Program-made: the position numbers and the translations under genes
In this document: positions 1 to 64,000 of the stretch, one piece after another
Layout of the letters: every line of letters starts with the position of its first letter
Position numbering within the stretch: position 1 is the first letter of the stretch
Source of the DNA: Leuctra nigra
Taxonomy: Eukaryota; Arthropoda; Insecta; Plecoptera; Leuctridae
DNA: 64,000 nucleotides
Reading direction: 5' to 3'
Assembly (NCBI GenBank): GCA_934045905.1
Contig: OW203765.1
Span: forward strand, 30,041,997-30,105,996
Notes under the pieces: model-generated
Databases searched by the model: none
What the model saw: only the letters and a program-made list of their open reading frames with translations
Told to the model about the DNA's origin: nothing

Positions 1-1430
1 GGTCCATACTCAAGGGTTGTACTACACTGGTAGACAACGTTTTTTACACCTGTGTAAAATAAAAATAAAAATAAATCCAAATCGTCTGTGATTTTTGCAG
101 CATTGAGCACCCAGAAAATTGTAGCACAAGATTATTTAACTCGGTTAAAATATGGGTATCAATATTTAATTTATTTTTAATATTATTTGGATTAATCCGT
201 ATAGGTAGGTACTTTAATTTAGTTTCACTTCAAAATCATTTTTTTTAATACATTCAGAAAACAATTAAGTACCTGAAATTAAAAAATATATAATCTAAAA
301 ATTTTAAATGTTCAATTTTTTCAAACTAATAAAAGCAAACACATTTTATTTGTAAAGTTTGCAAAACATAATTTCAAATAGCAATGAAACATGATGCCAT
401 TGGTCAACTAAAGAACGAAGTATCATAAATGATCATCAAGGGTAAATTATTGCTCTACAATAATTAGATGAAGAACGTCGATTTTTACCACCGTCCAGTC
501 TCGCCTCCTCTCACTTTCTTGGATGCTGCGGATGTTTATGACCCGATCATGATTCTTCTGATGCAAGAGATGGACACAAAGCCAGCTCCACATCTTGCAA
601 CGAGATCATTGATGCTGCGGACAGAGATTTATTGTCGCTCGAGATGACAAAGACGTTGTCGTCACGGTGCATGTTGTTGGGGATTGATCCATGACAAAGG
701 AGAACTATTTTTCATGGACATAAATGTGAAATTGTAAAATAATCAGTGGAATGTAAATAATTCGTTAAACACATAAACTTTTACATTTAGTTTTAAAAAT
801 GTATTTTGAGATTTTTTAAAAATATTTTTGAGTCGTGACGCAAGAATGATTTTTTATGTTTTGAATTTATTTGAGTTCGATTGAAACAAAATTGGTGCCA
901 ACTTCTTCTTACATTTTAATCATAATTTAATTATTTATCAAAATAACTTGGATACATCTTTATTGTTTTAAATTTTAATCATCAAACCAAATTAAGCTGT
1001 AACTTGGCATTTTGTAACTTGGTAATTTTTATTATTATCTTCATTAATTAACAAATTTTGAAAGTTATACAATTCAAATCATTATTATTTTCTTATTTTG
1101 TTAATTTTTTAATAAAATTTACAATTAACTAAGAAAATAATAAATGTTTGCCAAGTTACATAATAAGTTTGTATGATGTCCGATGATATGAGGATGATTA
1201 AAATTAAAAATAATAATCGTTACACAAATTATATTGCAATCGAACCAAAATTGTATTTATTTATTTCTGGTAAATATTATCGGCTTCGGCTAAATAATTT
1301 TCATTCTGTTATAAAAAAAATCTAAATAATGCTCGAAGTTACATGAACATATTTCTGAAATTTTAAATAAATTCGTAATCGTAACGGATTTAGACTGCCA
1401 ACAATCCTGACATCACATAGTTTTACTACT
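1..1430. other. Non-coding AT-rich stretch
   Basis: I see no gene here. The stretch is AT-rich with many short stops in all frames. A less AT-rich patch at about 475-700 contains the phrase CTTGGATGCTGC, which recurs near 12,480 and, with one change, in the exon at 7627-7693 (opposite strand). It could be a remnant of a repeat, but no boundaries are visible. Confidence 0.5.
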
Positions 1431-1676
1431 TTACTTACAAAACCAGCTACTATTTACCATAAGATTCGTCATAAAGCTCTGCCAACCATAACAATGCGTT
1501 CCACCGGGACAAACCTGTCCTACACCAGCATCGATCTCTCCACGCGGTTCCAACCCAGCGACTCTCGCAATCTTCCTCGCCATCGGGTGACAAATATCTG
1601 CACATCTTCTTGCAAAACCACTCGCGATGCACGCATATTTATCATCGTAATCATACAGGAGGCAATCGTAAATCAT
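1431..1676 (-). CDS. Small Cys-rich ORF, unrecognised
   Basis: An 81-codon ATG-initiated ORF with seven cysteines, including a C-x8-C-x3-C cluster (residues 16-29) and a second pair near residues 56-62. Codon usage and composition look more protein-like than the surrounding AT-rich DNA. There is no N-terminal hydrophobic stretch, so if real it is probably one exon of a secreted peptide gene whose signal exon is elsewhere. The overlapping frame (1450-1632) also gives a C-x3-C and C-x-C arrangement like a CS-alpha-beta defensin, but stops lie immediately upstream and no AG acceptor rescues its first Cys. I do not recognise the family; either frame may be chance. Confidence 0.25.
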   Translation of the reverse strand: MIYDCLLYDYDDKYACIASGFARRCADICHPMARKIARVAGLEPRGEIDAGVGQVCPGGTHCYGWQSFMTNLMVNSSWFCK

Positions 1677-1679
1677 TGA

Positions 1680-3064
1680 TTAAGAAAGCGAATTCTTGGG
1701 TCGGCGAGCTATGAGGAATGGCTATGCAGATTTTGCGTGCAAATTGCAATGGGTTGTAATTGGAGTGGTTGCGAGATGTACTTGCCTTTTATGGAACTAT
1801 GTGTGTGTGTTTTTTATGTGTATGTCGTCAGCGTGTTGCTCTACGGGGTATAAAAATGTTAGTTATTACAACTGTAATTGTAAATTACATATAGACAATT
1901 TGAACAGCTGTAATTTTTGTAGTGCTCGTGAGATTTGCTGTACAAGGAGACTGTTCCTCGACTCAATATGATATTTGAAACTTAAATAATCCACTATTCT
2001 AGAATCGTTTTTTTTAATGTTGGAAAAATGATTTTAAAAAATTTCGACAAACTTTTTCAAATTGCTTTTTCATTTAAATAATTGAATTCGTAAGAGTTTG
2101 ACATTTCATCTTATTTTGAAATATTTTTTTAAAATGTTCCATAGGCAAAATATGTAGACCTTTATGTCTTACATCCAATTATTGTTATTTTTCGCGGTCT
2201 ACAGGTATGCAACTCCTACAAAGCATATAAATTACACAGCAAGCCAAAACGCATTTTTCAAGCGTTTTTTCAAGTAAATTACATCGCACAAAAAGTTAAA
2301 ATATCCTATTGATTTCAAATCAAACACTGACCAGTTCTGAAGCAACACCATCACAAAACAATACTATAAAACTGGTTCCTATAACTGGACCATCATTTTT
2401 ACCCTTCAATTTCACAATTACGATTTTTTGCTACTAACAAGATGACCACTTATAATTTCACTACCATAACCTTTCAAAACGCACGGCCATTGATAATTGT
2501 AGACAAATAGAACTACCCATCTATGGGTAAAGAACACTCAATTACCCGATTATACCCTTCGTTTGTTGTAAACCGAAAAGTAAAGGGGAAGACCAATTTC
2601 ATTAAAATAGTTCTAGGAAGTTGATTAGTTAATAAGATGATCTACTTAATTGCTTTTATTTTTCACGTTCACTTTTATTATAATTTTTGTAAGGTCATTC
2701 GTCATAAAAGATAGCAGTAAGAGGATCACTTTTATTGCTTCAGGTCACTTTAGATGGGGTAATTATATGAATATTCATGTAATATGTGTATCACGGAGAA
2801 TAGGAATTGCATCCACATAAATTGGCTCCATATCTTGGTATAAAACCAACCCGCTTTTAGGTAATTTCAACTTCCGGGTGGAGCCTTTTTATGTACTTCT
2901 GTCGTATATAGGTGCGAAACTGATGTTGAGATAATTTTTTTTCATGATACATGTGTGTCATTTAAGCAATTATTTATACATTTATAGCGACGTTATGAAT
3001 AACATTTGTGATGTATGTAGATGATGCAATAGGGATACCAAGTCAAAATTCCGACGACAAATTT
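1680..3064. other. Non-coding stretch
   Basis: No ORF, RNA gene or repeat boundary is visible. The sequence is AT-rich with scattered simple-sequence patches. Confidence 0.5.
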
Positions 3065-3070
3065 CGAAAA

Positions 3071-3281
3071 CTTTAGTTTTAAAATTAAATACTCTCTTTT
3101 TGAACGTTTCACAAACTATTTTTTATTAAAAATCTCTATATTGCGCCCTCTTTTCAGTGGGCTTTATCAGGCGAGTTTGACAGGAGTTTGACAGGTTTGT
3201 TTTTACAAGAGGGCGAAATATAGAGATTTCTAATAAAAATAGTTTGTGAATACTCAAAAAGAGAGTATTTAATTTAACTAA
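3071..3281. mobile_element. Hairpin MITE-like element, copy 1
   Basis: Imperfect inverted repeat. The left arm (about 3071-3152) and right arm (about 3207-3281) share blocks TTAAATACTCTCTTTTTGA, TTCACAAACTATTTTTATTA and AATCTCTATATT. The loop has two copies of GAGTTTGACAGG. The block TTCACAAACT and the flanking sequence recur in the hairpin at 19975-20094, so both seem to be members of one palindromic family. No coding capacity. Confidence 0.6.
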
Positions 3282-3319
3282 ATCCAAACTAAAGAATCGA
3301 GAAACGAAATATTACAATT

Positions 3320-4532
3320 AGTATTTAAATCTACCGCGTTTTATTCAGGAACATTTTACCCTCCAGATAAATGGCTACAGTTCAAATTCTATTTCAAACA
3401 AAACACTCCATTTCATTCCATCCCAGATCAATTAATATAAAAACACATCACCAAATCAAATCAACACCACTTTCATCATCCCACCAGCGACCATCATCGC
3501 AATCAAATCATTACATATACGGTCCTTTGCGATCGCCCTCATCGCTAACCTCAAAATGGCCCAATTATCTCGAGCGGCGGTGGAATCTCGCGCAAGTGTA
3601 CGACCTTGGGCCTCTCATCACGAACCAACTGTCATGACCAGAGCTACTGACTGATCTCTTTACGTAACACGACATGATGATACACTTTCTTCGCAGCATC
3701 TTGAAGACGAGAAGAGATCACAAGGCGCGACCAAGGGCGATGTATATGACGTCACATGATGACAAGTGCAGTTGTATTGGTGCAGTTCGGTGCAATTGAG
3801 TGCAATTGTGGTCCATGTATGAGGGGCCCCACAATTATGCAATACTTTGAACAGTAAATTAACTGCAGACTTAAGAAATAATAATATCCTTTATTATAAT
3901 ACGCTTAAAAGAGAAGAACGTCGTCCCGGTAGCAACGTGGCTTAAAATTTGGTTCTTTATACAAATCTTGAATTTTGCACCGATCAAGTTGAAACTCTCC
4001 AGTAATGTACAAAATTACGTGACTTGATTTATAGTAACACTTTCGCGGCATTCTGTTCAGTATTTACTGAGTTATTCGTGAAAAACATCGCCTTTTCTGA
4101 TCTCTTAATTTTAAACGTCAATTTCAATTGTGCAGTGAAAATCAATTTAAGTAGGCAGTGAAACTAATTTTCACAAATCGACCTGAACAATATTTGGCCA
4201 TGGAATCCGGAGATCGGAAGTTGCGTTACGATTCGCGTCTATAGACATCGCGAATTTAGCACAATTTTCAACGAAACTTGACTTTTCCTGGACATAATTT
4301 CAAGCGAACTGGCAAGCAAAAAGTTTCGTTTGAATCCGATAAGTATTTAGAGAGATACTAAATATAAATCAAATTGTCATTGAAAAAGTCACTGTTTTCG
4401 AAACTTTCCAAATGTAGAAGTGAATCCATTTGGCAGTGAAGAAAATATTGGAATTTCTACTGGAGACCTTGACTAGAATCATGGCAAACCAACATTTCAT
4501 GTGAATAAATGCTGACATTTTTGGAGTGGGTT

Positions 4533-4570
<38 letters not shown>

Positions 4571-6900
4571 AGGGAACATTTCTGTCCAGAGTGTATTTTA
4601 TTGTTACCTTTTGATATTGGACCTAATTTTCAATATAACGTCTCTCATTTGATATGACTACATAAACAAATATCAAGCAAGCAAGAACATACATTTTCTG
4701 CTTACTTCACAACTTAGCATTTTATCAAAAGATTTTAATTGGTACACCTACATACCTAATACTGAATCGTTCGTTGATGTTTTCATGTGTGCAGAGAATA
4801 TGCGAACGATTAAATAATCAGGATAAGTTATAAAGTGGAAACATGCAAAAAATTGTATTGGGTAAATTTCGTAATTTTTTAAGTTTTTACATAAAAAGTG
4901 ACGAACTTCGATTAAATCTCGATACCACTTTTCGTTCATCATAATTGCAAATCAAATCATATTCCATTTTAATATCAATCACGCCTATTTGTTTTAATTC
5001 AGTTTCAAATATTTATTCTTATTTTGCCCCCCCCCCCCCCCCACCCACCGTGATGGACTTGGCCAGTCGCGTTGATCGGTTGCGGAGAAGAATACCCTAG
5101 ACTATGATGTACATCTCCTGACACAATAATTAAATTGTAAACAGGATTCGACTAAATAAAATTTTGGAACCTGAATTCGATCATCATATAGATACATTTT
5201 ATTCTGTTGTGTTTCAAATATTATAAAATCATTTTAATTCTATATACCTTGCAACTGAAGTTTTTGTTTTTATTTAACATTGAGTCGTATCTGTTCATAT
5301 TTTTTATATATTGAGTTATTCACGATATATTTAAATATTTTAAAAATAGTTACATATGTTTTCTTTTTTTCTAATTTACGTTGTACACTACAGGTGTGCA
5401 TTGGGGTTAGTGGGGGTTAGTATGCACCTTCCACAGATATAATTATAAAAAAGCCTTGATTTGCATTTATGATCGGTCATTCCGTGAGTTGAAAAAAATT
5501 ATCACGAGAGACAATTCTTTGCCAGCATATCAGAGTAGTTTTATTTTAATGGTGGTCCATCTTCAGTTATGCATTGCCTTGCCCAGAAAGATAGCAAATA
5601 GGGTCATGTATTACTTGGCGGGGCTCTCTAGTATCATTATAATGTCCAAACTAATTTAAATTTGTACTGAGTTTGGGATAAAGATTTTAAATAATTTTAC
5701 ATAAGTGACAATAAACAAATTATATCTTCTTCGTTAGTGTTTTCGTGTTTAGTGCTTTTTTACATTTTAAACTTAAGAGATTAAGATCTTTATGATCTTT
5801 ATGAGATCTTTATGAGATTTTTATGATTAAGAGGCATAGTATTTTAACATCAATACTTGTGTTTATATTTTTATATTGTATGCATACCTCAGAAGTAGAA
5901 GGTCAGATGCCCATCCAAATAATTCCAGTGTTGAGAAAGCATTGCTTGTGATTGTCTTCATTCCATCATATTTTGTTGGTGATACTCGGTATATAATAAT
6001 ATAATAATATAAAACTTTTATTTTTTTTAGCAGATTTTTTTTAACATGACAATAAATATACATATACAGGAAAAGCACCACAAAGCCACGAGTGTTCATC
6101 TGTGGATCACTAAAAAAAAATCACACGTTATTGTGCACACAATAAGAAGAACAAGAATGAAAAAACAAAAACTGCAGAACTTTTAAAAATTAAGCTCGAT
6201 CGGAGAACGCGGTGCAACCAGTTTACCAGCAGCAATAGGCAAAAATCAGAGGTTCATGCCAACAGAGCGAAAAGTAGACGCTCACTTCACTCGCTCAAAC
6301 AATACAATGTAATACAAAATAAATTATTATAATTTAATTGGAATGAAATGGATCAGCGGATTCCTGGAATCAACAAACCTCTTCTTACCCAATGAGTAAA
6401 ATTGCCCTCGCAACCCTTTGAGTGCAGTAGATTGTGCTTAATATTGCTAGCTATGTGGTATCATTCGAATAATAAGGTGTTTCAGGTGTTTTAAAAGCAA
6501 TCGTTATCTTTTTGTTGCAGACTATTGTTTGGGTACGATTGGAGACGAATGGGTGGACGAAGTTTGTTAACATTTGAAATTTTAATAATGATTATTGATT
6601 TTAAAAAAAATCATTAAAAAAGTAATTATTAATTATAACTAATTGGTTGGTTTAAGGTTAAAAACTATACAATAATCTTTTTGAACTGTGTGCCAAGTTA
6701 CAGCCATTAGAACGGAATATACCTATGAAAGAAATTCTACTAAAATCTGACGATAAAAAATACTTCTAATATGCTATCAGACGAGATTGAACACCCCGTC
6801 AGTGATGCACCCAATGTAACAATATCATTCTCAATGTGCTCTAAGAGCCGAGCGCCGTTGCAGCTCGGCCGATCGCTGGCGTCTAAAGCATACAACATCC
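3320..6900. other. Non-coding stretch with homopolymer runs
   Basis: No convincing gene. It contains a 31-base G run (4536-4566) and a poly-C run (about 5027-5042). A possible minus-strand exon lies at about 5889-5997: an AG acceptor, about 35 open codons, then a GTATGC donor. Its phase would fit the signal-peptide exon at 7627-7693, but nothing else confirms it. Confidence 0.4.
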
Positions 6901-6928
6901 TTCAACTGCGTTGAAGGTTTCTCAACCT

Positions 6929-6964
6929 CTCAACTACATATCATCTAGATGATATGTAGTTGAG
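6929..6964. repeat. Perfect 36-bp palindrome
   Basis: Two 18-base halves, the left beginning CTCAACTACATATC, are exact reverse complements with no spacer. It abuts a G-rich minisatellite. Confidence 0.9.
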
Positions 6965-7125
6965 GACCTGTAGTTGGGACCTCTCTGGGACATGGCGGGG
7001 ACCTCCCTGGGAGCAGTTTGGGGGGGGGGGGGGGTTATTGGACCTGGCCGCCATGTCCCTGGGATGTAACGGGGACCTCCCTGGGACCTCTTTGGGACCT
7101 CTTTGGGACGTGGCGGGGACGGCCC
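6963..7125. repeat. G-rich minisatellite (GGGACCTC units)
   Basis: Irregular tandem copies of GGGACCTC with CCTGGGA/TTTGGGA variants, interrupted by a run of about 15 G at 7019-7034. ORFs on both strands here only reflect the repeat. Confidence 0.8.
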
Positions 7126-7289
7126 CGCCAATCCCAGTGTTTGCTGGGCTTGTAATCTGTGCTAAAATAACATGGGAACCTAATCATGGGTTAACTTTAA
7201 CAATGTGCAATAATTATATTATAATTAGCCAGCAAAAGTTCAATATTTCAATACTATACATAATAATATCCCAATCTTAAACATTTTGC

Positions 7290-7530
7290 CAAAATGAATG
7301 CTTATGACAAATAATCTCAGACTATGTCAAATGAGTGGTCTCGTGTATAGTTTTTGAATGAGATCCTGTGATTGTTTGGGATTTTTTGAAAATTAAAGAT
7401 TGTGCATGGTCGTTGGGACCAATTGGTTCTCTGCATTTTTGAAAATTTTCAGGCTAATCTGTCGTTAAATCCAAAAGTTATTGCCATTTTTCTGTAATTT
7501 TACGCATGTTGGTTGTAAAATGTATTACTT
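7290..7530 (+). mobile_element. Fragment of Helitron-like family 2
   Basis: Phrases such as GAGATCCTGTGATT and CTAATCTGTCGTTA match the interior of the copy at 45200-46135. Neither terminus is present, so this is an internal remnant. Confidence 0.5.
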
Positions 7531-7626
7531 ATTGGAAATGTCATCACTGTGACTTCAACGCATTTCTCTATGTCCTTGATTCGCTTAGCACCCTCGTAGT
7601 TGGCAACCCTTCGCTTCATCTCTTAC

Positions 7627-7693
7627 CCAGATCCTCTGCAGCATCCAGTGCGACCAGAATGAAGAGAATAATCGTGCTGATCCATTTGACCAT
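7627..7693 (-). CDS. Signal-peptide first exon of a secreted protein (partial gene)
   Basis: ATG at 7693 opens 22 codons reading MVKWISTIILFILVALDAAE..., a basic-then-hydrophobic N-terminus with a small-residue cleavage region: a typical secretory signal peptide. The frame ends at a good donor (CTGG|GTAAGAG, phase 1). Upstream, at 7749-7753 on the minus strand, is TCAGT, the arthropod initiator, giving a 5' UTR of about 58 bases. The exon-intron design (signal peptide alone in exon 1) is common in small secreted insect proteins. Downstream exons should lie below 7600 on the minus strand; a candidate at about 5889-5997 has the right phase but is weak. I cannot name the product. Confidence 0.5.
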
Positions 7694-8341
7694 CTTGACC
7701 AACAGAAGCTGGACTTTAATACTATTAGACACCGAGACTTTGGCGTTCACTGATCGACTCGTAGGTATATGACAAAGAGTTTTTTAATTATTATTTACGT
7801 AGGTACTTATTTTTTGTTTGTAGGACAGAATGTGATATGAAGGCGCTGTTTTGATTAGATATTGTTTTCCAGGACATTTCGCATGTGTCAAAAATAATTG
7901 GGTATTATGACAGACAACGCGTACACTTTGCGAGTTTAAAAACTATAAAAACTGATTGGTGATTACGAAAACTTGTGCGTATTAATATAATTTTCGCTTT
8001 ATATTCTGAAATTTCTATTTTTGTCTGATCTGTGACCGTCAGACCCTCTATTCTATGACTACAACGAAATAATTTCGATCTGAAATAATTTCAGATGTTT
8101 TCCACTGAAATGATTTTGTTTTAGTTATAGAATAAAAGGTAATGGAGTTATAGCTCATCCGAAATAGGTACACGCTAAATTTGATTGAGTAAAAATCGCT
8201 CAAAAATTAGTTTAATCCCCTCAAAAAAGGAACAATTACGTAAATTTTTTGTCGAGTTACGCAATCAAACCTACACGAAGTTTACCATATCCCATATAAA
8301 ACGCACGACATTTAGAAAAATAACCATTAAAAATGATTTAT

Positions 8342-8683
8342 TCAATAGAAATGAGACCACAATACAAACAACAACAAAGCCAATACAAAAACAACCACTA
8401 TCGGCGTCGACACATAACAATTACAAGCCAAGTTCTTCATCCCCAACTGTATAACACGTCTGTATCTCTCAGCCAGACTAAGTTCCTTGGGTCTCGGTAT
8501 GAACTTGGGCGTCATCTGTGACCATGCGACGTTCCTGAAGCTCCTCTTGAATGTCGGCTGTCGTGTGTAGATGTTCGGCAGCTTCCCGTACCGCTGGCAG
8601 CTGACGTCACAAGGGGCTGGGAAGTCGAGGGGGAGTGCCTCGGCCTTTAAGGGATCGGTTGTGACGGCGGAGGAAGGAGCTGC
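8342..8683 (-). CDS. Last exon of an unrecognised tail-anchored protein
   Basis: A clean 3' splice site (polypyrimidine-rich, TTCAG|GCAGCT) opens 113 codons in phase 0 and a TGA. The poly(A) signal AATAAA (8337-8342 on the complement) overlaps the stop, so the 3' UTR is very short. The protein segment is hydrophilic and basic in its first 85 residues, then ends with one hydrophobic stretch of about 18 residues (STPIVVVFVLALLLFVLW) and only three residues after it. This is the layout of a C-terminally anchored membrane protein. GC content and codon use are clearly higher than the flanks, supporting real coding sequence. Upstream exons must lie above 8700 on the minus strand, beyond the transposon at 8881-10398; I could not find them. 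Family unknown. Confidence 0.65.
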   Translation of the reverse strand, partial: AAPSSAVTTDPLKAEALPLDFPAPCDVSCQRYGKLPNIYTRQPTFKRSFRNVAWSQMTPKFIPRPKELSLAERYRRVIQLGMKNLACNCYVSTPIVVVFVLALLLFVLWSHFY

Positions 8684-8834
8684 CTGAAGTGAACATGAAA
8701 GGTGGATGCCTTCAGGATATGTCAAGAAAGAGTAAAAATCGAATTTAAAGGAGAAACAAATAATTTGTTAATTTAAGAATCTACGAAATTTGGTTAGGTG
8801 AGTACCTATAGATAGTATAGTCAAGGAAACTAGA

Positions 8835-10435
8835 TGGTTCATACTCTATCTCTCTCTGCTCCATATAAAAACATGTTTATTGAGCGAGCGAAGCGAGCGA
8901 CTCCATTTGGCTCTTTTAGCACGGACCTCTGTTTTTTTTTTGTTTTTTTTTTGTTTTTGTTTTTGTATGCTAAAGGAAGCAATAGAAGTCGCACCGTTTC
9001 ACCGATCGACCTGAAATTTTGCACACATGTAAAGACAACCTTCTCTGTTTGCAGACCCAATTTTTTTTTTAAATCCATCCATTGGTTCATTGTTAAAATA
9101 AGTATCTCCTGATAGTCTAAAAAATGAAAATGGTCTTCGAGAAATGTGATCAAACTCATATTTAGCATGGTCAGTAAGACCAACAATGTCACTTATTTTA
9201 CAAATTTTCAGCCGAATCTGTCAAGAAAGTATGCACTTATTGACATTTTTAATAGCTGTCAGAAATGAAACATTGAAAATGAATGTCTTTCCAATGCAAC
9301 TGAATCTGATTTGCTTTAGGTACAAGAGTGTTTTGATGGTATGTACACTATTTTAGTGAAAAGCAGATATTTTTATGTTTATTGAGTTGATCAAATTTGA
9401 ATAATTCAATTTGGATCATAGTTTCCAACAAATCATTTCGAGTTTTTAAGGACCTTGATTGTCTTTTCGTCAATTCGTAGTTCTGATGGCCGTGCCTCCC
9501 GTGTTTCTACTTGGCTGATTTTGCATCCAGGAGGGATTAGAAACATAAGCTCACATTTCAATAATATCATTGAGTGGCGTTTGTTCTCTTCTAGCGTTCA
9601 CACGTCATTCCAAATCTCTCCTGCATTTTGCTTCTTTTCGTTGATAATTTTGGCAATTTGGTGTACTTTGTGAAGGTATTAGTAAAATTGAATTGCTTTT
9701 AAAGCATAGATATTAGGTATCTACAGTTTTTGTCCAGGGGATTGATTATTTCAAATTATTTTCTTCTTGGAAACGTTGGATTTATTCCGTTTCTGAGCTT
9801 CTGTCTAGCCTGACATTTCCTTGAAGGTTGCTATTTTTTTTTGAAAGTTTTGATTCATTCAGTTCAAAACATTACGTTGTCTTATTTTAATTGTGGAACG
9901 TTGGATTCATTCCGTTTCTAAACTAGGTAGTTACTATTTTACCTGATCCGTTTTTTTGTGTGGAACTTTGATTTCCTTTCGCTTATTAGTTGAAAGGTGT
10001 TTACTTTATTTTCATATTTGCGAAGTTTTGTTCAAGATTCATTTCGTAACATTACGACATTGAATACATTACGTCTTTGAATTCAATTGATCTGATATTG
10101 TGTACACAGTAATATCATATCATATGAGTGGTCCCAGGTATATTGTTTGAAGGATATCATGTGATTTTTGAAACTTAACAAGGAACCGTTCAATCAAAGG
10201 TTTAATCGATCAACTTAAAACTTAGCAAGGTTATTGGGACCAATATTTTTGGAAATTTTGGAGATATTTATACAAGTCTGTGACGAAATTCAAGAATTAT
10301 TGGCTTTTAATGACATTTTCGATAGACATAATTTCGGTTCGAGGTGTTGCGTGTATCCGTGCTCGCTCATCAACGCGTTACTCAGAGCGTTTTCCTAGTA
10401 ATATGGGTCAGAGAGAGGCAGAGTATGAACCATCT
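8835..10435. repeat. Inverted repeat flanking a Helitron-like insertion
   Basis: The sequence AGATGGTTCATACTCT plus a CTCTCTCTG tract occurs at about 8832-8867 and, inverted, at about 10406-10437. The two arms would be the ends of a palindromic MITE into whose loop the element at 8881-10398 inserted. Confidence 0.5.
8881..10398 (+). mobile_element. Helitron-like family 2, copy 1
   Basis: It starts TGAGCGAGCGAAGCGAGCG, followed by a T-rich tract and the phrase CTGAAATTTTGCACACATG. It ends GCTCGCTCATCAACGCG... AGCGTTTTCCTAG. The start and the 3' subterminal GCTCGCTCA are inverted copies, and AACGC/GCGTT can form a small hairpin before the CTAG terminus. Copies with the same ends lie at 35217-35832 and 45200-46135, inverted at 53908-54497 and, cut by the window end, about 63882-64000. 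No transposase is encoded, so it is non-autonomous. The Helitron assignment rests on termini only. Confidence 0.55.
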
Positions 10436-10439
10436 AATT

Positions 10440-11341
10440 TCCCTGACATGTACATATTTTAAGTTGTTGTTCCACATGTCAAATTTGTGGAAACGATTTG
10501 GTATTTTAATTTTGTTCGTCTATGTGTCACGAGAGTAGGTGATGAACCACACAAAAGTCTCAATTTCTTAGAAAATTTTCTTCTACTACATTGCACAACT
10601 TTTTTGTTCGAAAAGTCTACTAGAAGTCTGATTGGTTTCGATTGGTTGGGTTGGTTAGTTGGAAGAATTTGATAGGGGTTCTCTTTTTTATTTTATTATA
10701 TATAACCCTGCATAAATACATAAACTTCCCAGTAACTGACGCCATGTGGTGTGGATTCAAATCCCCTTTAATTACCTCTAGAAATTGGCTTTCTTGTTGG
10801 CTACGAAAACAGCAACTGACACACGACACAACAATGCAGATCACTGCAAGTGCAACTCGATGCATTCTTATTGTAGCACAACTATTACATAAACTGCACT
10901 CTTATTGTAATCGACCGTCGACTATTTTACTCAAAGAACAAAAGTCAAAAGTTTGCGAAATTTATTGTATTGAATCCAGAAGGCACTGTATCAATCAAGG
11001 TTTACAAATCTCATTCTATATACAAATCATTTGCTGAGACATATCAAAAGGCGTTGATAAGTTTTGATTTCTATCTTTGGAAAATAACAACCATAACTAA
11101 TTATTTTTATAATATTCTATAGAAAAATTCACAATTTTAATGATATTGGAAAAAATTAAAAAGTCGAATCATACATATTTAACGGTTTCAAAGTTGACTT
11201 TCGACAACTTTGAAGCTTCAAAACACCCAAGATATGTATCATTTTTATGTAGATCCTCCCCCCATTCTCTGATGCCGCAGAAAGTACACGAATCCCTGGA
11301 CAAGAAAGTGTAGCCGCTGCCTGGTAGATGGCAGCACCATG
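10440..11341. other. Non-coding stretch before assembly gap
   Basis: No supported gene. The open frame 10642-11037 has no coding-like composition and no splice context. Confidence 0.4.
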
Positions 11342-11541
11342 NNNNNNNNNNNNNNNNNNNNNNNNNNNNNNNNNNNNNNNNNNNNNNNNNNNNNNNNNNN
11401 NNNNNNNNNNNNNNNNNNNNNNNNNNNNNNNNNNNNNNNNNNNNNNNNNNNNNNNNNNNNNNNNNNNNNNNNNNNNNNNNNNNNNNNNNNNNNNNNNNNN
11501 NNNNNNNNNNNNNNNNNNNNNNNNNNNNNNNNNNNNNNNNN
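11342..11541. other. Assembly gap (200 N)
   Basis: A run of exactly 200 N, the usual placeholder for a gap of unknown or estimated size. Order and distance across it are uncertain. Confidence 1.
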
Positions 11542-11739
11542 TTACACTCAAAGGATGATTTTTTAGCAAATTAATTCATCTAGTAATTTGAATCCCAATA
11601 AGGCCTAAATATCTTAGGACTTAATTCCATGACTGTATACGCAGACCACCCAGTAAAATCGAAATTTCAAACCTCAAGAGATTTGCGTAATGAGACATGA
11701 TGACAGTATCACCGGTGGTACAGTTCGTAGTGAGCATTC

Positions 11740-11900
11740 TCTACCTTCATTCCGTTCTCCTCATCAGTGCGTCAAAGATGTCGTCCTGCCGCTCGGGTAG
11801 CTCAGTTGGTAGAGCTCTTGCCCGGCAAGTGAGGGGTTCGAGCCCCGGTTCGGCCGGAGTATTTTCGCTTCTCACATCCATTCCTATCATTCTGAATGAA
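11740..11900 (+). mobile_element. tRNA-derived SINE, type 1
   Basis: The head at about 11787-11858 has an intact pol III A box (GGTAGCTCAGTTGGTAGAGC) and B box (GGTTCGAGCCCC), with GGC in the anticodon position. The acceptor and T stems do not pair well, and a second copy with the same flanking phrase CCTCATCAGTG lies at 25090-25230. I therefore read it as a SINE head, not a functional tRNA-Ala gene. Confidence 0.65.
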
Positions 11901-11929
11901 TCTAGAAGTTTTCCATAAAACACCAAATT

Positions 11930-13640
11930 CCAAATAAGAATGGTATTCTAAGATTTATTTACTTATTATTAGGGGGATGTTTAGGACATATCCTTTTTAA
12001 ATTTTTTATTCAGACACGTCTAAAAATGACATATACATATGTGTTATGTGTTCCTGTTTTCCAAAATATGTGTTTTATTTTGCCTCAAAATGTAATTTTC
12101 TTTTTTTATGACTTCAGTCCTTTTCTTGCTATTTTAAGGTCTTTTTAACATTTTTTAAATTATTGAGGAAAATATGAAATGTGTGTTTTTCTACAGCAAT
12201 TGATGTCTTCACAAAATTTCCATCCTGCACTTGCATGACCAACAACAGTAGCCTACTTGACACATTGACACATTCATACAAATAAGTTCATCTTACTCCA
12301 AATTCAAATCCTAAAAAAAAATCGAATATGTTGACGAATATATTACATTGCATAACCTTTCATAGGTCCTTTTTTGGGAATAATGGACCTTTTTTAAATA
12401 GTTTTAAGGTACTCTTTGCCTGCCTTTTTGAACTTTTCATAGGTCCAAAACACCCTAGCCCTACAAATCTGTCTCTCTTGGATGCTGCAGTGAGATTGCA
12501 GTGAGATCTTCTACGCATGCAAGAAGCCTGCCCCGCGATGATTGATGAACGCAATGTGGAACATCACACCTTGCATCATCTCGCTGTTAATCTATGCATT
12601 TATAACGCCTGGAGCTGAGATGATATCATGGTTGATGTTCTCTTCTTCACACAGGACGTTGCAGCAAATGTGAGCCAATGCAGGTTAATGAGTGACCTTA
12701 TGGAGCAGAGGTTTTTACGTGGTTTGAAGAACAGGATAATTAGGAATGTGTGCAGAAATCGAGTAACAATTTTATTTAATTTACGCATTTTTATGAATTA
12801 AAAAATTTTAATTTTCGCATTTTTTGTAATTGTAATTTTCTGTGGTTTTGCTCATTAGAGTAAATTCATGTGTTCATGTCTTCATGTAGCTGTTGAGTTT
12901 GTATATAAATAATTCAAAATGTTTAAAATCGTTCAACAAAATTTTGCAACATTATATGAAAATAAATTATTGCTATTTGGCTTACAGTTCAAGGTCAATC
13001 GATTTACTAACAAAGCATATCAATCAGCTTTCTTCTAACAACACAACTCAATCCTATTCATCTGCCTCAATGTGAAATTTCAAATAGATATTTTTATTAG
13101 ATGTAAATGCGTCAAAATACATTGAAGCGTTATACGTAGATGTGTTCAAAATTGCCCTAAAAATATTTCTTCACGATCATAATAAATTTTGTATGAGTGT
13201 TCTGGAATTAAATCCACATAATCTTGCACCTTTTTAGTTTATTTATTAAATTTCGTGTCCCTTGTTGTTCTCTAGTATTTTGATGGTTCATCATCAGTTA
13301 AATAAATATCAAGATAAATCCACAAATGAAAAAAAAATTTTATCACATTAAAATACCATGCCTTAGGCGAAAATTAAATTTTTTTTTATTTACGTATGAA
13401 TTACACCATTCATCTGAGGCCTATTATAGAATCCATCCAAATGTCAAATCTTGCTTTCTCTCTTTATCTCTTCACAATGCTTTGTCATCCGAATCCACAA
13501 ATCATCCTATACGATCTAGATTGACTAATGGTCCACGGGTCAAAGTGTCTGAAATTCGTTTACTCTTCACTTTGTTTGCACGCAATGGAGAGGCCAAATC
13601 ACTTAACAATTTCACGTGCACGTGATTTCAGATGATGTCT
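11930..13640. other. Non-coding stretch
   Basis: No gene that I can support. A minus-strand segment at about 12600-12680 faintly resembles the end of a C-type lysozyme, but lacks the rest of the fold and is not called. Confidence 0.4.
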
Positions 13641-13876
13641 AGTCTCAGTATCAATTCACAGGAACAGGTAAAATAACATAAACATTTTATACGAAAACCA
13701 TTTTATTGGTATACAAAAAACGATAGGTATTAAAGCTTATTTCTACAAAATATACATTTACGTGATTCTGTACAAAACTAATGACTGTTGCTAAATGACT
13801 ATCATTAAGGAGTGTATTCTAATACTTTGATCATGGTATACATGTTAATTTGGCCAATAATGATTAGTTCATGTTT

Positions 13877-14438
13877 TTAATAACGGTAACCGTCTTGTCC
13901 GTTCTGGTTAGAACGCTGAGACTGGTTGCTGTTACCCTGGTAACTATTCTGTTGTCCAGACGCTTGGTAACCGTTGTTACCTCCTTGATGACCTCCTTGA
14001 CGACCAGAGGCACTGTGTCCATGGGAGCCAGAGTTGTTGCTCTGGTGTCCTGAGTTACCGCTCTGGTGTCCTGAGTTACCGCTCTGGTAACCGGAATTAC
14101 CGCTCTGGTAACCGTTGTCGTTCTGGTATCCCTGTCCCGACTGGTATCCTCCCTGTTTGGCGGACGCCTGTCCCTCCTGGTATCCCTCGGGCTCCTCGTA
14201 GGAGATCTTGGGACGGTAGCCCTCGGCGTCGGCCTCGTACTCGACGATCTGGGTGCGGCCGTCGGGGAGGGCGACGCGGTACGAACCCTTGACGGAGCCC
14301 TCGTCTTCACGACTCTCCTCGTGGCTGAACGTGCTCCCGGACTCGTCGTCCTGGACGGCGAACTTGAATTCGTAGTTGGCGGGCTCCTGAGGGAACGAAC
14401 AGGAATATTAATTTGTGAAATGGTGTTTTACGTTGCAT

Positions 14439-14491
<53 letters not shown>

Positions 14492-17400
14492 AAAGAGTAG
14501 ATGGAAGGTGGTAAGGAGGTGGCCGTTACCTATTAGTAGGGATCCTCATCAGAATTACACTCTTGACTGAGGAAATCACGAAACACTTCATGAAGAAAGG
14601 TGGTCGTGGGAAACGAACCCAAGCCTTCTGAGTGCAAGTCTAGAGCGTTATTTCGCCTGAGCCAAACTTGAATATGGATATAATTGTTTGATTAGTAACT
14701 TTGGAGTTACAAATTATAATGATAGGTATTTTGTAACTATTGTTTTGCTTCAGTGTAACCGGGTGACTATGGGGTAGTTATAACTATTTCAAAGTTTTTA
14801 ATAATGGCCATCGATGAACATCGAATTAATTAATTGTAATTATATATTTTTCAATTCCTGAAAACTAAAAACGAAACTTCCGTAAGTAGCGATGTTTTCA
14901 GTTTTCAGTGTTCATTTCAAAACAGTCTTAGCAGTGTGTGCAAGGCTGTGTTATATTGACATTATAGCGAATTTCTAAAAGCCAATTAAAATACCTACTC
15001 AGTCTCTGCAATATTCCGAATGTGCCAGTATTCCGTAAATGCTGATTTAACTTAAATTTATCAATTATAATAAGTCTCAAAAATGATTGTCACGAAATAC
15101 TGAGAAAAACAAAGAACAATTACAAAATCGGAACTTTAGACCGACAAACCATTATAAAAGTAACGACCAATTTGAATTAAGGAACTTGTTTGTGTTATAT
15201 ACGTAATGGCATGTTTAAAAGATATACATCTTTAGACGGCATTGTTTCACTTTCAGTTTCGTGGGTTGAGAAATATTAGGAAGATCAGTCCATTCATTCA
15301 GCAAACTCTTCCTCATTTCCCATGAACCCTATCGTGTGAAATTATCAACATTTTAATTAAATATTGCAAGAGAATTGAGGCAGAGGTAACATAAGTGTTG
15401 TATGTATAAAATATCCATGCAATATTATGTAAGAGTGTTTAGAAGGTATGTGCGTTTTTTTCAGCATATTGAGAAATTAAGAAGAGTACCTATTATCTAT
15501 TTAGTTTTAATAATATTGATTATGAACCATTACTAATTTGTCGTGACGAGATCAAATTGAAAGTGTTGTGAAATTTTCGTTCATTTTAAGAGAAAATATA
15601 AAAATCAAATTTTTTTTTTTTTCAAAATGATGAAGAGAATGCTTAAAGAAATTTTCTTAAATTTCGTGTCTCTTTATATTCTTCTGATAAAAGAAGAATC
15701 GGAGTTTTCTTTTTGTAAATTTTGCAATCAATCAAATATTCGTTTATTTCTACAAACCATACCTTCTAGTTTTGTTCAAGTGTAGTTATTTCATGATTTT
15801 GCCTTATAAAGCGTCTAAAAGTGACGCCAAATCTCCCCCCCCCCCCCCTCCCCCCTGCCTAAAAAATGACACGAATATCAATTTAAATCTCCCGTTCTGA
15901 CTACAAGCATTATTAATTGATAAAAACAATCAATCTTTTTTTAGGAACACATTACGGAGGAATCTCCGAAATTCCCTCTTCATCAGAAATCGTTCAAACG
16001 CGGCATATAAATAGATTTTTATGTTCTGCATTATAATATGTGAAGAAAAAGTGGTAAGAGTGAACTACTTTTCGAGATATACCACTTCAAAGTTACAGTT
16101 TTTCTTTCGGTTTAACATTGCGACAATAGGGAAAAAGTCATGCTGATATTTTCAAAAGTGTATAATAGCTGCTTTCCAACCTTTAGATTAAAAAAAAACT
16201 ACTATAGCGTTTATCAGATGAAATTTTTCATTTTAACGTTTTTAAATATTCACGTTCGTTGATGTTTTACCGAGCTATGAGGGTTTTAGTGATTTTATTT
16301 GTGCGTTTTTCCTACTGAAAAGTGCAGTTTTCCATGTAAAAAAAAATTGTGTTGCCATGGTGAAACGGCCTGAAGTTTAAATTTCGTTGCAAATTTGTGG
16401 AAATTTCCAGAAGACCGTGATTATTTAAGCTATGTTCAACTCACGGCTAGGTCGTCCTCACGGGCCTGGTATCTAGCAAGATCTGTGGCATCGTTCTGGC
16501 TGGGGGCTCCATACTGGCTGGACGGCGCGCTGTACTGTCCTGAAGAAGCGCTGTTGAAGCTGGGCTTGTGCGCCGCCACCTGGTTGGCAGGAGGTCCGTA
16601 CTGCTGCTTGGGCGCAGAGTTGAACTGCTTGGGAGACGCCTGGAAGTTGTTGCGAGCAGGAGCGCCGTACTGCGAGGACGGGCCGGACTTGGGGGCAGGA
16701 CTCTTGTTGAAACCAGACTTGGGGGCGCCGTACTGGCTGGAGGGAGCGTTCTGGGAGCTGGATCGGCTCGGAGCGCCGTACTGGTTGGATGGGGCGGATG
16801 GGGCGCCGTACTGGTTAGAAGGAGCGCTTTGGTGAGCGGAAGGCGAGCCGTACTGGCTCGATGGAGCGTTTTGGTGAGTGGATGGAGCGTTGTACTGGTT
16901 GGAAGAACCGTGTTGTTGGCCCTGATGGCTGGAAGGAGCGCCATATTGGTTGGAAGGAGGGGCACTGTATTGGTTAGACTGGGGTCTGGGGGCATGGTTA
17001 GACCGCGGGGGAGGAGGACCGTAGTTGTTCGACGGGGCTTGTTGGTTAGAACGGCTCGGGGCACCGTACTGGTTAGATGGGACACTTTGGTGAGCTGAGG
17101 GGGCGCTGTATTGGTTCGAAGGGGGTGCGCTGTATTGGTTGGATTGTCCGCTTTGGTGGCTGGAGTGAGAGTTTTGTTGGCTGGAACGGCTTGGGGCTCC
17201 GTACTGGTTGGAAGGGGTGTTTTGGCGAGAGGATGGGGCACCGTACTGGTTGGACGGGGCTTGTTGATTCTTGCCTTGGTTGCTGGAATGACTTGGGGCT
17301 CCGTACTGGTTTGAAGGAGCTTGGTTCCTGCCTTGGTTGCTTGAGTGGCTCGGGGCACCGTACTGGTTGGACGGGGCGCTGTGCGGATGCTGATCCTGTT

Positions 17401-19009
17401 GATTGGACGGAGCTCCGTACTCCGAGGCGGGGGCGTTGGAGTTGAAGGCAGAGGGTGAGCCGTACTGCTGCGACGGCGCGTCGTGGTTGAAGTCTGACGG
17501 GGCACCGTACTGGTTGGAGGGTTGGGAGTTGTGTTGGTCTCGCTGGTTGTGTTGTTGGCTGTGGTGGTTGGGGGGGAGGTAACTGCTCTCCACGGGGGGC
17601 TCAGCGGCGACGCCCAGCAGCGCCGCGGCGGCCAACACGAGAATCATCTGGAACAAGACAACATATCATTTATATGTCCTTTATTCTTTAACATTTCTTC
17701 TTCAGTAAGCAATCGTTTAGTAAAATTTAGATTGTTAATACCATATTCAACAGGATACGTTTAAAATGTAAATAGAATTACCATGTACTGAAATCAACCC
17801 TTGACAATATGAACTTTTAAAGTTCATATTGTTCACGTAGTTCATCTACAGGATTCCAAGAGACTATGTGAATAAAATACACACAAAAGGCACCATGACT
17901 TGATAATAATTTTACTCCAATATCTTGCCTTTCAGAATGTTGACAAGTCAATGCTATAAACACTCATAATACCATGTGAGGTAAGAAGTTTTTGTGTGCA
18001 TATTATTCTATTTCTTTCATTGAATTGATACTAATGCAACTGTACAGTCGTATCGTATAATTGGTATAATTTATCATTCTTTCGAAGGCACAATGTCTAA
18101 TGTTATAAATTAGACGCATTCTTTCGATTCCATAAAATTAGAGAAGTCCTATGTGAAAGAAATTATGTTATAAAACAATGTACGTAACGAAGACCAGTTT
18201 AGTTGCTTCAGTGATGCTCATTATTCCACTTTTTGTCGTTAGTTTCTCACAGAACCAAAGCGCTCTCGTAACAGTTACTATTACATATGACAAATTGTGC
18301 ATACAAAAACTTTGCCTGGTTTATAGTTTAAATTGTTGGATTTAATATAATTTTAATTTAATAAAAGTTTTGAAGATGGTGGACGAATAAACAGGCAATG
18401 CAATGTTTATGAACACTAAACCTATCGACATAGGTATTGGTTTATAAATTTAATATAATATAAAATTCAAATCATAACGAAATTTAGGCAAAATATTAAC
18501 GCTTATGCAATAATGAAATAAACTCTCTTATATCAGCACTTATATTAATTTTTCTACACTGCCAAAGTTTTTAAATATTAAATTATGACTAGAGAAGACT
18601 AGTTATAATTCAAAAAAATATTTTATTTCATAAAATATATCAAATTCAAACATTATTCTATAAAAACCAAAAATAAATTAGTTATTTTTTAAAATAGTTT
18701 TGTAATATAAAATATTTTAATATAAAAATATAAAATATTATAATCTCTTTGAAATTGAAATAAAAGAAATTGAGAGAATAATTTCTCTTTATAATAGAAG
18801 ATGAAATGAAAATATAAAAATTACAGCAATTAGAAATTTAAATTACAAATAATAAAAAATCAATAAAAATAATACAAAAATGAAATAAACAACAATAGAC
18901 AATACTAATACTGTTCTACTAATACGACAAAAGACAACTTCGAATCTTCCCTCTTCAAACAATCTCCCCAACAATCTTATCAAACCAAGTAACCACCCAC
19001 CTTCGCCAT
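13877..19009 (-). CDS. Pro-resilin-like cuticular protein 1 (RR-2), complete
   Basis: Three phase-0 exons: 19001-19009 (M-A-K), 17647-16445 (401 codons), 14386-13877 (169 codons plus TAA), giving a 573-residue protein. Splice sites are AAG|GTGGGT, TTCCAG|ATG, GCC|GTGAGT and CCTCAG|GAG. Residues 1-18 are a signal peptide (MAKMILVLAAAALLGVAA), then EPPVESSYLPP, close to the start of mature insect resilin. Exon 2 is an elastic region with about 13 QYGAP/EYGAP motifs plus YSAP and YGPP variants. Exon 3 starts EPANYEFKF and carries an RR-2 Rebers-Riddiford chitin-binding domain (about 65 residues, with LPDGRTQIVEY and AEGYRPKI), then a second GYQSGNSG-rich repeat. Resilins are secreted into cuticle and cross-linked through tyrosines into a rubber-like matrix. 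The gene is intact; intron 2 contains a SINE. The poly(A) signal AATAAA is at 13702-13707 (complement). Confidence 0.9.
14440..14488. repeat. (GAT)n microsatellite
   Basis: About 16 perfect GAT units inside intron 2 of the first resilin-like gene. Confidence 0.95.
14500..14690 (-). mobile_element. tRNA-derived SINE, type 2, degenerate
   Basis: In minus orientation it has a decayed A box (CTCAGGCG), a B-box-like GGGTTCGTTTCCC, and the body phrase TTCCTCAGTCAAGAG. The same head and body order is seen at 20935-21150, 22600-22795 and 22850-23020. Confidence 0.6.
14700..16440. other. Intron 2 sequence of resilin-like gene 1
   Basis: AT-rich intronic DNA. A C-rich run lies at about 15834-15856. 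Nothing else recognisable. Confidence 0.6.
17804..17832. repeat. 29-bp near-perfect palindrome in intron 1 of resilin-like gene 1
   Basis: ACAATATGAACTTT and its exact reverse complement are separated by one T. Confidence 0.85.
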
Positions 19010-19065
19010 CTTGATATCACAGCAGTAACCGCTCTCGGTGGAGTCTTCAGGAGATAGCGAAGACA

Positions 19066-19101
19066 ACTGATGCCTAAAGGAGATTGCCGACGATTTATAT
19101 A
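19066..19101 (-). promoter_or_regulatory. Core promoter of resilin-like gene 1
   Basis: A TATA box (TATATAAAT, 19093-19101 on the complement) lies about 31-33 bases upstream of an arthropod initiator TCAGT, whose A is at 19068. This predicts a 5' UTR of about 59 bases before ATG at 19009. Spacing is ideal for a TATA/Inr promoter, as is usual in cuticle protein genes. Confidence 0.8.
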
Positions 19102-19199
19102 CCTCGGTAAAATCATTGAGAGAAGGTGACGTACTCCAATCTTCTTTGACGGCGTACAACAAACAACAACAGAAGAGAGGTAAAAAAAGAGGACGGTAC

Positions 19200-19970
19200 C
19201 ACTTATGTCTTCACTTTCAATTGAGATGCTGCGTGTGGACTAGTTATTAACGAAATCTAGGCCCGATACCTTCAATATTACATCACAGCAGAAGGTGTAA
19301 ATAGTAGTTGGGAGTTGGAAAAAAGTTTGCTTTCATTATGTGTGATGGGTAAGTACTCATGAATGGATCTTTGGATGCTCGGATGCAGCGCCCTGAGGCT
19401 GCGATGATGAAATTGTTCAGATGGACAGGTTTAGAACATTTTGTTTTTTTATGTGGATGTGGTTTAGGATAATTAGACCGTGATAAATTTATTGGCAATA
19501 GAATGTGATTATTGGTCAGTTTCAATAGCCAATTAGATGTCTGATTATGAAGAAAATGTTACTAGTATTTTTTCCAGGAATAAAAGCTGCAATGGCTACT
19601 GAAAAGTTGATCTAAAGTGCCGAACGTGCTTCTTTCATGGAGTGGTAAAGAAGCGTATTTTTCTTAATTTTTTATTAAAATAAAATTGTAAAAAGTATAA
19701 TTAAAAAAATTAAATTAAATAAATTAAGTCAAATTAATTAAAATAAAATATAATAAAATTAAATATTGGGGACGGTTTTCCAATGCTTTGTTAAAACCGG
19801 TAGTTAAGTTTGTGGTCAATTAAGGAATGTCATTAGTTGTTGCCATGATAATAAACAAAACCAACTTTTTTAAATTTAACTGAACATACAAAAACTGGAG
19901 ATAAATGTATTTAAAATATAATAATAAAATCAAATAGGTATAATTTAATAAATACACATTAAATTGTTGT
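19200..19970. other. Non-coding upstream region
   Basis: Upstream flank of the first resilin-like gene. No ORF or repeat boundary recognised. Confidence 0.4.
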
Positions 19971-19974
19971 ACGT

Positions 19975-20094
19975 TTCACAAACTTTATTTTATTGCATCT
20001 GTCTAGATTCAATGAAATTCAATTCAATAAAATAGAATCTCTCAATTATTTTGAATCTCTCATTAGAGAGATTCAATAAAATAAAGTTTGTGAA
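19975..20094. mobile_element. Hairpin MITE-like element, copy 2
   Basis: The arms CACAAACTTTATTTTATTG (from 19977) and its reverse complement (to 20092) enclose a second nested hairpin of GAATCTCTC/GAGAGATTC. The block TTCACAAACT links it to the element at 3071-3281. Confidence 0.6.
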
Positions 20095-20099
20095 TTTAT

Positions 20100-20930
20100 G
20101 AAAAGCCAAACTTAAGAACGGAAAACGAATAATTAATATGTGATTTAATAATTTAATGTTTTCAAAAATTATAGCTTAGTTATTTATATAGTTGTGTTAA
20201 TTCTTTTAATAGGCTCAATTTAAAATGATGCGTACATTTTGAAACAAATACTATGGATCTACAGTTTTAATTGCCGTTGCAAAAAAATGGTTTATCAAAT
20301 CATCACATGACGCAATAATCTTACGTCAGGATTTAAAAGATGTTATTGATTATTTGCCAATCTGATTGATTTTAATTTTAAAGAGGGCTTAGATGTATAA
20401 TTGTTGTTTACTAAAATTGGTGAAATTCGGCCTTTGGGTTCGAGAGTAATCTCCAACCTTCAGATTATTCAAACGCACGACCAAATTGAAAAGAAAAATC
20501 TTTCGGCATTTTGATTAAGATTGTGACAGCTGGAGGAAATTAGTGGCGTTGCGTAAGTTCGTATCAATGAAGATGCGTGTATAAATCTGTTAAAACTTGC
20601 ATGGTGGAGGTGCCGTGTTGGTTGGTGGAGGAGCCATGTTCCTGATAATCTTGTCTTTGTTATTCCTTCATGGACTGAATATTTTATTATGATCGTAAAA
20701 GTTGTTGACAACTGGTTACATAGTTTTTACTATCCCAGCATTTATACTACTTTTGAAAGCGTTCGGGAAAAGCAGAATTGGGAAATATCTAATTTGGGAA
20801 GATAAAGTTTAACAAGGATAAAAATTGTTTCTCCTTTATTAAGCGGGAAATGGATATATTTTCGCTTATTAAACTTTTTTGTTGCTTTCATGATGTTTAG
20901 ATGACTCGACATCTATATTGTCCGTGCTAA
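20100..20930. other. Non-coding stretch
   Basis: I see no gene or defined repeat in this part. Confidence 0.4.
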
Positions 20931-20934
20931 TGAT

Positions 20935-21150
20935 TTATGATGATGATTGAGATGATGAAGAGGAAAGGGAAATGATGGAAGGTTGGAAGGAGGCGGTCGT
21001 GACTAATAGCATGAGGAACTCACATACTTCTTGAAAGAAGGAACGAAAAAACTTTATTCAGGAAGTCACGAAGCGCGCTACGGGAATCGAACCCGGGCCT
21101 CACGACTGAGAATCCGGTGCGGTGCCAGCTGAGCCAACTCTCATTTCCAT
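20935..21150 (-). mobile_element. tRNA-derived SINE, type 2, best copy
   Basis: Read on the minus strand, the head has A box TGGCTCAGCTGGCA and B box GGGTTCGATTCCC, followed by a body with CGTGACTTCCTGAATAAAG. It is the best preserved of the type-2 copies in the window. A tRNA gene is unlikely because the acceptor stem is absent and the same head-plus-body recurs. Confidence 0.7.
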
Positions 21151-21159
21151 TACTAATTA

Positions 21160-22160
21160 CCCACGTGATTACTAATTTATAGCATCTATTGTTAAATTGA
21201 TAAATGGTTTTATTGATTCAGGATTTTATTACTAATCGTACCCGAAATCCGTATTTTATTAATATGTAGATGTTGGATACATTTTTAAATATTTTTTCCA
21301 GACAATTTTAATAGATTCTCGATGACACATGTGATAATTTAAAATTTAAATTTATTTCTGATTTATGTAAAATCTTTTAAAAATTCTTGTGCCGTAACTT
21401 TGACGACCTTTGTTACATCTGTTGTCATTTTAATGGGTGTTATGTGTATTTGTATTATATGTTATTGTATGTATCCAATCATTAATGGATTTGTTCAATT
21501 TATACCTAGAAATACGAATATTTATACGAATCATTATTCTTTTCCATGAGCTTTTAAATTCCGAAAATCAGCAATTATCTTCCCCCATCTCATCCAAAGT
21601 ATTTCGTAGAAATTGCACACATTTTCGTACATATTTCCTGGTCGAGTGCTGTAATTATTTTCCCCACCCGCCATTGTTAACTTGGATGCTGTCATCGTGA
21701 AATCACCGGCGACGAATTAGTTGTATAATTTGTAGGCCAAGATCGCGTCTCATCCCCGCATGGACCGCAGCATCATCGGCCTTGTCTCGAGAACCGATCT
21801 GTCATCCGAGTCTCAAGGATGCACCGAAATTACAGGACCAGAGTAACCGAATTTAAGAAAAGCGATGTATGCATAGAGATTAAAAGTGTAATTATATACG
21901 TTCTTTCACGTAGGTCCGTTATACACTGTCATTAAAAGTTGCATCGGTTCTTTTAACCCCTTTTAGATACTGCACTTCCATTAAGGTGGTGCAAGCGCTC
22001 GGCCGTTTTAGCAAATTGAGAGAGAAAAATTGTCTTATGAGTGGGTGTAACTTTGATAGGATGTTCATATGATCAGTCTGATTGTATATAAGTAGCAATT
22101 TTTCATTTTTTTCGTGCGATGTTAATTAGCGCGGTCAACAAAACCACTCAAAATATGATT
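21160..22160. other. Non-coding stretch
   Basis: No supported feature. The 87-codon frame at 21437-21700 lacks coding-like composition. Confidence 0.4.
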
Positions 22161-22165
22161 TTTCC

Positions 22166-22459
22166 GATACGATTGGAGACCAAACCTGTGAACCTTGATC
22201 TCAAATTGTAATCATGATTAGATAAAAGACACACTTAGGGTTATTACTTCGCACATTTTTTAAATTAAATTCATATGGCACCCAGCGTGACAAGAAAATA
22301 TAATACAATTTTTCACAAAAAATCAATAAATTATTACTATTTAGTATTTAACAAAAAAATTAAAAAATTAACCAAGTGATTATCCAAAGTTTTTTTTTTA
22401 TCTAATCATGATTAAAATTTCAAATTATTTCGTCAACCCATTTTGTCTGCAATCGTATC
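22166..22459. mobile_element. AT-rich MITE-like element with TIRs
   Basis: The ends are GATACGATTGGAGACCAAA and, inverted, TTTTGTCTGCAATCGTATC. An inner inverted pair TCTAATCATGATTA also flanks the AT-rich core. A related single end, GATACGATTGGAGACAAAA, is at 50006-50024. No coding capacity. Confidence 0.55.
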
Positions 22460-22599
22460 CAAAAAAGTACACGCAATCGCTTGTTAAAAATGCTTAGTTC
22501 ATCACGTTTTAATAACAGTGTTTAACCGTTTAACGACGCACTGTTCTGCAACTAGATTGATGACGACTATAATGAATGATTTTTAGATGATTTTGATTT

Positions 22600-22795
22600 T
22601 GAACAAATAGAAGGATGGATGGTGGGTATGAAGCGGTCGTGGCCTATTAGTAGGCACCTTCCAACCATTTGCCGCTTGACTGAGGAAACAACGAGAATAC
22701 TTGAGTCAGGAAGGACGACCGAGGGAATTGAACCGGGTAACTGCAGTGAGAAAGTCCTGAGAATTATAGTCTGAGCCAACTTGCTCCGTAATACT
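22600..22795 (-). mobile_element. tRNA-derived SINE, type 2
   Basis: Minus-strand A-box remnant TTGGCTCAGACT and B box CCGGTTCAATTCCC, followed by the body phrase GTTTCCTCAGTCAAG and a GGTCGTCCTTCCTGACTC segment shared with the other copies. Confidence 0.65.
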
Positions 22796-22849
22796 TGGTT
22801 TTTATAGACGAAGTGGCAGCTAGGTAATCACCTCATTGAATTAAATGCA

Positions 22850-23020
22850 GATGAAGAAAGAGAGGAAAGAGGATCGTGTCCTTGTAGTAGGACTTATGAT
22901 TTGACGCTCGACTGAGGAAAATCATGAAATTACAGTCAGGAACGTCAGCGGTTGGAATCGAACCCATGCCTGTTGCAAGTCCAGAGGACCAACCCCCTGA
23001 ACCAAATTGTTCTGTAACAC
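22850..23020 (-). mobile_element. tRNA-derived SINE, type 2, degenerate
   Basis: It shares the B box GGGTTCGATTCC and the body phrase TTTTCCTCAGTCGAG with the copy 60 bases to its left, but has a decayed A box. Confidence 0.6.
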
Positions 23021-23298
23021 ATTCAATGGTTATTTTAACTTGTGCAAGAACGCCTGTCTATGGCTGAGTGTTCTAGGAACTAATTATCATTTGTTGCAAC
23101 TCATTGGCAAAATTATAGTGATAAAGAGCAAAGTCAAAGTATGAAAGCGTATTCATTTCTCAGGTCCTGGCTATTTAAAATGTCTGAAATAAATTATTAT
23201 GACAATCACAATAATTATTATAACAATCTTAACAATTATAACTTCAGTTACCTGGGGGCACGCATGAAGGGTTTGTAAATTTTTTTCATGTAGCCTTA

Positions 23299-23567
23299 GG
23301 CTGCAAACACACGGGGCGTTTTTTTCCACGCCAGACGCGGCGTGGAAAAAAACGCGACGTTTTTCTTGGTCGAACACACGGGGCATGAAAAAACAAGCGA
23401 CGTTTTTCCTTTGTCGCGTCTGGCCGGCGTGGAAAAAAACGCCGCGTGTAAAAACCGCCTCGTGTGTTCGCTCCCATAAGACTCAATGCTACGTATCTTC
23501 TCAGCGTCTCGCCGGCGTTCGAACGCTTCGGCTGGGCGTGCAAAAAAACGCCCGTGTGTTTGCAGCC
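23299..23567. mobile_element. Harbinger-type MITE, copy 1 (269 bp)
   Basis: Terminal inverted repeats GGCTGCAAACACACGGG are flanked by TTA on both sides (23296-23298, 23568-23570). A 3-bp TTA duplication with TIRs starting GG is the hallmark of PIF/Harbinger. The interior is CpG-rich with repeated GGCGTGGAAAAAAACGC blocks. A second copy is at 33088-33277. ORFs across it are chance. Confidence 0.8.
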
Positions 23568-23599
23568 TTATATTTTCAGTTATTAATAAACTCTATCCA

Positions 23600-24640
23600 A
23601 CAACAACTCAGGAATGCTCAAGCTGTAAATGTGATAGTTCCAATGAAGACGAGCGTGATGCAGCCCCCCCACTCCCCCACCCCCTCCACAACACCAACAC
23701 ATCCGTAATGACTTCCCAGTTGTCATCATCATCATCGACATCATCATCGCGAAACCTTCCTTGTCAAAACCTCGCTTCGACAAATCGACAGAAAACAAAG
23801 AAACTATTTGATTTGATTAAATGATTTACTAAAATTAAGTCATACATTTCAAGGTATTTTAGACAATTACAAATTTCACGCTTTTTGTAGTTCGAATGAA
23901 ATTAACAGTGACGAACGACCGTATCTGCTAATGGGAGCTGTTATTAATTTTCCAACAGTTTCTGAAATTAACGAACTGTTTTGAATATAAATGGGATTGC
24001 AACCATTTTATTGGTTTTGCATTTGAATTGCTGAATTTTAAAATTTTAATTGACTTGATTGCGTGTTTGCTTCTCCTGCGAACAATTCACTACTTTTTAA
24101 TTTTTATTTTATATCACCTTTTCTCTCTTATTTGAACCATTGTCTTATTCCAAAAAATCACCTTTAAAATATCAATATTTTCAATATTATGTAATTCCTC
24201 TTGCGGTTTAGAAGCATTTTAATTCCAATATTCAGTTTATATTTCATGTCTCCCTAATGGGCTAAAAGTTGAATTTCAATCAATAATACGCTAGTGCATT
24301 GGTTGATATGAATTACAGGTAATTCGAAACTACTCTGGACCCCCCCCCCCTCTCCACACAGTGGTTATGCCACGTCACCGACTATACATTATTTTGTTTA
24401 GTTATTTAGGAAATCAAGTTTCCTTATTACTGTTTGGCGACATCGGGTAGTTATGTTTTGATCAGCTGATATCAGCATTATGACCTCTCTACCCTTGACA
24501 TATCCAACCTGCATTCGTTTCATTACCAATCTAGTGTAAACACGGCAGTAGATTCAACCAGTGACCAAAACGTTCCAATTGGTTTCATCCCGCAAACTGT
24601 TTTGCATCCAAGGATAGCAGCAGCACAAGTAGCGGTAAGT
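23600..24640. other. Non-coding stretch
   Basis: Contains short C-rich runs (about 23666-23690 and 24341-24350) and no supported gene. Confidence 0.4.
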
Positions 24641-24647
24641 GATAATC

Positions 24648-24845
24648 CCAGAAAAAAACACTCCGTGTAAAAAAGGCAGCCAAGTCTCTTTACTTTAAAA
24701 AAATTCAACACCGAAAAGGAGTGATATCAAAAAAGGAGCCAAGTCAATGACATTTCCAAATATTTAATCGTATCTTTGAAATAAAAGTATAAACACCGAG
24801 AAATACTTTACAAAAGGACTTGGCGCATCGTTTTTTTAAAGACAT
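24648..24845 (+). repeat. Element A inverted repeat, left arm
   Basis: It starts CCAGAAAAAAACACTCCGTG and ends TTAAAGACAT. By eye it is identical to the reverse complement of 25726-25923 over its full 198 bases. Confidence 0.9.
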
Positions 24846-25089
24846 CATTCTATCCTAAAAGTGGAAAGAAATTTACAAGTAGGTACATTTTCCTCTTTCT
24901 ATTAGAGCCAGAATCTATGAATCAAGCTACTTTTAGTAATGACTATTTTATAGTTTTGTCAATGGCGATAGAAGCATGATTTTATGCTGTAATATATAAG
25001 TAATATAAGGGTGAAAGAATTACATAACAATTGGAAGTGGTGAGAATGTAGGTTTCTTTGGAAAACTTCCATGGAGTCAGGAGTCAGGA

Positions 25090-25230
25090 TCCTCATCAGT
25101 GTGTTGTGTCTAATGTCCGCCCGTCCGATCGGGTAGCTCAGTTGGTAGAGCTCTCGCCCGGCAAGTGAGAGGTCCCAAGTTCGTGCCCCGGTTCGGTCGG
25201 ATATTTTTCACAACACACATCCCTTCATAT
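25090..25230 (+). mobile_element. tRNA-derived SINE, type 1, copy 2
   Basis: The head at 25121-25201 has A box GGTAGCTCAGTTGGTAGAGC and a B-box region (AGTTCGTGCCCC) with one change from the consensus. The anticodon position is GGC. It shares its left flank CCTCATCAGTG with the copy at 11740-11900 and sits in the loop of element A. Confidence 0.65.
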
Positions 25231-25725
25231 CAATTGGAAGTGGGCTCATACATATTCTTGCAGTACTGTTAATATGGCGATATTAGACTGGTATCTTTTC
25301 ATAATTTGATCTTGACTGAAGGAAATCATGAAACGTTGTCAAATAATTACTAACTAATGGAACACAATTATATATTTTTGAAGTGTCAAGTGTATAAAGT
25401 TAAATTTTTTAATAGAAATTCAATATGACTGTCTTCTTTGTGAAATGTATTTTTATAAAATGTGTATTAATAGAAATTGTTACATGATGAGAAGGTATAA
25501 CGCATGAGACTTAATTATATTCACCACGAAACAATATTACAAAGATAACTATTGTGTATATTTATAGAAAGCATAGACAACAAGTTTCATAGCGTATATA
25601 ATCATATAGAAAATATTTTACAGAAGGTATGTATAATATGTACCTAATTGAAAGATGTTTCCCTATTATTCTAAACATTCAAAATGACGGTTGTATATAA
25701 ATGGCACATGCTTATGAATAGAAAA

Positions 25726-25923
25726 ATGTCTTTAAAAAAACGATGCGCCAAGTCCTTTTGTAAAGTATTTCTCGGTGTTTATACTTTTATTTCAAAGATA
25801 CGATTAAATATTTGGAAATGTCATTGACTTGGCTCCTTTTTTGATATCACTCCTTTTCGGTGTTGAATTTTTTTAAAGTAAAGAGACTTGGCTGCCTTTT
25901 TTACACGGAGTGTTTTTTTCTGG
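25726..25923 (-). repeat. Element A inverted repeat, right arm
   Basis: Reverse-complement partner of 24648-24845. The outer end reads ACACGGAGTG then T7CTGG. Confidence 0.9.
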
Positions 25924-26089
25924 GATATCACTTCTTTTGTTAGTTTATTCATACAGCTTGTAGCACAGCTTGTGTCCGTGCAAGAACTTATTTCTTTAAA
26001 AAAATACGCCTATGCCGATTTGGATACTTAGAAAAGTTGCGTTTGGTATATAAGATTAAAATAATTATCCAAGAAGAATAGCTTTAAGT

Positions 26090-26650
26090 TTCGTTACAAT
26101 CGGTCCAGCCGTTTTCGATATATGACGTCACTTCCGGTTTTAGCAATGGCGGCCGAAAATAATGTCGTCTTGAATTCATAATTATTACTCCTACACATTT
26201 CCAAAATTTGGTTGCAATCGGTACAGCCGTTTTTGATATATGACGTCACTTCCGGTTTTAACAATGGCGGCCGAAAATAATGTCGTCTTGAATTCATAAT
26301 TATTAGTACAACACATTTCCAAAATTTGGTTGCAATCGGTACAGCCATTTTCGATATATGACGTCACTTCCGGTTTTAACAATGGCGGCCGAAAATAATG
26401 TCGTCTTGAATTCATAATTATTAGTACAACACATTTCCAAAATTTGATTGCAATCGGTACAGCCATTTTCGATATTTGACGTCACTTCCGGTTTTAACAA
26501 TGGCGGCCGAAAATAATGTCGTCTTGAATTCATAATTATTAGTCCAACACATTTCCAAACTTAGGTTGCAATCGGTACAACCGTTTACGATATATGACGT
26601 CACTTCCGGTTTTAAACATGGCCGCCGAGAACACTGCAACCTTGAATTTA
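26090..26650. repeat. 118-bp tandem array with CRE/ETS/YY1-like sites
   Basis: About 4.7 tandem units, with equivalent positions at 26101, 26219, 26337, 26455 and 26573. Each unit carries TGACGTCACTTCCGGTTTT and, 3-6 bases on, AATGGCGGC (the fifth has ATGGCCGCC). Open frames on the minus strand through the array follow the repeat and are not genes. Confidence 0.85.
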
Positions 26651-27599
26651 TAATTATTTACAAAGTACGTTTACTTATATCTATTTTAAAGTATATAGTG
26701 GTGAATTTAGCGTCATTTAGCATATTTATGACGTCATTTCCGGTATAGGTCATAAAATGTGTGACGTCATTTCCGGTTTCGATATTTGAATCATCAAATA
26801 TTACTGATTACATAAAGTTGACCGTCTAAATCGTTTAGCGCTGGTTTTGTTCTAATCTGTTTAGCCGTTTTTGAGACATGATGTCACTTCCGGTTTCAAA
26901 ATGGCGGCTTCCGGTTGGTTTTATAACAAGTCAAATGAAATATCAAAAGTACAAACGTTACATAAATATCAAGACAATCGGATCAACTGTTGTTGCTGAA
27001 ATGCAAATCGATGTATATTAAATTTCATGACGTCATTTCCGGTTTATTTAAAATAATGTTCAGTCTTTTGATATTGATAATCCATATAGATGACCGTCTG
27101 AAACGATTGGCGCAAATTTCGTTCCGATCGGTCCAACCGTTGACGAGATATGACGTCACTTCCGGTTTCAAAATGGCGGCACAAAAAATTCATGGGGACA
27201 AGGTTAAATCAGACGCCAAAAGTGCACACGTGGTAAAAATGTGAGATCAATCGGTTCAGCCGTTTAGGCTGTGGCCTGTTTACCGGATTTTAGCTCCAGC
27301 CTACTACTACTAAGATTATTATTATGAAAACCGCCCTAAAACACTGTTTTCACGGCCCTCTAGCGCGCAAAGGGCGTAACCTATTGTTCCCAAATTTGGT
27401 ATATGTTGTAGGGTGGGCCATAGCTCGAAATTAAGATATTTCGCAACAATGTGAGATTTCTCAATTTTAAGATCCAGTAGGCCGAAAATGCCACTTTGAT
27501 GCTTACAGTAAAAGTGGGTTTGCTCCAGCCTTTATATGAGAGTGTGCGCGCGCCGTACGACTTGGCTGGCGTGGAGCGACCGCTCCACTAGATGATATA

Positions 27600-28725
27600 G
27601 GTAATTCAATATTTTTCTGTGTCGAGTTAAAAGAATTGCCAAGCACACCTACAACGTAATAGTTAACGAGATCATCATTTAAATCTACTAAAAAGTTATT
27701 TTACAAAATACTTGCTGCAGTAGCCATCTGCCTACATAGAATCTAATAATCATAATGTTTCATATGTGCACACATTATAGTAGGTGTGAAAAAATTAGCT
27801 CCTCATTCGTTATTTAACCCAATAAGTTGTCATCTATCTCAAACTCAGTGGGGTTTCAAAAGCAGTTCATTTAATCATCTGATTCACTTCGCCAAACTAG
27901 AATATCAGGTTTCATACATCACACCATGTTTTTATTAATGAAAGATGCTACAATACAACCAGATCGTTATATTGTGGGAGAAGGAAATTAGCATAATCTA
28001 TATCAAGATTCCTGCGGCAAGATTATTTCATTGCACACGCCAGGTTTTTGCTCATTCTTTTGCAAGATGTTTTACTGACACAAATGATGATCGAAAGTGG
28101 ATGTGTGTTTATACAATAAGTCACAATTAATTAGTTTCTATTTTAAAATGTCTTGATGGGTAATTTATAGGGACAAGTGAAGAAGTCACCTCATTGATTT
28201 ACAGAATGTGAAGTGACTTTCTCTTGAAGAGCTTGGGTTCGAATCCCGGTTTATAACTGCATCTATTATACATAATATAACTGAACTGTATAATGTTACA
28301 ATCAGTATTCGTGGCGCAAGAATTTTGTCACAGCTTTTTTATGACAATTTTTTCAACTTTCCGTTTATTCCCTAAAAATACTTAAGTGGAATTACAAGCT
28401 GCATTTCTACGAATAATTTGCTGCGGTACAATGCGTTCTGTTTACTCGACTGAGAATAACAATGAAATAAAAGAAGGAAAATCGAAATGCAAAGGCCTGA
28501 CCATGGACACTACTTTCAGATTATCCATCAGTAAAGCGGAGATAAACTTAATAAATCAATTTCACGGTGAAACCCGGATACCGATCTGTCTAGAAATCAA
28601 TTTGTAACTAAACATGATAGTAATGAATCGTCTGTAAATAATGGGCCTGATTATTAGATACTTCGTTTTTGACCTGTGACAAAAAAAAACAAGTGATTAT
28701 AGATATAAGATGGTGTAAGGTATAA
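27600..28725. other. Non-coding stretch between elements A and B
   Basis: No gene supported. A stray B-box-like GGGTTCGAATCCCGG at about 28229-28243 may be the end of another SINE. Confidence 0.4.
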
Positions 28726-28730
28726 TTATA

Positions 28731-30105
28731 CCCATAAAAACACTCCGTGTAAAAATACCAGCCAAGTCTCTTCAATTAAAAAAAAATAGAAGAAATCTAA
28801 AAATTCAGCACTGAAAAGTAGTGATATCAAAAAATTGGCCAAGTCAAAACTTTTCAAAAAATACTTGGCGCATCGTGCATATAAATAGTATAGAAGTAGG
28901 CAGGAAATGAAATGTACTCATCTACACATGTCCTAAAAAAAACGATGCGCCAAGTATTTTTTGAAAAGTTTTGACTTGGCCAATTTTTTGATATCACTAC
29001 TTTTCAGTGCTGAATTTTTAGATTTCTTCTATTTTTTTTTAATTGAAGAGACTTGACTGGTATTTTTACACGGAGTGTTTTTATGGGGATATCACTCCTT
29101 TTTTCAGTTTATTATTACAACTTGTAACATATTGTGGCACAAAAGATTATAATTCTTTTAAAAAATAAGATTTTGTGATTTGGTTGCTAAGAAAAGTTGT
29201 GCTTGTTACTGTGTTAATGCTATAAATAATATGTTACAAAGTATAGCAAAAGTTTCGTTTCAATCGGTCCAGCCGTTCTCGAGTTACGGCATCACTTCCG
29301 GTTTTCAAAATGGCGGTTGACATCACTGCCACCTAAAATTTGTATCTATTATTTTATTAAGTCTATATTCTCAACAGAGCCAGGCTCCACTAGTGAGAAT
29401 GTAATATAGAGAAGGGAGGAGAGGAAACCCGGTACCGGCATGTAGCCTACTCCTGACGAAAGATACCAAGGGGACCAACGGCTTAACGTCCCTTCCGAAG
29501 GACGGTGTAACATTCACAGCACAGGCCTCCACAACCCGCGCCGTCGAGAGACTGATAACAGGTGGAGGGAGGTCGTCACACTGACCCCCAAACACCCCAG
29601 TCTCTCTGGCCCAACGGCAGCAACCTGGCAAGGTAGAGTTGAATGGTCACCCATCCAACCTCTGACCGCGCTCAATGTTGCTTAACCTCGGTGATCTAAC
29701 GAGAACCGAGGTATCCAACACACCAGCCGTTGGGTGTAATGTTATGTAACATTATAAGCCTTCTGAATATGTAGTTATTGATATAAGAGATGATTTTAGT
29801 CAGATTTGTCATTTTTATGACGTCATTTCCGGTTTAGGTTATAGAACATTTCTTCTTTCACTATTGGTATTCCTTATAGATGACCTTCTAAATCGAATGG
29901 CGCTAATTTCGTTCTAATCGGTCCAGCCGTTTTTGATATATGACGTCACTTCCGGTTTAAAAATGGCGGCACAAAAAATTTATAAGAACAAAGGTATTAT
30001 CAGACGCCAAAAGTGCACATGTGGTAAAATTTTCATATCGATCGGTTTAGCCGCTTAGGCTGTGGCGGTGATAGCAACGTTTCCTGATATCTGAATCTGA
30101 ATCTG

Positions 30106-30146
<41 letters not shown>

Positions 30147-30414
30147 GATAGCTTTTAAAAGGGGTGTAATTTCACTGTTTTCACGGCCCTCTAGCACCCA
30201 AACGGCATTACGTATTGTTCCCAAATTTGGTATATGTTGTCAGGTGGGCCATAGCTCGAAATTAAGTTATTTCGCAACAATGTGAGATTTCCCAATTTTG
30301 AGATCTACAGTAAAAGTGTTTGGTCTGCTCCTCAGTTTATTAGGCATTTACGGTATGTTGAGTGAGTGTGAGTGTATAGTACGACTTGGCTGGGTGGAGC
30401 GACCGCTCCACTAG
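28731..30414 (+). mobile_element. Helitron-like family 1, element B
   Basis: 145-bp inverted arms (28731-28875, 28943-29087) surround a 67-bp loop. After them come TTCCGG/ATGGCGG blocks at about 29287, 29818 and 29940, a (ATC)n run (30107-30146), a segment nearly identical to element A (CCCAAATTTGGTATATGTTG), and the terminal hairpin GTGGAGCGACCGCTCCAC with CTAG at 30411-30414. A 5S-derived SINE (29367-29735) is inserted in the middle. Confidence 0.65.
29367..29735 (-). mobile_element. 5S-rRNA-derived SINE
   Basis: On the minus strand the first about 85 bases (29735-29648) match the front half of animal 5S rRNA: CGGTTCTCGTTAGATCACCG, then GAGGTTAAGCAACATTGAGC, then GGTTGG.TGGGTGACC. The remaining about 280 bases are not 5S and contain GGAAGGGACGTTAAGCCGTT, a phrase I associate with insect retroposon bodies. 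A 5S-type internal promoter in front of an unrelated body is the structure of SINE3-type elements. It is not a working 5S gene because the 3' half is missing. Confidence 0.65.
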
Positions 30415-30419
30415 ATTTA

Positions 30420-31097
30420 ATTGTTATTATTTACTCAATCTGATGTTACTAATTTCTTTGTTAGTGTAAATCACTTCCGTTAGGAAGCAAAAGAGAGAAG
30501 CTTCATGTTTTTAACATTGGTCAATGGATGAAAAATTGGGCAAAAAGTGTAATTAAGAGCAACAAAAATAGATGAAGACAATCGAAAAGACGTGAACAAG
30601 ATTACGTATTATCTCTTCCCACGTAAACTGCGATCTATATGTTGATTTTCATTGTTATCTTTTGACATCATTGTTAACGCTTGCGTGGGAGTAATCTGTA
30701 TGCAGACTAAATATTTGTAGTGTAACTGCTTTTCAAGTGGTTCAATATTAGTTATGTGCATTAAAATATGTGGGTGAAACTTCAAACAATGTGACTTGTC
30801 ATTGTTTTCGCACTTTATTATTAAACCAGATGGTTACATTTTAATTGTGAGATAATTATCTAAGTATGAGGACTTGTTGTTAATTATATAACCACTGTAT
30901 AGGGACATAAATACAAGAAATATTCACATCCGGTTCCAGCATGTCGAAATCTTTGATAGATGAATTTGGACGCATGCTACAAAAAATTGAAACGTTAAAA
31001 AATCGGTAATTTCTTCGCCAATTTGTCTGAATTTTTGTGATGCACTGTAAAATTTCAATGGGTTGAGAAATTTTTTATGGATTTTTAAAACATGGGA

Positions 31098-31131
<34 letters not shown>

Positions 31132-33080
31132 AATTAGGTGATACGGCTGGGATCATATACTACAGGGCTATAATTAAAATCCTCATAGAATTAGTTAAAG
31201 AATTATTTTATAGAATTACGTGTTCAATAAATAATACTATAACTACGTATCATACTTATTATATCAATCTCATCATTCCAGCCATTTGTCGTGAGGAACC
31301 AGGAAAGAGACTTTATGATGCAAATTATGAAAAGTAAGCACATCACTTGCATTGAAATCTCTTGACACGAAGCAACCGAGAGCGAGCGCTATTGCTTCTA
31401 GTGGCCACACCGTGAATTACTTGACAGATAATAGAATGTGCTAATTTAGAACGTTAGTTCCGACAATCGCCTGAAGAAGCGCTCTGCTCTCCGCTGTTAA
31501 CCGAAGTTGGACGTATAATTTTACAACTCTAAGGGCCGGTATAACCATTAGTTTAAGCTACAGTTAGCTTAAACTCCACTTCAGAAAACTCGGTGTATTA
31601 CCATTATATACTGCAATTTAATTCATGCTCTTATTTCCTCAGTATAAATTAACCTCAGGTTACATTGACTGCATTTTCTAAGCTATGCCGCAATATATAA
31701 CAGTAATACACCATAATTTCTTGAATTGTAGCTTACCTAAACTGACGATTATACTAATGATAATATGGCCCCTAACTGCTATTTGTCGCTGCACCTATCA
31801 TCAAATACTCCCTTCTAAAATATTGCTTTATATCAGAGAAAAAAATATGTTGGCGACAGCAGCAACACAATATGTTTACCGTGTTGACGTGACTGGTAGG
31901 TAACTGCTTCTGTGAATATTTATAAGATGTTTGGAAGAAGACGATGATGAAGGATATAGAAGGAAGAAGGTGGGGAATAAGTTAGTGTGAAACCTCGAAG
32001 GATTTGTCTCTTGGCTGAAGGAAATCACTTGGAACCAAAGTCCGGAAGATTGCAAAACGGAATTATAAAATCTTGATCAAGAATTCGCATTTCGATTTAT
32101 TATATAACAAACAAATGAAGCAATTATGAACATCGCTGCTATTCATGGGAGGTGTTGCACTATTAGAAAGATTATTCTAAAGTTTCAACAGAAATACACT
32201 AAGATGGATATGATAATAGATTTTAATGAGTCATAAAAGATTTCCAATATTCATGTCTCTGTGAATTTCAATTTGTAATTGTTAATTCATTCGCATATCA
32301 TTTGTAGTCGGAAAATAAATTGTCTTCATTTCGTCATGCTTTTAGTAAAAGATAATTAAGACTAATTACTGCTTTGTCATCTTACTCGAGATAAATCTAG
32401 AGAATCACAGCATCTTCCTACTTTTCATCTTTAGAACCCAGAATAAAACGGTCGTAATATCTAGATCGTTGTAATTGTGTTACGAGGACATCTTTTCAAT
32501 GAAACATTATATTTCAACTAGAGGGACCCGTAATTTAAAACTTGACCAATACGCACCAGTTGGGTATGCGTAAAAAATAAACGATAGAAATATTTTGCAG
32601 CGGAGTGTGTGTCTTATAAATTATAATATTTCACAAAATATTGTAGGTGAAAAGGTCAAGTGGGTTGTAGAATCACTTATGGAATTAGGAAAATACATTA
32701 TCTTCCTCTTATGTGCAATACTTTGGCCATTTATAAGTTTAGTCACGTGGTACCACTCGTATACCCTTAAAATACAATCTGGGGAATTGTACTACATTTA
32801 TAATTGTCTATGAAATTTTATAGTTCGCAGAGTTATAAAAAATTATTTAAAAAAAAATATACCTATCAATGTAAAAATATGCAAAATAAAAATAAAATTG
32901 TACCAATGAAAATGACGAATAAATCGTCTGTGCAACTTTTACATAATGTCGATTCATGAAACGTGAAATATGAAAGTCGGAACACGGTAGGTATGAATTT
33001 CATTTGTAACTGAAGTTGTAACGGAAGTAATCAGGCGCGCAGGTGTGCGAAGGACGCTGCGTTGCCACGTCTGTATCACG
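30420..33080. other. Largely non-coding stretch
   Basis: Contains a poly-T run (about 31099-31128) and a degenerate SINE-type-2 body at about 31930-32045. The segment 32640-32775 recurs at 51605-51725. No gene is supported. Confidence 0.4.
32640..32775 (+). repeat. Dispersed repeat, copy 1
   Basis: It shares GTGGGTTGTAGAATCACT, AAAATACATTATCTTCCTCT and AGTCACGTGGTACCACT with 51605-51725 in the same order and orientation. The family is unknown. Confidence 0.75.
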
Positions 33081-33087
33081 TGTATTA

Positions 33088-33277
33088 GGCTGCAACACAC
33101 GACGCGTTGTTCTCATGCCCAGTCGCGCGGTTTTTCGCCCTGGGACGCGCGTCTTTTGCGCGTCCCGTGTGTTCGCTCCCATAAGACTCAATGCTACCTA
33201 ACTGCTCGGCGTCTCGCCGGCGTACAAACGCTTCGGCATGGGCATAATAAAAAAAAACGCCTCTTGTATTTGCAGCC
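33088..33277. mobile_element. Harbinger-type MITE, copy 2 (190 bp)
   Basis: The TIRs GGCTGCAACACACG and, inverted, GGCTGCAAATACAAG are flanked by TTA (33085-33087 and 33278-33280). The interior shares GTGTTCGCTCCCATAAGACT and CGGCGTCTCGCCGGCGT with the copy at 23299-23567. Confidence 0.8.
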
Positions 33278-33280
33278 TTA

Positions 33281-33509
33281 AGACGGCTGGGTAGTGCGTT
33301 TGACCTTGAAGAGTTTTTTAATCGATTTTTATCAATATCTTTTTCCAGTGTAATTGTTAACAAAATAGGGCTATGTACGTGAATTCAGAACAGTTCAATG
33401 AAAATAATGTCATAGTTTGGAATAAGTTATTAGTTTTATTTTGTCCAACAGGTGTTTAGAAAAATCGATTAAAAAACTCTTCAAGGTCAAACTCACTACC
33501 CAGCCGTCT
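33281..33509. mobile_element. MITE with about 50-bp TIRs and TA target site
   Basis: It begins AGACGGCTGGGTAGTG and ends with the inverse CACTACCCAGCCGTCT; the arms continue through GACCTTGAAGAG and TTAATCGATTTTT. TA flanks both ends (33279-33280, 33510-33511). The left TA lies within the TTA of the neighbouring Harbinger MITE, so the two abut exactly. A TA duplication suggests a Tc1/mariner-type parent. Confidence 0.75.
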
Positions 33510-33519
33510 TAATTGGGAG

Positions 33520-34240
33520 AGGAAAAAGTCAACATAGTCCACAAGAATATCGTTTGAATTACATTCTATAGCATTTTGATAACTTAATGAAAGGGTTATC
33601 GTACTATTTTGGCAATGATCTGAATGTCCTCCTCATGATAAATGTTATTACAACTGTTGTGATTGAAAGAAACAGTACTTATACAGACACGCTCTAGACG
33701 TATGCTTTCTCACACGCTTCTTGGATTCATCAATTTATTGTGAGGTGAGGTGAGGTTTCTAAATAGTTGTGATATTGAATCCTGGATACATTTTATCGTC
33801 GGACTGTGGACATGACGCAGGCATGTTAAGGACATTTAAAAAAGAAATGGTGCTTTGTCATTAGATGTTTCCAGAAAAATGTCACACAAAGCAAATTTAT
33901 ATCAATGTGGAATTGAAATGTTTTTGTATCTGCGCTGAGTGGAAATTCCAGTAACTAAATAGCCACAAATTTGCCAATCGTCGATCATAAAGATAGTGTG
34001 AACTTCTCGATAAGCAATTACTGGAATCCTTATCACTTGATAAGAATAAGCAAATCCCTTTCCTGTGTCATTCTCGTTCAAAGCGTTGTTCAAAAGCGTT
34101 GAACAATTTTTCAAAATGTATTCTTGGTTTTATTTGGCACAAATAATCGACCGTTGATATTTTTCCAACACTGGAGGTGAGTATGTTATAAATATTGAAA
34201 GGCCGCGGTTATGATTGGTATCAATGTTTTGATTTTCTAA
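33520..34240. other. Non-coding stretch
   Basis: No feature recognised. Confidence 0.4.
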
Positions 34241-34247
34241 ATAACTA

Positions 34248-35074
34248 CCAGGTGGCGCAAAAAAAAATCCCCCTGATTGAGAGGTCACTATATCGAAACT
34301 ATTATCTAGATAGGATTCTGAAATTTTTACACATATTAGAAAACATACCAAAATTGAATATGTGCAAGTTTAAAAACATTACTATTGTAGGAAAAAAGTT
34401 ACAGCTGTTCAAATTTGGTTGTCAAAAAATTTATTAAACGGAGCTCAAATAGCGCGCGTCGAGAAAACTTCCAATGGCCGGGACGCTGTTTCTTCAAAAC
34501 TACGTACGATATCAAGCTGAAAATTTCAAATTATATTCAAAATAGATTAAGATCGATTGTGTAATAATTTCAATCAATTTAAATGAATGGAACGAAAGTT
34601 ATGGAATCTTGAAGTTGAGCTTGAAAACAGAATAGTGGGAAAAGAATCACTTTTATAACGTGTGTAATAAAAGTTTAGAAATATTCTTCATTTTCTGATT
34701 TTACGCTCAACTTCAAGGTTCCATAATTTTCGTTCCATTCATTCAAATTGACTGAAAGTTTTACACAATCGATCTTAATATATCTTGAACATAATTTGAA
34801 ATTTTCAGCTTGATATCGTACGTAGTTTTGAAGAAACAGCGTCCCGGCCATCGAAAGTTTTCTCGACGCGCGCTATTTAAGCTCCGTATAATCAATTTCT
34901 TGACAACTAAATTTGAACAGCTGTTACTTTTTTCCTACAATAGTAATGTTTTTAAACTTGCACATATTCAATTTTGGAATGTTTTCTAATATGTGTACAA
35001 ATGTCAGAATCCTATCTAAAATAGTATCGATATAGGGACCTCTCAATCAGGGGGATTTTTTTTGCGCCACCCGG
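34248..35074. mobile_element. 827-bp palindromic (foldback) element
   Basis: The two halves are inverted copies for about 375 bases each, with a short central loop near 34640-34690. The ends are CCAGGTGGCGCAAAAAAA and the inverse of CCGGGTGGCGCAAAAAAA, flanked by TA (34246-34247, 35075-35076). Shared inner blocks include CTGATTGAGAGGTC and TACGTACGATATCAAGCTGA. No ORF of note. Confidence 0.8.
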
Positions 35075-35216
35075 TATTAGTGTGATATATTGAATAGTTT
35101 TCTTTCATAGGTAATTTCGAATTTGGAAATGTATTATAAAATCAAGGAATCATGCATTATCATTATAAAGATTGTATTTTACAGATGTATGCCAACTAAA
35201 GAGCTATATGTATAAT

Positions 35217-35832
35217 TGAGCGAGGGAAGCGAGCGTCTCCTTTTGGCTCTTTTGGCACGGACGTTTTTTTTGTGTTTTTTTTTTGGCTGCTATCTGGAGC
35301 AATGGTAGTTGCACCGTTTCACCGATCGATCTGAAATTTTGCACACATGTAGAGACAACCTTTTCTGTTTGCAGGCCCCATTATTTTTTGAAATCCATTG
35401 ATTGGTTAAAATTTAAATAAACATCTCCTGATAGGCTGAAAAATTAAAACGGTCTTCGATATTTATGATCAAACTCATATTTTGCATGATCATTAAGACC
35501 ACCATTGTCTCTTATTTTACAAAATTTCATCCCAATCAGTTAAGAACGCATGAACCTATTGATATTTTTAATATCTGTCAGTAATGAAGTATCGAAATGA
35601 ATGTTTTCCAGAGCCAATTGAATTGAATCTGATTTGCTATATTTACCAGGGTACTTAGATGTTATTTTTAAGTTTCAATGAAAAGCATATAATTTTTTAT
35701 TGATTGAGGGATCATATTTCAATTTAATATGGATGTATATGTTTTCTTTGCGTTGTGTACGCATTTCCGGTTCGAGAATTTGCACGTACCCATGCTCGCT
35801 CATCAACGCGTTACACTGAGCGTTTTCCTAGT
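35217..35832 (+). mobile_element. Helitron-like family 2, copy 2
   Basis: It starts TGAGCGAGGGAAGCGAGCG and ends GCTCGCTCATCAACGCG...GAGCGTTTTCCTAG, the same termini as copy 1, but only 616 bp. It shares the phrase CTGAAATTTTGCACACATG and lies 37 bases from the 3' end of element C. Confidence 0.6.
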
Positions 35833-35869
35833 ATACATATAGAATACCTACTTTGCTCGCCTACATATC

Positions 35870-37722
35870 TAGTGGAGCGGTCGCTCCACGCCAGCCAAGT
35901 CGTACGGCGCGCGCACACACTCATTTAAAAAGGCTGGAGCAAACCCACTTTTACTGTAAGCGTCAAAGTGGCATTTTCGGCCTACTGGATCTTAAAATTG
36001 GAAAATCTCACATTGTTGCGATATATCTTAATTTCGAGCTATGGCCCACCCTACAACATATACCACATTTGGGAACAATAGGTTACGCCCTTTGCGCGCT
36101 AGAGGGCCGTGAAAACAGTGTTTTAGGGCGGTTTTCATAATAATCTCAGTAGTAGTAGTAGTAGGGTGGAGCTAAAATATGGTAAACAGGCCACAGCATA
36201 AACGGCTGAACCGATTGATTTAAAATTTTTACCACATATGCACTTTTGGCGTCTGAGGTGCCTTTTGCTATAACTGGTTTTATGCCGCCATTTTGAAACC
36301 GGAAGTGACGTCATATCTCGTCAACGGCTGGACCGATTGGAACGAAAATTGCGCCAAACGATCCAGACGGTCATCTATATGCATGATAAGTAGCAAAAGA
36401 CTAAACATTATGTTAAAGAAACCGGAAATGACGTAATGAAATTTGAAATACATCGATTGGCTTTTTGGCAACAAAGATTGATCCGATTATTTTGATATTT
36501 ATGTAACGTATGTACTTTTGACGTCTCATGTGACTTGTTATAAAACCAACCGGAAGCCGCCATTTTGAAACCGGAAGTGACATCATATCTCAATAACGGC
36601 TAAATAGATTTCAACGAAACCAGCGCAAAACAATTTAGACGGTCAACTTTATGTATTTTCATCAATAATATTTGCAGTTTCTCATACCTAAACCGGAAAT
36701 GACGTCACACATTTTAATAATCTCACAAATTTTTATTTTGATGCAATAAATATACTATTTGAGACAGCTTATAAAATTATAATCATGTTTCAAATATACT
36801 TCAAGGGGTCAGAGATTTCAGCCGCCATTTTTAAACCGGAAGTAACGTCATATCTCAAAAACTGGTAGACAAATCGGTATGAAACTAGCGCCAAGCGATT
36901 CGGATGGCCATCTCTATGGAATATGAACAGTACAAATAGAATTTTCCTATTAATGAGACCGGAAATGACGTCATTCAAATGTATAAATTATTATAATTCC
37001 CTCCTATACAATAAATACATATTCAGAAAGCTTAAAATGATACACATCATTTATAGAAATAAATTCTATGTGGCATTGCAGAAAGTTCAGCAGCCATTTT
37101 GAAAACCGAAGTGTTTCCATATCTCGGAACTGGGTTGACTGATTGGAATGAAACCTTTGCTATTCTTCGTGAAAGATCATTTAAAGCAATTATTTAGGAC
37201 CATACGCTGCTATTCATTAGTGGTAACGAAATTGTAAAGGGTGATGATTTTTTAAAAGAATTTAGTAATTGTTCATTTCATATGTGTCACAAGTTGTTAG
37301 AATAAACTAAAAAAAGGAGTGATATCCCCATAAAAAACACTTCGTGTAAAAATACCAGCCAAGTCTCTTCAACTAAAAAAAAATATGAAATCTAAAAATT
37401 CTGCACTGAAAAGTAGTGATATCAAAAAATTAGCCAAGTCAAAACTTTATTTGAAAATCAAAAAATACTTGGCGCATCGTTTTTTTTAGGGCATTATAGG
37501 TATACTATGTATATGTATATTTCATGTATAATTTATAATTGGCTTATACTTCCAAGCTATTTAAGTACACGATGCGCCAAGTATTTTTTGATTTTCAAAT
37601 AAAGTTTTGACTTGGCTAATTTTTTGATATCACTACTTTTCAGTGCAGAATTTTTAGATTTCATATTTTTTTTACGTTGAAGAGACTTGGCTGGTATTTT
37701 TACACGAAGTGTTTTTTATGGG
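35870..37722 (-). mobile_element. Helitron-like family 1, element C (inverted)
   Basis: Minus-strand copy of the A/B family. CTAG and the hairpin GTGGAGCGACCGCTCCAC lie at 35870-35890. TTCCGG/ATGGCGGC-type blocks follow at about 36285, 36420, 36557, 36690, 36822, 36958 and 37090, alternating between full (GCCGCCATTTTGAAACCGGA) and short (CCGGAAATGACGTCA) versions. The 153-bp inverted arms (37327-37479 and 37570-37722) mark the 5' end. Confidence 0.65.
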
Positions 37723-37950
37723 TGTATATTTTCTCCACAATTAATGTTTTGGATATTTATTAAAATTGTGATGCAGATTTTTTTTAGCGAAAGAACGAAA
37801 ACTGTTCTATGGAAGAAACAATGGTTTCCAGCGAATATTATCCTATTCTATTGAATCTGATTATGAAAAAGGTCAACACCTTTTTCAGTATATATACCTG
37901 TTATTCTACAAGTAAGGGTTATCAAATGCATGAACTACTGATAAGAATAC

Positions 37951-38387
37951 CCGACGGCTGCCACCTTATCGCGATGGTGGGGTTTGTGTTGGCCAATGAT
38001 CCACTGCAGCTACGCCGGCGAGCATATGCTCATGTGTATGGGCTACCCATGCCGGACAGATCAGTGGTGAGGCCCAGACAAAGTGCAGCCAGGGTCGACC
38101 TACCCATGCCCTCCCCTGAATTTGCGGCCCCCTCGGGCCGGCCTCCCACATCGACACGGACATCGCCCCCCGAATCGGGTCCCACCGGCTCTAACCCTCC
38201 CGTCCCCCGGTCTGTCCCCATTCTGGCCTGGACTTCCCACCAGTGCTGGACTCCCCCGGGCCGGGCTCCTTAGTTCGACCCCTCCCTAAGACCTGCATTA
38301 ATATTCAACAATGGTAAAAAAATAACTTTATGTGCGCAAAATGACCTCGCTGTCGATGCACCATTAAACACACTAATCTAATCTAAT
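37951..38387 (+). mobile_element. 437-bp retroposon with 13-bp target-site duplication
   Basis: The direct repeat CTGATAAGAATAC flanks it exactly (37938-37950 and 38388-38400). The body is GC-rich, unlike the host DNA, and the 3' end is a short (AATCT)n tail after AAACACACT. This is the structure of a SINE or a 5'-truncated LINE inserted by target-primed reverse transcription. The long GC-rich open frame through it is probably incidental. Confidence 0.8.
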
Positions 38388-38472
38388 CTGATAAGAATAC
38401 TCGCTGATAAGGACTCTAAGATAACAATTTCAATATATTCCATACACATAATTATATCTGACTTGCCTAGAT

Positions 38473-39258
38473 ATGGCTTCCGACCGCTTGTCCGATGCTC
38501 TGGCTGCCATGAAAGTCATGAACGAGTCCCTGCTGCAACAACTGGAGTGCCCCGTCTGTCTGGAGACATGCATGCCACCCATCTTCATGTGCGTCAATGG
38601 ACATAACATCTGCTCCAACTGTCAAGCCGAAGTTCAAGAATGCCCCGTGTGCCGCTCTAGAGGCGCCCCAGCTATCCGCAACATTCCCATGGAAGGACTT
38701 TGTGACAAAGTAGTGATGCCATGCAAGTTTCATAAAGGTGGTTGTGAGGTGAAACTGGGTCTGAATGATTTGAAGAAGCATTATTCTGTATGCGAATACA
38801 GATATAGATGTATGTTAGATTGTGATTGGGTTGGACAAAGGGTTCCACTTCTCAATCATGTTAAAAAGAGTCATCCTGGATGTATATATGCATTGAATAC
38901 AACGTATACTTCGTATATTTGCTCCGACTCGGGTTCGGATAATAATCAAGTATTATTCTGCGAATTGAAACAAGATTTTTTTTGGTACATACATAACTAT
39001 ATTTCAGAAAGTATGACCAACTATGAGTGCATTCACTATATCGGCCCTGAGGAAAATGCTTCGAAATATAATATGATTAAGCAGTTTAGTTCAGAGGATG
39101 AGAAATCCACGGTTCTGACCTTCATCAGACCATGTCTCAGTTTAGAAGAAGATTTCATGTTAAGTGATAAAACAATCGTGGCACACGAGAGTGCTTTTGA
39201 AATGATAGCGGGAAAGAGTGAAATAATTAAAGAGCGATTAAATATAACAAAAAAATAA
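38473..39258 (+). CDS. SIAH/Seven-in-absentia-type E3 ubiquitin ligase
   Basis: A 261-residue intact single-exon ORF; a possible acceptor (TTGCCTAG) lies just before the ATG, so a 5' UTR intron is possible. Residues 26-60 form a SINA-type RING: C26, C29, C40, H44, C47, C50, C57, C60. Residues 84-134 form the paired SIAH zinc fingers (C84/C91/H103/C107 and C113/C117/H129/H134). The rest matches the position of the substrate-binding TRAF-like domain but is divergent. The family attaches ubiquitin to substrates for proteasomal degradation; the RING recruits the E2. Canonical SIAH is about 280-310 residues, so this is a short, divergent paralogue, perhaps of retroposed origin. A retroposon lies 85 bases upstream. 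The target is unknown. Confidence 0.9.
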   Translation: MASDRLSDALAAMKVMNESLLQQLECPVCLETCMPPIFMCVNGHNICSNCQAEVQECPVCRSRGAPAIRNIPMEGLCDKVVMPCKFHKGGCEVKLGLNDLKKHYSVCEYRYRCMLDCDWVGQRVPLLNHVKKSHPGCIYALNTTYTSYICSDSGSDNNQVLFCELKQDFFWYIHNYISESMTNYECIHYIGPEENASKYNMIKQFSSEDEKSTVLTFIRPCLSLEEDFMLSDKTIVAHESAFEMIAGKSEIIKERLNITKK

Positions 39259-39539
39259 TTTTCGGTCTCGGTTCTTGCTGATGGTAAACGTTTTGCCGGC
39301 TGGGGCAGTTGGCATCTTTGGATAGAGAGATTGTAAAGAATAGCTGTGGTCAGTCTGATAGTCTGGATGGATAGTCTTTATTAACTCAATGATAAGAAAA
39401 CAATCCTATAATACAATACTAATACATAAATAACATTAGAACAATATTCAATAATAGTGAATTCAAAAACTAAACTATATCTTGTCATTGGATGATCAGC
39501 GTCAACCATGAATGGACTTCATCCCTGGGGTTGACGTCT

Positions 39540-39790
39540 TGATGATGTTGATGATGCTGGTGTTGATGCTATTTTTGTTTATAAAACTCTTCTGAGAATA
39601 TGGGCAATGCCAAGCTTTGCAGTCTTCTGGAGGCTGTTACATTGTTCCAAGAGCTCCAATGACAATCGGTACTATTTTAGTCTTCAGATGCCACGTTCTG
39701 CTTAAGATCAATCGCTAGTTCTTTATACTTTCATACATTTTTCTGTCTCTTTGGCAACAAGTTAATTTACTTATGTACATTTACAATAAA
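39540..39790 (-). pseudogene. Degenerate LINE 3'-end remnant
   Basis: Reading the minus strand with frame changes gives K-Y-K-E-L-A-I-D-L then IVPIVIGALGTM, the conserved end region of several insect non-LTR retrotransposon ORF2 proteins. Stops and shifts interrupt it. Its 3' untranslated part may run down to about 39380. Confidence 0.5.
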
Positions 39791-39799
39791 TATTACCAA

Positions 39800-40345
39800 C
39801 TCTTTTTGTTTAGTCGGTCCATTATCTCATTGAAGAAGAACAGGTCCTTGACTGCCATTTGGTCTTGGGCCCCAGTATGATAGTCTGACCCAGGAATGAA
39901 AACCGTCCGACTTCAGTTCATAAATATTATCATAATTATGTTATTATCATGTTTATCATACACAATATCATTCATAAATATTAAATGTTTAATTCAGTGA
40001 ACTTTTTTAGGGAAACTGTATTCCTGTCGAGTGACATTTTTACCAATCAACAATGATGTTGCCATGGTAACAATAAAAAGGACATCATTCAAGGAATACC
40101 GTTTCCTCGCCAAAATGTCCTGAAAATTTAAATTTCATATTTAAATTTACACTTTTGAGTGTGAAAATATTGTGATTTTATTATGATGTTATTTAAAAAA
40201 ATATACATATATTTTAATTGTATTACAAAATTCATGTATATATTCCCTATTAATAGTATAGAATTTCACTAGGTATACTCTTCTATTTTGTTGGAAAATA
40301 TAGGAATTATGTTCAATGAATCAGTAGAAGTTATTATGATAAATA
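39800..40345. other. Non-coding stretch
   Basis: No gene recognised between the LINE remnant and the poly(A) signal of the second resilin-like gene. Confidence 0.4.
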
Positions 40346-40931
40346 CAGTATTTATTTAATGTCGGTAACATAATTCAATACATTACGCACATATTTAATA
40401 TCACAATCACGGTATATGTAAAACATAAATAATGAACACCTAAGTGATATCAAATCCCATAGAAGATGAAATGAGTATTTGCATGATGTTTAAAACAGAA
40501 CACTTGGACTCAAATACTTGCGGAAACATATTAAAATCACTATCATCTAAAACACTGGTTCTCAAAGGTTAACAAGTGCTTCTTAGAATAAATTTACAGA
40601 AACTAAACTACTGGAGCTAAACAATTTCTAATTTTCTATACACAATTTAAACATAATTTGTTATTTTTGTCTACATCATTTTCCAAAATTCAAAATCAAA
40701 ATATTTACATTTGTACTAACTTCATCTAGTTTTGAGTTACAACTAAGTGTTATAAAGAATTTTGTATAATTTTTAATTTGTATGTGTGAATGCTACATAA
40801 TTGAACTGACATGTGTAATGACAATAAGGCAAATTTTCGTTGAAAAATCAACAAAAATTGATCCTTACAATTTCACACTCACACTACCGTCCCCGCAAGA
40901 TCCGAATTAGCATCCTATTTAACTTGTTCAT

Positions 40932-43568
40932 CTAGTAGTTGTACCCTCCTTGCCCTTGTCCTCGACCTCCTGCCGCCGGGTAGCCACCCTGGGCCTCCTC
41001 GTAGCGGATCGTCGGCATGTACCCCTCGTTGTTGGCGACGTAGTCCACGATCTGGGTGCGGCCGTCGGGCAGGAGCACGTGGTAGGAGCCTCGAGCCTCG
41101 TCGCCCTCGCGGCTCTCTTGGTGGCCGAAGTTGGCGCCAGACTCATCGTCCTGGACCTCGTAGGTGAACTCGTAGTTAGCGGGCTCCTGAGGGAAGAGGA
41201 GGAGGAAGAGGTTTTATGTCGTGACTTGCTTTCAATAACGTCGTACTGTTCTGCCGCTGGACATATGGACGGATGAATGATGAAGATGAAGATGATAAGA
41301 TGGTGGGAACAGGGCGGTTGTGGTCTATTAGTGGTGAACCTTCCAGCATTTGCCTCTTGACTGAGGAAAACGTAAGTGGGACACAGACCAATAATTTGGA
41401 CAAACTGCAATCTTTTTGAAGAAGTCGATAATTCCTATATTAAGGATTTTTGCTATTTGTATTTCTTATCAACTGTTTTAAAATAGTAACCGCAAGATTT
41501 TACAAATATTTCAAACGTTAAGAAAATCGTATATATTTTACCGAATTGTACTAGAGTTGGTCAATTTGTTTTTTAATTACCTTGCAATCTAATCTTGATC
41601 GTATACACATGGCCTACATTTTAATTTTAAACCAATCGGAGCTGTTCAAAATTAAGTAATGATAATTCAATGATTCAAAATTTTAATTTTATTATTATAG
41701 ATAAAGAACCACCCATATGGCCTCACGAATTTTCAAAAAATTGTTAAAATTTCAACTTGATCATAGTAGCGGTTTGACTACATGGCGAACAGCCGAATCA
41801 TGTGAACGATCTTACTCACCGCCAGATCGTCGTCCTGTCCCGATCCCCTCGATCCCGGGTAGCCACCGAAGCCTCCGTTGCCGCCTCCATTACCGGCGGG
41901 TGCTCCGTACTGGTTGGAGGGTTGCTGTTGATAACCTCCACCTCCATGCTGTCCGCCGCCTCCGTGGCGACCTCCGCCGTTCTGATGACCTTGGCCGGGT
42001 GGCAGGTACTGCCTCGGGGAGGGAGGCTCGGCCAGGACGCCGATGGCGACCACCATCACGATCGCGATCACGAACTGAAAGTGGAGGTGATGTGGTTAGA
42101 GGATTATGTTTCTCAGATTGTAATTACAACTAGTCTGTACAAATAGCTGGAAATGTCACTGTTCTTCAAGACAGCATTGCGTCAGCTCCGATAATTAATG
42201 GACAATTTTGTTTTAAATTGATAAATGAAGAGATTTAATTTTTCCGTTAAAAACAACCCCAAACAAGGAATATAAATAGTCCTGAATAAGAGAAAACTTC
42301 TGTGATGTGCTCAAAGAATGAGATTTTAAAATGATAGAAAACCAATCAGCTGGTGGGTATTTTTACCAGAATTCTTACATACCTAATGTTTTCATTGATA
42401 TGAAATTATTGTTTAAACTTGTAGATGTCTCGTCCATGTGTTTTATTTTGTTAAATTATGTCTTGATTCAAACCAAAAACTATAATTATTTTCTTCACAC
42501 TGGACAAGTAATGCAAGCTGCGCTAGCCAGATGATCATTAGACCAGAAGATGTTGGGTGTCAGATAGCAGAGAAAGTGAATGCAGCGCAGATATCATCCT
42601 CGTGGTGTCAATTACTTTCATGTGCAACGAACATACGTCAATTAAAACTAGTTTTAACGACAAGGTAGATCTAGTGATAATATGTATATTGTGCAATCTA
42701 AAGATATTAGTATAATGGTATTTTGTAGTTGTTTGTTATTGATTTTTTTGATCGGATGATTATACCTTTTAGATGATTTAATTTCACTCTTCCTGATATC
42801 ATCTCTACAATCTGTCGAATGGATTCATAATTATATTTGGTAAATAATCAACTTCCTCTCGCGTTCGCTATTAAGGTTTACTTTTTGTTCAAAAATATCG
42901 ATTCAATAATCATATTTCTATGTAATTGCTATGCGATCATAGACTTTTTAAAAATTAATTTATATGTTATATCAAAATGGGTTCTAAACTCACTTTCAAA
43001 TGAGCCATACTTTAAATAGTTATTGTTCCATACCTATAACTTCCACAAATGAAGAATATTAATTTGGAAATTATTAATTAACTAGGTACCTTAGGTAGGT
43101 ATTCAAATAAAAAAGTTGCATAAAGTGGTCCCTGTGAAGAGTAATCACTGCAATGCAATATTAAAAATTTGATGAACGATATCGAAATAAATTTAATTGT
43201 CCCTTTTCTGTAATATTTGAGTTCTGTATTACCCCAGTTAAATAAAATTTTGTTCTGGATAACTGGATAATACAAAAGTGAACTGTTAAATGATAAATGC
43301 GTAAAACATTTTGCGAGTTCCAAAACGTTCAGTTTAAGTACGTAATAATTTAAAAAAAATCTTAGTTTCAATCTTTATGAAACTCACAAATCTTAATATT
43401 TCACACCAACATCCAAGAAAAGTAGGTGATTAATATGTTAAGGGTGAAAATCGTTTAAGTATAATAAGACACTTATATCACCCTTTTCTGTTTCACACTT
43501 ACTCTTTCTACGAACACACTTCTCTATAAGAATATTATATATATATATCTCACCTTAACTGTAGCCAT
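40932..43568 (-). CDS. Pro-resilin-like cuticular protein 2 (RR-2), complete
   Basis: Three phase-0 exons: 43568-43554 (MATVK), 42074-41820 (85 codons), 41186-40932 (84 codons plus TAG), making 174 residues. Splice sites are AAG|GTGAGA, TTTCAG|TTC, GCG|GTGAGT and CCTCAG|GAG. The signal peptide runs to about residue 20, then EPPSPRQYLPP, like the N-terminus of mature resilin. The Gly-rich middle has only one QYGAP motif. The last exon starts EPANYEFTYEVQDDESG and holds an RR-2 chitin-binding domain with LPDGRTQIVDY and NEGYMPTI. It shares exon number, phases, the DDLA|EPANYEF junction and the LPP motif with the gene at 13877-19009, so the two are paralogues, but this one has almost no elastic repeat. 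The poly(A) signal is probably at 40351-40356 (complement). Intron 2 carries a SINE fragment. Confidence 0.9.
41270..41385 (-). mobile_element. SINE type 2 fragment in intron 2
   Basis: Carries the body phrase TTTTCCTCAGTCAAGAGGCAA and the nearby AATAGACCACAACCGCC of the type-2 SINEs. The pol III head is missing. Confidence 0.5.
42080..43550. other. Intron 1 of resilin-like gene 2
   Basis: AT-rich, with no other feature recognised. Confidence 0.6.
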
Positions 43569-43603
43569 ATTCTTGATGATCACTCTTTAATTACTAAACA
43601 AGT

Positions 43604-43640
43604 ACTGTACTCATTTCACATATCGAGCGATCATTTTATA
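43604..43640 (-). promoter_or_regulatory. Core promoter of resilin-like gene 2
   Basis: TATAAAA (43634-43640, complement) lies about 34 bases upstream of ACAGT, an initiator variant with its A at 43606. The predicted 5' UTR is about 38 bases before ATG at 43568. Confidence 0.7.
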
Positions 43641-44187
43641 CCAACAATCCTTCATTGACCAAGAGAATGAAGATGACCGAGAGACTGGTAGGAGGGGGTG
43701 GGGCTTACGATGTCGATATGAAAAACCAGATCAAAATCATTGCGAAATTAGAACTTCATGTTCCAGACACCTTCAGGCGATGAATGCATAGATATTTCGA
43801 GCAGATTCATTAGTATTAAAATGAAGGCTTCTCCATAGGCTAGGTTGGGAAAGCGGTGTCTGATGTTAGGTTGAATCATCCGACATTGTATCGGGGGTGT
43901 TATGTAATTGATTATGTGTGAAATGTGGGTGTTACGGTTACGGGTATTGTTGTAATGGGTACGTTTTTTTTGTTCTTTGATTTAATGATTGAAGGTCGTG
44001 TAAAGAAAAAGCGTTAAGCGAGCTTTGTTGTGTATTTAAAACAAATACAGGAGGAAAAGTATTAGGTGTGTCATGTTCTTTTTTTAATACATAGCCATTT
44101 AAGCCTCTGTTCGACAAAGTAAGCCAAATTTTGCTGATTATGTACACATGGCACAACCCTAAAAGAGGTATTAGAACGACACAGATA

Positions 44188-44369
44188 GACCACATTTAAA
44201 TTATCTAGATAGCTCTGCTTTTAAAAAAAATTCATATGCAGTACCGTGATCCTCATATCTATTAGTGTTTTTCAACCATGGATCATAACACGAATAGATA
44301 TTAGGATCACGGAACTGTATATGATATTTTTTGAAAAGCAGAGCTAACTAGATAATTTAAAATGTGGTC
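44188..44369. mobile_element. 182-bp hairpin MITE, TA target site
   Basis: Arms of about 82 bases, starting GACCACATTTAAATTATCTA, with matching inner blocks AGCTCTGCTTTT and CCGTGATCCT, are separated by a loop of about 15 bases. TA flanks both ends. Confidence 0.75.
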
Positions 44370-44379
44370 TATTGGCTGC

Positions 44380-45195
44380 TGTCAGGTTCCTTGACAATAC
44401 ATTCTTGTTATTATCAATGAAATCAGAGCTCACCTATTACTAGAGTTAAGATAGCGTGTTTACATAAACTTCATCGGATGATGTCATCAAATCTTATGGC
44501 AATCCGATTCTCTCAAATACCATTTTTAGTTTGGCCAAGTGTATATACAATACAAAAATATTATATTTGATGCTACTACGAATTAATGACTTGTAGAAGG
44601 AAAATAGATTTTGCATACAAGTTCAATAATTATTTTTCACGAATAAGTATATTTATGCTTGTTCAGGTTATAAAAAAAAATCGTAATTTATTCTTTAATC
44701 TTTCTTTTAAATGTAATTCTTTAGAGATACATCTTTAGGAATTTATGGTTAATTGTTACCTACCTGTCTAATTATTACACGATTACCTAGTTCGTTTTAT
44801 TTATTATTCTATAAAAAAAATATTGCACATTACTTCACTACAATCGTCAAATCTATAATAATTGATTGTCAACTAACAATCAACGGGATTCAGTATTCAA
44901 CCTAATTGTTTTTGTTTGATCTGAACATCCAAATAATCCCATATATTTTTTACCGTTCATTTTTATTTGACTATGTGTTTGGTGTTTTTAAATTCCATTA
45001 ATCGTTTTTCAGACATAAAATATAAAACAATCCCACATTGTGTTGTAATTGTAAATGCAACAACTTCAGTTATACTTTGGAAGTGTGATGTAGTCGCAAT
45101 ACAAACTAATGGAAGAATCCAAAAGATCAGCATTGCTTGCCTGAATGATTTTGTATTTGATACTTGATAGGATTTGATAATAAAATTGTATCGAT
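44380..45195. other. Non-coding stretch
   Basis: Nothing supported beyond AT-rich DNA. Confidence 0.4.
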
Positions 45196-45199
45196 TTTT

Positions 45200-45252
45200 T
45201 GAGCGAGCGTAGCGAGCGTCACCACCGTACTTTTATGGCACTTTCTCTGTGT

Positions 45253-45288
<36 letters not shown>

Positions 45289-46135
45289 TTTGTTTGTTTG
45301 TTTTTTTTTTGCCTGCACTGCCCAGGTCAAACCGCACAACCAATCAATCTGAAATTTTGTACACATACTAACGTAATCTATGCGATCCCTGGGATCTTTT
45401 CTGAACGAGATCCTGTGATTGGTTCAAATTTTATAAAAATTATCTTTCGATTGGTTAGTTCGATCAATTTGAAATTTAGCAAAGTCATTGCAACCAACAT
45501 TGTACCTAATCAAAAAAAATTTCAGCCAAATCCTCCAATTGGTTCAAATTTGAAACCATTTTTCCTGTGATTTTTGAAATTTAAACTGGAACCGATTGAC
45601 CGACCAAATAAAAACTTCGCATGGTCATTGGTACCAACATTTATGATATTTTTGCCAATTTTCACTCTAATCTGTCGTTATTTTCAAAAGTTTTTGTCAT
45701 TTTAGGGACATTTTGCGTGTTGGCTGTCAAATTCACGGCGACTTCGAATCTACAGTTCAAGGCAAGGTAGTTAGAGCAGAAAGTTTTAAACGATATGAAA
45801 CTTATAATGACCGTTCAACAGATTGATCTGATATTGTGTACACACACTACATATCATATCATATGGGTGGTCCCAGGTATATTTTTTGAACGAGATCCTG
45901 TGATTTTCGAAAATTAACAAGGAACCGTTCAATCATAAAGGTTTAATCAATCAACTTAAAACTTAGCAAGGATTGGCACCAATATTTTTGGAGATTTTGG
46001 TGATTTTTATACAAGTCTGTGACGAAACTAAAGAATTATTGGCTTTTAATGACATTCGATAGACATAATTTCGGTTCGAGGTGTTGCGTGTATCCGTGCT
46101 CGCTCATCAACGCGTTTCACAGAGCGTTTTCCTAG
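45200..46135 (+). mobile_element. Helitron-like family 2, copy 3
   Basis: It starts TGAGCGAGCGTAGCGAGCG, then a long T run (45249-45308), and ends GCTCGCTCATCAACGCG...GAGCGTTTTCCTAG at 46135. The segment 45825-46060 is nearly the same as 10080-10310 in copy 1. Confidence 0.6.
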
Positions 46136-46404
46136 TTTAAATGTATGTACCAACTATACGATCAATTATGACTTTGGGTATAACTGGTTTTAAGATTCTA
46201 TGTATCTAAAATCTTAACTTTCAATTTAAATTGTGGTATTTATTGCCCAGATTCTACAGGTAGAAACGATCAGAAAATTATTTAAATAATCATTATTATA
46301 TAATATTATCAATTAATTGAAACTCATCAATATGTTTAACTTTTATTATCAAGCTCTGAACTCCTCCACCAACATGCATTTTAAACATCATGGTAGTCAT
46401 GGTA

Positions 46405-46615
46405 CACTCGGCCAAACAAAAATTGATCGTTGATCAAATTTGAATTACTGCTGGTCATGTCCCATAACCAATCAAAGCTTGTTATTATCGTTGAAATGTG
46501 AGGTCACCTACTAGAGTGAGACAAGGAGATCGCTTGGACTGACTTCGGATGGTGCAATCTAACATTTATCAGTCAATCAAATTTGATCAACGATCAATTT
46601 ATGTTTGGCCGAGTG
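46405..46615. mobile_element. 211-bp MITE, TA target site
   Basis: The TIRs CACTCGGCCAAAC, continuing to AATTGATCGTTGATCAAATT, are about 39 bp long and flanked by TA (46403-46404, 46616-46617). No ORF. Confidence 0.8.
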
Positions 46616-47005
46616 TACTTACATGGTTTCTTAATAATACTTCTGGTGCAAAAATAAATAAATTAATGATTTACGAAGAGGCAGTATAAAATTAAAAGTG
46701 TCCCTTAGAATAAATGCGCGATCATTGCATCTGATAAGTGTACATTAATTTATATAACTAAATGGAGTTTTGTTAAAACTTTTTCATAACCCAGACCCAG
46801 ACATACATAAACATGACATTGATAAAATAACGAATATGTCAGCTCATGTAACAATTGACGACTAGAACTCTCCGCCCACCGATACGTCACGAGTCACGTG
46901 ACCGAGCGGCGGGAAAATGATCGTGGGCAAGATCCTCGCCGCGCGCCATTAGAACACACAGGGAAGTCAGTTCGGTTGATGCAAAAATCGTATTTCAGTG
47001 ACGAA

Positions 47006-47165
47006 AATGGCAACGAAATGTGTTGTGTCGGGGTGTAACATCAGCACAAAGGTTCCCTGAATAACATTTCATGGATTGTCTAGTAACTTTGCTGTGAGAA
47101 AAAGAGAATTATAAGAATTCGGTGGGATGAACGGCTGTATGCGTGTTGGCAAAGAGACCACGTTT
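47006..47165 (+). pseudogene. Broken THAP-domain sequence
   Basis: The ATG at 47006 opens MATKCVVSGCNISTKVP, the C-x4-C start of a THAP zinc finger, then TGA. The same frame continues ITFHGLSSNFAVRKREL, which fits the THAP His/Phe segment, then a second stop. A shifted frame gives RWDERLYACWQRD. The stops and the shift mean it is not translated as a whole. THAP domains occur in host regulators and in P-element transposases; I cannot tell which this was. The CpG-rich upstream segment 46860-46990 (CACGTGACC, GTCAGTTCGG) resembles a promoter. Confidence 0.5.
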
Positions 47166-47169
47166 TATT

Positions 47170-48400
47170 GCTTGTTTTATTCCCTACAAACCAATTATCA
47201 TAAACTGTACTCTTGATCATCCTGATATATAGGTGATTACCAAGTGCAATTCACACACTTACCTCCATACCTAGACGAAAATATGTACTTCCTTCTAGTT
47301 TAGACCTGAGAGTAAAAAATACCACCAACAATCTGTTTGTAGGTAAGTGGGTGGGTATAGGAATCTAGGCTCTCTAGGTGTAGGTAGGTATGTAGAAATA
47401 AACAACAAACCGTCAATAAATCCGTGAATAATAAACATCCGTAATAAAAATAACGTTCACCAGTGAATTATTCCTATTTAGTATAACTATAGATTGCTTA
47501 CACTAATCTAGATAGTAAGAAATATTCAGCTTCCCGCGCTGTCAAAAGCCTGGTATAAACGCATTTTTCTGAAGTCCATATCTCGGTATAATATCCACTC
47601 ACAAACAAACTGTTACATTCTTTGAGTAGCCAGTGGCTTCCCACCTTGCCTACATACTTCATAAATGAACTTGGATTAAAACAATATGACTTTTTTAACG
47701 ATTTTATCCACGTAAGTTACTGCAGGAATCTTACGGCATCTGTGCTGATCAGCAGAACTTGGCCCACAGTACGTTGCCGGGAGGAGTGGGGGGAGTTAAC
47801 TCCGCCCCATTCTACTCGTCAATTACATGGATATATAGTTCTACTGTATATGTATGTACCGACTTCATTTCTTAATTGGGTCCTAAATGAAGATGTCGGA
47901 TTTTTTTAACGCAGCTCCATATTTGTTTGATGTAGATCAAGGCGTCAAGAGCACAATTAAAATGTTTAGTAATCATCTTGGAAGAGGCTGTACTGGAGGA
48001 TGCTTCACAGCTCCGCCTTCGCAAAACCAGTTCCTTCCATTGCATTTGTGAGAAGGGAAAAAATAACCCAAATAATTAATGATATGATTGAAATAATGTA
48101 TTGAAAATTCAATAAAATAAATAAGATCGTCTTTATGTACGATCAATTAGAGACATAGTCTACCTTATTATTAGCTATCATATACTACTTTCTCATTAAT
48201 GCTTCCATATTAGGAAAATGAGTGGTTTGCTTTCAATGTTGCAATATATGTTTTTTATTTGTGTGGAATGTGTCAGAAAATAATGACTTCTTACAATATA
48301 GCTGAGATAGCTAAAAGTTTGACATTATATATATTCGAAATCCGCTTCGAGTTATTTGCTTCTTCGCAGACACTTTTTTGATCGATTATTTGAGAATTCG
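47170..48400. other. Non-coding stretch
   Basis: No supported gene. The 95-codon frame at 47622-47909 lacks domain or splice support. Confidence 0.4.
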
Positions 48401-48404
48401 CCAC

Positions 48405-48550
48405 ATAAGACACACCGTGTAAAAGTAGACAAGTCACCCCAACAGCAAAAAAAAGGAAATCTAAAAATTCAACAAATAATAGAAGTGATATCAAAATGTC
48501 CCTTCCAGGATGCTGATTTTTTTCAAGTATACTTGGCCGCATTTCTATAC
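48405..48550 (+). repeat. Degenerate arm of Helitron-like family 1
   Basis: It retains CACCGTGTAAAAGTA, AAATCTAAAAATTCA, GTGATATCAAAA and TACTTGGC in the order seen in the 5' arms of elements A-C. The partner arm and 3' end are absent. Confidence 0.6.
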
Positions 48551-48587
48551 AAAATATTTTTTTAGTGATAATAATCCTTTTTTTGGG

Positions 48588-49440
48588 TGAACGAAGCGAG
48601 CGTTTCCTTTTCGCTCTGTTGAAGGGGCTAATTTTTTCTCTCTTGAATTGTTTCCTGTTACTGAATATTTAGAGGACGCACCGTTTCTTCGATAGCTGTG
48701 TGACCAAGAGATTGTTCAATTCAATTTCAATTTATTTATTACATCTTGCAAATAGTACAGTTACAGGTGGCAAGGAATACATAATATAAACTTAACACTA
48801 ATTAACAAATGGAATATGACAGTAAATATAGTACAATACCTAAATATACAAGGATATATAAAATTTAATTAAAGGTAAGGAAATATAGAATTTGAATAAA
48901 TAATTATGTAGGTTAGGTAAGGTATACTTAAAAACTAATGTTCATCAATAGATCTTAAAACATTCCTAAACCTTTTCATCGTACAATCCTTCTCAAGCCC
49001 TACCTCAACCACAACACTGTCCAACCCATTCCAATCCCTAATCGTTCTTTGCATGATTCCATTCATTCCTACTTCCGTTTTTGCGTTCCATTCTTTCAAC
49101 TGTCTGCCATGCCAACTGAACATGAAATCTCTTCAGATTCCTCCCATTGATACAAATTTAAATAAATATATCCTCTGCTGACTGGAAAATCTTTCAAGAA
49201 CATCAAAACCAACCTTTTATGAAATTCCAAAAAAAATCAACCTTATTATTCTTCGTTGGTTAAATTTAAAAAAAATCTTCTGGCTGGTTGATGATACGGT
49301 AATTATTTTCCATGGTGATCGAGACCAATATAATCTCATATTTGACACATTTTCAGCCCAACAAACGGTCTTGTATTTACAGCCGTGTTGACATTTTAAG
49401 AGTTTTGAAATATCTGTCAAATGAGATCGACAATACCAAA
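48588..49440 (+). mobile_element. Helitron-like family 2, interrupted fragment
   Basis: It begins GTGAACGAAGCGAGCGTTTCC. The family's internal text resumes after about 49130. A LINE fragment (48716-49123) splits it, so the LINE inserted later. Confidence 0.45.
48716..49123 (-). pseudogene. 5'-truncated LINE 3' end
   Basis: Minus-strand codons from 49123 read to a stop at 48935, with MQRTIRDWNGLDSVVVE and a final FRNVL, the C-terminal pattern (R-T-x-x-x-W-N-x-L) of Jockey/CR1-like ORF2 proteins. A 3' UTR follows, ending AATAAATAAATTGAAATTG as a simple-repeat tail. It is strongly truncated. Confidence 0.6.
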
Positions 49441-49688
49441 TACACGGCACATTGACCTCTTACTCAACTTTTACAGAGATTTAATGGAAATTGTTGCAAT
49501 GAAAATCAGGACCAACATGATAAACCGCTGTGATGTTTTTTTTTGCTTTATTTGGGTTCTGTTGAGTTAATAAGGCACAATTATTTCCTGCAACTGATCT
49601 TACTACAGTATTATTAAAAATAGAGAATACAACTTATTGTATATTTAAAAATACAATAAAAATACAATAATACAATACGCACTAAAAT

Positions 49689-49795
49689 GTGCGTTCAAGA
49701 CGTGGTGGAATGGAAAAAGATCAGGAAGAAGGAATGGAACAGCCATGTGGAGAGGATTAGGAATAGCATTCTGTATAGGGAGACATTTTAATCAA
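49689..49795 (+). pseudogene. LINE ORF2 C-terminal remnant
   Basis: Plus-strand codons read VVEWKKIRKKEWNSHVERI, the conserved W-x-x-R-R-x-E-W-N-x-H-V-x-R end motif of insect LINE reverse-transcriptase ORFs. Flanking sequence is non-coding. Confidence 0.5.
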
Positions 49796-50060
49796 TCTAA
49801 AATGTACTTTAAAAATAACATACCTTGACTTTCATAGTGTGGTACAAATTGTCCTCTTCATTTCTTGTGCAGTACGATATTGATATCAAAATACCTCTAT
49901 ATATTTATATATAAGTTGATTGAAATTTCTGGAAAATACGTTAGTTGAATGATCTTTATTTTCCCTAATTTGGCCGCTTGTTGCAGGCGCTTTTTTTTGT
50001 TGATACGATTGGAGACAAAATGGGCTGATAACATGATTTAAAATTGAAAATTGAAAAATA

Positions 50061-50442
50061 TTCAGGGGAAATTAAAATGTATATCACAAAAAAACTAAAC
50101 CAAAGGTCAACACAATAAGAAGAAGAAGTCATCACAGAAAAATGTAGTACAGCCAGAGATCGCATCAATAAGAATAGAAGTGAAGCAAAGGCAGCCAAAG
50201 TTTAGAGAATATATTCTTTACATTTAAAATACTCTTTTTAATAACTTAGATATCTTATTTAACAATTGATTTTAAGCCTTTAGGTACTTATTGTGTGTTC
50301 ATCTTTACCTTGAGACCTTAGATTTTAGAGGTTTTCATTAGGCTTTGCCTCTTTTTTCCTCCGTAAATGGTTTTCTGGTCAGATAAGATATTTATGCTAA
50401 TTTTTAGTTTTTTTTTGTGATAAACATTTTAGTTTCCCCTGA
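50061..50442. repeat. Inverted repeat, possible Penelope-like remnant
   Basis: The arms 50061-50100 and 50401-50442 are inverted copies (CAGGGGAAA.TAAAATGT, ATCACAAAAAAA). The right arm runs directly into a hammerhead-like motif. Inverted copies around ribozyme-bearing terminal repeats are known in Penelope-like elements. No GIY-YIG or RT frame is left. Confidence 0.45.
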
Positions 50443-50478
50443 AGATGTTGGGGCATACCTCAACGAAACGTCGGGAAA
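50433..50478 (+). ncRNA. Candidate minimal hammerhead ribozyme
   Basis: Stem I is TTTCCC (50433-50438) with GGGAAA (50473-50478). The core CTGAAGA fits CUGANGA. Stem II is GTTGGGG (50447-50453) with CCTCAAC (50458-50464), followed by GAAAC and GTC. Stem III is only A-C/G-U, as in the minimal hammerheads reported in Penelope-like retroelements. One extra U (50446) lies between the core and stem II, which may lower activity. Confidence 0.45.
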
Positions 50479-50489
50479 ATAAATATCAT

Positions 50490-51600
50490 TTAACAAACGG
50501 ATTTTCCAGAAATTTTGATCAACATAATTTTATCCATGAAAATATAAATGCTAATTACCAACTGCAAATAGAAATAATTTACATGTAAAATCATCACCCT
50601 ATCAGAGGTGATCAGAGAAAACCACATTTAATATAATTAAAATCTATAGATATTTGATACGATATCGATATTTCTTGTGATATTTCTTGTACGATAACAA
50701 ATATGATTAATCTTCTCTCTCAAACATCCCCTGTCGACATCTTGCCTCTCACTCATCGCTGCATGGCTTTGGACATCACCGAGTAATAACCATGAGCACT
50801 TTTCACCTCCTGGTAAAGAAAATACAAAACATTCACGCATAATTAGGAGAGTGTCACCCACATTACACTTATGACACATTTTCTGTGTGTTTGTTTGTTG
50901 TTTGTGTTTTGTAGATAATACCCATTTAACACCCCCAGAGACCTGAAATTTTGTGAAGAAGAAAGGAAGAATGTTCGGTGCAACTTCAATATACGCTTTG
51001 TTTGATTTTTTTAATATCCTGTTTTTAAATTATTTTATTTTGTTCAAACATTATTTTCATGGTCTATGTTTGAAATATATACCTAGGTTTCTTTAAGGGG
51101 ATTCTAGGGGGGTATGAGATTTTAATTTCAGGGCAAATATTGTAAGAAGATGTCATCTGAGATCGATATTTAGCGAAATCAGCCCATTTTGGAAAGTCAA
51201 AAAAATATCCGGGACGATCCAAACTGGTCAAAGACGATTCACAGAAAAAATCGGAACTAAATAACCGTTGAACATAGCGACCTGAAACTTGGCATGAATA
51301 ATCATAATACATATACCTATGAAATGTCGACGTCCTTTTTCGGTTTTTAAATTGCATTTTTTTTAAAAATAAAGTCGGTATGTATCGGAAATTTTGCCTA
51401 TTTATTGGGGCCTGTGGCCAGGTAAGATATCAAGTAATTAACAAAAAAAGCGTCGACGTTTTCTTTGCATTCTCATAACGAAGACAACGAGCCCACTTGC
51501 AAGTCTTAAGAGTGAAAATTGCGGTCTGTGCGATTTTTTTAATGAAACAGCAATATCCGTAAAAAAAATTCGGGACCAAAATATTGGTGTCGAAAAAGGT
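50490..51600. other. Non-coding stretch
   Basis: No gene recognised. I looked for the missing last exon of the odorant receptor here, on the minus strand, and did not find a convincing one. Confidence 0.4.
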
Positions 51601-51604
51601 CCAG

Positions 51605-51725
51605 TGGGTTGTAGAATCACTACTAGAATGATGAAAATACATTATCTTCCTCTTATGTGCAATAGTTTGGCCAATTTCGTGTTTTATAAGTTTAGTCACG
51701 TGGTACCACTGGAATAGCCTTAATG
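51605..51725 (+). repeat. Dispersed repeat, copy 2
   Basis: Same unit as 32640-32775. Here it lacks part of the left flank. Confidence 0.75.
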
Positions 51726-52076
51726 CCGAATTCAGGCACAACGTAAGTTTTAGTGGTGCTTGTTACTGCGCGAAATGATTTCACGGTTTTTAAGTAAGAA
51801 AGGTTTAAATAAAATTTGCTTGACCCTCTTTTCTGATCTCAATCTTATAGGTTGGAATGTGTTTATCATCAGTCCATACAAGTATTTATTTTTGAAGGGT
51901 GAGCCACATCATGATTTGCTCAGCATGGACCTATTTTATTTACCATTTTGAAACGTATTGAGGTCAATCAATAAGCACATTCCTGTATTTTTAGAAGATT
52001 AGAAGAATTTTGGTTGCGGGGTGCTCCCCCCCCCCCCCCCTCCACCCCCCACGAACCTTCCACACGGCTTACTTAC

Positions 52077-55000
52077 AGCAAGAAAATTTTCCATCGAAAA
52101 GGTCACAAAATCCATTGTTCTGATGACACCCGGTTGATTAGCCATCGACATCATGATCCGCATTGATCTCTTGAAACTCTCAGTAGCTTCGAACCAATCA
52201 CATCCGTAGACAGCCTCCCTAACACCTTCACTCTGTAACACGGAGAAATAATTATGTTATAAATTGGCGCCCAAACGTTGGGACTACATTGCCACCTGTT
52301 GAATTCTTACCGCATCTGTGAATATGTCACATATCCAGCAAAAGGCAGCAAACATTAGCGTTATAATTGTCAACCCTATGACAAACGCCCACGTTAACGC
52401 ATCCATGGATTGTACCTGTGTGAATTGAAAATAATTACTGTATTTTTGAATTTTATAAGTAATAGAATATTTTCTACATAAACAACTGGCATTTATTTTG
52501 GTATACCAAACTACATTTTTAAATGATTTACCGTCATTACACGTAGAAGTAAAAACGCTGACAGAAGAAGAAAACAAATTACTGTGCCGATCAAATTAGG
52601 TTGGCCAACTAGCAGTACTTGATTCATAATGCTGGAAAATTAACAGGTTATTTATGTACAATTGTGTAGTTTCATATGACGTCACAACAGCGTGTTATGT
52701 GATCGAACTAGCCTAAAATCGGCTTACCTGATCAGCTCCTGATGATGCTGGATGCATTCCTTCAGACGTCTCTCCATCTCCAAGTCAAGCTCACGCTTCT
52801 CTTCATCTGCATTCTCAATGATTCGATGTCGCTGATCTTTAATCAACTTCCAACCACAAGTTCTCTCATTCGAGACATCAGAAACATCGCCATGATGAAT
52901 GTCCAAGTGACTTAACTTCAATACTATTTGTGTTCCACTCTTCTCGGTAGAAACCCTCTTGTCAATATTGAGGTACTTACACATAACTTCATACCTTGTT
53001 TCCTCAATCTCATCTGGTAAAGTCGATGGTCCAAATGGATGTGTTTCTCCTTGACTTAACTCCATCACACCTCGATCAGATGGTGTTCGACTGTTCTCAG
53101 TCTTCTGGCGACGCTTGGCCATGATGTGCTCGAGACTGTCAGCTCCTCCTTGACTTAACTCCATCACAACTCGCTCAGCTGGTGTTCGACTGATCTCAGT
53201 CTTCTGGCGACGCTTGGCCATGATGTGCTCGAGACTGTCAGCTCGGATATTCAACAACTTGTTGCATAGAACACGGTATTGCCAGATGATATGGTACATA
53301 AACATAAACATAGTGTTTATAATAGTGGAGAAAATCAACACCAATGGGGATAAAGATATTAGATAGAGAGCCACCATTACTTCGCGAATAGGCGTCACTG
53401 ATGAATCAAATGGAAAATAGAATCTGTAAAAATTGCCAACATAAATAATTATATCCCAATAGCTAATAACCTCAAAATTCCCATAATAATCAAGCGAACG
53501 TCTAGGATTGAAACTATGGCATGGAATCTCTGTTTTTATTTTATCTGTGTGTGCTTTATTCATCTCCTGCCAAAGGAAGTAACGGATCAGGCAATTTTTT
53601 TTTTACATAACATTGCTATTTTGGTTGTGGACATAATAAGTTGCAGCAAGCTCGGTCCAATAGTTACATTGAAAATTGGATTATGGTCCTTAATGAAATC
53701 TACTACGAAAGTTATAAAATTGTGCCACATCAAATTATGCAACACACTGTAATAGATGACTATGTCTGGTATACGACCTTCAAGTGTAAAATACGATATC
53801 AATCGAAAAAATTTCGGATTTAAAAAAATTCGAAAACGTGAGAGAGAACTTTATGAAAGACACAGCCATCATAAAATGGGTGCCACAAAGACACGTTATA
53901 ACATTACTAGGAAAACGCTCGGGGTAACGCATTGATAAGCGAGCACGGATATACAGAACATCAAAGATGATCTACCCGAAAATCCGTAAAGAATCCCTGA
54001 ATAATCACGGTAATTATAGACGAGCCCGCACGGCTAAAAACGTGATCAGGTAAATGAAGGAAGAACACTACCTACAGAATGTCCAAATGGATGTTATATT
54101 CCTTCTTCATCTCCTATGTGATCTTTTATTTGGTAAATGAAGGAAGATGACACACAGAAGTTTAATTATACATCACGATCAAAGCTGTACGGACGTCTGG
54201 AGGTCTATTTTAGAACGATTTTCCAATTCCATTCTGATGGAATTCAGTCACGGCCATAAGGATTAACATCGGATAGAATTGAATTCTAGTGGAATTGGGA
54301 ATTTAAAAGTTCTAGAATAGGGCCCAGGTCTTAATTGCCATAATCACTTGCAGGATCACAGAAAAGTTTAGATTTTCTTTAGATTCTGGAAAGATTGTCA
54401 CAAAACCTAATGCATGGTAAACCGTTTGACCTGGGCAGTGCAGGCAAAAAAACACACACATAGAAAATGTCAGAAGAGTTCCGTGCTCATTAAACTAATG
54501 TTTTGTTCTTCAGTCAGATCTGGCAAGCAAACATTTCAAAATTCTACAATCTGCTAATTTGTTTAGGATATTCCTCACGATAAAAATATTATATATAATT
54601 GTCAAATACATTATAACTATTATTTATATTATTATTATTTATTATAATTATAATAATAATACAAACTAATCATTATTATATTATTTTATTATAAGAAAGT
54701 ATAAAAATTTAATTTAATATCATTATAATTTAATGCTTATTTAATTCTATGTTTTTCGTAAATAGCTTAGATCTGATGTGTGAGGAGGGGGATGCTAGTG
54801 GTTAATTCTTACCCCACTGAAATTAGTAAATGACCTGCGAAACAATGGCTCCATATAGCATTCGAAGTATTTAAGACAAATATTATATAAGTGCTATGCA
54901 TGGCATAGTTCAGTATTGAATCAGCCCATCTCTTCGCATTTAGCACGGTCATTCTGTCTCTTCTACTTGATGAATACTTATTAATAACTTCCTGTAACTT

Positions 55001-58000
55001 GGAGTACCCAGACCACAGCTCTTCGGGACGCCAGTAAAAGTTGAAAAAATGCACAAAATAATGTAAGAATGTAATAAAATAAACTATTGATGAGATCCCA
55101 TTGCTGAGGTCTTCAAAGTGTAGATAAAAGTACGGGATACGACTTATCATCTCGTAGAATATCTCAGCAACTACAATACGAGGCAGATAATACCTCAGTT
55201 TGTTCTTCATGTTGTTCTTTGATTCATAATTGTAGTCACTCATCCCTAAGGAAAGAAACGATATTTATAGGTACGAGGTTTCAAAGTTTACGGACTGGAA
55301 GTGTTATAAATGGAGTGTGATTTTAGTGGGACTTATTTAAGGCATGTCTAAGAGAGTCTCGAGAAATTTAAATTAAATAATAAAGGTTATTTTATGAAAG
55401 TTAAGATGTTGCAGAACATTGTAATATTTTTGATGTGAATATGACCTGCGAAACAATGGCTCCAAATGCCATTGCTCCAAATGCCATGCCAAATGCCACA
55501 TATTTCACATATTGTGAATATGTGAATATTTTTATTTTTTATTTTTTAACCACAAGGCCGTGGTTTGATACAGTTGGAAGGAAGAACTGCTGCTGAATTA
55601 ATTGTATTTTATGGAAATTCAGTACTGTTTGTGATTTGAAGAGCATCAACTTTGGAAGGAAAGGCAAGAGGAACAATTTGAGGTAAAAATCGTGAAAATT
55701 GAATGTTTTTTGGTTATATAATTTGAATGCCAATGTAAATTCATTGAGTCCACTTATTAGAATTTATTGTGAGACAAAGGAACATTGTTCACGGTGAAGT
55801 GGATTGTGATTTTTAAAATCAAGGCCACTAGAGCATGGAGAGGAATTTACGATCAAAAAAGAAGGGAGATTTGAGTGCAGGGGCTAAGAAGGATAAGAAC
55901 AGCAGAAGAAGCAGAACGAGGGAAACTTCACCAGGAAAAGAAGTGGAAACACAGCAAGTTCAAACAAAGCTTGTAAGTAAATCAAACTCGTTGTTGGGAC
56001 CGCAATGTGATCATGATTTCTTGGTTACAGAGGTTAAGGAAATGAGAGAAGAAATGAAAGAGCTTAGAAATGAGGTGAAAGAACTTAGTAAGAAGTCAGA
56101 AAGGGAAGAGAATGAAGCTTGTGACATGTTTGGAGATGTAATACTATGGGAAATGGAAATGGAGGAAAAGGTTAAACATTTGAATGAAATATTATGTATG
56201 AATGAAAGAGAAAATCGATTAGCATGTGTGCAGATAGCCGTTTGGAAAGAAGAACTTGAATCTAAGAGCAACAAGATCTTGATGGAAATATACCGATTGG
56301 AACAAGAGTATATTGGAGAGCAAGTTAAAGAGATTAAGAGGAGGGAAGCTGAGTGTTCAGATAGTGTGGACATCAGAATGAAAAGTTTGGAAGAAATGAA
56401 TGAGATGGTTGATAGGTCTGGAATATTGGTGATAGAAAGAGAAGAAACGCAGGAAGGGTCAATATGTGGAATATATTTGATTGAGAAGGCAATAACTATT
56501 CAAGAAGAAGACAATTCAGAGGAAGGAGGGATTGAAGGGTTACAATCTTGTCTAGGAGTGACTGAAAATGAACGAGGTGAACAACTCGTTGAGAACACAA
56601 CTACTATTATTCAGGAAGAGGAAGTAAATTCAGAGGAAGAAGGACATGGAGGGTTACAGCCTCTGACAGGAGTAACGGAAAATGAACGTTTTGGGCAGAG
56701 CGTGACTCTATTGATGGGCGATGTGAGCAAAAGTGAGGCCGAGGAGTTCTGCAAAGAAGTAGGAAATGAGGCAAGAATTGATCCGGGAATCAGAATACAG
56801 GAGATGGCAATAAGAATGAAAAGTCAGTTTTATTCCAGTAGTAGGAATAATGCCAAGACTGTCTTATTGAAGATTGGGAATGCGGATGTGAGAGCTGGAA
56901 GAAACAGGATTGAGATAATGAAGGACTTCGAAGAATTATTGCATGCAGCATGGGTATTTTTCGGTCCAAATGTAGAGATAATTCTTTTTGGACTTCAAAG
57001 TGAATCAGGAAAGTTCCTTAATAAAGAAATTAAATTCATTAGTGAGGGTATGGGTTGTGAATTCATAGAGATTGAATATACACCAGGATATAAAACGAAC
57101 AGATGGGAGTGGCAGAAGGAAGTTGGACGAAAGATGAGAATGGATATGGAAGGAAACGTTGGAGTAAAATCAATGTCTTTTATCAACACAAGTTGGAAAA
57201 AGGGATGGTATAATAGAAATGCAGTGGAAACAGAAGTTAATGGAATGAGTACTGGAACTATAACTATACAGCGAGATGAAGAGAATGAGCACAGATCAGG
57301 GAATCAGGTTTTTGGAGTCGAGTTGTGAAGAGAAGAACCAGGTGACTCTCGTCGAAGAGACCGGAGGACGAAAAACGAAAGAAAGGAATAAAGGGAAGAG
57401 AAAAGGGGGAATGAAAGTGAGAATGAATGAAGGAAAGAAAATAGGAAAAATAACAGAGTTCAGCATTGGAACGTTGAATATAGTAACTTTAAATGGTAAG
57501 ATTCATGAGATTGTGGATGTGATGAAGGAGAAGAAATTGAATATAATGGGTCTGAGCGAGTCAAAGTGGAAGGGACAAGGAGAGAAGCAGTTGAGAGAAG
57601 GTTACAAGTTGTGGTGGTCAGGGGGAGAAGAAGGAAAGAATGGGGTTGCAGTTGTTGTGGATCCGAGTTTAAAGGACTGTGTCATTGATGTGCAGTATAC
57701 TAATGATAGAATCATGGCAATGAAGATAAAGGTTAATAAGAGTTCTGTTGTGGAAATACTTCAAGTGTATGCGCCTCAGACGGGAAGACCAGTGGAAGAA
57801 AAAGAATCATTTATTGAAGACTTGGAAAGGGTTCTAATAACAAAGAAGAATGTAATATTGATTGGAGACTTCAATGCTAAGATTGGGATTGATAAGACTG
57901 GATACGAAGGCATCATGGGTGATTTTGGTCTTGGCAGCAGAAACAGAGATGGTGAGAAGTTGCTAGAGTTGTGTGGCAGAAACTCGCTTCAAATTGGAAA

Positions 58001-61000
58001 TAGCTTGTTTAAAAAGAGGAAAAGTCATCAGATCACGAGGTACGGTTACGGAGAAGATCGAACCGAATCAGTAATTGATTATATTTGTATTGGGAGAGAC
58101 ATTGGTATGTTTCTAATGGATGTGCGAGTTTTCCCATCAGTAGCTATTGACAGCGATCATAGATTATTGGTGGGGAAGTTTAGAATTGAAATGCCTAGAC
58201 GCTTGATCAGGTATAAAAATAAAAGACTTAAGATTTGGAAACTTCAAGAAAAAGAAGTTCGAATAGAGTTCATACAGGAACTTTGTATGAGGCAACCAAT
58301 GGGAGATGTCAAGGAAGTGGAAGAGGAATGGAATGATTTTAAATCAGCGTTTGTTGATTGTACAGAGAAAGTGTGTGGAAGGGCGAGAGGAAGAAAGAAG
58401 GAAAAGGAGACCAGATGGTGGAATGAAAGAGTACGAGAAGCGGTTGCTGAAAAACGTCGAGCCTGGCAAAAGAAGGAATTGCAAAATTCATTAGAAAATG
58501 CTATATTTTACAGAAGATGTAAGGGTAGAGTACAGAGGATTGTTGGTGAAGAAAAGAAGAAATCTATGGAAGAGTTAGCAGTGAAACTGGAACTTGATTT
58601 TGAAGGAAACAAGAAAATGTTATACAGTATAATCAAATCAAGAAGACAGCAACGGGACAACCAGTCCTATATGAAAAACGATAGAGGTGAAATGATTACA
58701 AATACAAGGGAAATATTATGTTTATGGCAGAAATATTTTTCAGATTTGTTGAATGTAAAAGATGATGATATGACAACGAGCAAGATAACATGTGCTGTAG
58801 AAGAAGAGGATCATTATGTGAATGAGGACGATGAAAATAGGGTACAGGAAGAACAGGATTTGAGTGAGGCGGAAGTATATCGGGCTTTATACGATATGAA
58901 GAATGGAAGATCACCGAGGTGGGATGATGTAACAATGGATATGGTGAAAGCAGCTGGGGAAGTTGGAATGAAATGGCTATATCGTGTAATAAAAGCTGTT
59001 TGGATGCAGAAAAAGGTTCCAGATGATTGGGGCAAAGGAATTATTGTGCCTTTGTTCAAGAAAGGGGACAAGAAGAAATGTTCTAATTACAGAGGAGTTA
59101 CTCTAATGTCTCAGACAGCCAAGGTATTTGAGAAAGTATTAGAATTCAGGGTATCGGAAATGATTGAAGATGGGTTAAGAGAAGAACATTGTGGATTTAG
59201 GAAGAGGAGATCAACGATAGATGCATTGTTTGCAGTGAGAAGAATAATGGAGAGAAGATGGGACGGAAATGAAGTAATGAAAATGGTTTTCCTTGATTTG
59301 GAAAAGGCGTATGATCGTTTACCAAGAATGAGGGTGTGGGAATGTTTAAAAACGAATGGTGTTGGTTTAGGAATGATTGGCAGGATTCAAAGTTTGTACA
59401 GGGATAGTTCAAGTTGTGTGCAAACTGAGATTGGGACGTCAGAATGGTTTCAGGTTGGTGAGGTATTAAGACAGGGTAGTGTGTTGTCACCAACATTATT
59501 TCTGGTGGTAATGGATGAAATGTTGAGAAGAGTGGAACCGACAGGAGAAGATACAAGAACTATAATCTACGCGGATGACATCATGGTATGGGGGGAGAGT
59601 AGCGAGGAGGTTCAGAAGAAGGTTGACGAATGGAGCAGAGTGACAGAAGAGTTTGGTCTGAAGATAAGCCTGGAGAAGAGCGAGGTGTTAGTCATGGAGA
59701 GAAAGGCAAATGTTATGGATCGGAGCAGGATTAGAGTGAGGGGACAAGAACTGCAAGAGAAGAAAGAATTTAAATACCTGGGCAGTATGTTAACCAATAA
59801 TGCAACTATTGGGAGAGAAATCCAAGCAAGAATAGTTAAGGCTGAAGGTTTCTATCAGTCAGTAAGAAAATTGCTTTGGAGCGCAGAATTCCCATTAAGA
59901 TGTAAACTGTTGATATTTAAACAGTACTTCTTACCAATATTAACATATGGAGCTGTTTCCTGGAATGTTGGGGAGAAAGAGGTTGGCCAGCTACAAGCTT
60001 CAGAGATGAAATTTCTTAGAAGTGCAAAAGGAGTGACTAAGTTGGACAGAATTAGAAGTTCAAAGATTAGGAAGGAATTGGGTGTGGAGAGATTGGGATT
60101 TAAGTTGGGGAGGGAGAGATTGAGGTGGTTTGGTAACATGAAGAGAATGGATATTGGAAGGATGGCCAGAACAGAGTTGGAAGCAATAAATGTGATAAGA
60201 AAGAGAAGTGTTGGAAGGCCTAGAGCGCAGTGGAAGAGCTTGATTGAAGAAGATGTGAGTGCAAGAGGAGAAGACTGGAAGATGGTTGAGGGGAAAGTTG
60301 GTGGGAAAATAGCGACATATGGAATGGTTTAATTATGAAGATGGAGGAGGAAGAAAGTGAGGAGGAAGAAGATGAAGAAATATCAACCGGTCCGGCTAGC
60401 CGATTGAGAAATGTATAGCCTTAGTATGTCTGGTTAGGCAGTGAATGTAATTATGTAATGTAATTTATGAATTGTCTTACCCAAATAATATTTGGAACCA
60501 GGGTTTGGAAATAAAAAAAAAAATTTGATGTTTCAAGGAATTAATTAACAAAATTTGATACATTTCTTCATATTTTAAAAAAGGAAAATTGAAATCAACA
60601 ACACAATTTGCTATATTGTCCTGTCAACAAAGTAAGGACTATGGCAACACATTGTTGGGAACTTCTAAATTACATCACAGTTCTGATTCTAGTTACGTGC
60701 CGTTTAAGAGGCAAACGGACGCGAACGGGAATCGCACGGTTCGTCAGAGCGTTTTTTAGAAATTTGGTCTTCCCACTAAATAATTTAAAAAAATCAGATT
60801 GTAACGACCCATTACAGCCTAAAAGACTAAATAATGCCACATACTGGAGAACTTTATGATCTCTGGTGCGACCTCAAAGTTTTAAATACAATTATTTTAC
60901 TAAAAAAATATCGTATTTAACACTTTGAGATCGTACCAGAGGTCATAATGAACTCCAGTGTGCGGCATTATTTAGTCTATTAGGCTGTAATAGGTCGTTA

Positions 61001-61742
61001 CTATATCTGATTTTTAATTATTTAGTGGGTAAGACACATTTTCAAAAAAAACGCTCAGACGAACCGTGCGATTCCCGTTCGCTTCCGTTTGCCTCTTAAA
61101 GTTTGGATTGAATACATACCATGAAACCAAACATATCGATTAGCGATTGTAATGAAAGTAGTTTTAGATATTTAAAATATTATAAAATATAATAAATTTT
61201 ATGTGTAAATCGATTATAAATTGTACTAAAATCTTGTTTAATTTAACTAAATTCAGGCCATAAACTGGCCAACTATTATAATATTTTACCTTCTGCTTAA
61301 AACTACCGAAACAACAAAAATATTCAGCACGTAACTGGATTTAGAAATATTTGAAAATGTGTAATAAAATATTTCAAAATTAACACAAAAATAAGCATAT
61401 TTTTTAAGATTTGGACGGTAGGCAACTAAAAAGGAGTGGACCCTGTAAAATATCCTACGGGGGAGGGGGGGGGGGGTATGGTAGGGCGAAACTGAAGTTA
61501 CACCACTGAGATTCCGCCCCATGGTTTCTTCTAAAAATTTCCATAAATCGGCGTCGATGTCCCAACAAAATACTTTTTAAATAAACAAAATATCCAAGAT
61601 ATTTGTCATTCCAAAGACCTTACAGACAAGTGGTGTTCTATAAACTCTTACCTAGACTGCGCACAATCTTCATCATCTTATCAAACACTTTGAGATCATC
61701 TTCCAGTTGCTCCTCGCTACTTTCAACATCAGCTCGCGACAT
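52077..61742 (-). CDS. Insect odorant receptor, multi-exon, last exon not found
   Basis: Exons in transcription order: 61742-61652 (31 codons, ends phase 1), then 53777-52728 (TM1-TM4 and a long loop), 52631-52532, 52415-52311 and 52232-52077, with matching phases and GT-AG sites. Diagnostic parts are the ECL2-like PFDSSVTPIREVM, the exon with LLVGQPNLIGTVICF, the TM6 exon, and the TM7-side exon with YGCDWFEATESFKRSMRIMM and SMENFLA, as in 7TM_6 receptors. Such receptors pair with Orco as odour-gated cation channels in sensory neurons. The final exon (a few dozen residues) is not found. The large exon has a one-base shortfall in an A10 run (53595-53604): eleven As would keep the frame. An in-frame loop expansion makes the protein longer than the usual about 400 residues. 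Alternative exon 54813-55245 also fits exon 1. Intron 1 contains a LINE and a Helitron-like copy. Confidence 0.75.
53045..53242 (-). repeat. 99-bp in-frame tandem duplication in the receptor loop
   Basis: Two 33-residue units, each starting ADSLEHIMAKRRQKTE and ending MELSQG. They differ at a few residues (for example EISRTPAERV versus ENSRTPSDRG). The period is exactly 99 bases, so the frame is preserved. Confidence 0.9.
53908..54497 (-). mobile_element. Helitron-like family 2, inverted copy in receptor intron
   Basis: Plus-strand CTAGGAAAACGCTCGGGG...TAAGCGAGCACGGATA is the inverted 3' end. At 54424-54460, GACCTGGGCAGTGCAGGC and AAAAAAACACACACA match the inverted 5' part of copy 3. The 5' terminus is decayed (GTGCTCA). 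Confidence 0.5.
54813..55245 (-). CDS. Odorant-receptor-like exon, TM1-TM3 (alternative or second gene)
   Basis: A strong acceptor (TTTCTTTCCTTAG|GGATG) opens in phase 1, so exon 1 (61652-61742) could join it to give ...RSLG-MSDYNYESK. The 144-codon open frame has three hydrophobic segments and the receptor-like stretch RPEELWSGYSKLQEVINKY after TM2, then TM3. It ends at GTGGG|GTAAGA in phase 2. No following exon encoding ECL2/TM4 is present before the Helitron-like copy at 53908-54497, and its phase does not fit the GAG ATG site at 53566. It is either the front of a separate, broken receptor, or an alternative exon. Its TM1-TM2 part aligns in layout with that of the exon at 52728-53777, suggesting an old tandem duplication. 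Confidence 0.55.
54830..55464. repeat. 24-bp direct repeat around receptor exon
   Basis: The 24 bases beginning ATGACCTGCGAAACAATGGC occur at 54830-54853 (inside the 3' part of the exon at 54813-55245) and again at 55441-55464, just left of the LINE. Confidence 0.9.
55835..57328 (+). CDS. LINE ORF1: coiled coil plus degenerate SGNH-esterase-like domain
   Basis: 497 residues. The N-terminus is basic (about 1-55). A heptad-rich coiled coil spans about 65-190, as expected for a trimerising LINE ORF1. An acidic linker (about 195-285) contains two similar segments, one ending GVTENERGEQ and the other GVTENERFGQ. The C-terminal third has the order of an SGNH/GDSL esterase: LLMGDVSKSE (295-297 is GDV where GDS is expected), DPGIRIQEM, then TVLLKIGNADVRAGRN (GNAD at 348-351 in place of GxND), then EIILFGLQ. 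Esterase domains are known in ORF1 of some LINEs; here the nucleophilic Ser is replaced by Val, so catalysis is unlikely. ORF2 starts before this ORF ends, suggesting reinitiation or shifting. Confidence 0.75.
   Translation: MERNLRSKKKGDLSAGAKKDKNSRRSRTRETSPGKEVETQQVQTKLVSKSNSLLGPQCDHDFLVTEVKEMREEMKELRNEVKELSKKSEREENEACDMFGDVILWEMEMEEKVKHLNEILCMNERENRLACVQIAVWKEELESKSNKILMEIYRLEQEYIGEQVKEIKRREAECSDSVDIRMKSLEEMNEMVDRSGILVIEREETQEGSICGIYLIEKAITIQEEDNSEEGGIEGLQSCLGVTENERGEQLVENTTTIIQEEEVNSEEEGHGGLQPLTGVTENERFGQSVTLLMGDVSKSEAEEFCKEVGNEARIDPGIRIQEMAIRMKSQFYSSSRNNAKTVLLKIGNADVRAGRNRIEIMKDFEELLHAAWVFFGPNVEIILFGLQSESGKFLNKEIKFISEGMGCEFIEIEYTPGYKTNRWEWQKEVGRKMRMDMEGNVGVKSMSFINTSWKKGWYNRNAVETEVNGMSTGTITIQRDEENEHRSGNQVFGVEL
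57276..60332 (+). CDS. LINE ORF2: AP endonuclease and reverse transcriptase
   Basis: 1018 residues, no breaks. The apurinic-type endonuclease domain (about 60-305) has the start-motif region FSIGTLNIVTLN, the substrate motif GLSESKW, GDFNAKIG (GDFN at 197-200) and the catalytic SDH (293-295). The reverse transcriptase (about 555-800) has the IIVPLFKKGD fingers motif, NYRGVTLMS, FLDLEKAYDR with the first catalytic Asp, LRQGSVLSPTLF, and YADD at 765-768. The C-terminal part has FKYLGS, LTYGAVSW and RLRWFGNMKRM, then GRPRAQW. This organisation and the absence of an RNase H domain fit RTE-like elements; the clade needs a tree. The protein nicks target DNA and copies the LINE RNA in place. All catalytic residues I can check are present. 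Confidence 0.9.
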   Translation: MKRMSTDQGIRFLESSCEEKNQVTLVEETGGRKTKERNKGKRKGGMKVRMNEGKKIGKITEFSIGTLNIVTLNGKIHEIVDVMKEKKLNIMGLSESKWKGQGEKQLREGYKLWWSGGEEGKNGVAVVVDPSLKDCVIDVQYTNDRIMAMKIKVNKSSVVEILQVYAPQTGRPVEEKESFIEDLERVLITKKNVILIGDFNAKIGIDKTGYEGIMGDFGLGSRNRDGEKLLELCGRNSLQIGNSLFKKRKSHQITRYGYGEDRTESVIDYICIGRDIGMFLMDVRVFPSVAIDSDHRLLVGKFRIEMPRRLIRYKNKRLKIWKLQEKEVRIEFIQELCMRQPMGDVKEVEEEWNDFKSAFVDCTEKVCGRARGRKKEKETRWWNERVREAVAEKRRAWQKKELQNSLENAIFYRRCKGRVQRIVGEEKKKSMEELAVKLELDFEGNKKMLYSIIKSRRQQRDNQSYMKNDRGEMITNTREILCLWQKYFSDLLNVKDDDMTTSKITCAVEEEDHYVNEDDENRVQEEQDLSEAEVYRALYDMKNGRSPRWDDVTMDMVKAAGEVGMKWLYRVIKAVWMQKKVPDDWGKGIIVPLFKKGDKKKCSNYRGVTLMSQTAKVFEKVLEFRVSEMIEDGLREEHCGFRKRRSTIDALFAVRRIMERRWDGNEVMKMVFLDLEKAYDRLPRMRVWECLKTNGVGLGMIGRIQSLYRDSSSCVQTEIGTSEWFQVGEVLRQGSVLSPTLFLVVMDEMLRRVEPTGEDTRTIIYADDIMVWGESSEEVQKKVDEWSRVTEEFGLKISLEKSEVLVMERKANVMDRSRIRVRGQELQEKKEFKYLGSMLTNNATIGREIQARIVKAEGFYQSVRKLLWSAEFPLRCKLLIFKQYFLPILTYGAVSWNVGEKEVGQLQASEMKFLRSAKGVTKLDRIRSSKIRKELGVERLGFKLGRERLRWFGNMKRMDIGRMARTELEAINVIRKRSVGRPRAQWKSLIEEDVSARGEDWKMVEGKVGGKIATYGMV
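60707..61096. mobile_element. 390-bp palindromic element, TA target site
   Basis: The ends AGAGGCAAACGGACGCGAA and its near-exact inverse are flanked by TA (60705-60706, 61097-61098). The arms, about 175 bases each, share GGGAATCGCACGGTTCGTC and TAAATAATGCC, and meet at a small loop near 60890-60905. No ORF of note. Confidence 0.8.
61100..61650. other. Non-coding stretch
   Basis: Receptor intron 1 sequence, AT-rich, with a G-run at about 61460-61476. Confidence 0.4.
61652..61742 (-). CDS. First coding exon of the odorant receptor
   Basis: ATG at 61742, then MSRADVESSEEQLEDDLKVF and on to KIVRSLG, ending AGTCTAG|GTAAGAG in phase 1. The ending R-S-L-G fits the end of the receptor N-terminus just before TM1, and both candidate second exons start in phase 1. 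The first 13 codons lie inside the proximal unit of the 154-bp tandem array; the remaining 17 codons are unique. In the distal array units the shared part is followed instead by SCVR and a stop. Confidence 0.65.
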
Positions 61743-63679
61743 TCTGAGTCGTGTCATCAGCAGAGATGTAGTCGAGGTTCTTGCAACTCACAACACTCAC
61801 ACAGAACGCGTACACTTGGCGAGAACAGACTGTAAGAAGTCACTATCTGACACAAGACAGTTGTTCCTCGCTACTTTCAACATCAGCTGACATTCTGAGT
61901 CGTGTCATCAGCAGAGATGTAGTCGAGGTTCTTGCAACTCACAACACTCACACAGAACGCGTACACTTGGCGAGAACAGACTGTAAGAAGTCACTATCTG
62001 ACACAAGACAGTTGTTCCTCGCTACTTTCAACATCAGCTCGCGACATTCTGAGTCGTGTCATCAGCAGAGATGTAGTCGAGGTTCTTGCAACTCACAACA
62101 CTCACACAGAACGCGTACACTTGGCGAGAACAGACTGTAAGAAGTCACTACCTGACACAAGACAGTTGTTCCTCGCTACTTTCAACATCAGCTCGCGACA
62201 TTCTGAGTCGTGTCATCAGCAGAGATGTAGTCGAGGTTCTTGCAACTCACAACACTCACACAGAACGCGTACACTTGGCGAGAACAGACTGTAAGAAGTC
62301 ACTATCTGACACAAGACAGTTGTTCCTCGCTACTTTCAACATCAGCTCGCGACATTCTGAGTCGTGTCATCAGCAGAGATGTAGTCGAGGTTCTTGCAAC
62401 TCACAACACTCACACAGAACGCGTACACTTGGCGAGAACAGACTGTAAGAAGTCACTATCTGACACAAGACAGTTGTTCCTCGCTACTTTCAACATCAGC
62501 TCGCGACATTCTGAGTCGTGTCATCAGCAGAGATGTAGTCGAGGTTCTTGCAACTCACAACACTCACACAGAACGCGTACACTTGGCGAGAACAGACTGT
62601 AAGAAGTCACTATCTGACACAAGACAGTTGTTCCTCGCTACTTTCAACATCAGCTCGCGACATTCTGAGTCGTGTCATCAGCAGAGATGTAATCGAGGTT
62701 CTTGCAACTCACAACACTCACACAGAACGCGTACACTTGGCGAGAACAGACTGTAAGAAGTCACTATCTGACACAAGACAGTTGTTCCTCGCTACTTTCA
62801 ACATCAGCTCGCGACATTCTGAGTCGTGTCATCAGCAGAGATGTAGTCGAGGTTCTTGCAACTCACAACACTCACACAGAACGCGTACACTTGGCGAGAA
62901 CAGACTGTAAGAAGTCACTATCTGACACAAGACAGTTGTTCCTCGCTACTTTCAACATCAGCTCGCGACATTCTGAGTCGTGTCATCAGCAGAGATGTAG
63001 TCGAGGTTCTTGCAACTCACAACACTCACACAGAACGCGTACACTTGGCGAGAACAGACTGTAAGAAGTCACTATCTGACACAAGACAGTTGTTCCTCGC
63101 TACTTTCAACATCAGCTCGCGACATTCTGAGTCGTGTCATCAGCAGAGATGTAGTCGAGGTTCTTGCAACTCACAACACTCACACAGAACGCGTACACTT
63201 GGCGAGAACAGACTGTAAGAAGTCACTATCTGACACAAGACAGTTGCTCCTCGCTACTTTAAACATCAGCTAGCGACATTCTGAGTCGTGTCATCAGCAG
63301 AGATGTAGTCGAGGTTCTTGCAACTCACAACACTCGCACAGAACGCGTACACTTGGCGAGAACAGACTGTAAGAAGTCACTATCTGACACAAGACAGTTG
63401 TTCCTCGCTACTTTCAACATCAGCTCGCGACATTCTGAGTCGTGTCATCAGCAGAGATGTAGTCGAGGTTCTTGCAACTCACAACACTCACACAGAACGC
63501 GTACACTTGGCGAGAACAGACTGTAAGAAGTCACTATCTGACACAAGACAGTTGTTCCTCGCTACTTTCAACATCAGCTCGCGACATTCTGAGTCGTGTC
63601 ATCAGCAGAGATGTAATCGAGGTTCTTGCAACTCACAACACTCACACAGAACGCGTACACTTGGCGAGAACAGACTGTA
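61705..63679 (-). repeat. 154-bp tandem array of the receptor's 5' leader and start codon
   Basis: About 12.8 near-identical units; equivalent points are at 61705, 61859, 62010, then every 154 bases to 63550. One unit (from 61859) lacks three bases (in-frame, within the ATG-linked codons). Others differ by single changes. On the minus strand each unit has a TTCTTACAG acceptor-like site, TGTGTGAGTG donor-like site, a leader, and ATGTCGCGAGCTGATG followed by codons to CAACTG. In all but the proximal unit the frame ends TCTTGTGTCAGATAG (17 codons). Plus-strand frames of 120 codons in the array are by-products of 154 not being a multiple of three. Confidence 0.9.
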
Positions 63680-63880
63680 TGAATTTAATATCTTATCTAT
63701 ATTGCATTGCCCAAGTACTGTTTCTTTACACAGTTTTACAATTGCAAATGACACGCGCCGACAATTTGAGTTTGTTTACAGCTGGTTGCTAGGATACATA
63801 GCATGTAAGCATATGATATGAGTGATAGAATAACTATCGTTGCATAAAATATTAAAACAATATGCGACAACAGAGTAACT
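63680..63880. other. Unique flank beyond the tandem array
   Basis: Unique sequence just upstream (in receptor sense) of the outermost unit, where the original promoter would be expected. I see no clear TATA plus initiator pair. Confidence 0.4.
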
Positions 63881-63881
63881 A

Positions 63882-64000
63882 GGAAACCACTAAGTGTAAC
63901 GCGTTGATGAGCGAGCACCGATACGTACAACGTCACAAACCGAACATGGTCCACTTTACCAAATATACCATCATTATAACTGATTTTCTTTGCAACTTTC
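63882..64000 (-). mobile_element. Helitron-like family 2, inverted copy, cut by window end
   Basis: CTAGGAAACCACTAAGTG...ACGCGTTGATGAGCGAGCA is the inverted 3' terminus of the family. The rest lies outside the window. Confidence 0.55.

Follow-up and report, generated by a model that had tools for sequence, protein, structure and literature searches.

The minus strand of a 64-kb window of the Leuctra nigra genome (the window being the whole stretch of DNA that was analysed) carries near-identical head-to-tail copies of one unit at a single locus, and this array is a minisatellite, or local tandem duplication, whose units repeat the leader and start codon found at the first exon of a predicted odorant receptor gene. 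The array is probably a promoter-proximal minisatellite derived from the gene's own leader, which was locally duplicated, expanded and homogenised and whose extra units are mostly neutral passengers.

Anatomy of the array

Tandem Repeats Finder places the array at 61704-63683, with a period of 154, 12.9 copies, a 98% match and a score of 3876. Together with the alignment of the units, this bears out an earlier note on this DNA, which had described a thirteen-fold tandem array made from a receptor's leader, start codon and first 13 codons. The total length of 1,976 bp (Table 1) corresponds to 13 × 131 + 12 × 23 − 3, with eleven units of 154 bp, one of 151 bp (unit 12) and one of 131 bp (the proximal unit 13). 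On the minus strand, units 1-7 start at 63679, 63525, 63371, 63217, 63063, 62909 and 62755, and units 8-13 at 62601, 62447, 62293, 62139, 61985 and 61834. The 131-bp block, which in unit 12 is short of 3 nt, consists of the leader followed by 13 codons, the first of them the ATG, and the 23-nt linker lies outside it and between units only. The earlier description of the entire 154-bp unit as the gene's own leader plus ATG fits the block and not the linker.

Unit 13 departs from the array after position 131 and continues in frame into the coding exon 61742-61652 (exon 1). Both the leader and the 13 codons of the block are common to the array and the start of the gene at exon 1, with one synonymous difference, A125G; the G is present in exon 1 and in unit 3, and the other 11 array units have A. 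Given this common G125, unit 3 could be an older copy. Pairwise comparison of units 1-11 gives a mean of 1.24 differences over 154 positions (0.8%), consistent with the previous suggestion of recent expansion or homogenisation.

Table 1. Coordinates of the array, of individual units and of the predicted gene in the window
Feature	Position	Strand	Remarks
Tandem array	61704..63679	-	13 copies of 131-bp block, 12 copies of 23-nt linker between; unit 154 bp
Unit 3	63218..63371	-	most divergent array unit; 4 substitutions, one being A125G as in exon 1, one giving a stop after 6 codons
Unit 12	61835..61985	-	lacks 3 nt; frame of 16 codons instead of 17
Proximal-unit leader	61743..61834	-	second in-frame ATG at 61757; in-frame stop 61790-61788; initiator-like ACAGTC at unit positions 2-7
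Exon 1	61652..61742	-	30 codons + 1 nt (MSRADVESSEEQLEDDLKVFDKMMKIVRSL, then G); donor TAG/GTAAGA; first 39 nt are array sequence
LINE-type retrotransposon	55832..60332	+	inside intron 1; 498-codon frame and 1022-codon endonuclease/reverse-transcriptase frame
Exon 2	54813..55245	-	433 nt; incoming phase 1, outgoing phase 2; no 7tm_6 match for its ORF alone
Exon 3	52728..53423	-	696 nt; its ORF has a weak 7tm_6 match, E = 0.0096, under the cut-off
Exon 4	52532..52631	-	100 nt; gene model
Exon 5	52311..52415	-	105 nt; gene model
Exon 6	52077..52232	-	156 nt; 7tm_6 E = 2.1e-10 for the ORF holding exon 6
Exon 7	50753..50809	-	57 nt including stop; EVKSAHGYYSVMSKAMQR

The predicted receptor and its first exon

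Downstream of the array, a hand-built model of seven exons predicts a protein of 545 amino acids, with GT-AG introns, compatible phases and one stop, at the end. Since the splice sites of this sequence-only model were picked by hand to preserve the frame, phase agreement alone is not independent proof of it. Exon 7 was chosen among 27 candidates by its acceptor and by known receptor C-termini, and the open frames at 53587-53850 and just below were dropped as exons and assigned to an intron because acceptor 53423 gives phase agreement without them. Exon 3 contains a 99-bp in-frame tandem duplication (53047-53244), placed by inference in the second intracellular loop. The longer frame of the retrotransposon in intron 1 matches RVT_1 at E = 5.2e-32, and its 498-codon frame has no significant family match.

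Judged by sequence, the predicted protein is an insect odorant receptor with an open frame. The joined protein matches Pfam 7tm_6 (PF02949) in two stretches at E = 4.9e-28 (98.5 bits, the cut-off being 25.8), and the 10 PDB sequences found to be similar to it in the C-terminal transmembrane region at E ≤ 0.1 (best 9.1e-6) are all named odorant receptor or Orco; nine of these alignments extend to residues 539-541 of 545, supporting exon 7. Hydropathy windows of at least 1.0 form six peaks along the protein, compared with the seven transmembrane segments expected, and a search of a protein collection with the receptor gave 6842 word-sharing candidates and none at E ≤ 10. Piece by piece, 7tm_6 finds no match in exon 1 or in the ORFs of exon 2 and of the exon-4/5 region; exon 1 alone has no Pfam match at all, the first 195 residues have no PDB match at E ≤ 10, and the exon-3 ORF alone has none at E ≤ 1. 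The family match is thus carried mainly by exons 3-7, and on its own it cannot link exon 1 to the receptor.

The exon 61742-61652 fits as the first exon of the odorant receptor gene by its phase, its donor and the absence of competitors. A first-exon scan of 55260-64000 on the minus strand (8.7 kb), the cut-offs of which were set after the donor score of exon 1 was already known, left exon 1 as the sole candidate in three of four settings; in the fourth, with both criteria relaxed, 11 frames inside array units qualify as well. Over the whole minus strand of the window, the initial setting yields 8 candidates. The earlier claim that the proximal unit runs into a first exon at 61652-61742 is thus supported by the phase, the donor and the lack of competitors.

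Exon 2, for its part, has an in-frame ATG of its own beside its acceptor, so exon 1 could be dispensable. If that ATG were the true start, exon 1 would lie outside any functional receptor transcript and the array would be intergenic; alternatively, the copy number could be mis-assembled, as near-identical arrays are often mis-sized and as the window contains one 200-N gap (11342-11541), indicating that the assembly is scaffolded. Such faults of wiring or assembly are highly improbable, considering that the acceptor ahead of exon 2 is strong, as for an internal exon (pyrimidine fraction 0.88, top of six), that the array lies within continuous sequence, with the nearest other repeat in the window starting about 200 bp past its distal end, and that single units (3, 10 and 12) bear private variants.

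Start codons and candidate signals in the units

About 12 upstream ORFs of 17 codons had been predicted for the case that transcription begins upstream of the array. The 17-codon frame is encoded without change by ten of the array's 12 units, the exceptions being units 3 and 12 (6 and 16 codons). The earlier note does not mention a second ATG in this frame, which in the units printed lies 15 nt ahead of the start and extends the frame to 22 codons where the unit is intact, or a third ATG per unit, in another frame, which opens 28 codons in the three units printed. In total, 36 ATGs precede the two start candidates of the proximal unit. The stop in unit 3 indicates that the encoded peptide is not kept in every unit. 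Four of the seven variant events among units fall inside the 39 nt of coding origin (P = 0.07), a weak hint of leader constraint.

The evidence that the units act in promotion or splicing is weak. Each unit has one initiator-like ACAGTC at unit positions 2-7, and the DPE-like words in the unit are off the expected spacing. The strict TATA pattern is absent from 63601-64000; the distal flank has TATAGATAAG, which was not counted. The acceptor- and donor-like sites noted earlier are indeed present and score on par with the weaker predicted sites of the gene, a comparison made without a shuffle control.

The CTGATGA of the leader is reminiscent of a hammerhead core. A ribozyme or structured-RNA satellite was rejected, with no Rfam match at E ≤ 5 on either strand of 61500-64000, and the RNA structure of the unit is no better than that of shuffled sequences, 133 of 200 of which equal or surpass it (z = 0.51).

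A functional stack has been weighed against these observations. Each unit would contain its own core promoter, and RNAs begun in distal units would bear decoy starts (the 22-codon frames) by which translation of the receptor is reduced or prevented; by analogy with the promoter copies of ribosomal spacers, the number of units and the choice of start site would then tune output. The presence in the unit of a leader, an initiator-like motif and two in-frame ATGs agrees with such a stack, as do the possible leader constraint, the reported boost of transcription by promoter duplications in rDNA spacers (PMC1215480) and the bidirectional promoters of ant odorant receptors, with readthrough that makes non-translated receptor transcripts (PMC12393541). 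This reading is nevertheless quite unlikely, given the lack of a strict TATA pattern in 63601-64000, the misplaced DPE-like words, a unit RNA structure within chance and the interrupted frame of unit 3. That the array is a working device of up to thirteen stacked core promoters, each with a receptor start codon and only the proximal one yielding receptor, is decidedly improbable. If it were one, the choice of firing unit and the number of units would govern output, and the array would act as a length-variable rheostat on one odorant receptor, which could vary between individuals. Neurons normally express one receptor of this family.

Origin of the array and comparison with known systems

According to the preferred reading, in which the gene came first, a 131-bp piece of the odorant receptor gene (the leader and codons 1-13, ATG included) would have been tandemly duplicated once, the junction gaining 23 more nucleotides, which would be filler or else upstream flank that has diverged. 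Compared in register with the distal flank, the last 14 bases of the linker match at 10 positions (P = 0.0006) and the whole linker at 12 of 23 (P = 0.007); free local alignment of the two is not significant (P 0.20-0.29). A linker copied from the end of exon 1 or the start of intron 1 was rejected, with no significant alignment (P 0.80 and 0.91), as was templated filler, the longest word common with the block or the 321-nt distal flank being 6 nt (P 0.57 and 0.95). The linker has no common word of 6 nt or more with the 303 nt downstream.

The 154-bp unit would then have been raised to 13 copies via unequal exchange or slippage, and homogenisation would have kept the units uniform. The receptor frame would be undamaged, because the proximal copy still runs into the remainder of exon 1. 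Transcripts that yield receptor most likely begin within the proximal unit or close beside it, or else lose the distal units by splicing, since a transcript that begins beyond the array and stays unspliced would run through all of the upstream ATGs. The direction from gene to array, the position of the transcription start and the mostly neutral character of the extra units are all three what we infer.

The opposite direction is conceivable though unlikely: a 154-bp satellite would have expanded or inserted upstream, and its proximal monomer would have been exonised, so that the receptor acquired a new leader and new codons 1-13, start codon included. An older start would then lie downstream, at the in-frame Met23/Met24 that exon 1 also holds or at the ATG of exon 2. 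The unit has a common satellite monomer size, the 13 codons sit in a part of exon 1 without a detectable family match, and these downstream ATGs exist. Against it, the start codon of the block opens a frame that goes on through 17 more exon codons to a good donor, exon 1 is the sole first-exon candidate in 8.7 kb at the initial scan setting, and the window holds no other full-length copy of the unit: with one unit as query, blastn in the 64-kb window (E ≤ 1) returned only the array and a 25-bp, 88% match at 7910-7934. All three points leave room for dispersed copies elsewhere in the genome. A 27-nt exact word had no match in viral and prokaryote contigs, which has little bearing on an insect satellite.

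No description of a repeated leader and start codon of a chemoreceptor came up in searches of the open-licence PubMed Central literature, which is no proof of absence. If the gene-derived array is neutral, the gene tolerates a dozen copies of its own start without loss of frame; if the array is transcribed, it amounts to a natural experiment on what leader repeats and decoy starts do to a receptor. It may be a length-variable element at the translation start of a chemoreceptor, and individual differences could link directly to receptor output.

Human TYMS has a 28-bp repeat in its 5' leader (2R/3R), just upstream of the start codon. It is a variable-number repeat in a gene's leader, as the Leuctra array may also be, but the TYMS unit is short, present in few copies and leaves the start codon outside. 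Insect minisatellites and satellites likewise have head-to-tail, near-identical units of about 150 bp kept uniform via concerted evolution; unlike in ordinary ones, the proximal unit here opens a coding exon that fits a recognisable gene. The unit of the rDNA spacer is not known to contain a start codon. Subrepeats of the rDNA intergenic spacer in Drosophila and others duplicate core promoters, with a promoter effect reported (PMC1215480). There too, a promoter-proximal gene piece is tandemly repeated upstream of the gene, and repeat number varies; the rDNA system differs in its RNA polymerase I, its non-coding product and its reported promoter effect, whereas the Leuctra unit, with a promoter function that is putative, holds the ATG and 13 codons of a protein-coding gene. 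Closest in gene family are the tandem odorant receptor gene arrays of ants and bees, for which PMC12393541 describes readthrough and bidirectional promoters. Tandem amplification in odorant receptor genes is common to both, so that one transcription unit can cross several receptor starts; the ant and bee arrays repeat whole genes, whereas the Leuctra array repeats the leader, the start codon and 13 codons only.

The tandem array and its units

The array that the earlier note had described at this position is indeed present, as both Tandem Repeats Finder and unit-by-unit cutting demonstrate. The former reports 12.9 copies with a period of 154 and a 98% match, and cutting at the recurring TACAGTCTG yields 13 units on the minus strand, with starts that run from 63679 (first, distal) to 61834 (last, proximal). 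Eleven units measure 154 bp and unit 12 measures 151 bp, while unit 13 follows the array sequence for 131 bp before passing into exon sequence that is absent from the array. The array length of 1,976 bp is accounted for exactly by 13 × 131 bp of repeated blocks and 12 × 23 bp of linkers, minus the 3 nt lost from unit 12.

Pairs of units among 1-11 show a mean of 1.24 differences over 154 positions. The units display seven variant events: unit 3 carries T36C, G100T, G111T and A125G, units 1 and 7 share C64T (treated as a single event), unit 10 has A143G, and unit 12 has lost 3 nt. Of the seven, four fall within the 39 nt corresponding to coding sequence (P = 0.07). The only gap in the window, 200 N far from the array, indicates a scaffolded assembly, and the copy number is consequently that of the array as assembled.

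Features of the window (plus and minus refer to the strand)
Feature	Position	Strand	Remarks
Array (Tandem Repeats Finder)	61704-63683	minus
Exon 1	61742-61652	minus	continues proximal unit; encodes MSRADVESSEEQLEDDLKVFDKMMKIVRSL plus one base; donor TAG/GTAAGA
Exon 2	55245-54813	minus	first two bases complete glycine codon
Exon 3	53423-52728	minus
Exon 4	52631-52532	minus
Exon 5	52415-52311	minus
Exon 6	52232-52077	minus
Exon 7	50809-50753	minus	picked from 27 candidates
Duplication inside exon 3	53047-53244		99 bp, in frame, two copies, 95% match, +33 residues
GGAGCCATTGTTTCGCAGGTCAT (23 nt)	54852	minus	near exon 2 end
Identical copy of the 23 nt	55463	minus	intron 1, ~200 nt upstream of exon 2
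LINE-type retrotransposon	55832-60332	opposite receptor gene	intron 1; stop-free frames of 498 and 1022 codons; perhaps young
Foldback element	60703-61100		intron 1; 55-nt inverted repeats, 96% complementary, plus inner inverted repeats
Dispersed repeat	63878-63948		~200 bp past distal end of array
Stretches similar to dispersed repeat	35762-35832, 46070-46137, 10333-10399, 53906-53951		81-83% identical
Another tandem array	26089-26658		4.8 copies of 118-bp unit, 93% match
5S rRNA-like match	29609-29734	minus	42.1 bits; candidate gene or SINE-derived
tRNA-Ala(GGC)	25127-25199		candidate gene or SINE-derived
Insect cuticle protein frames (Chitin_bind_4)	13880-14407, 40935-41213	minus
QYGAPS-rich repetitive frame	16439-17665	minus	matches DUF4794
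Seven-in-absentia-like RING/zinc-finger protein frame	38452-39258	plus	Sina_RING E = 3.1e-13

The receptor gene and its first exon

The gene model downstream of the array joins seven exons through six GT-AG introns, all compatible in phase, into a protein of 545 aa with a single terminal stop. Because the splice sites were hand-picked to keep a receptor-like frame, and the last exon was chosen from among many candidates, this agreement in phase is a consistency check and not independent proof. At the level of sequence comparison, the receptor family of the model is confirmed: the full joined sequence gives a 7tm_6 match with E = 4.9e-28, and from residue ~387 onward it resembles odorant receptors and Orco of solved structure (10 sequences with E ≤ 0.1, the best at 9.1e-6). 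Searched singly, only the exon-6 ORF exceeded the Pfam cut-off (2.1e-10); the exon-3 ORF matched weakly (0.0096) and yielded nothing from the PDB at E ≤ 1, and no 7tm_6 match was found in exon 1, the exon-2 ORF or the ORF of the exon-4/5 region. Hydropathy analysis gave six peaks at the threshold used, versus seven helices, and a protein-collection search with the receptor found no relative. The duplication inside exon 3 means that the receptor gene carries a second tandem duplication besides the array.

That the proximal unit runs into the first exon of this receptor, as had been proposed, is well supported by phase, donor and a scan for stretches able to precede exon 2. The scan, on the minus strand from 64000 to 55260, called for a purine at -3 of the ATG, 40-200 nt, a phase 1 end and a donor of at least 7/9 consensus, the last cut-off being set after the donor score of exon 1 (7) was known. 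Exon 1 was the one candidate in this interval, compared with eight on the entire 64-kb minus strand, and it remained so when the donor threshold alone was lowered to 6 and when the ATG context alone was relaxed; relaxing both gave 12 candidates, namely exon 1 and 11 short frames within array units. Counter to exon 1 as the receptor start, exon 1 alone has no Pfam family match, residues 1-195 have no PDB match at E ≤ 10, and exon 2 opens with an in-frame ATG of its own.

Origin of the array and its linker

The 23-nt linker is present between units and absent from both array ends. One tandem duplication that carried 23 nt at its junction and was later multiplied would leave the linker only between units, but other histories would give the same pattern, which is not diagnostic. 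Under such a duplication, the gene's original upstream sequence would now lie beyond 63679, at a distance of ~1.9 kb from the start codon in use. Alternatively, the linker could be a remnant of the old upstream flank: compared in register with the present distal flank, 10 of its last 14 positions are equal (P = 0.0006 against random window places), as are 12 of 23 over its full length (P = 0.007), whereas free local alignment of the two was not significant (P 0.20-0.29). A 27-nt exact word had no match in viral and prokaryote contigs, a search from which the window's own genome may be excluded; this is expected whether the array was born from the gene's leader or a satellite monomer turned into an exon.

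Start codons, transcription and known systems

The 17-codon frame reported for the units is intact in 10 of the 12 array units, but that description omitted a second ATG in the same frame, located 15 nt upstream, from which the small frames of intact units extend to 22 codons (MTRLRMSRADVESSEEQLSCVR). In the three units inspected for it, another ATG, the third, starts a frame of 28 codons. In total, 38 ATGs lie between 63679 and the main start, including the two start candidates of the proximal unit. With the additional in-frame ATG, the receptor may begin five residues earlier, at 61757; under standard rules, the base at -3 (A for the 61742 ATG, C for the 61757 ATG) would favor 61742 as the better start.

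If transcription began beyond the array and no splicing followed, 36 upstream ATGs would precede the proximal start candidates. Production of the receptor would most likely require a transcription start within or beside the proximal unit, or else splicing that removes the distal ones. The one sequence feature that speaks for a promoter in every unit is an initiator-like ACAGTC close to the unit start. Between 63601 and 64000 nothing matched a strict TATA pattern, the AT-rich TATAGATAAG of the distal flank falling outside its count, and DPE-like words occur in the unit at other spacings. The donor- and acceptor-like sites ascribed to the units were found and scored by comparison with the gene's own sites: donor-like sites reach 6/9 consensus (6 to 8 for the gene's six donors), and the pyrimidine fraction of acceptor-like sites is 0.62-0.69 (0.62-0.88 for the gene's own). 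On these scores, skipping of units is possible, yet not indicated. Rfam search of the array found no RNA family, and unit RNA folds no better than its shuffles.

The array can be regarded as a promoter-proximal minisatellite, and is unusual because its unit takes in the start codon together with 13 codons from the receptor gene. Among titles and abstract openings in open-licence PubMed Central, no repeated leader and start codon of a chemoreceptor was found. In ant odorant receptors, promoters are bidirectional and readthrough over receptor starts yields untranslated transcripts, but there whole genes are repeated, unlike the leader and start repeated here (PMC12393541). The closest working analogue is the ribosomal intergenic spacer, in which duplicated core promoters upstream of the gene are reported to enhance transcription (PMC1215480).
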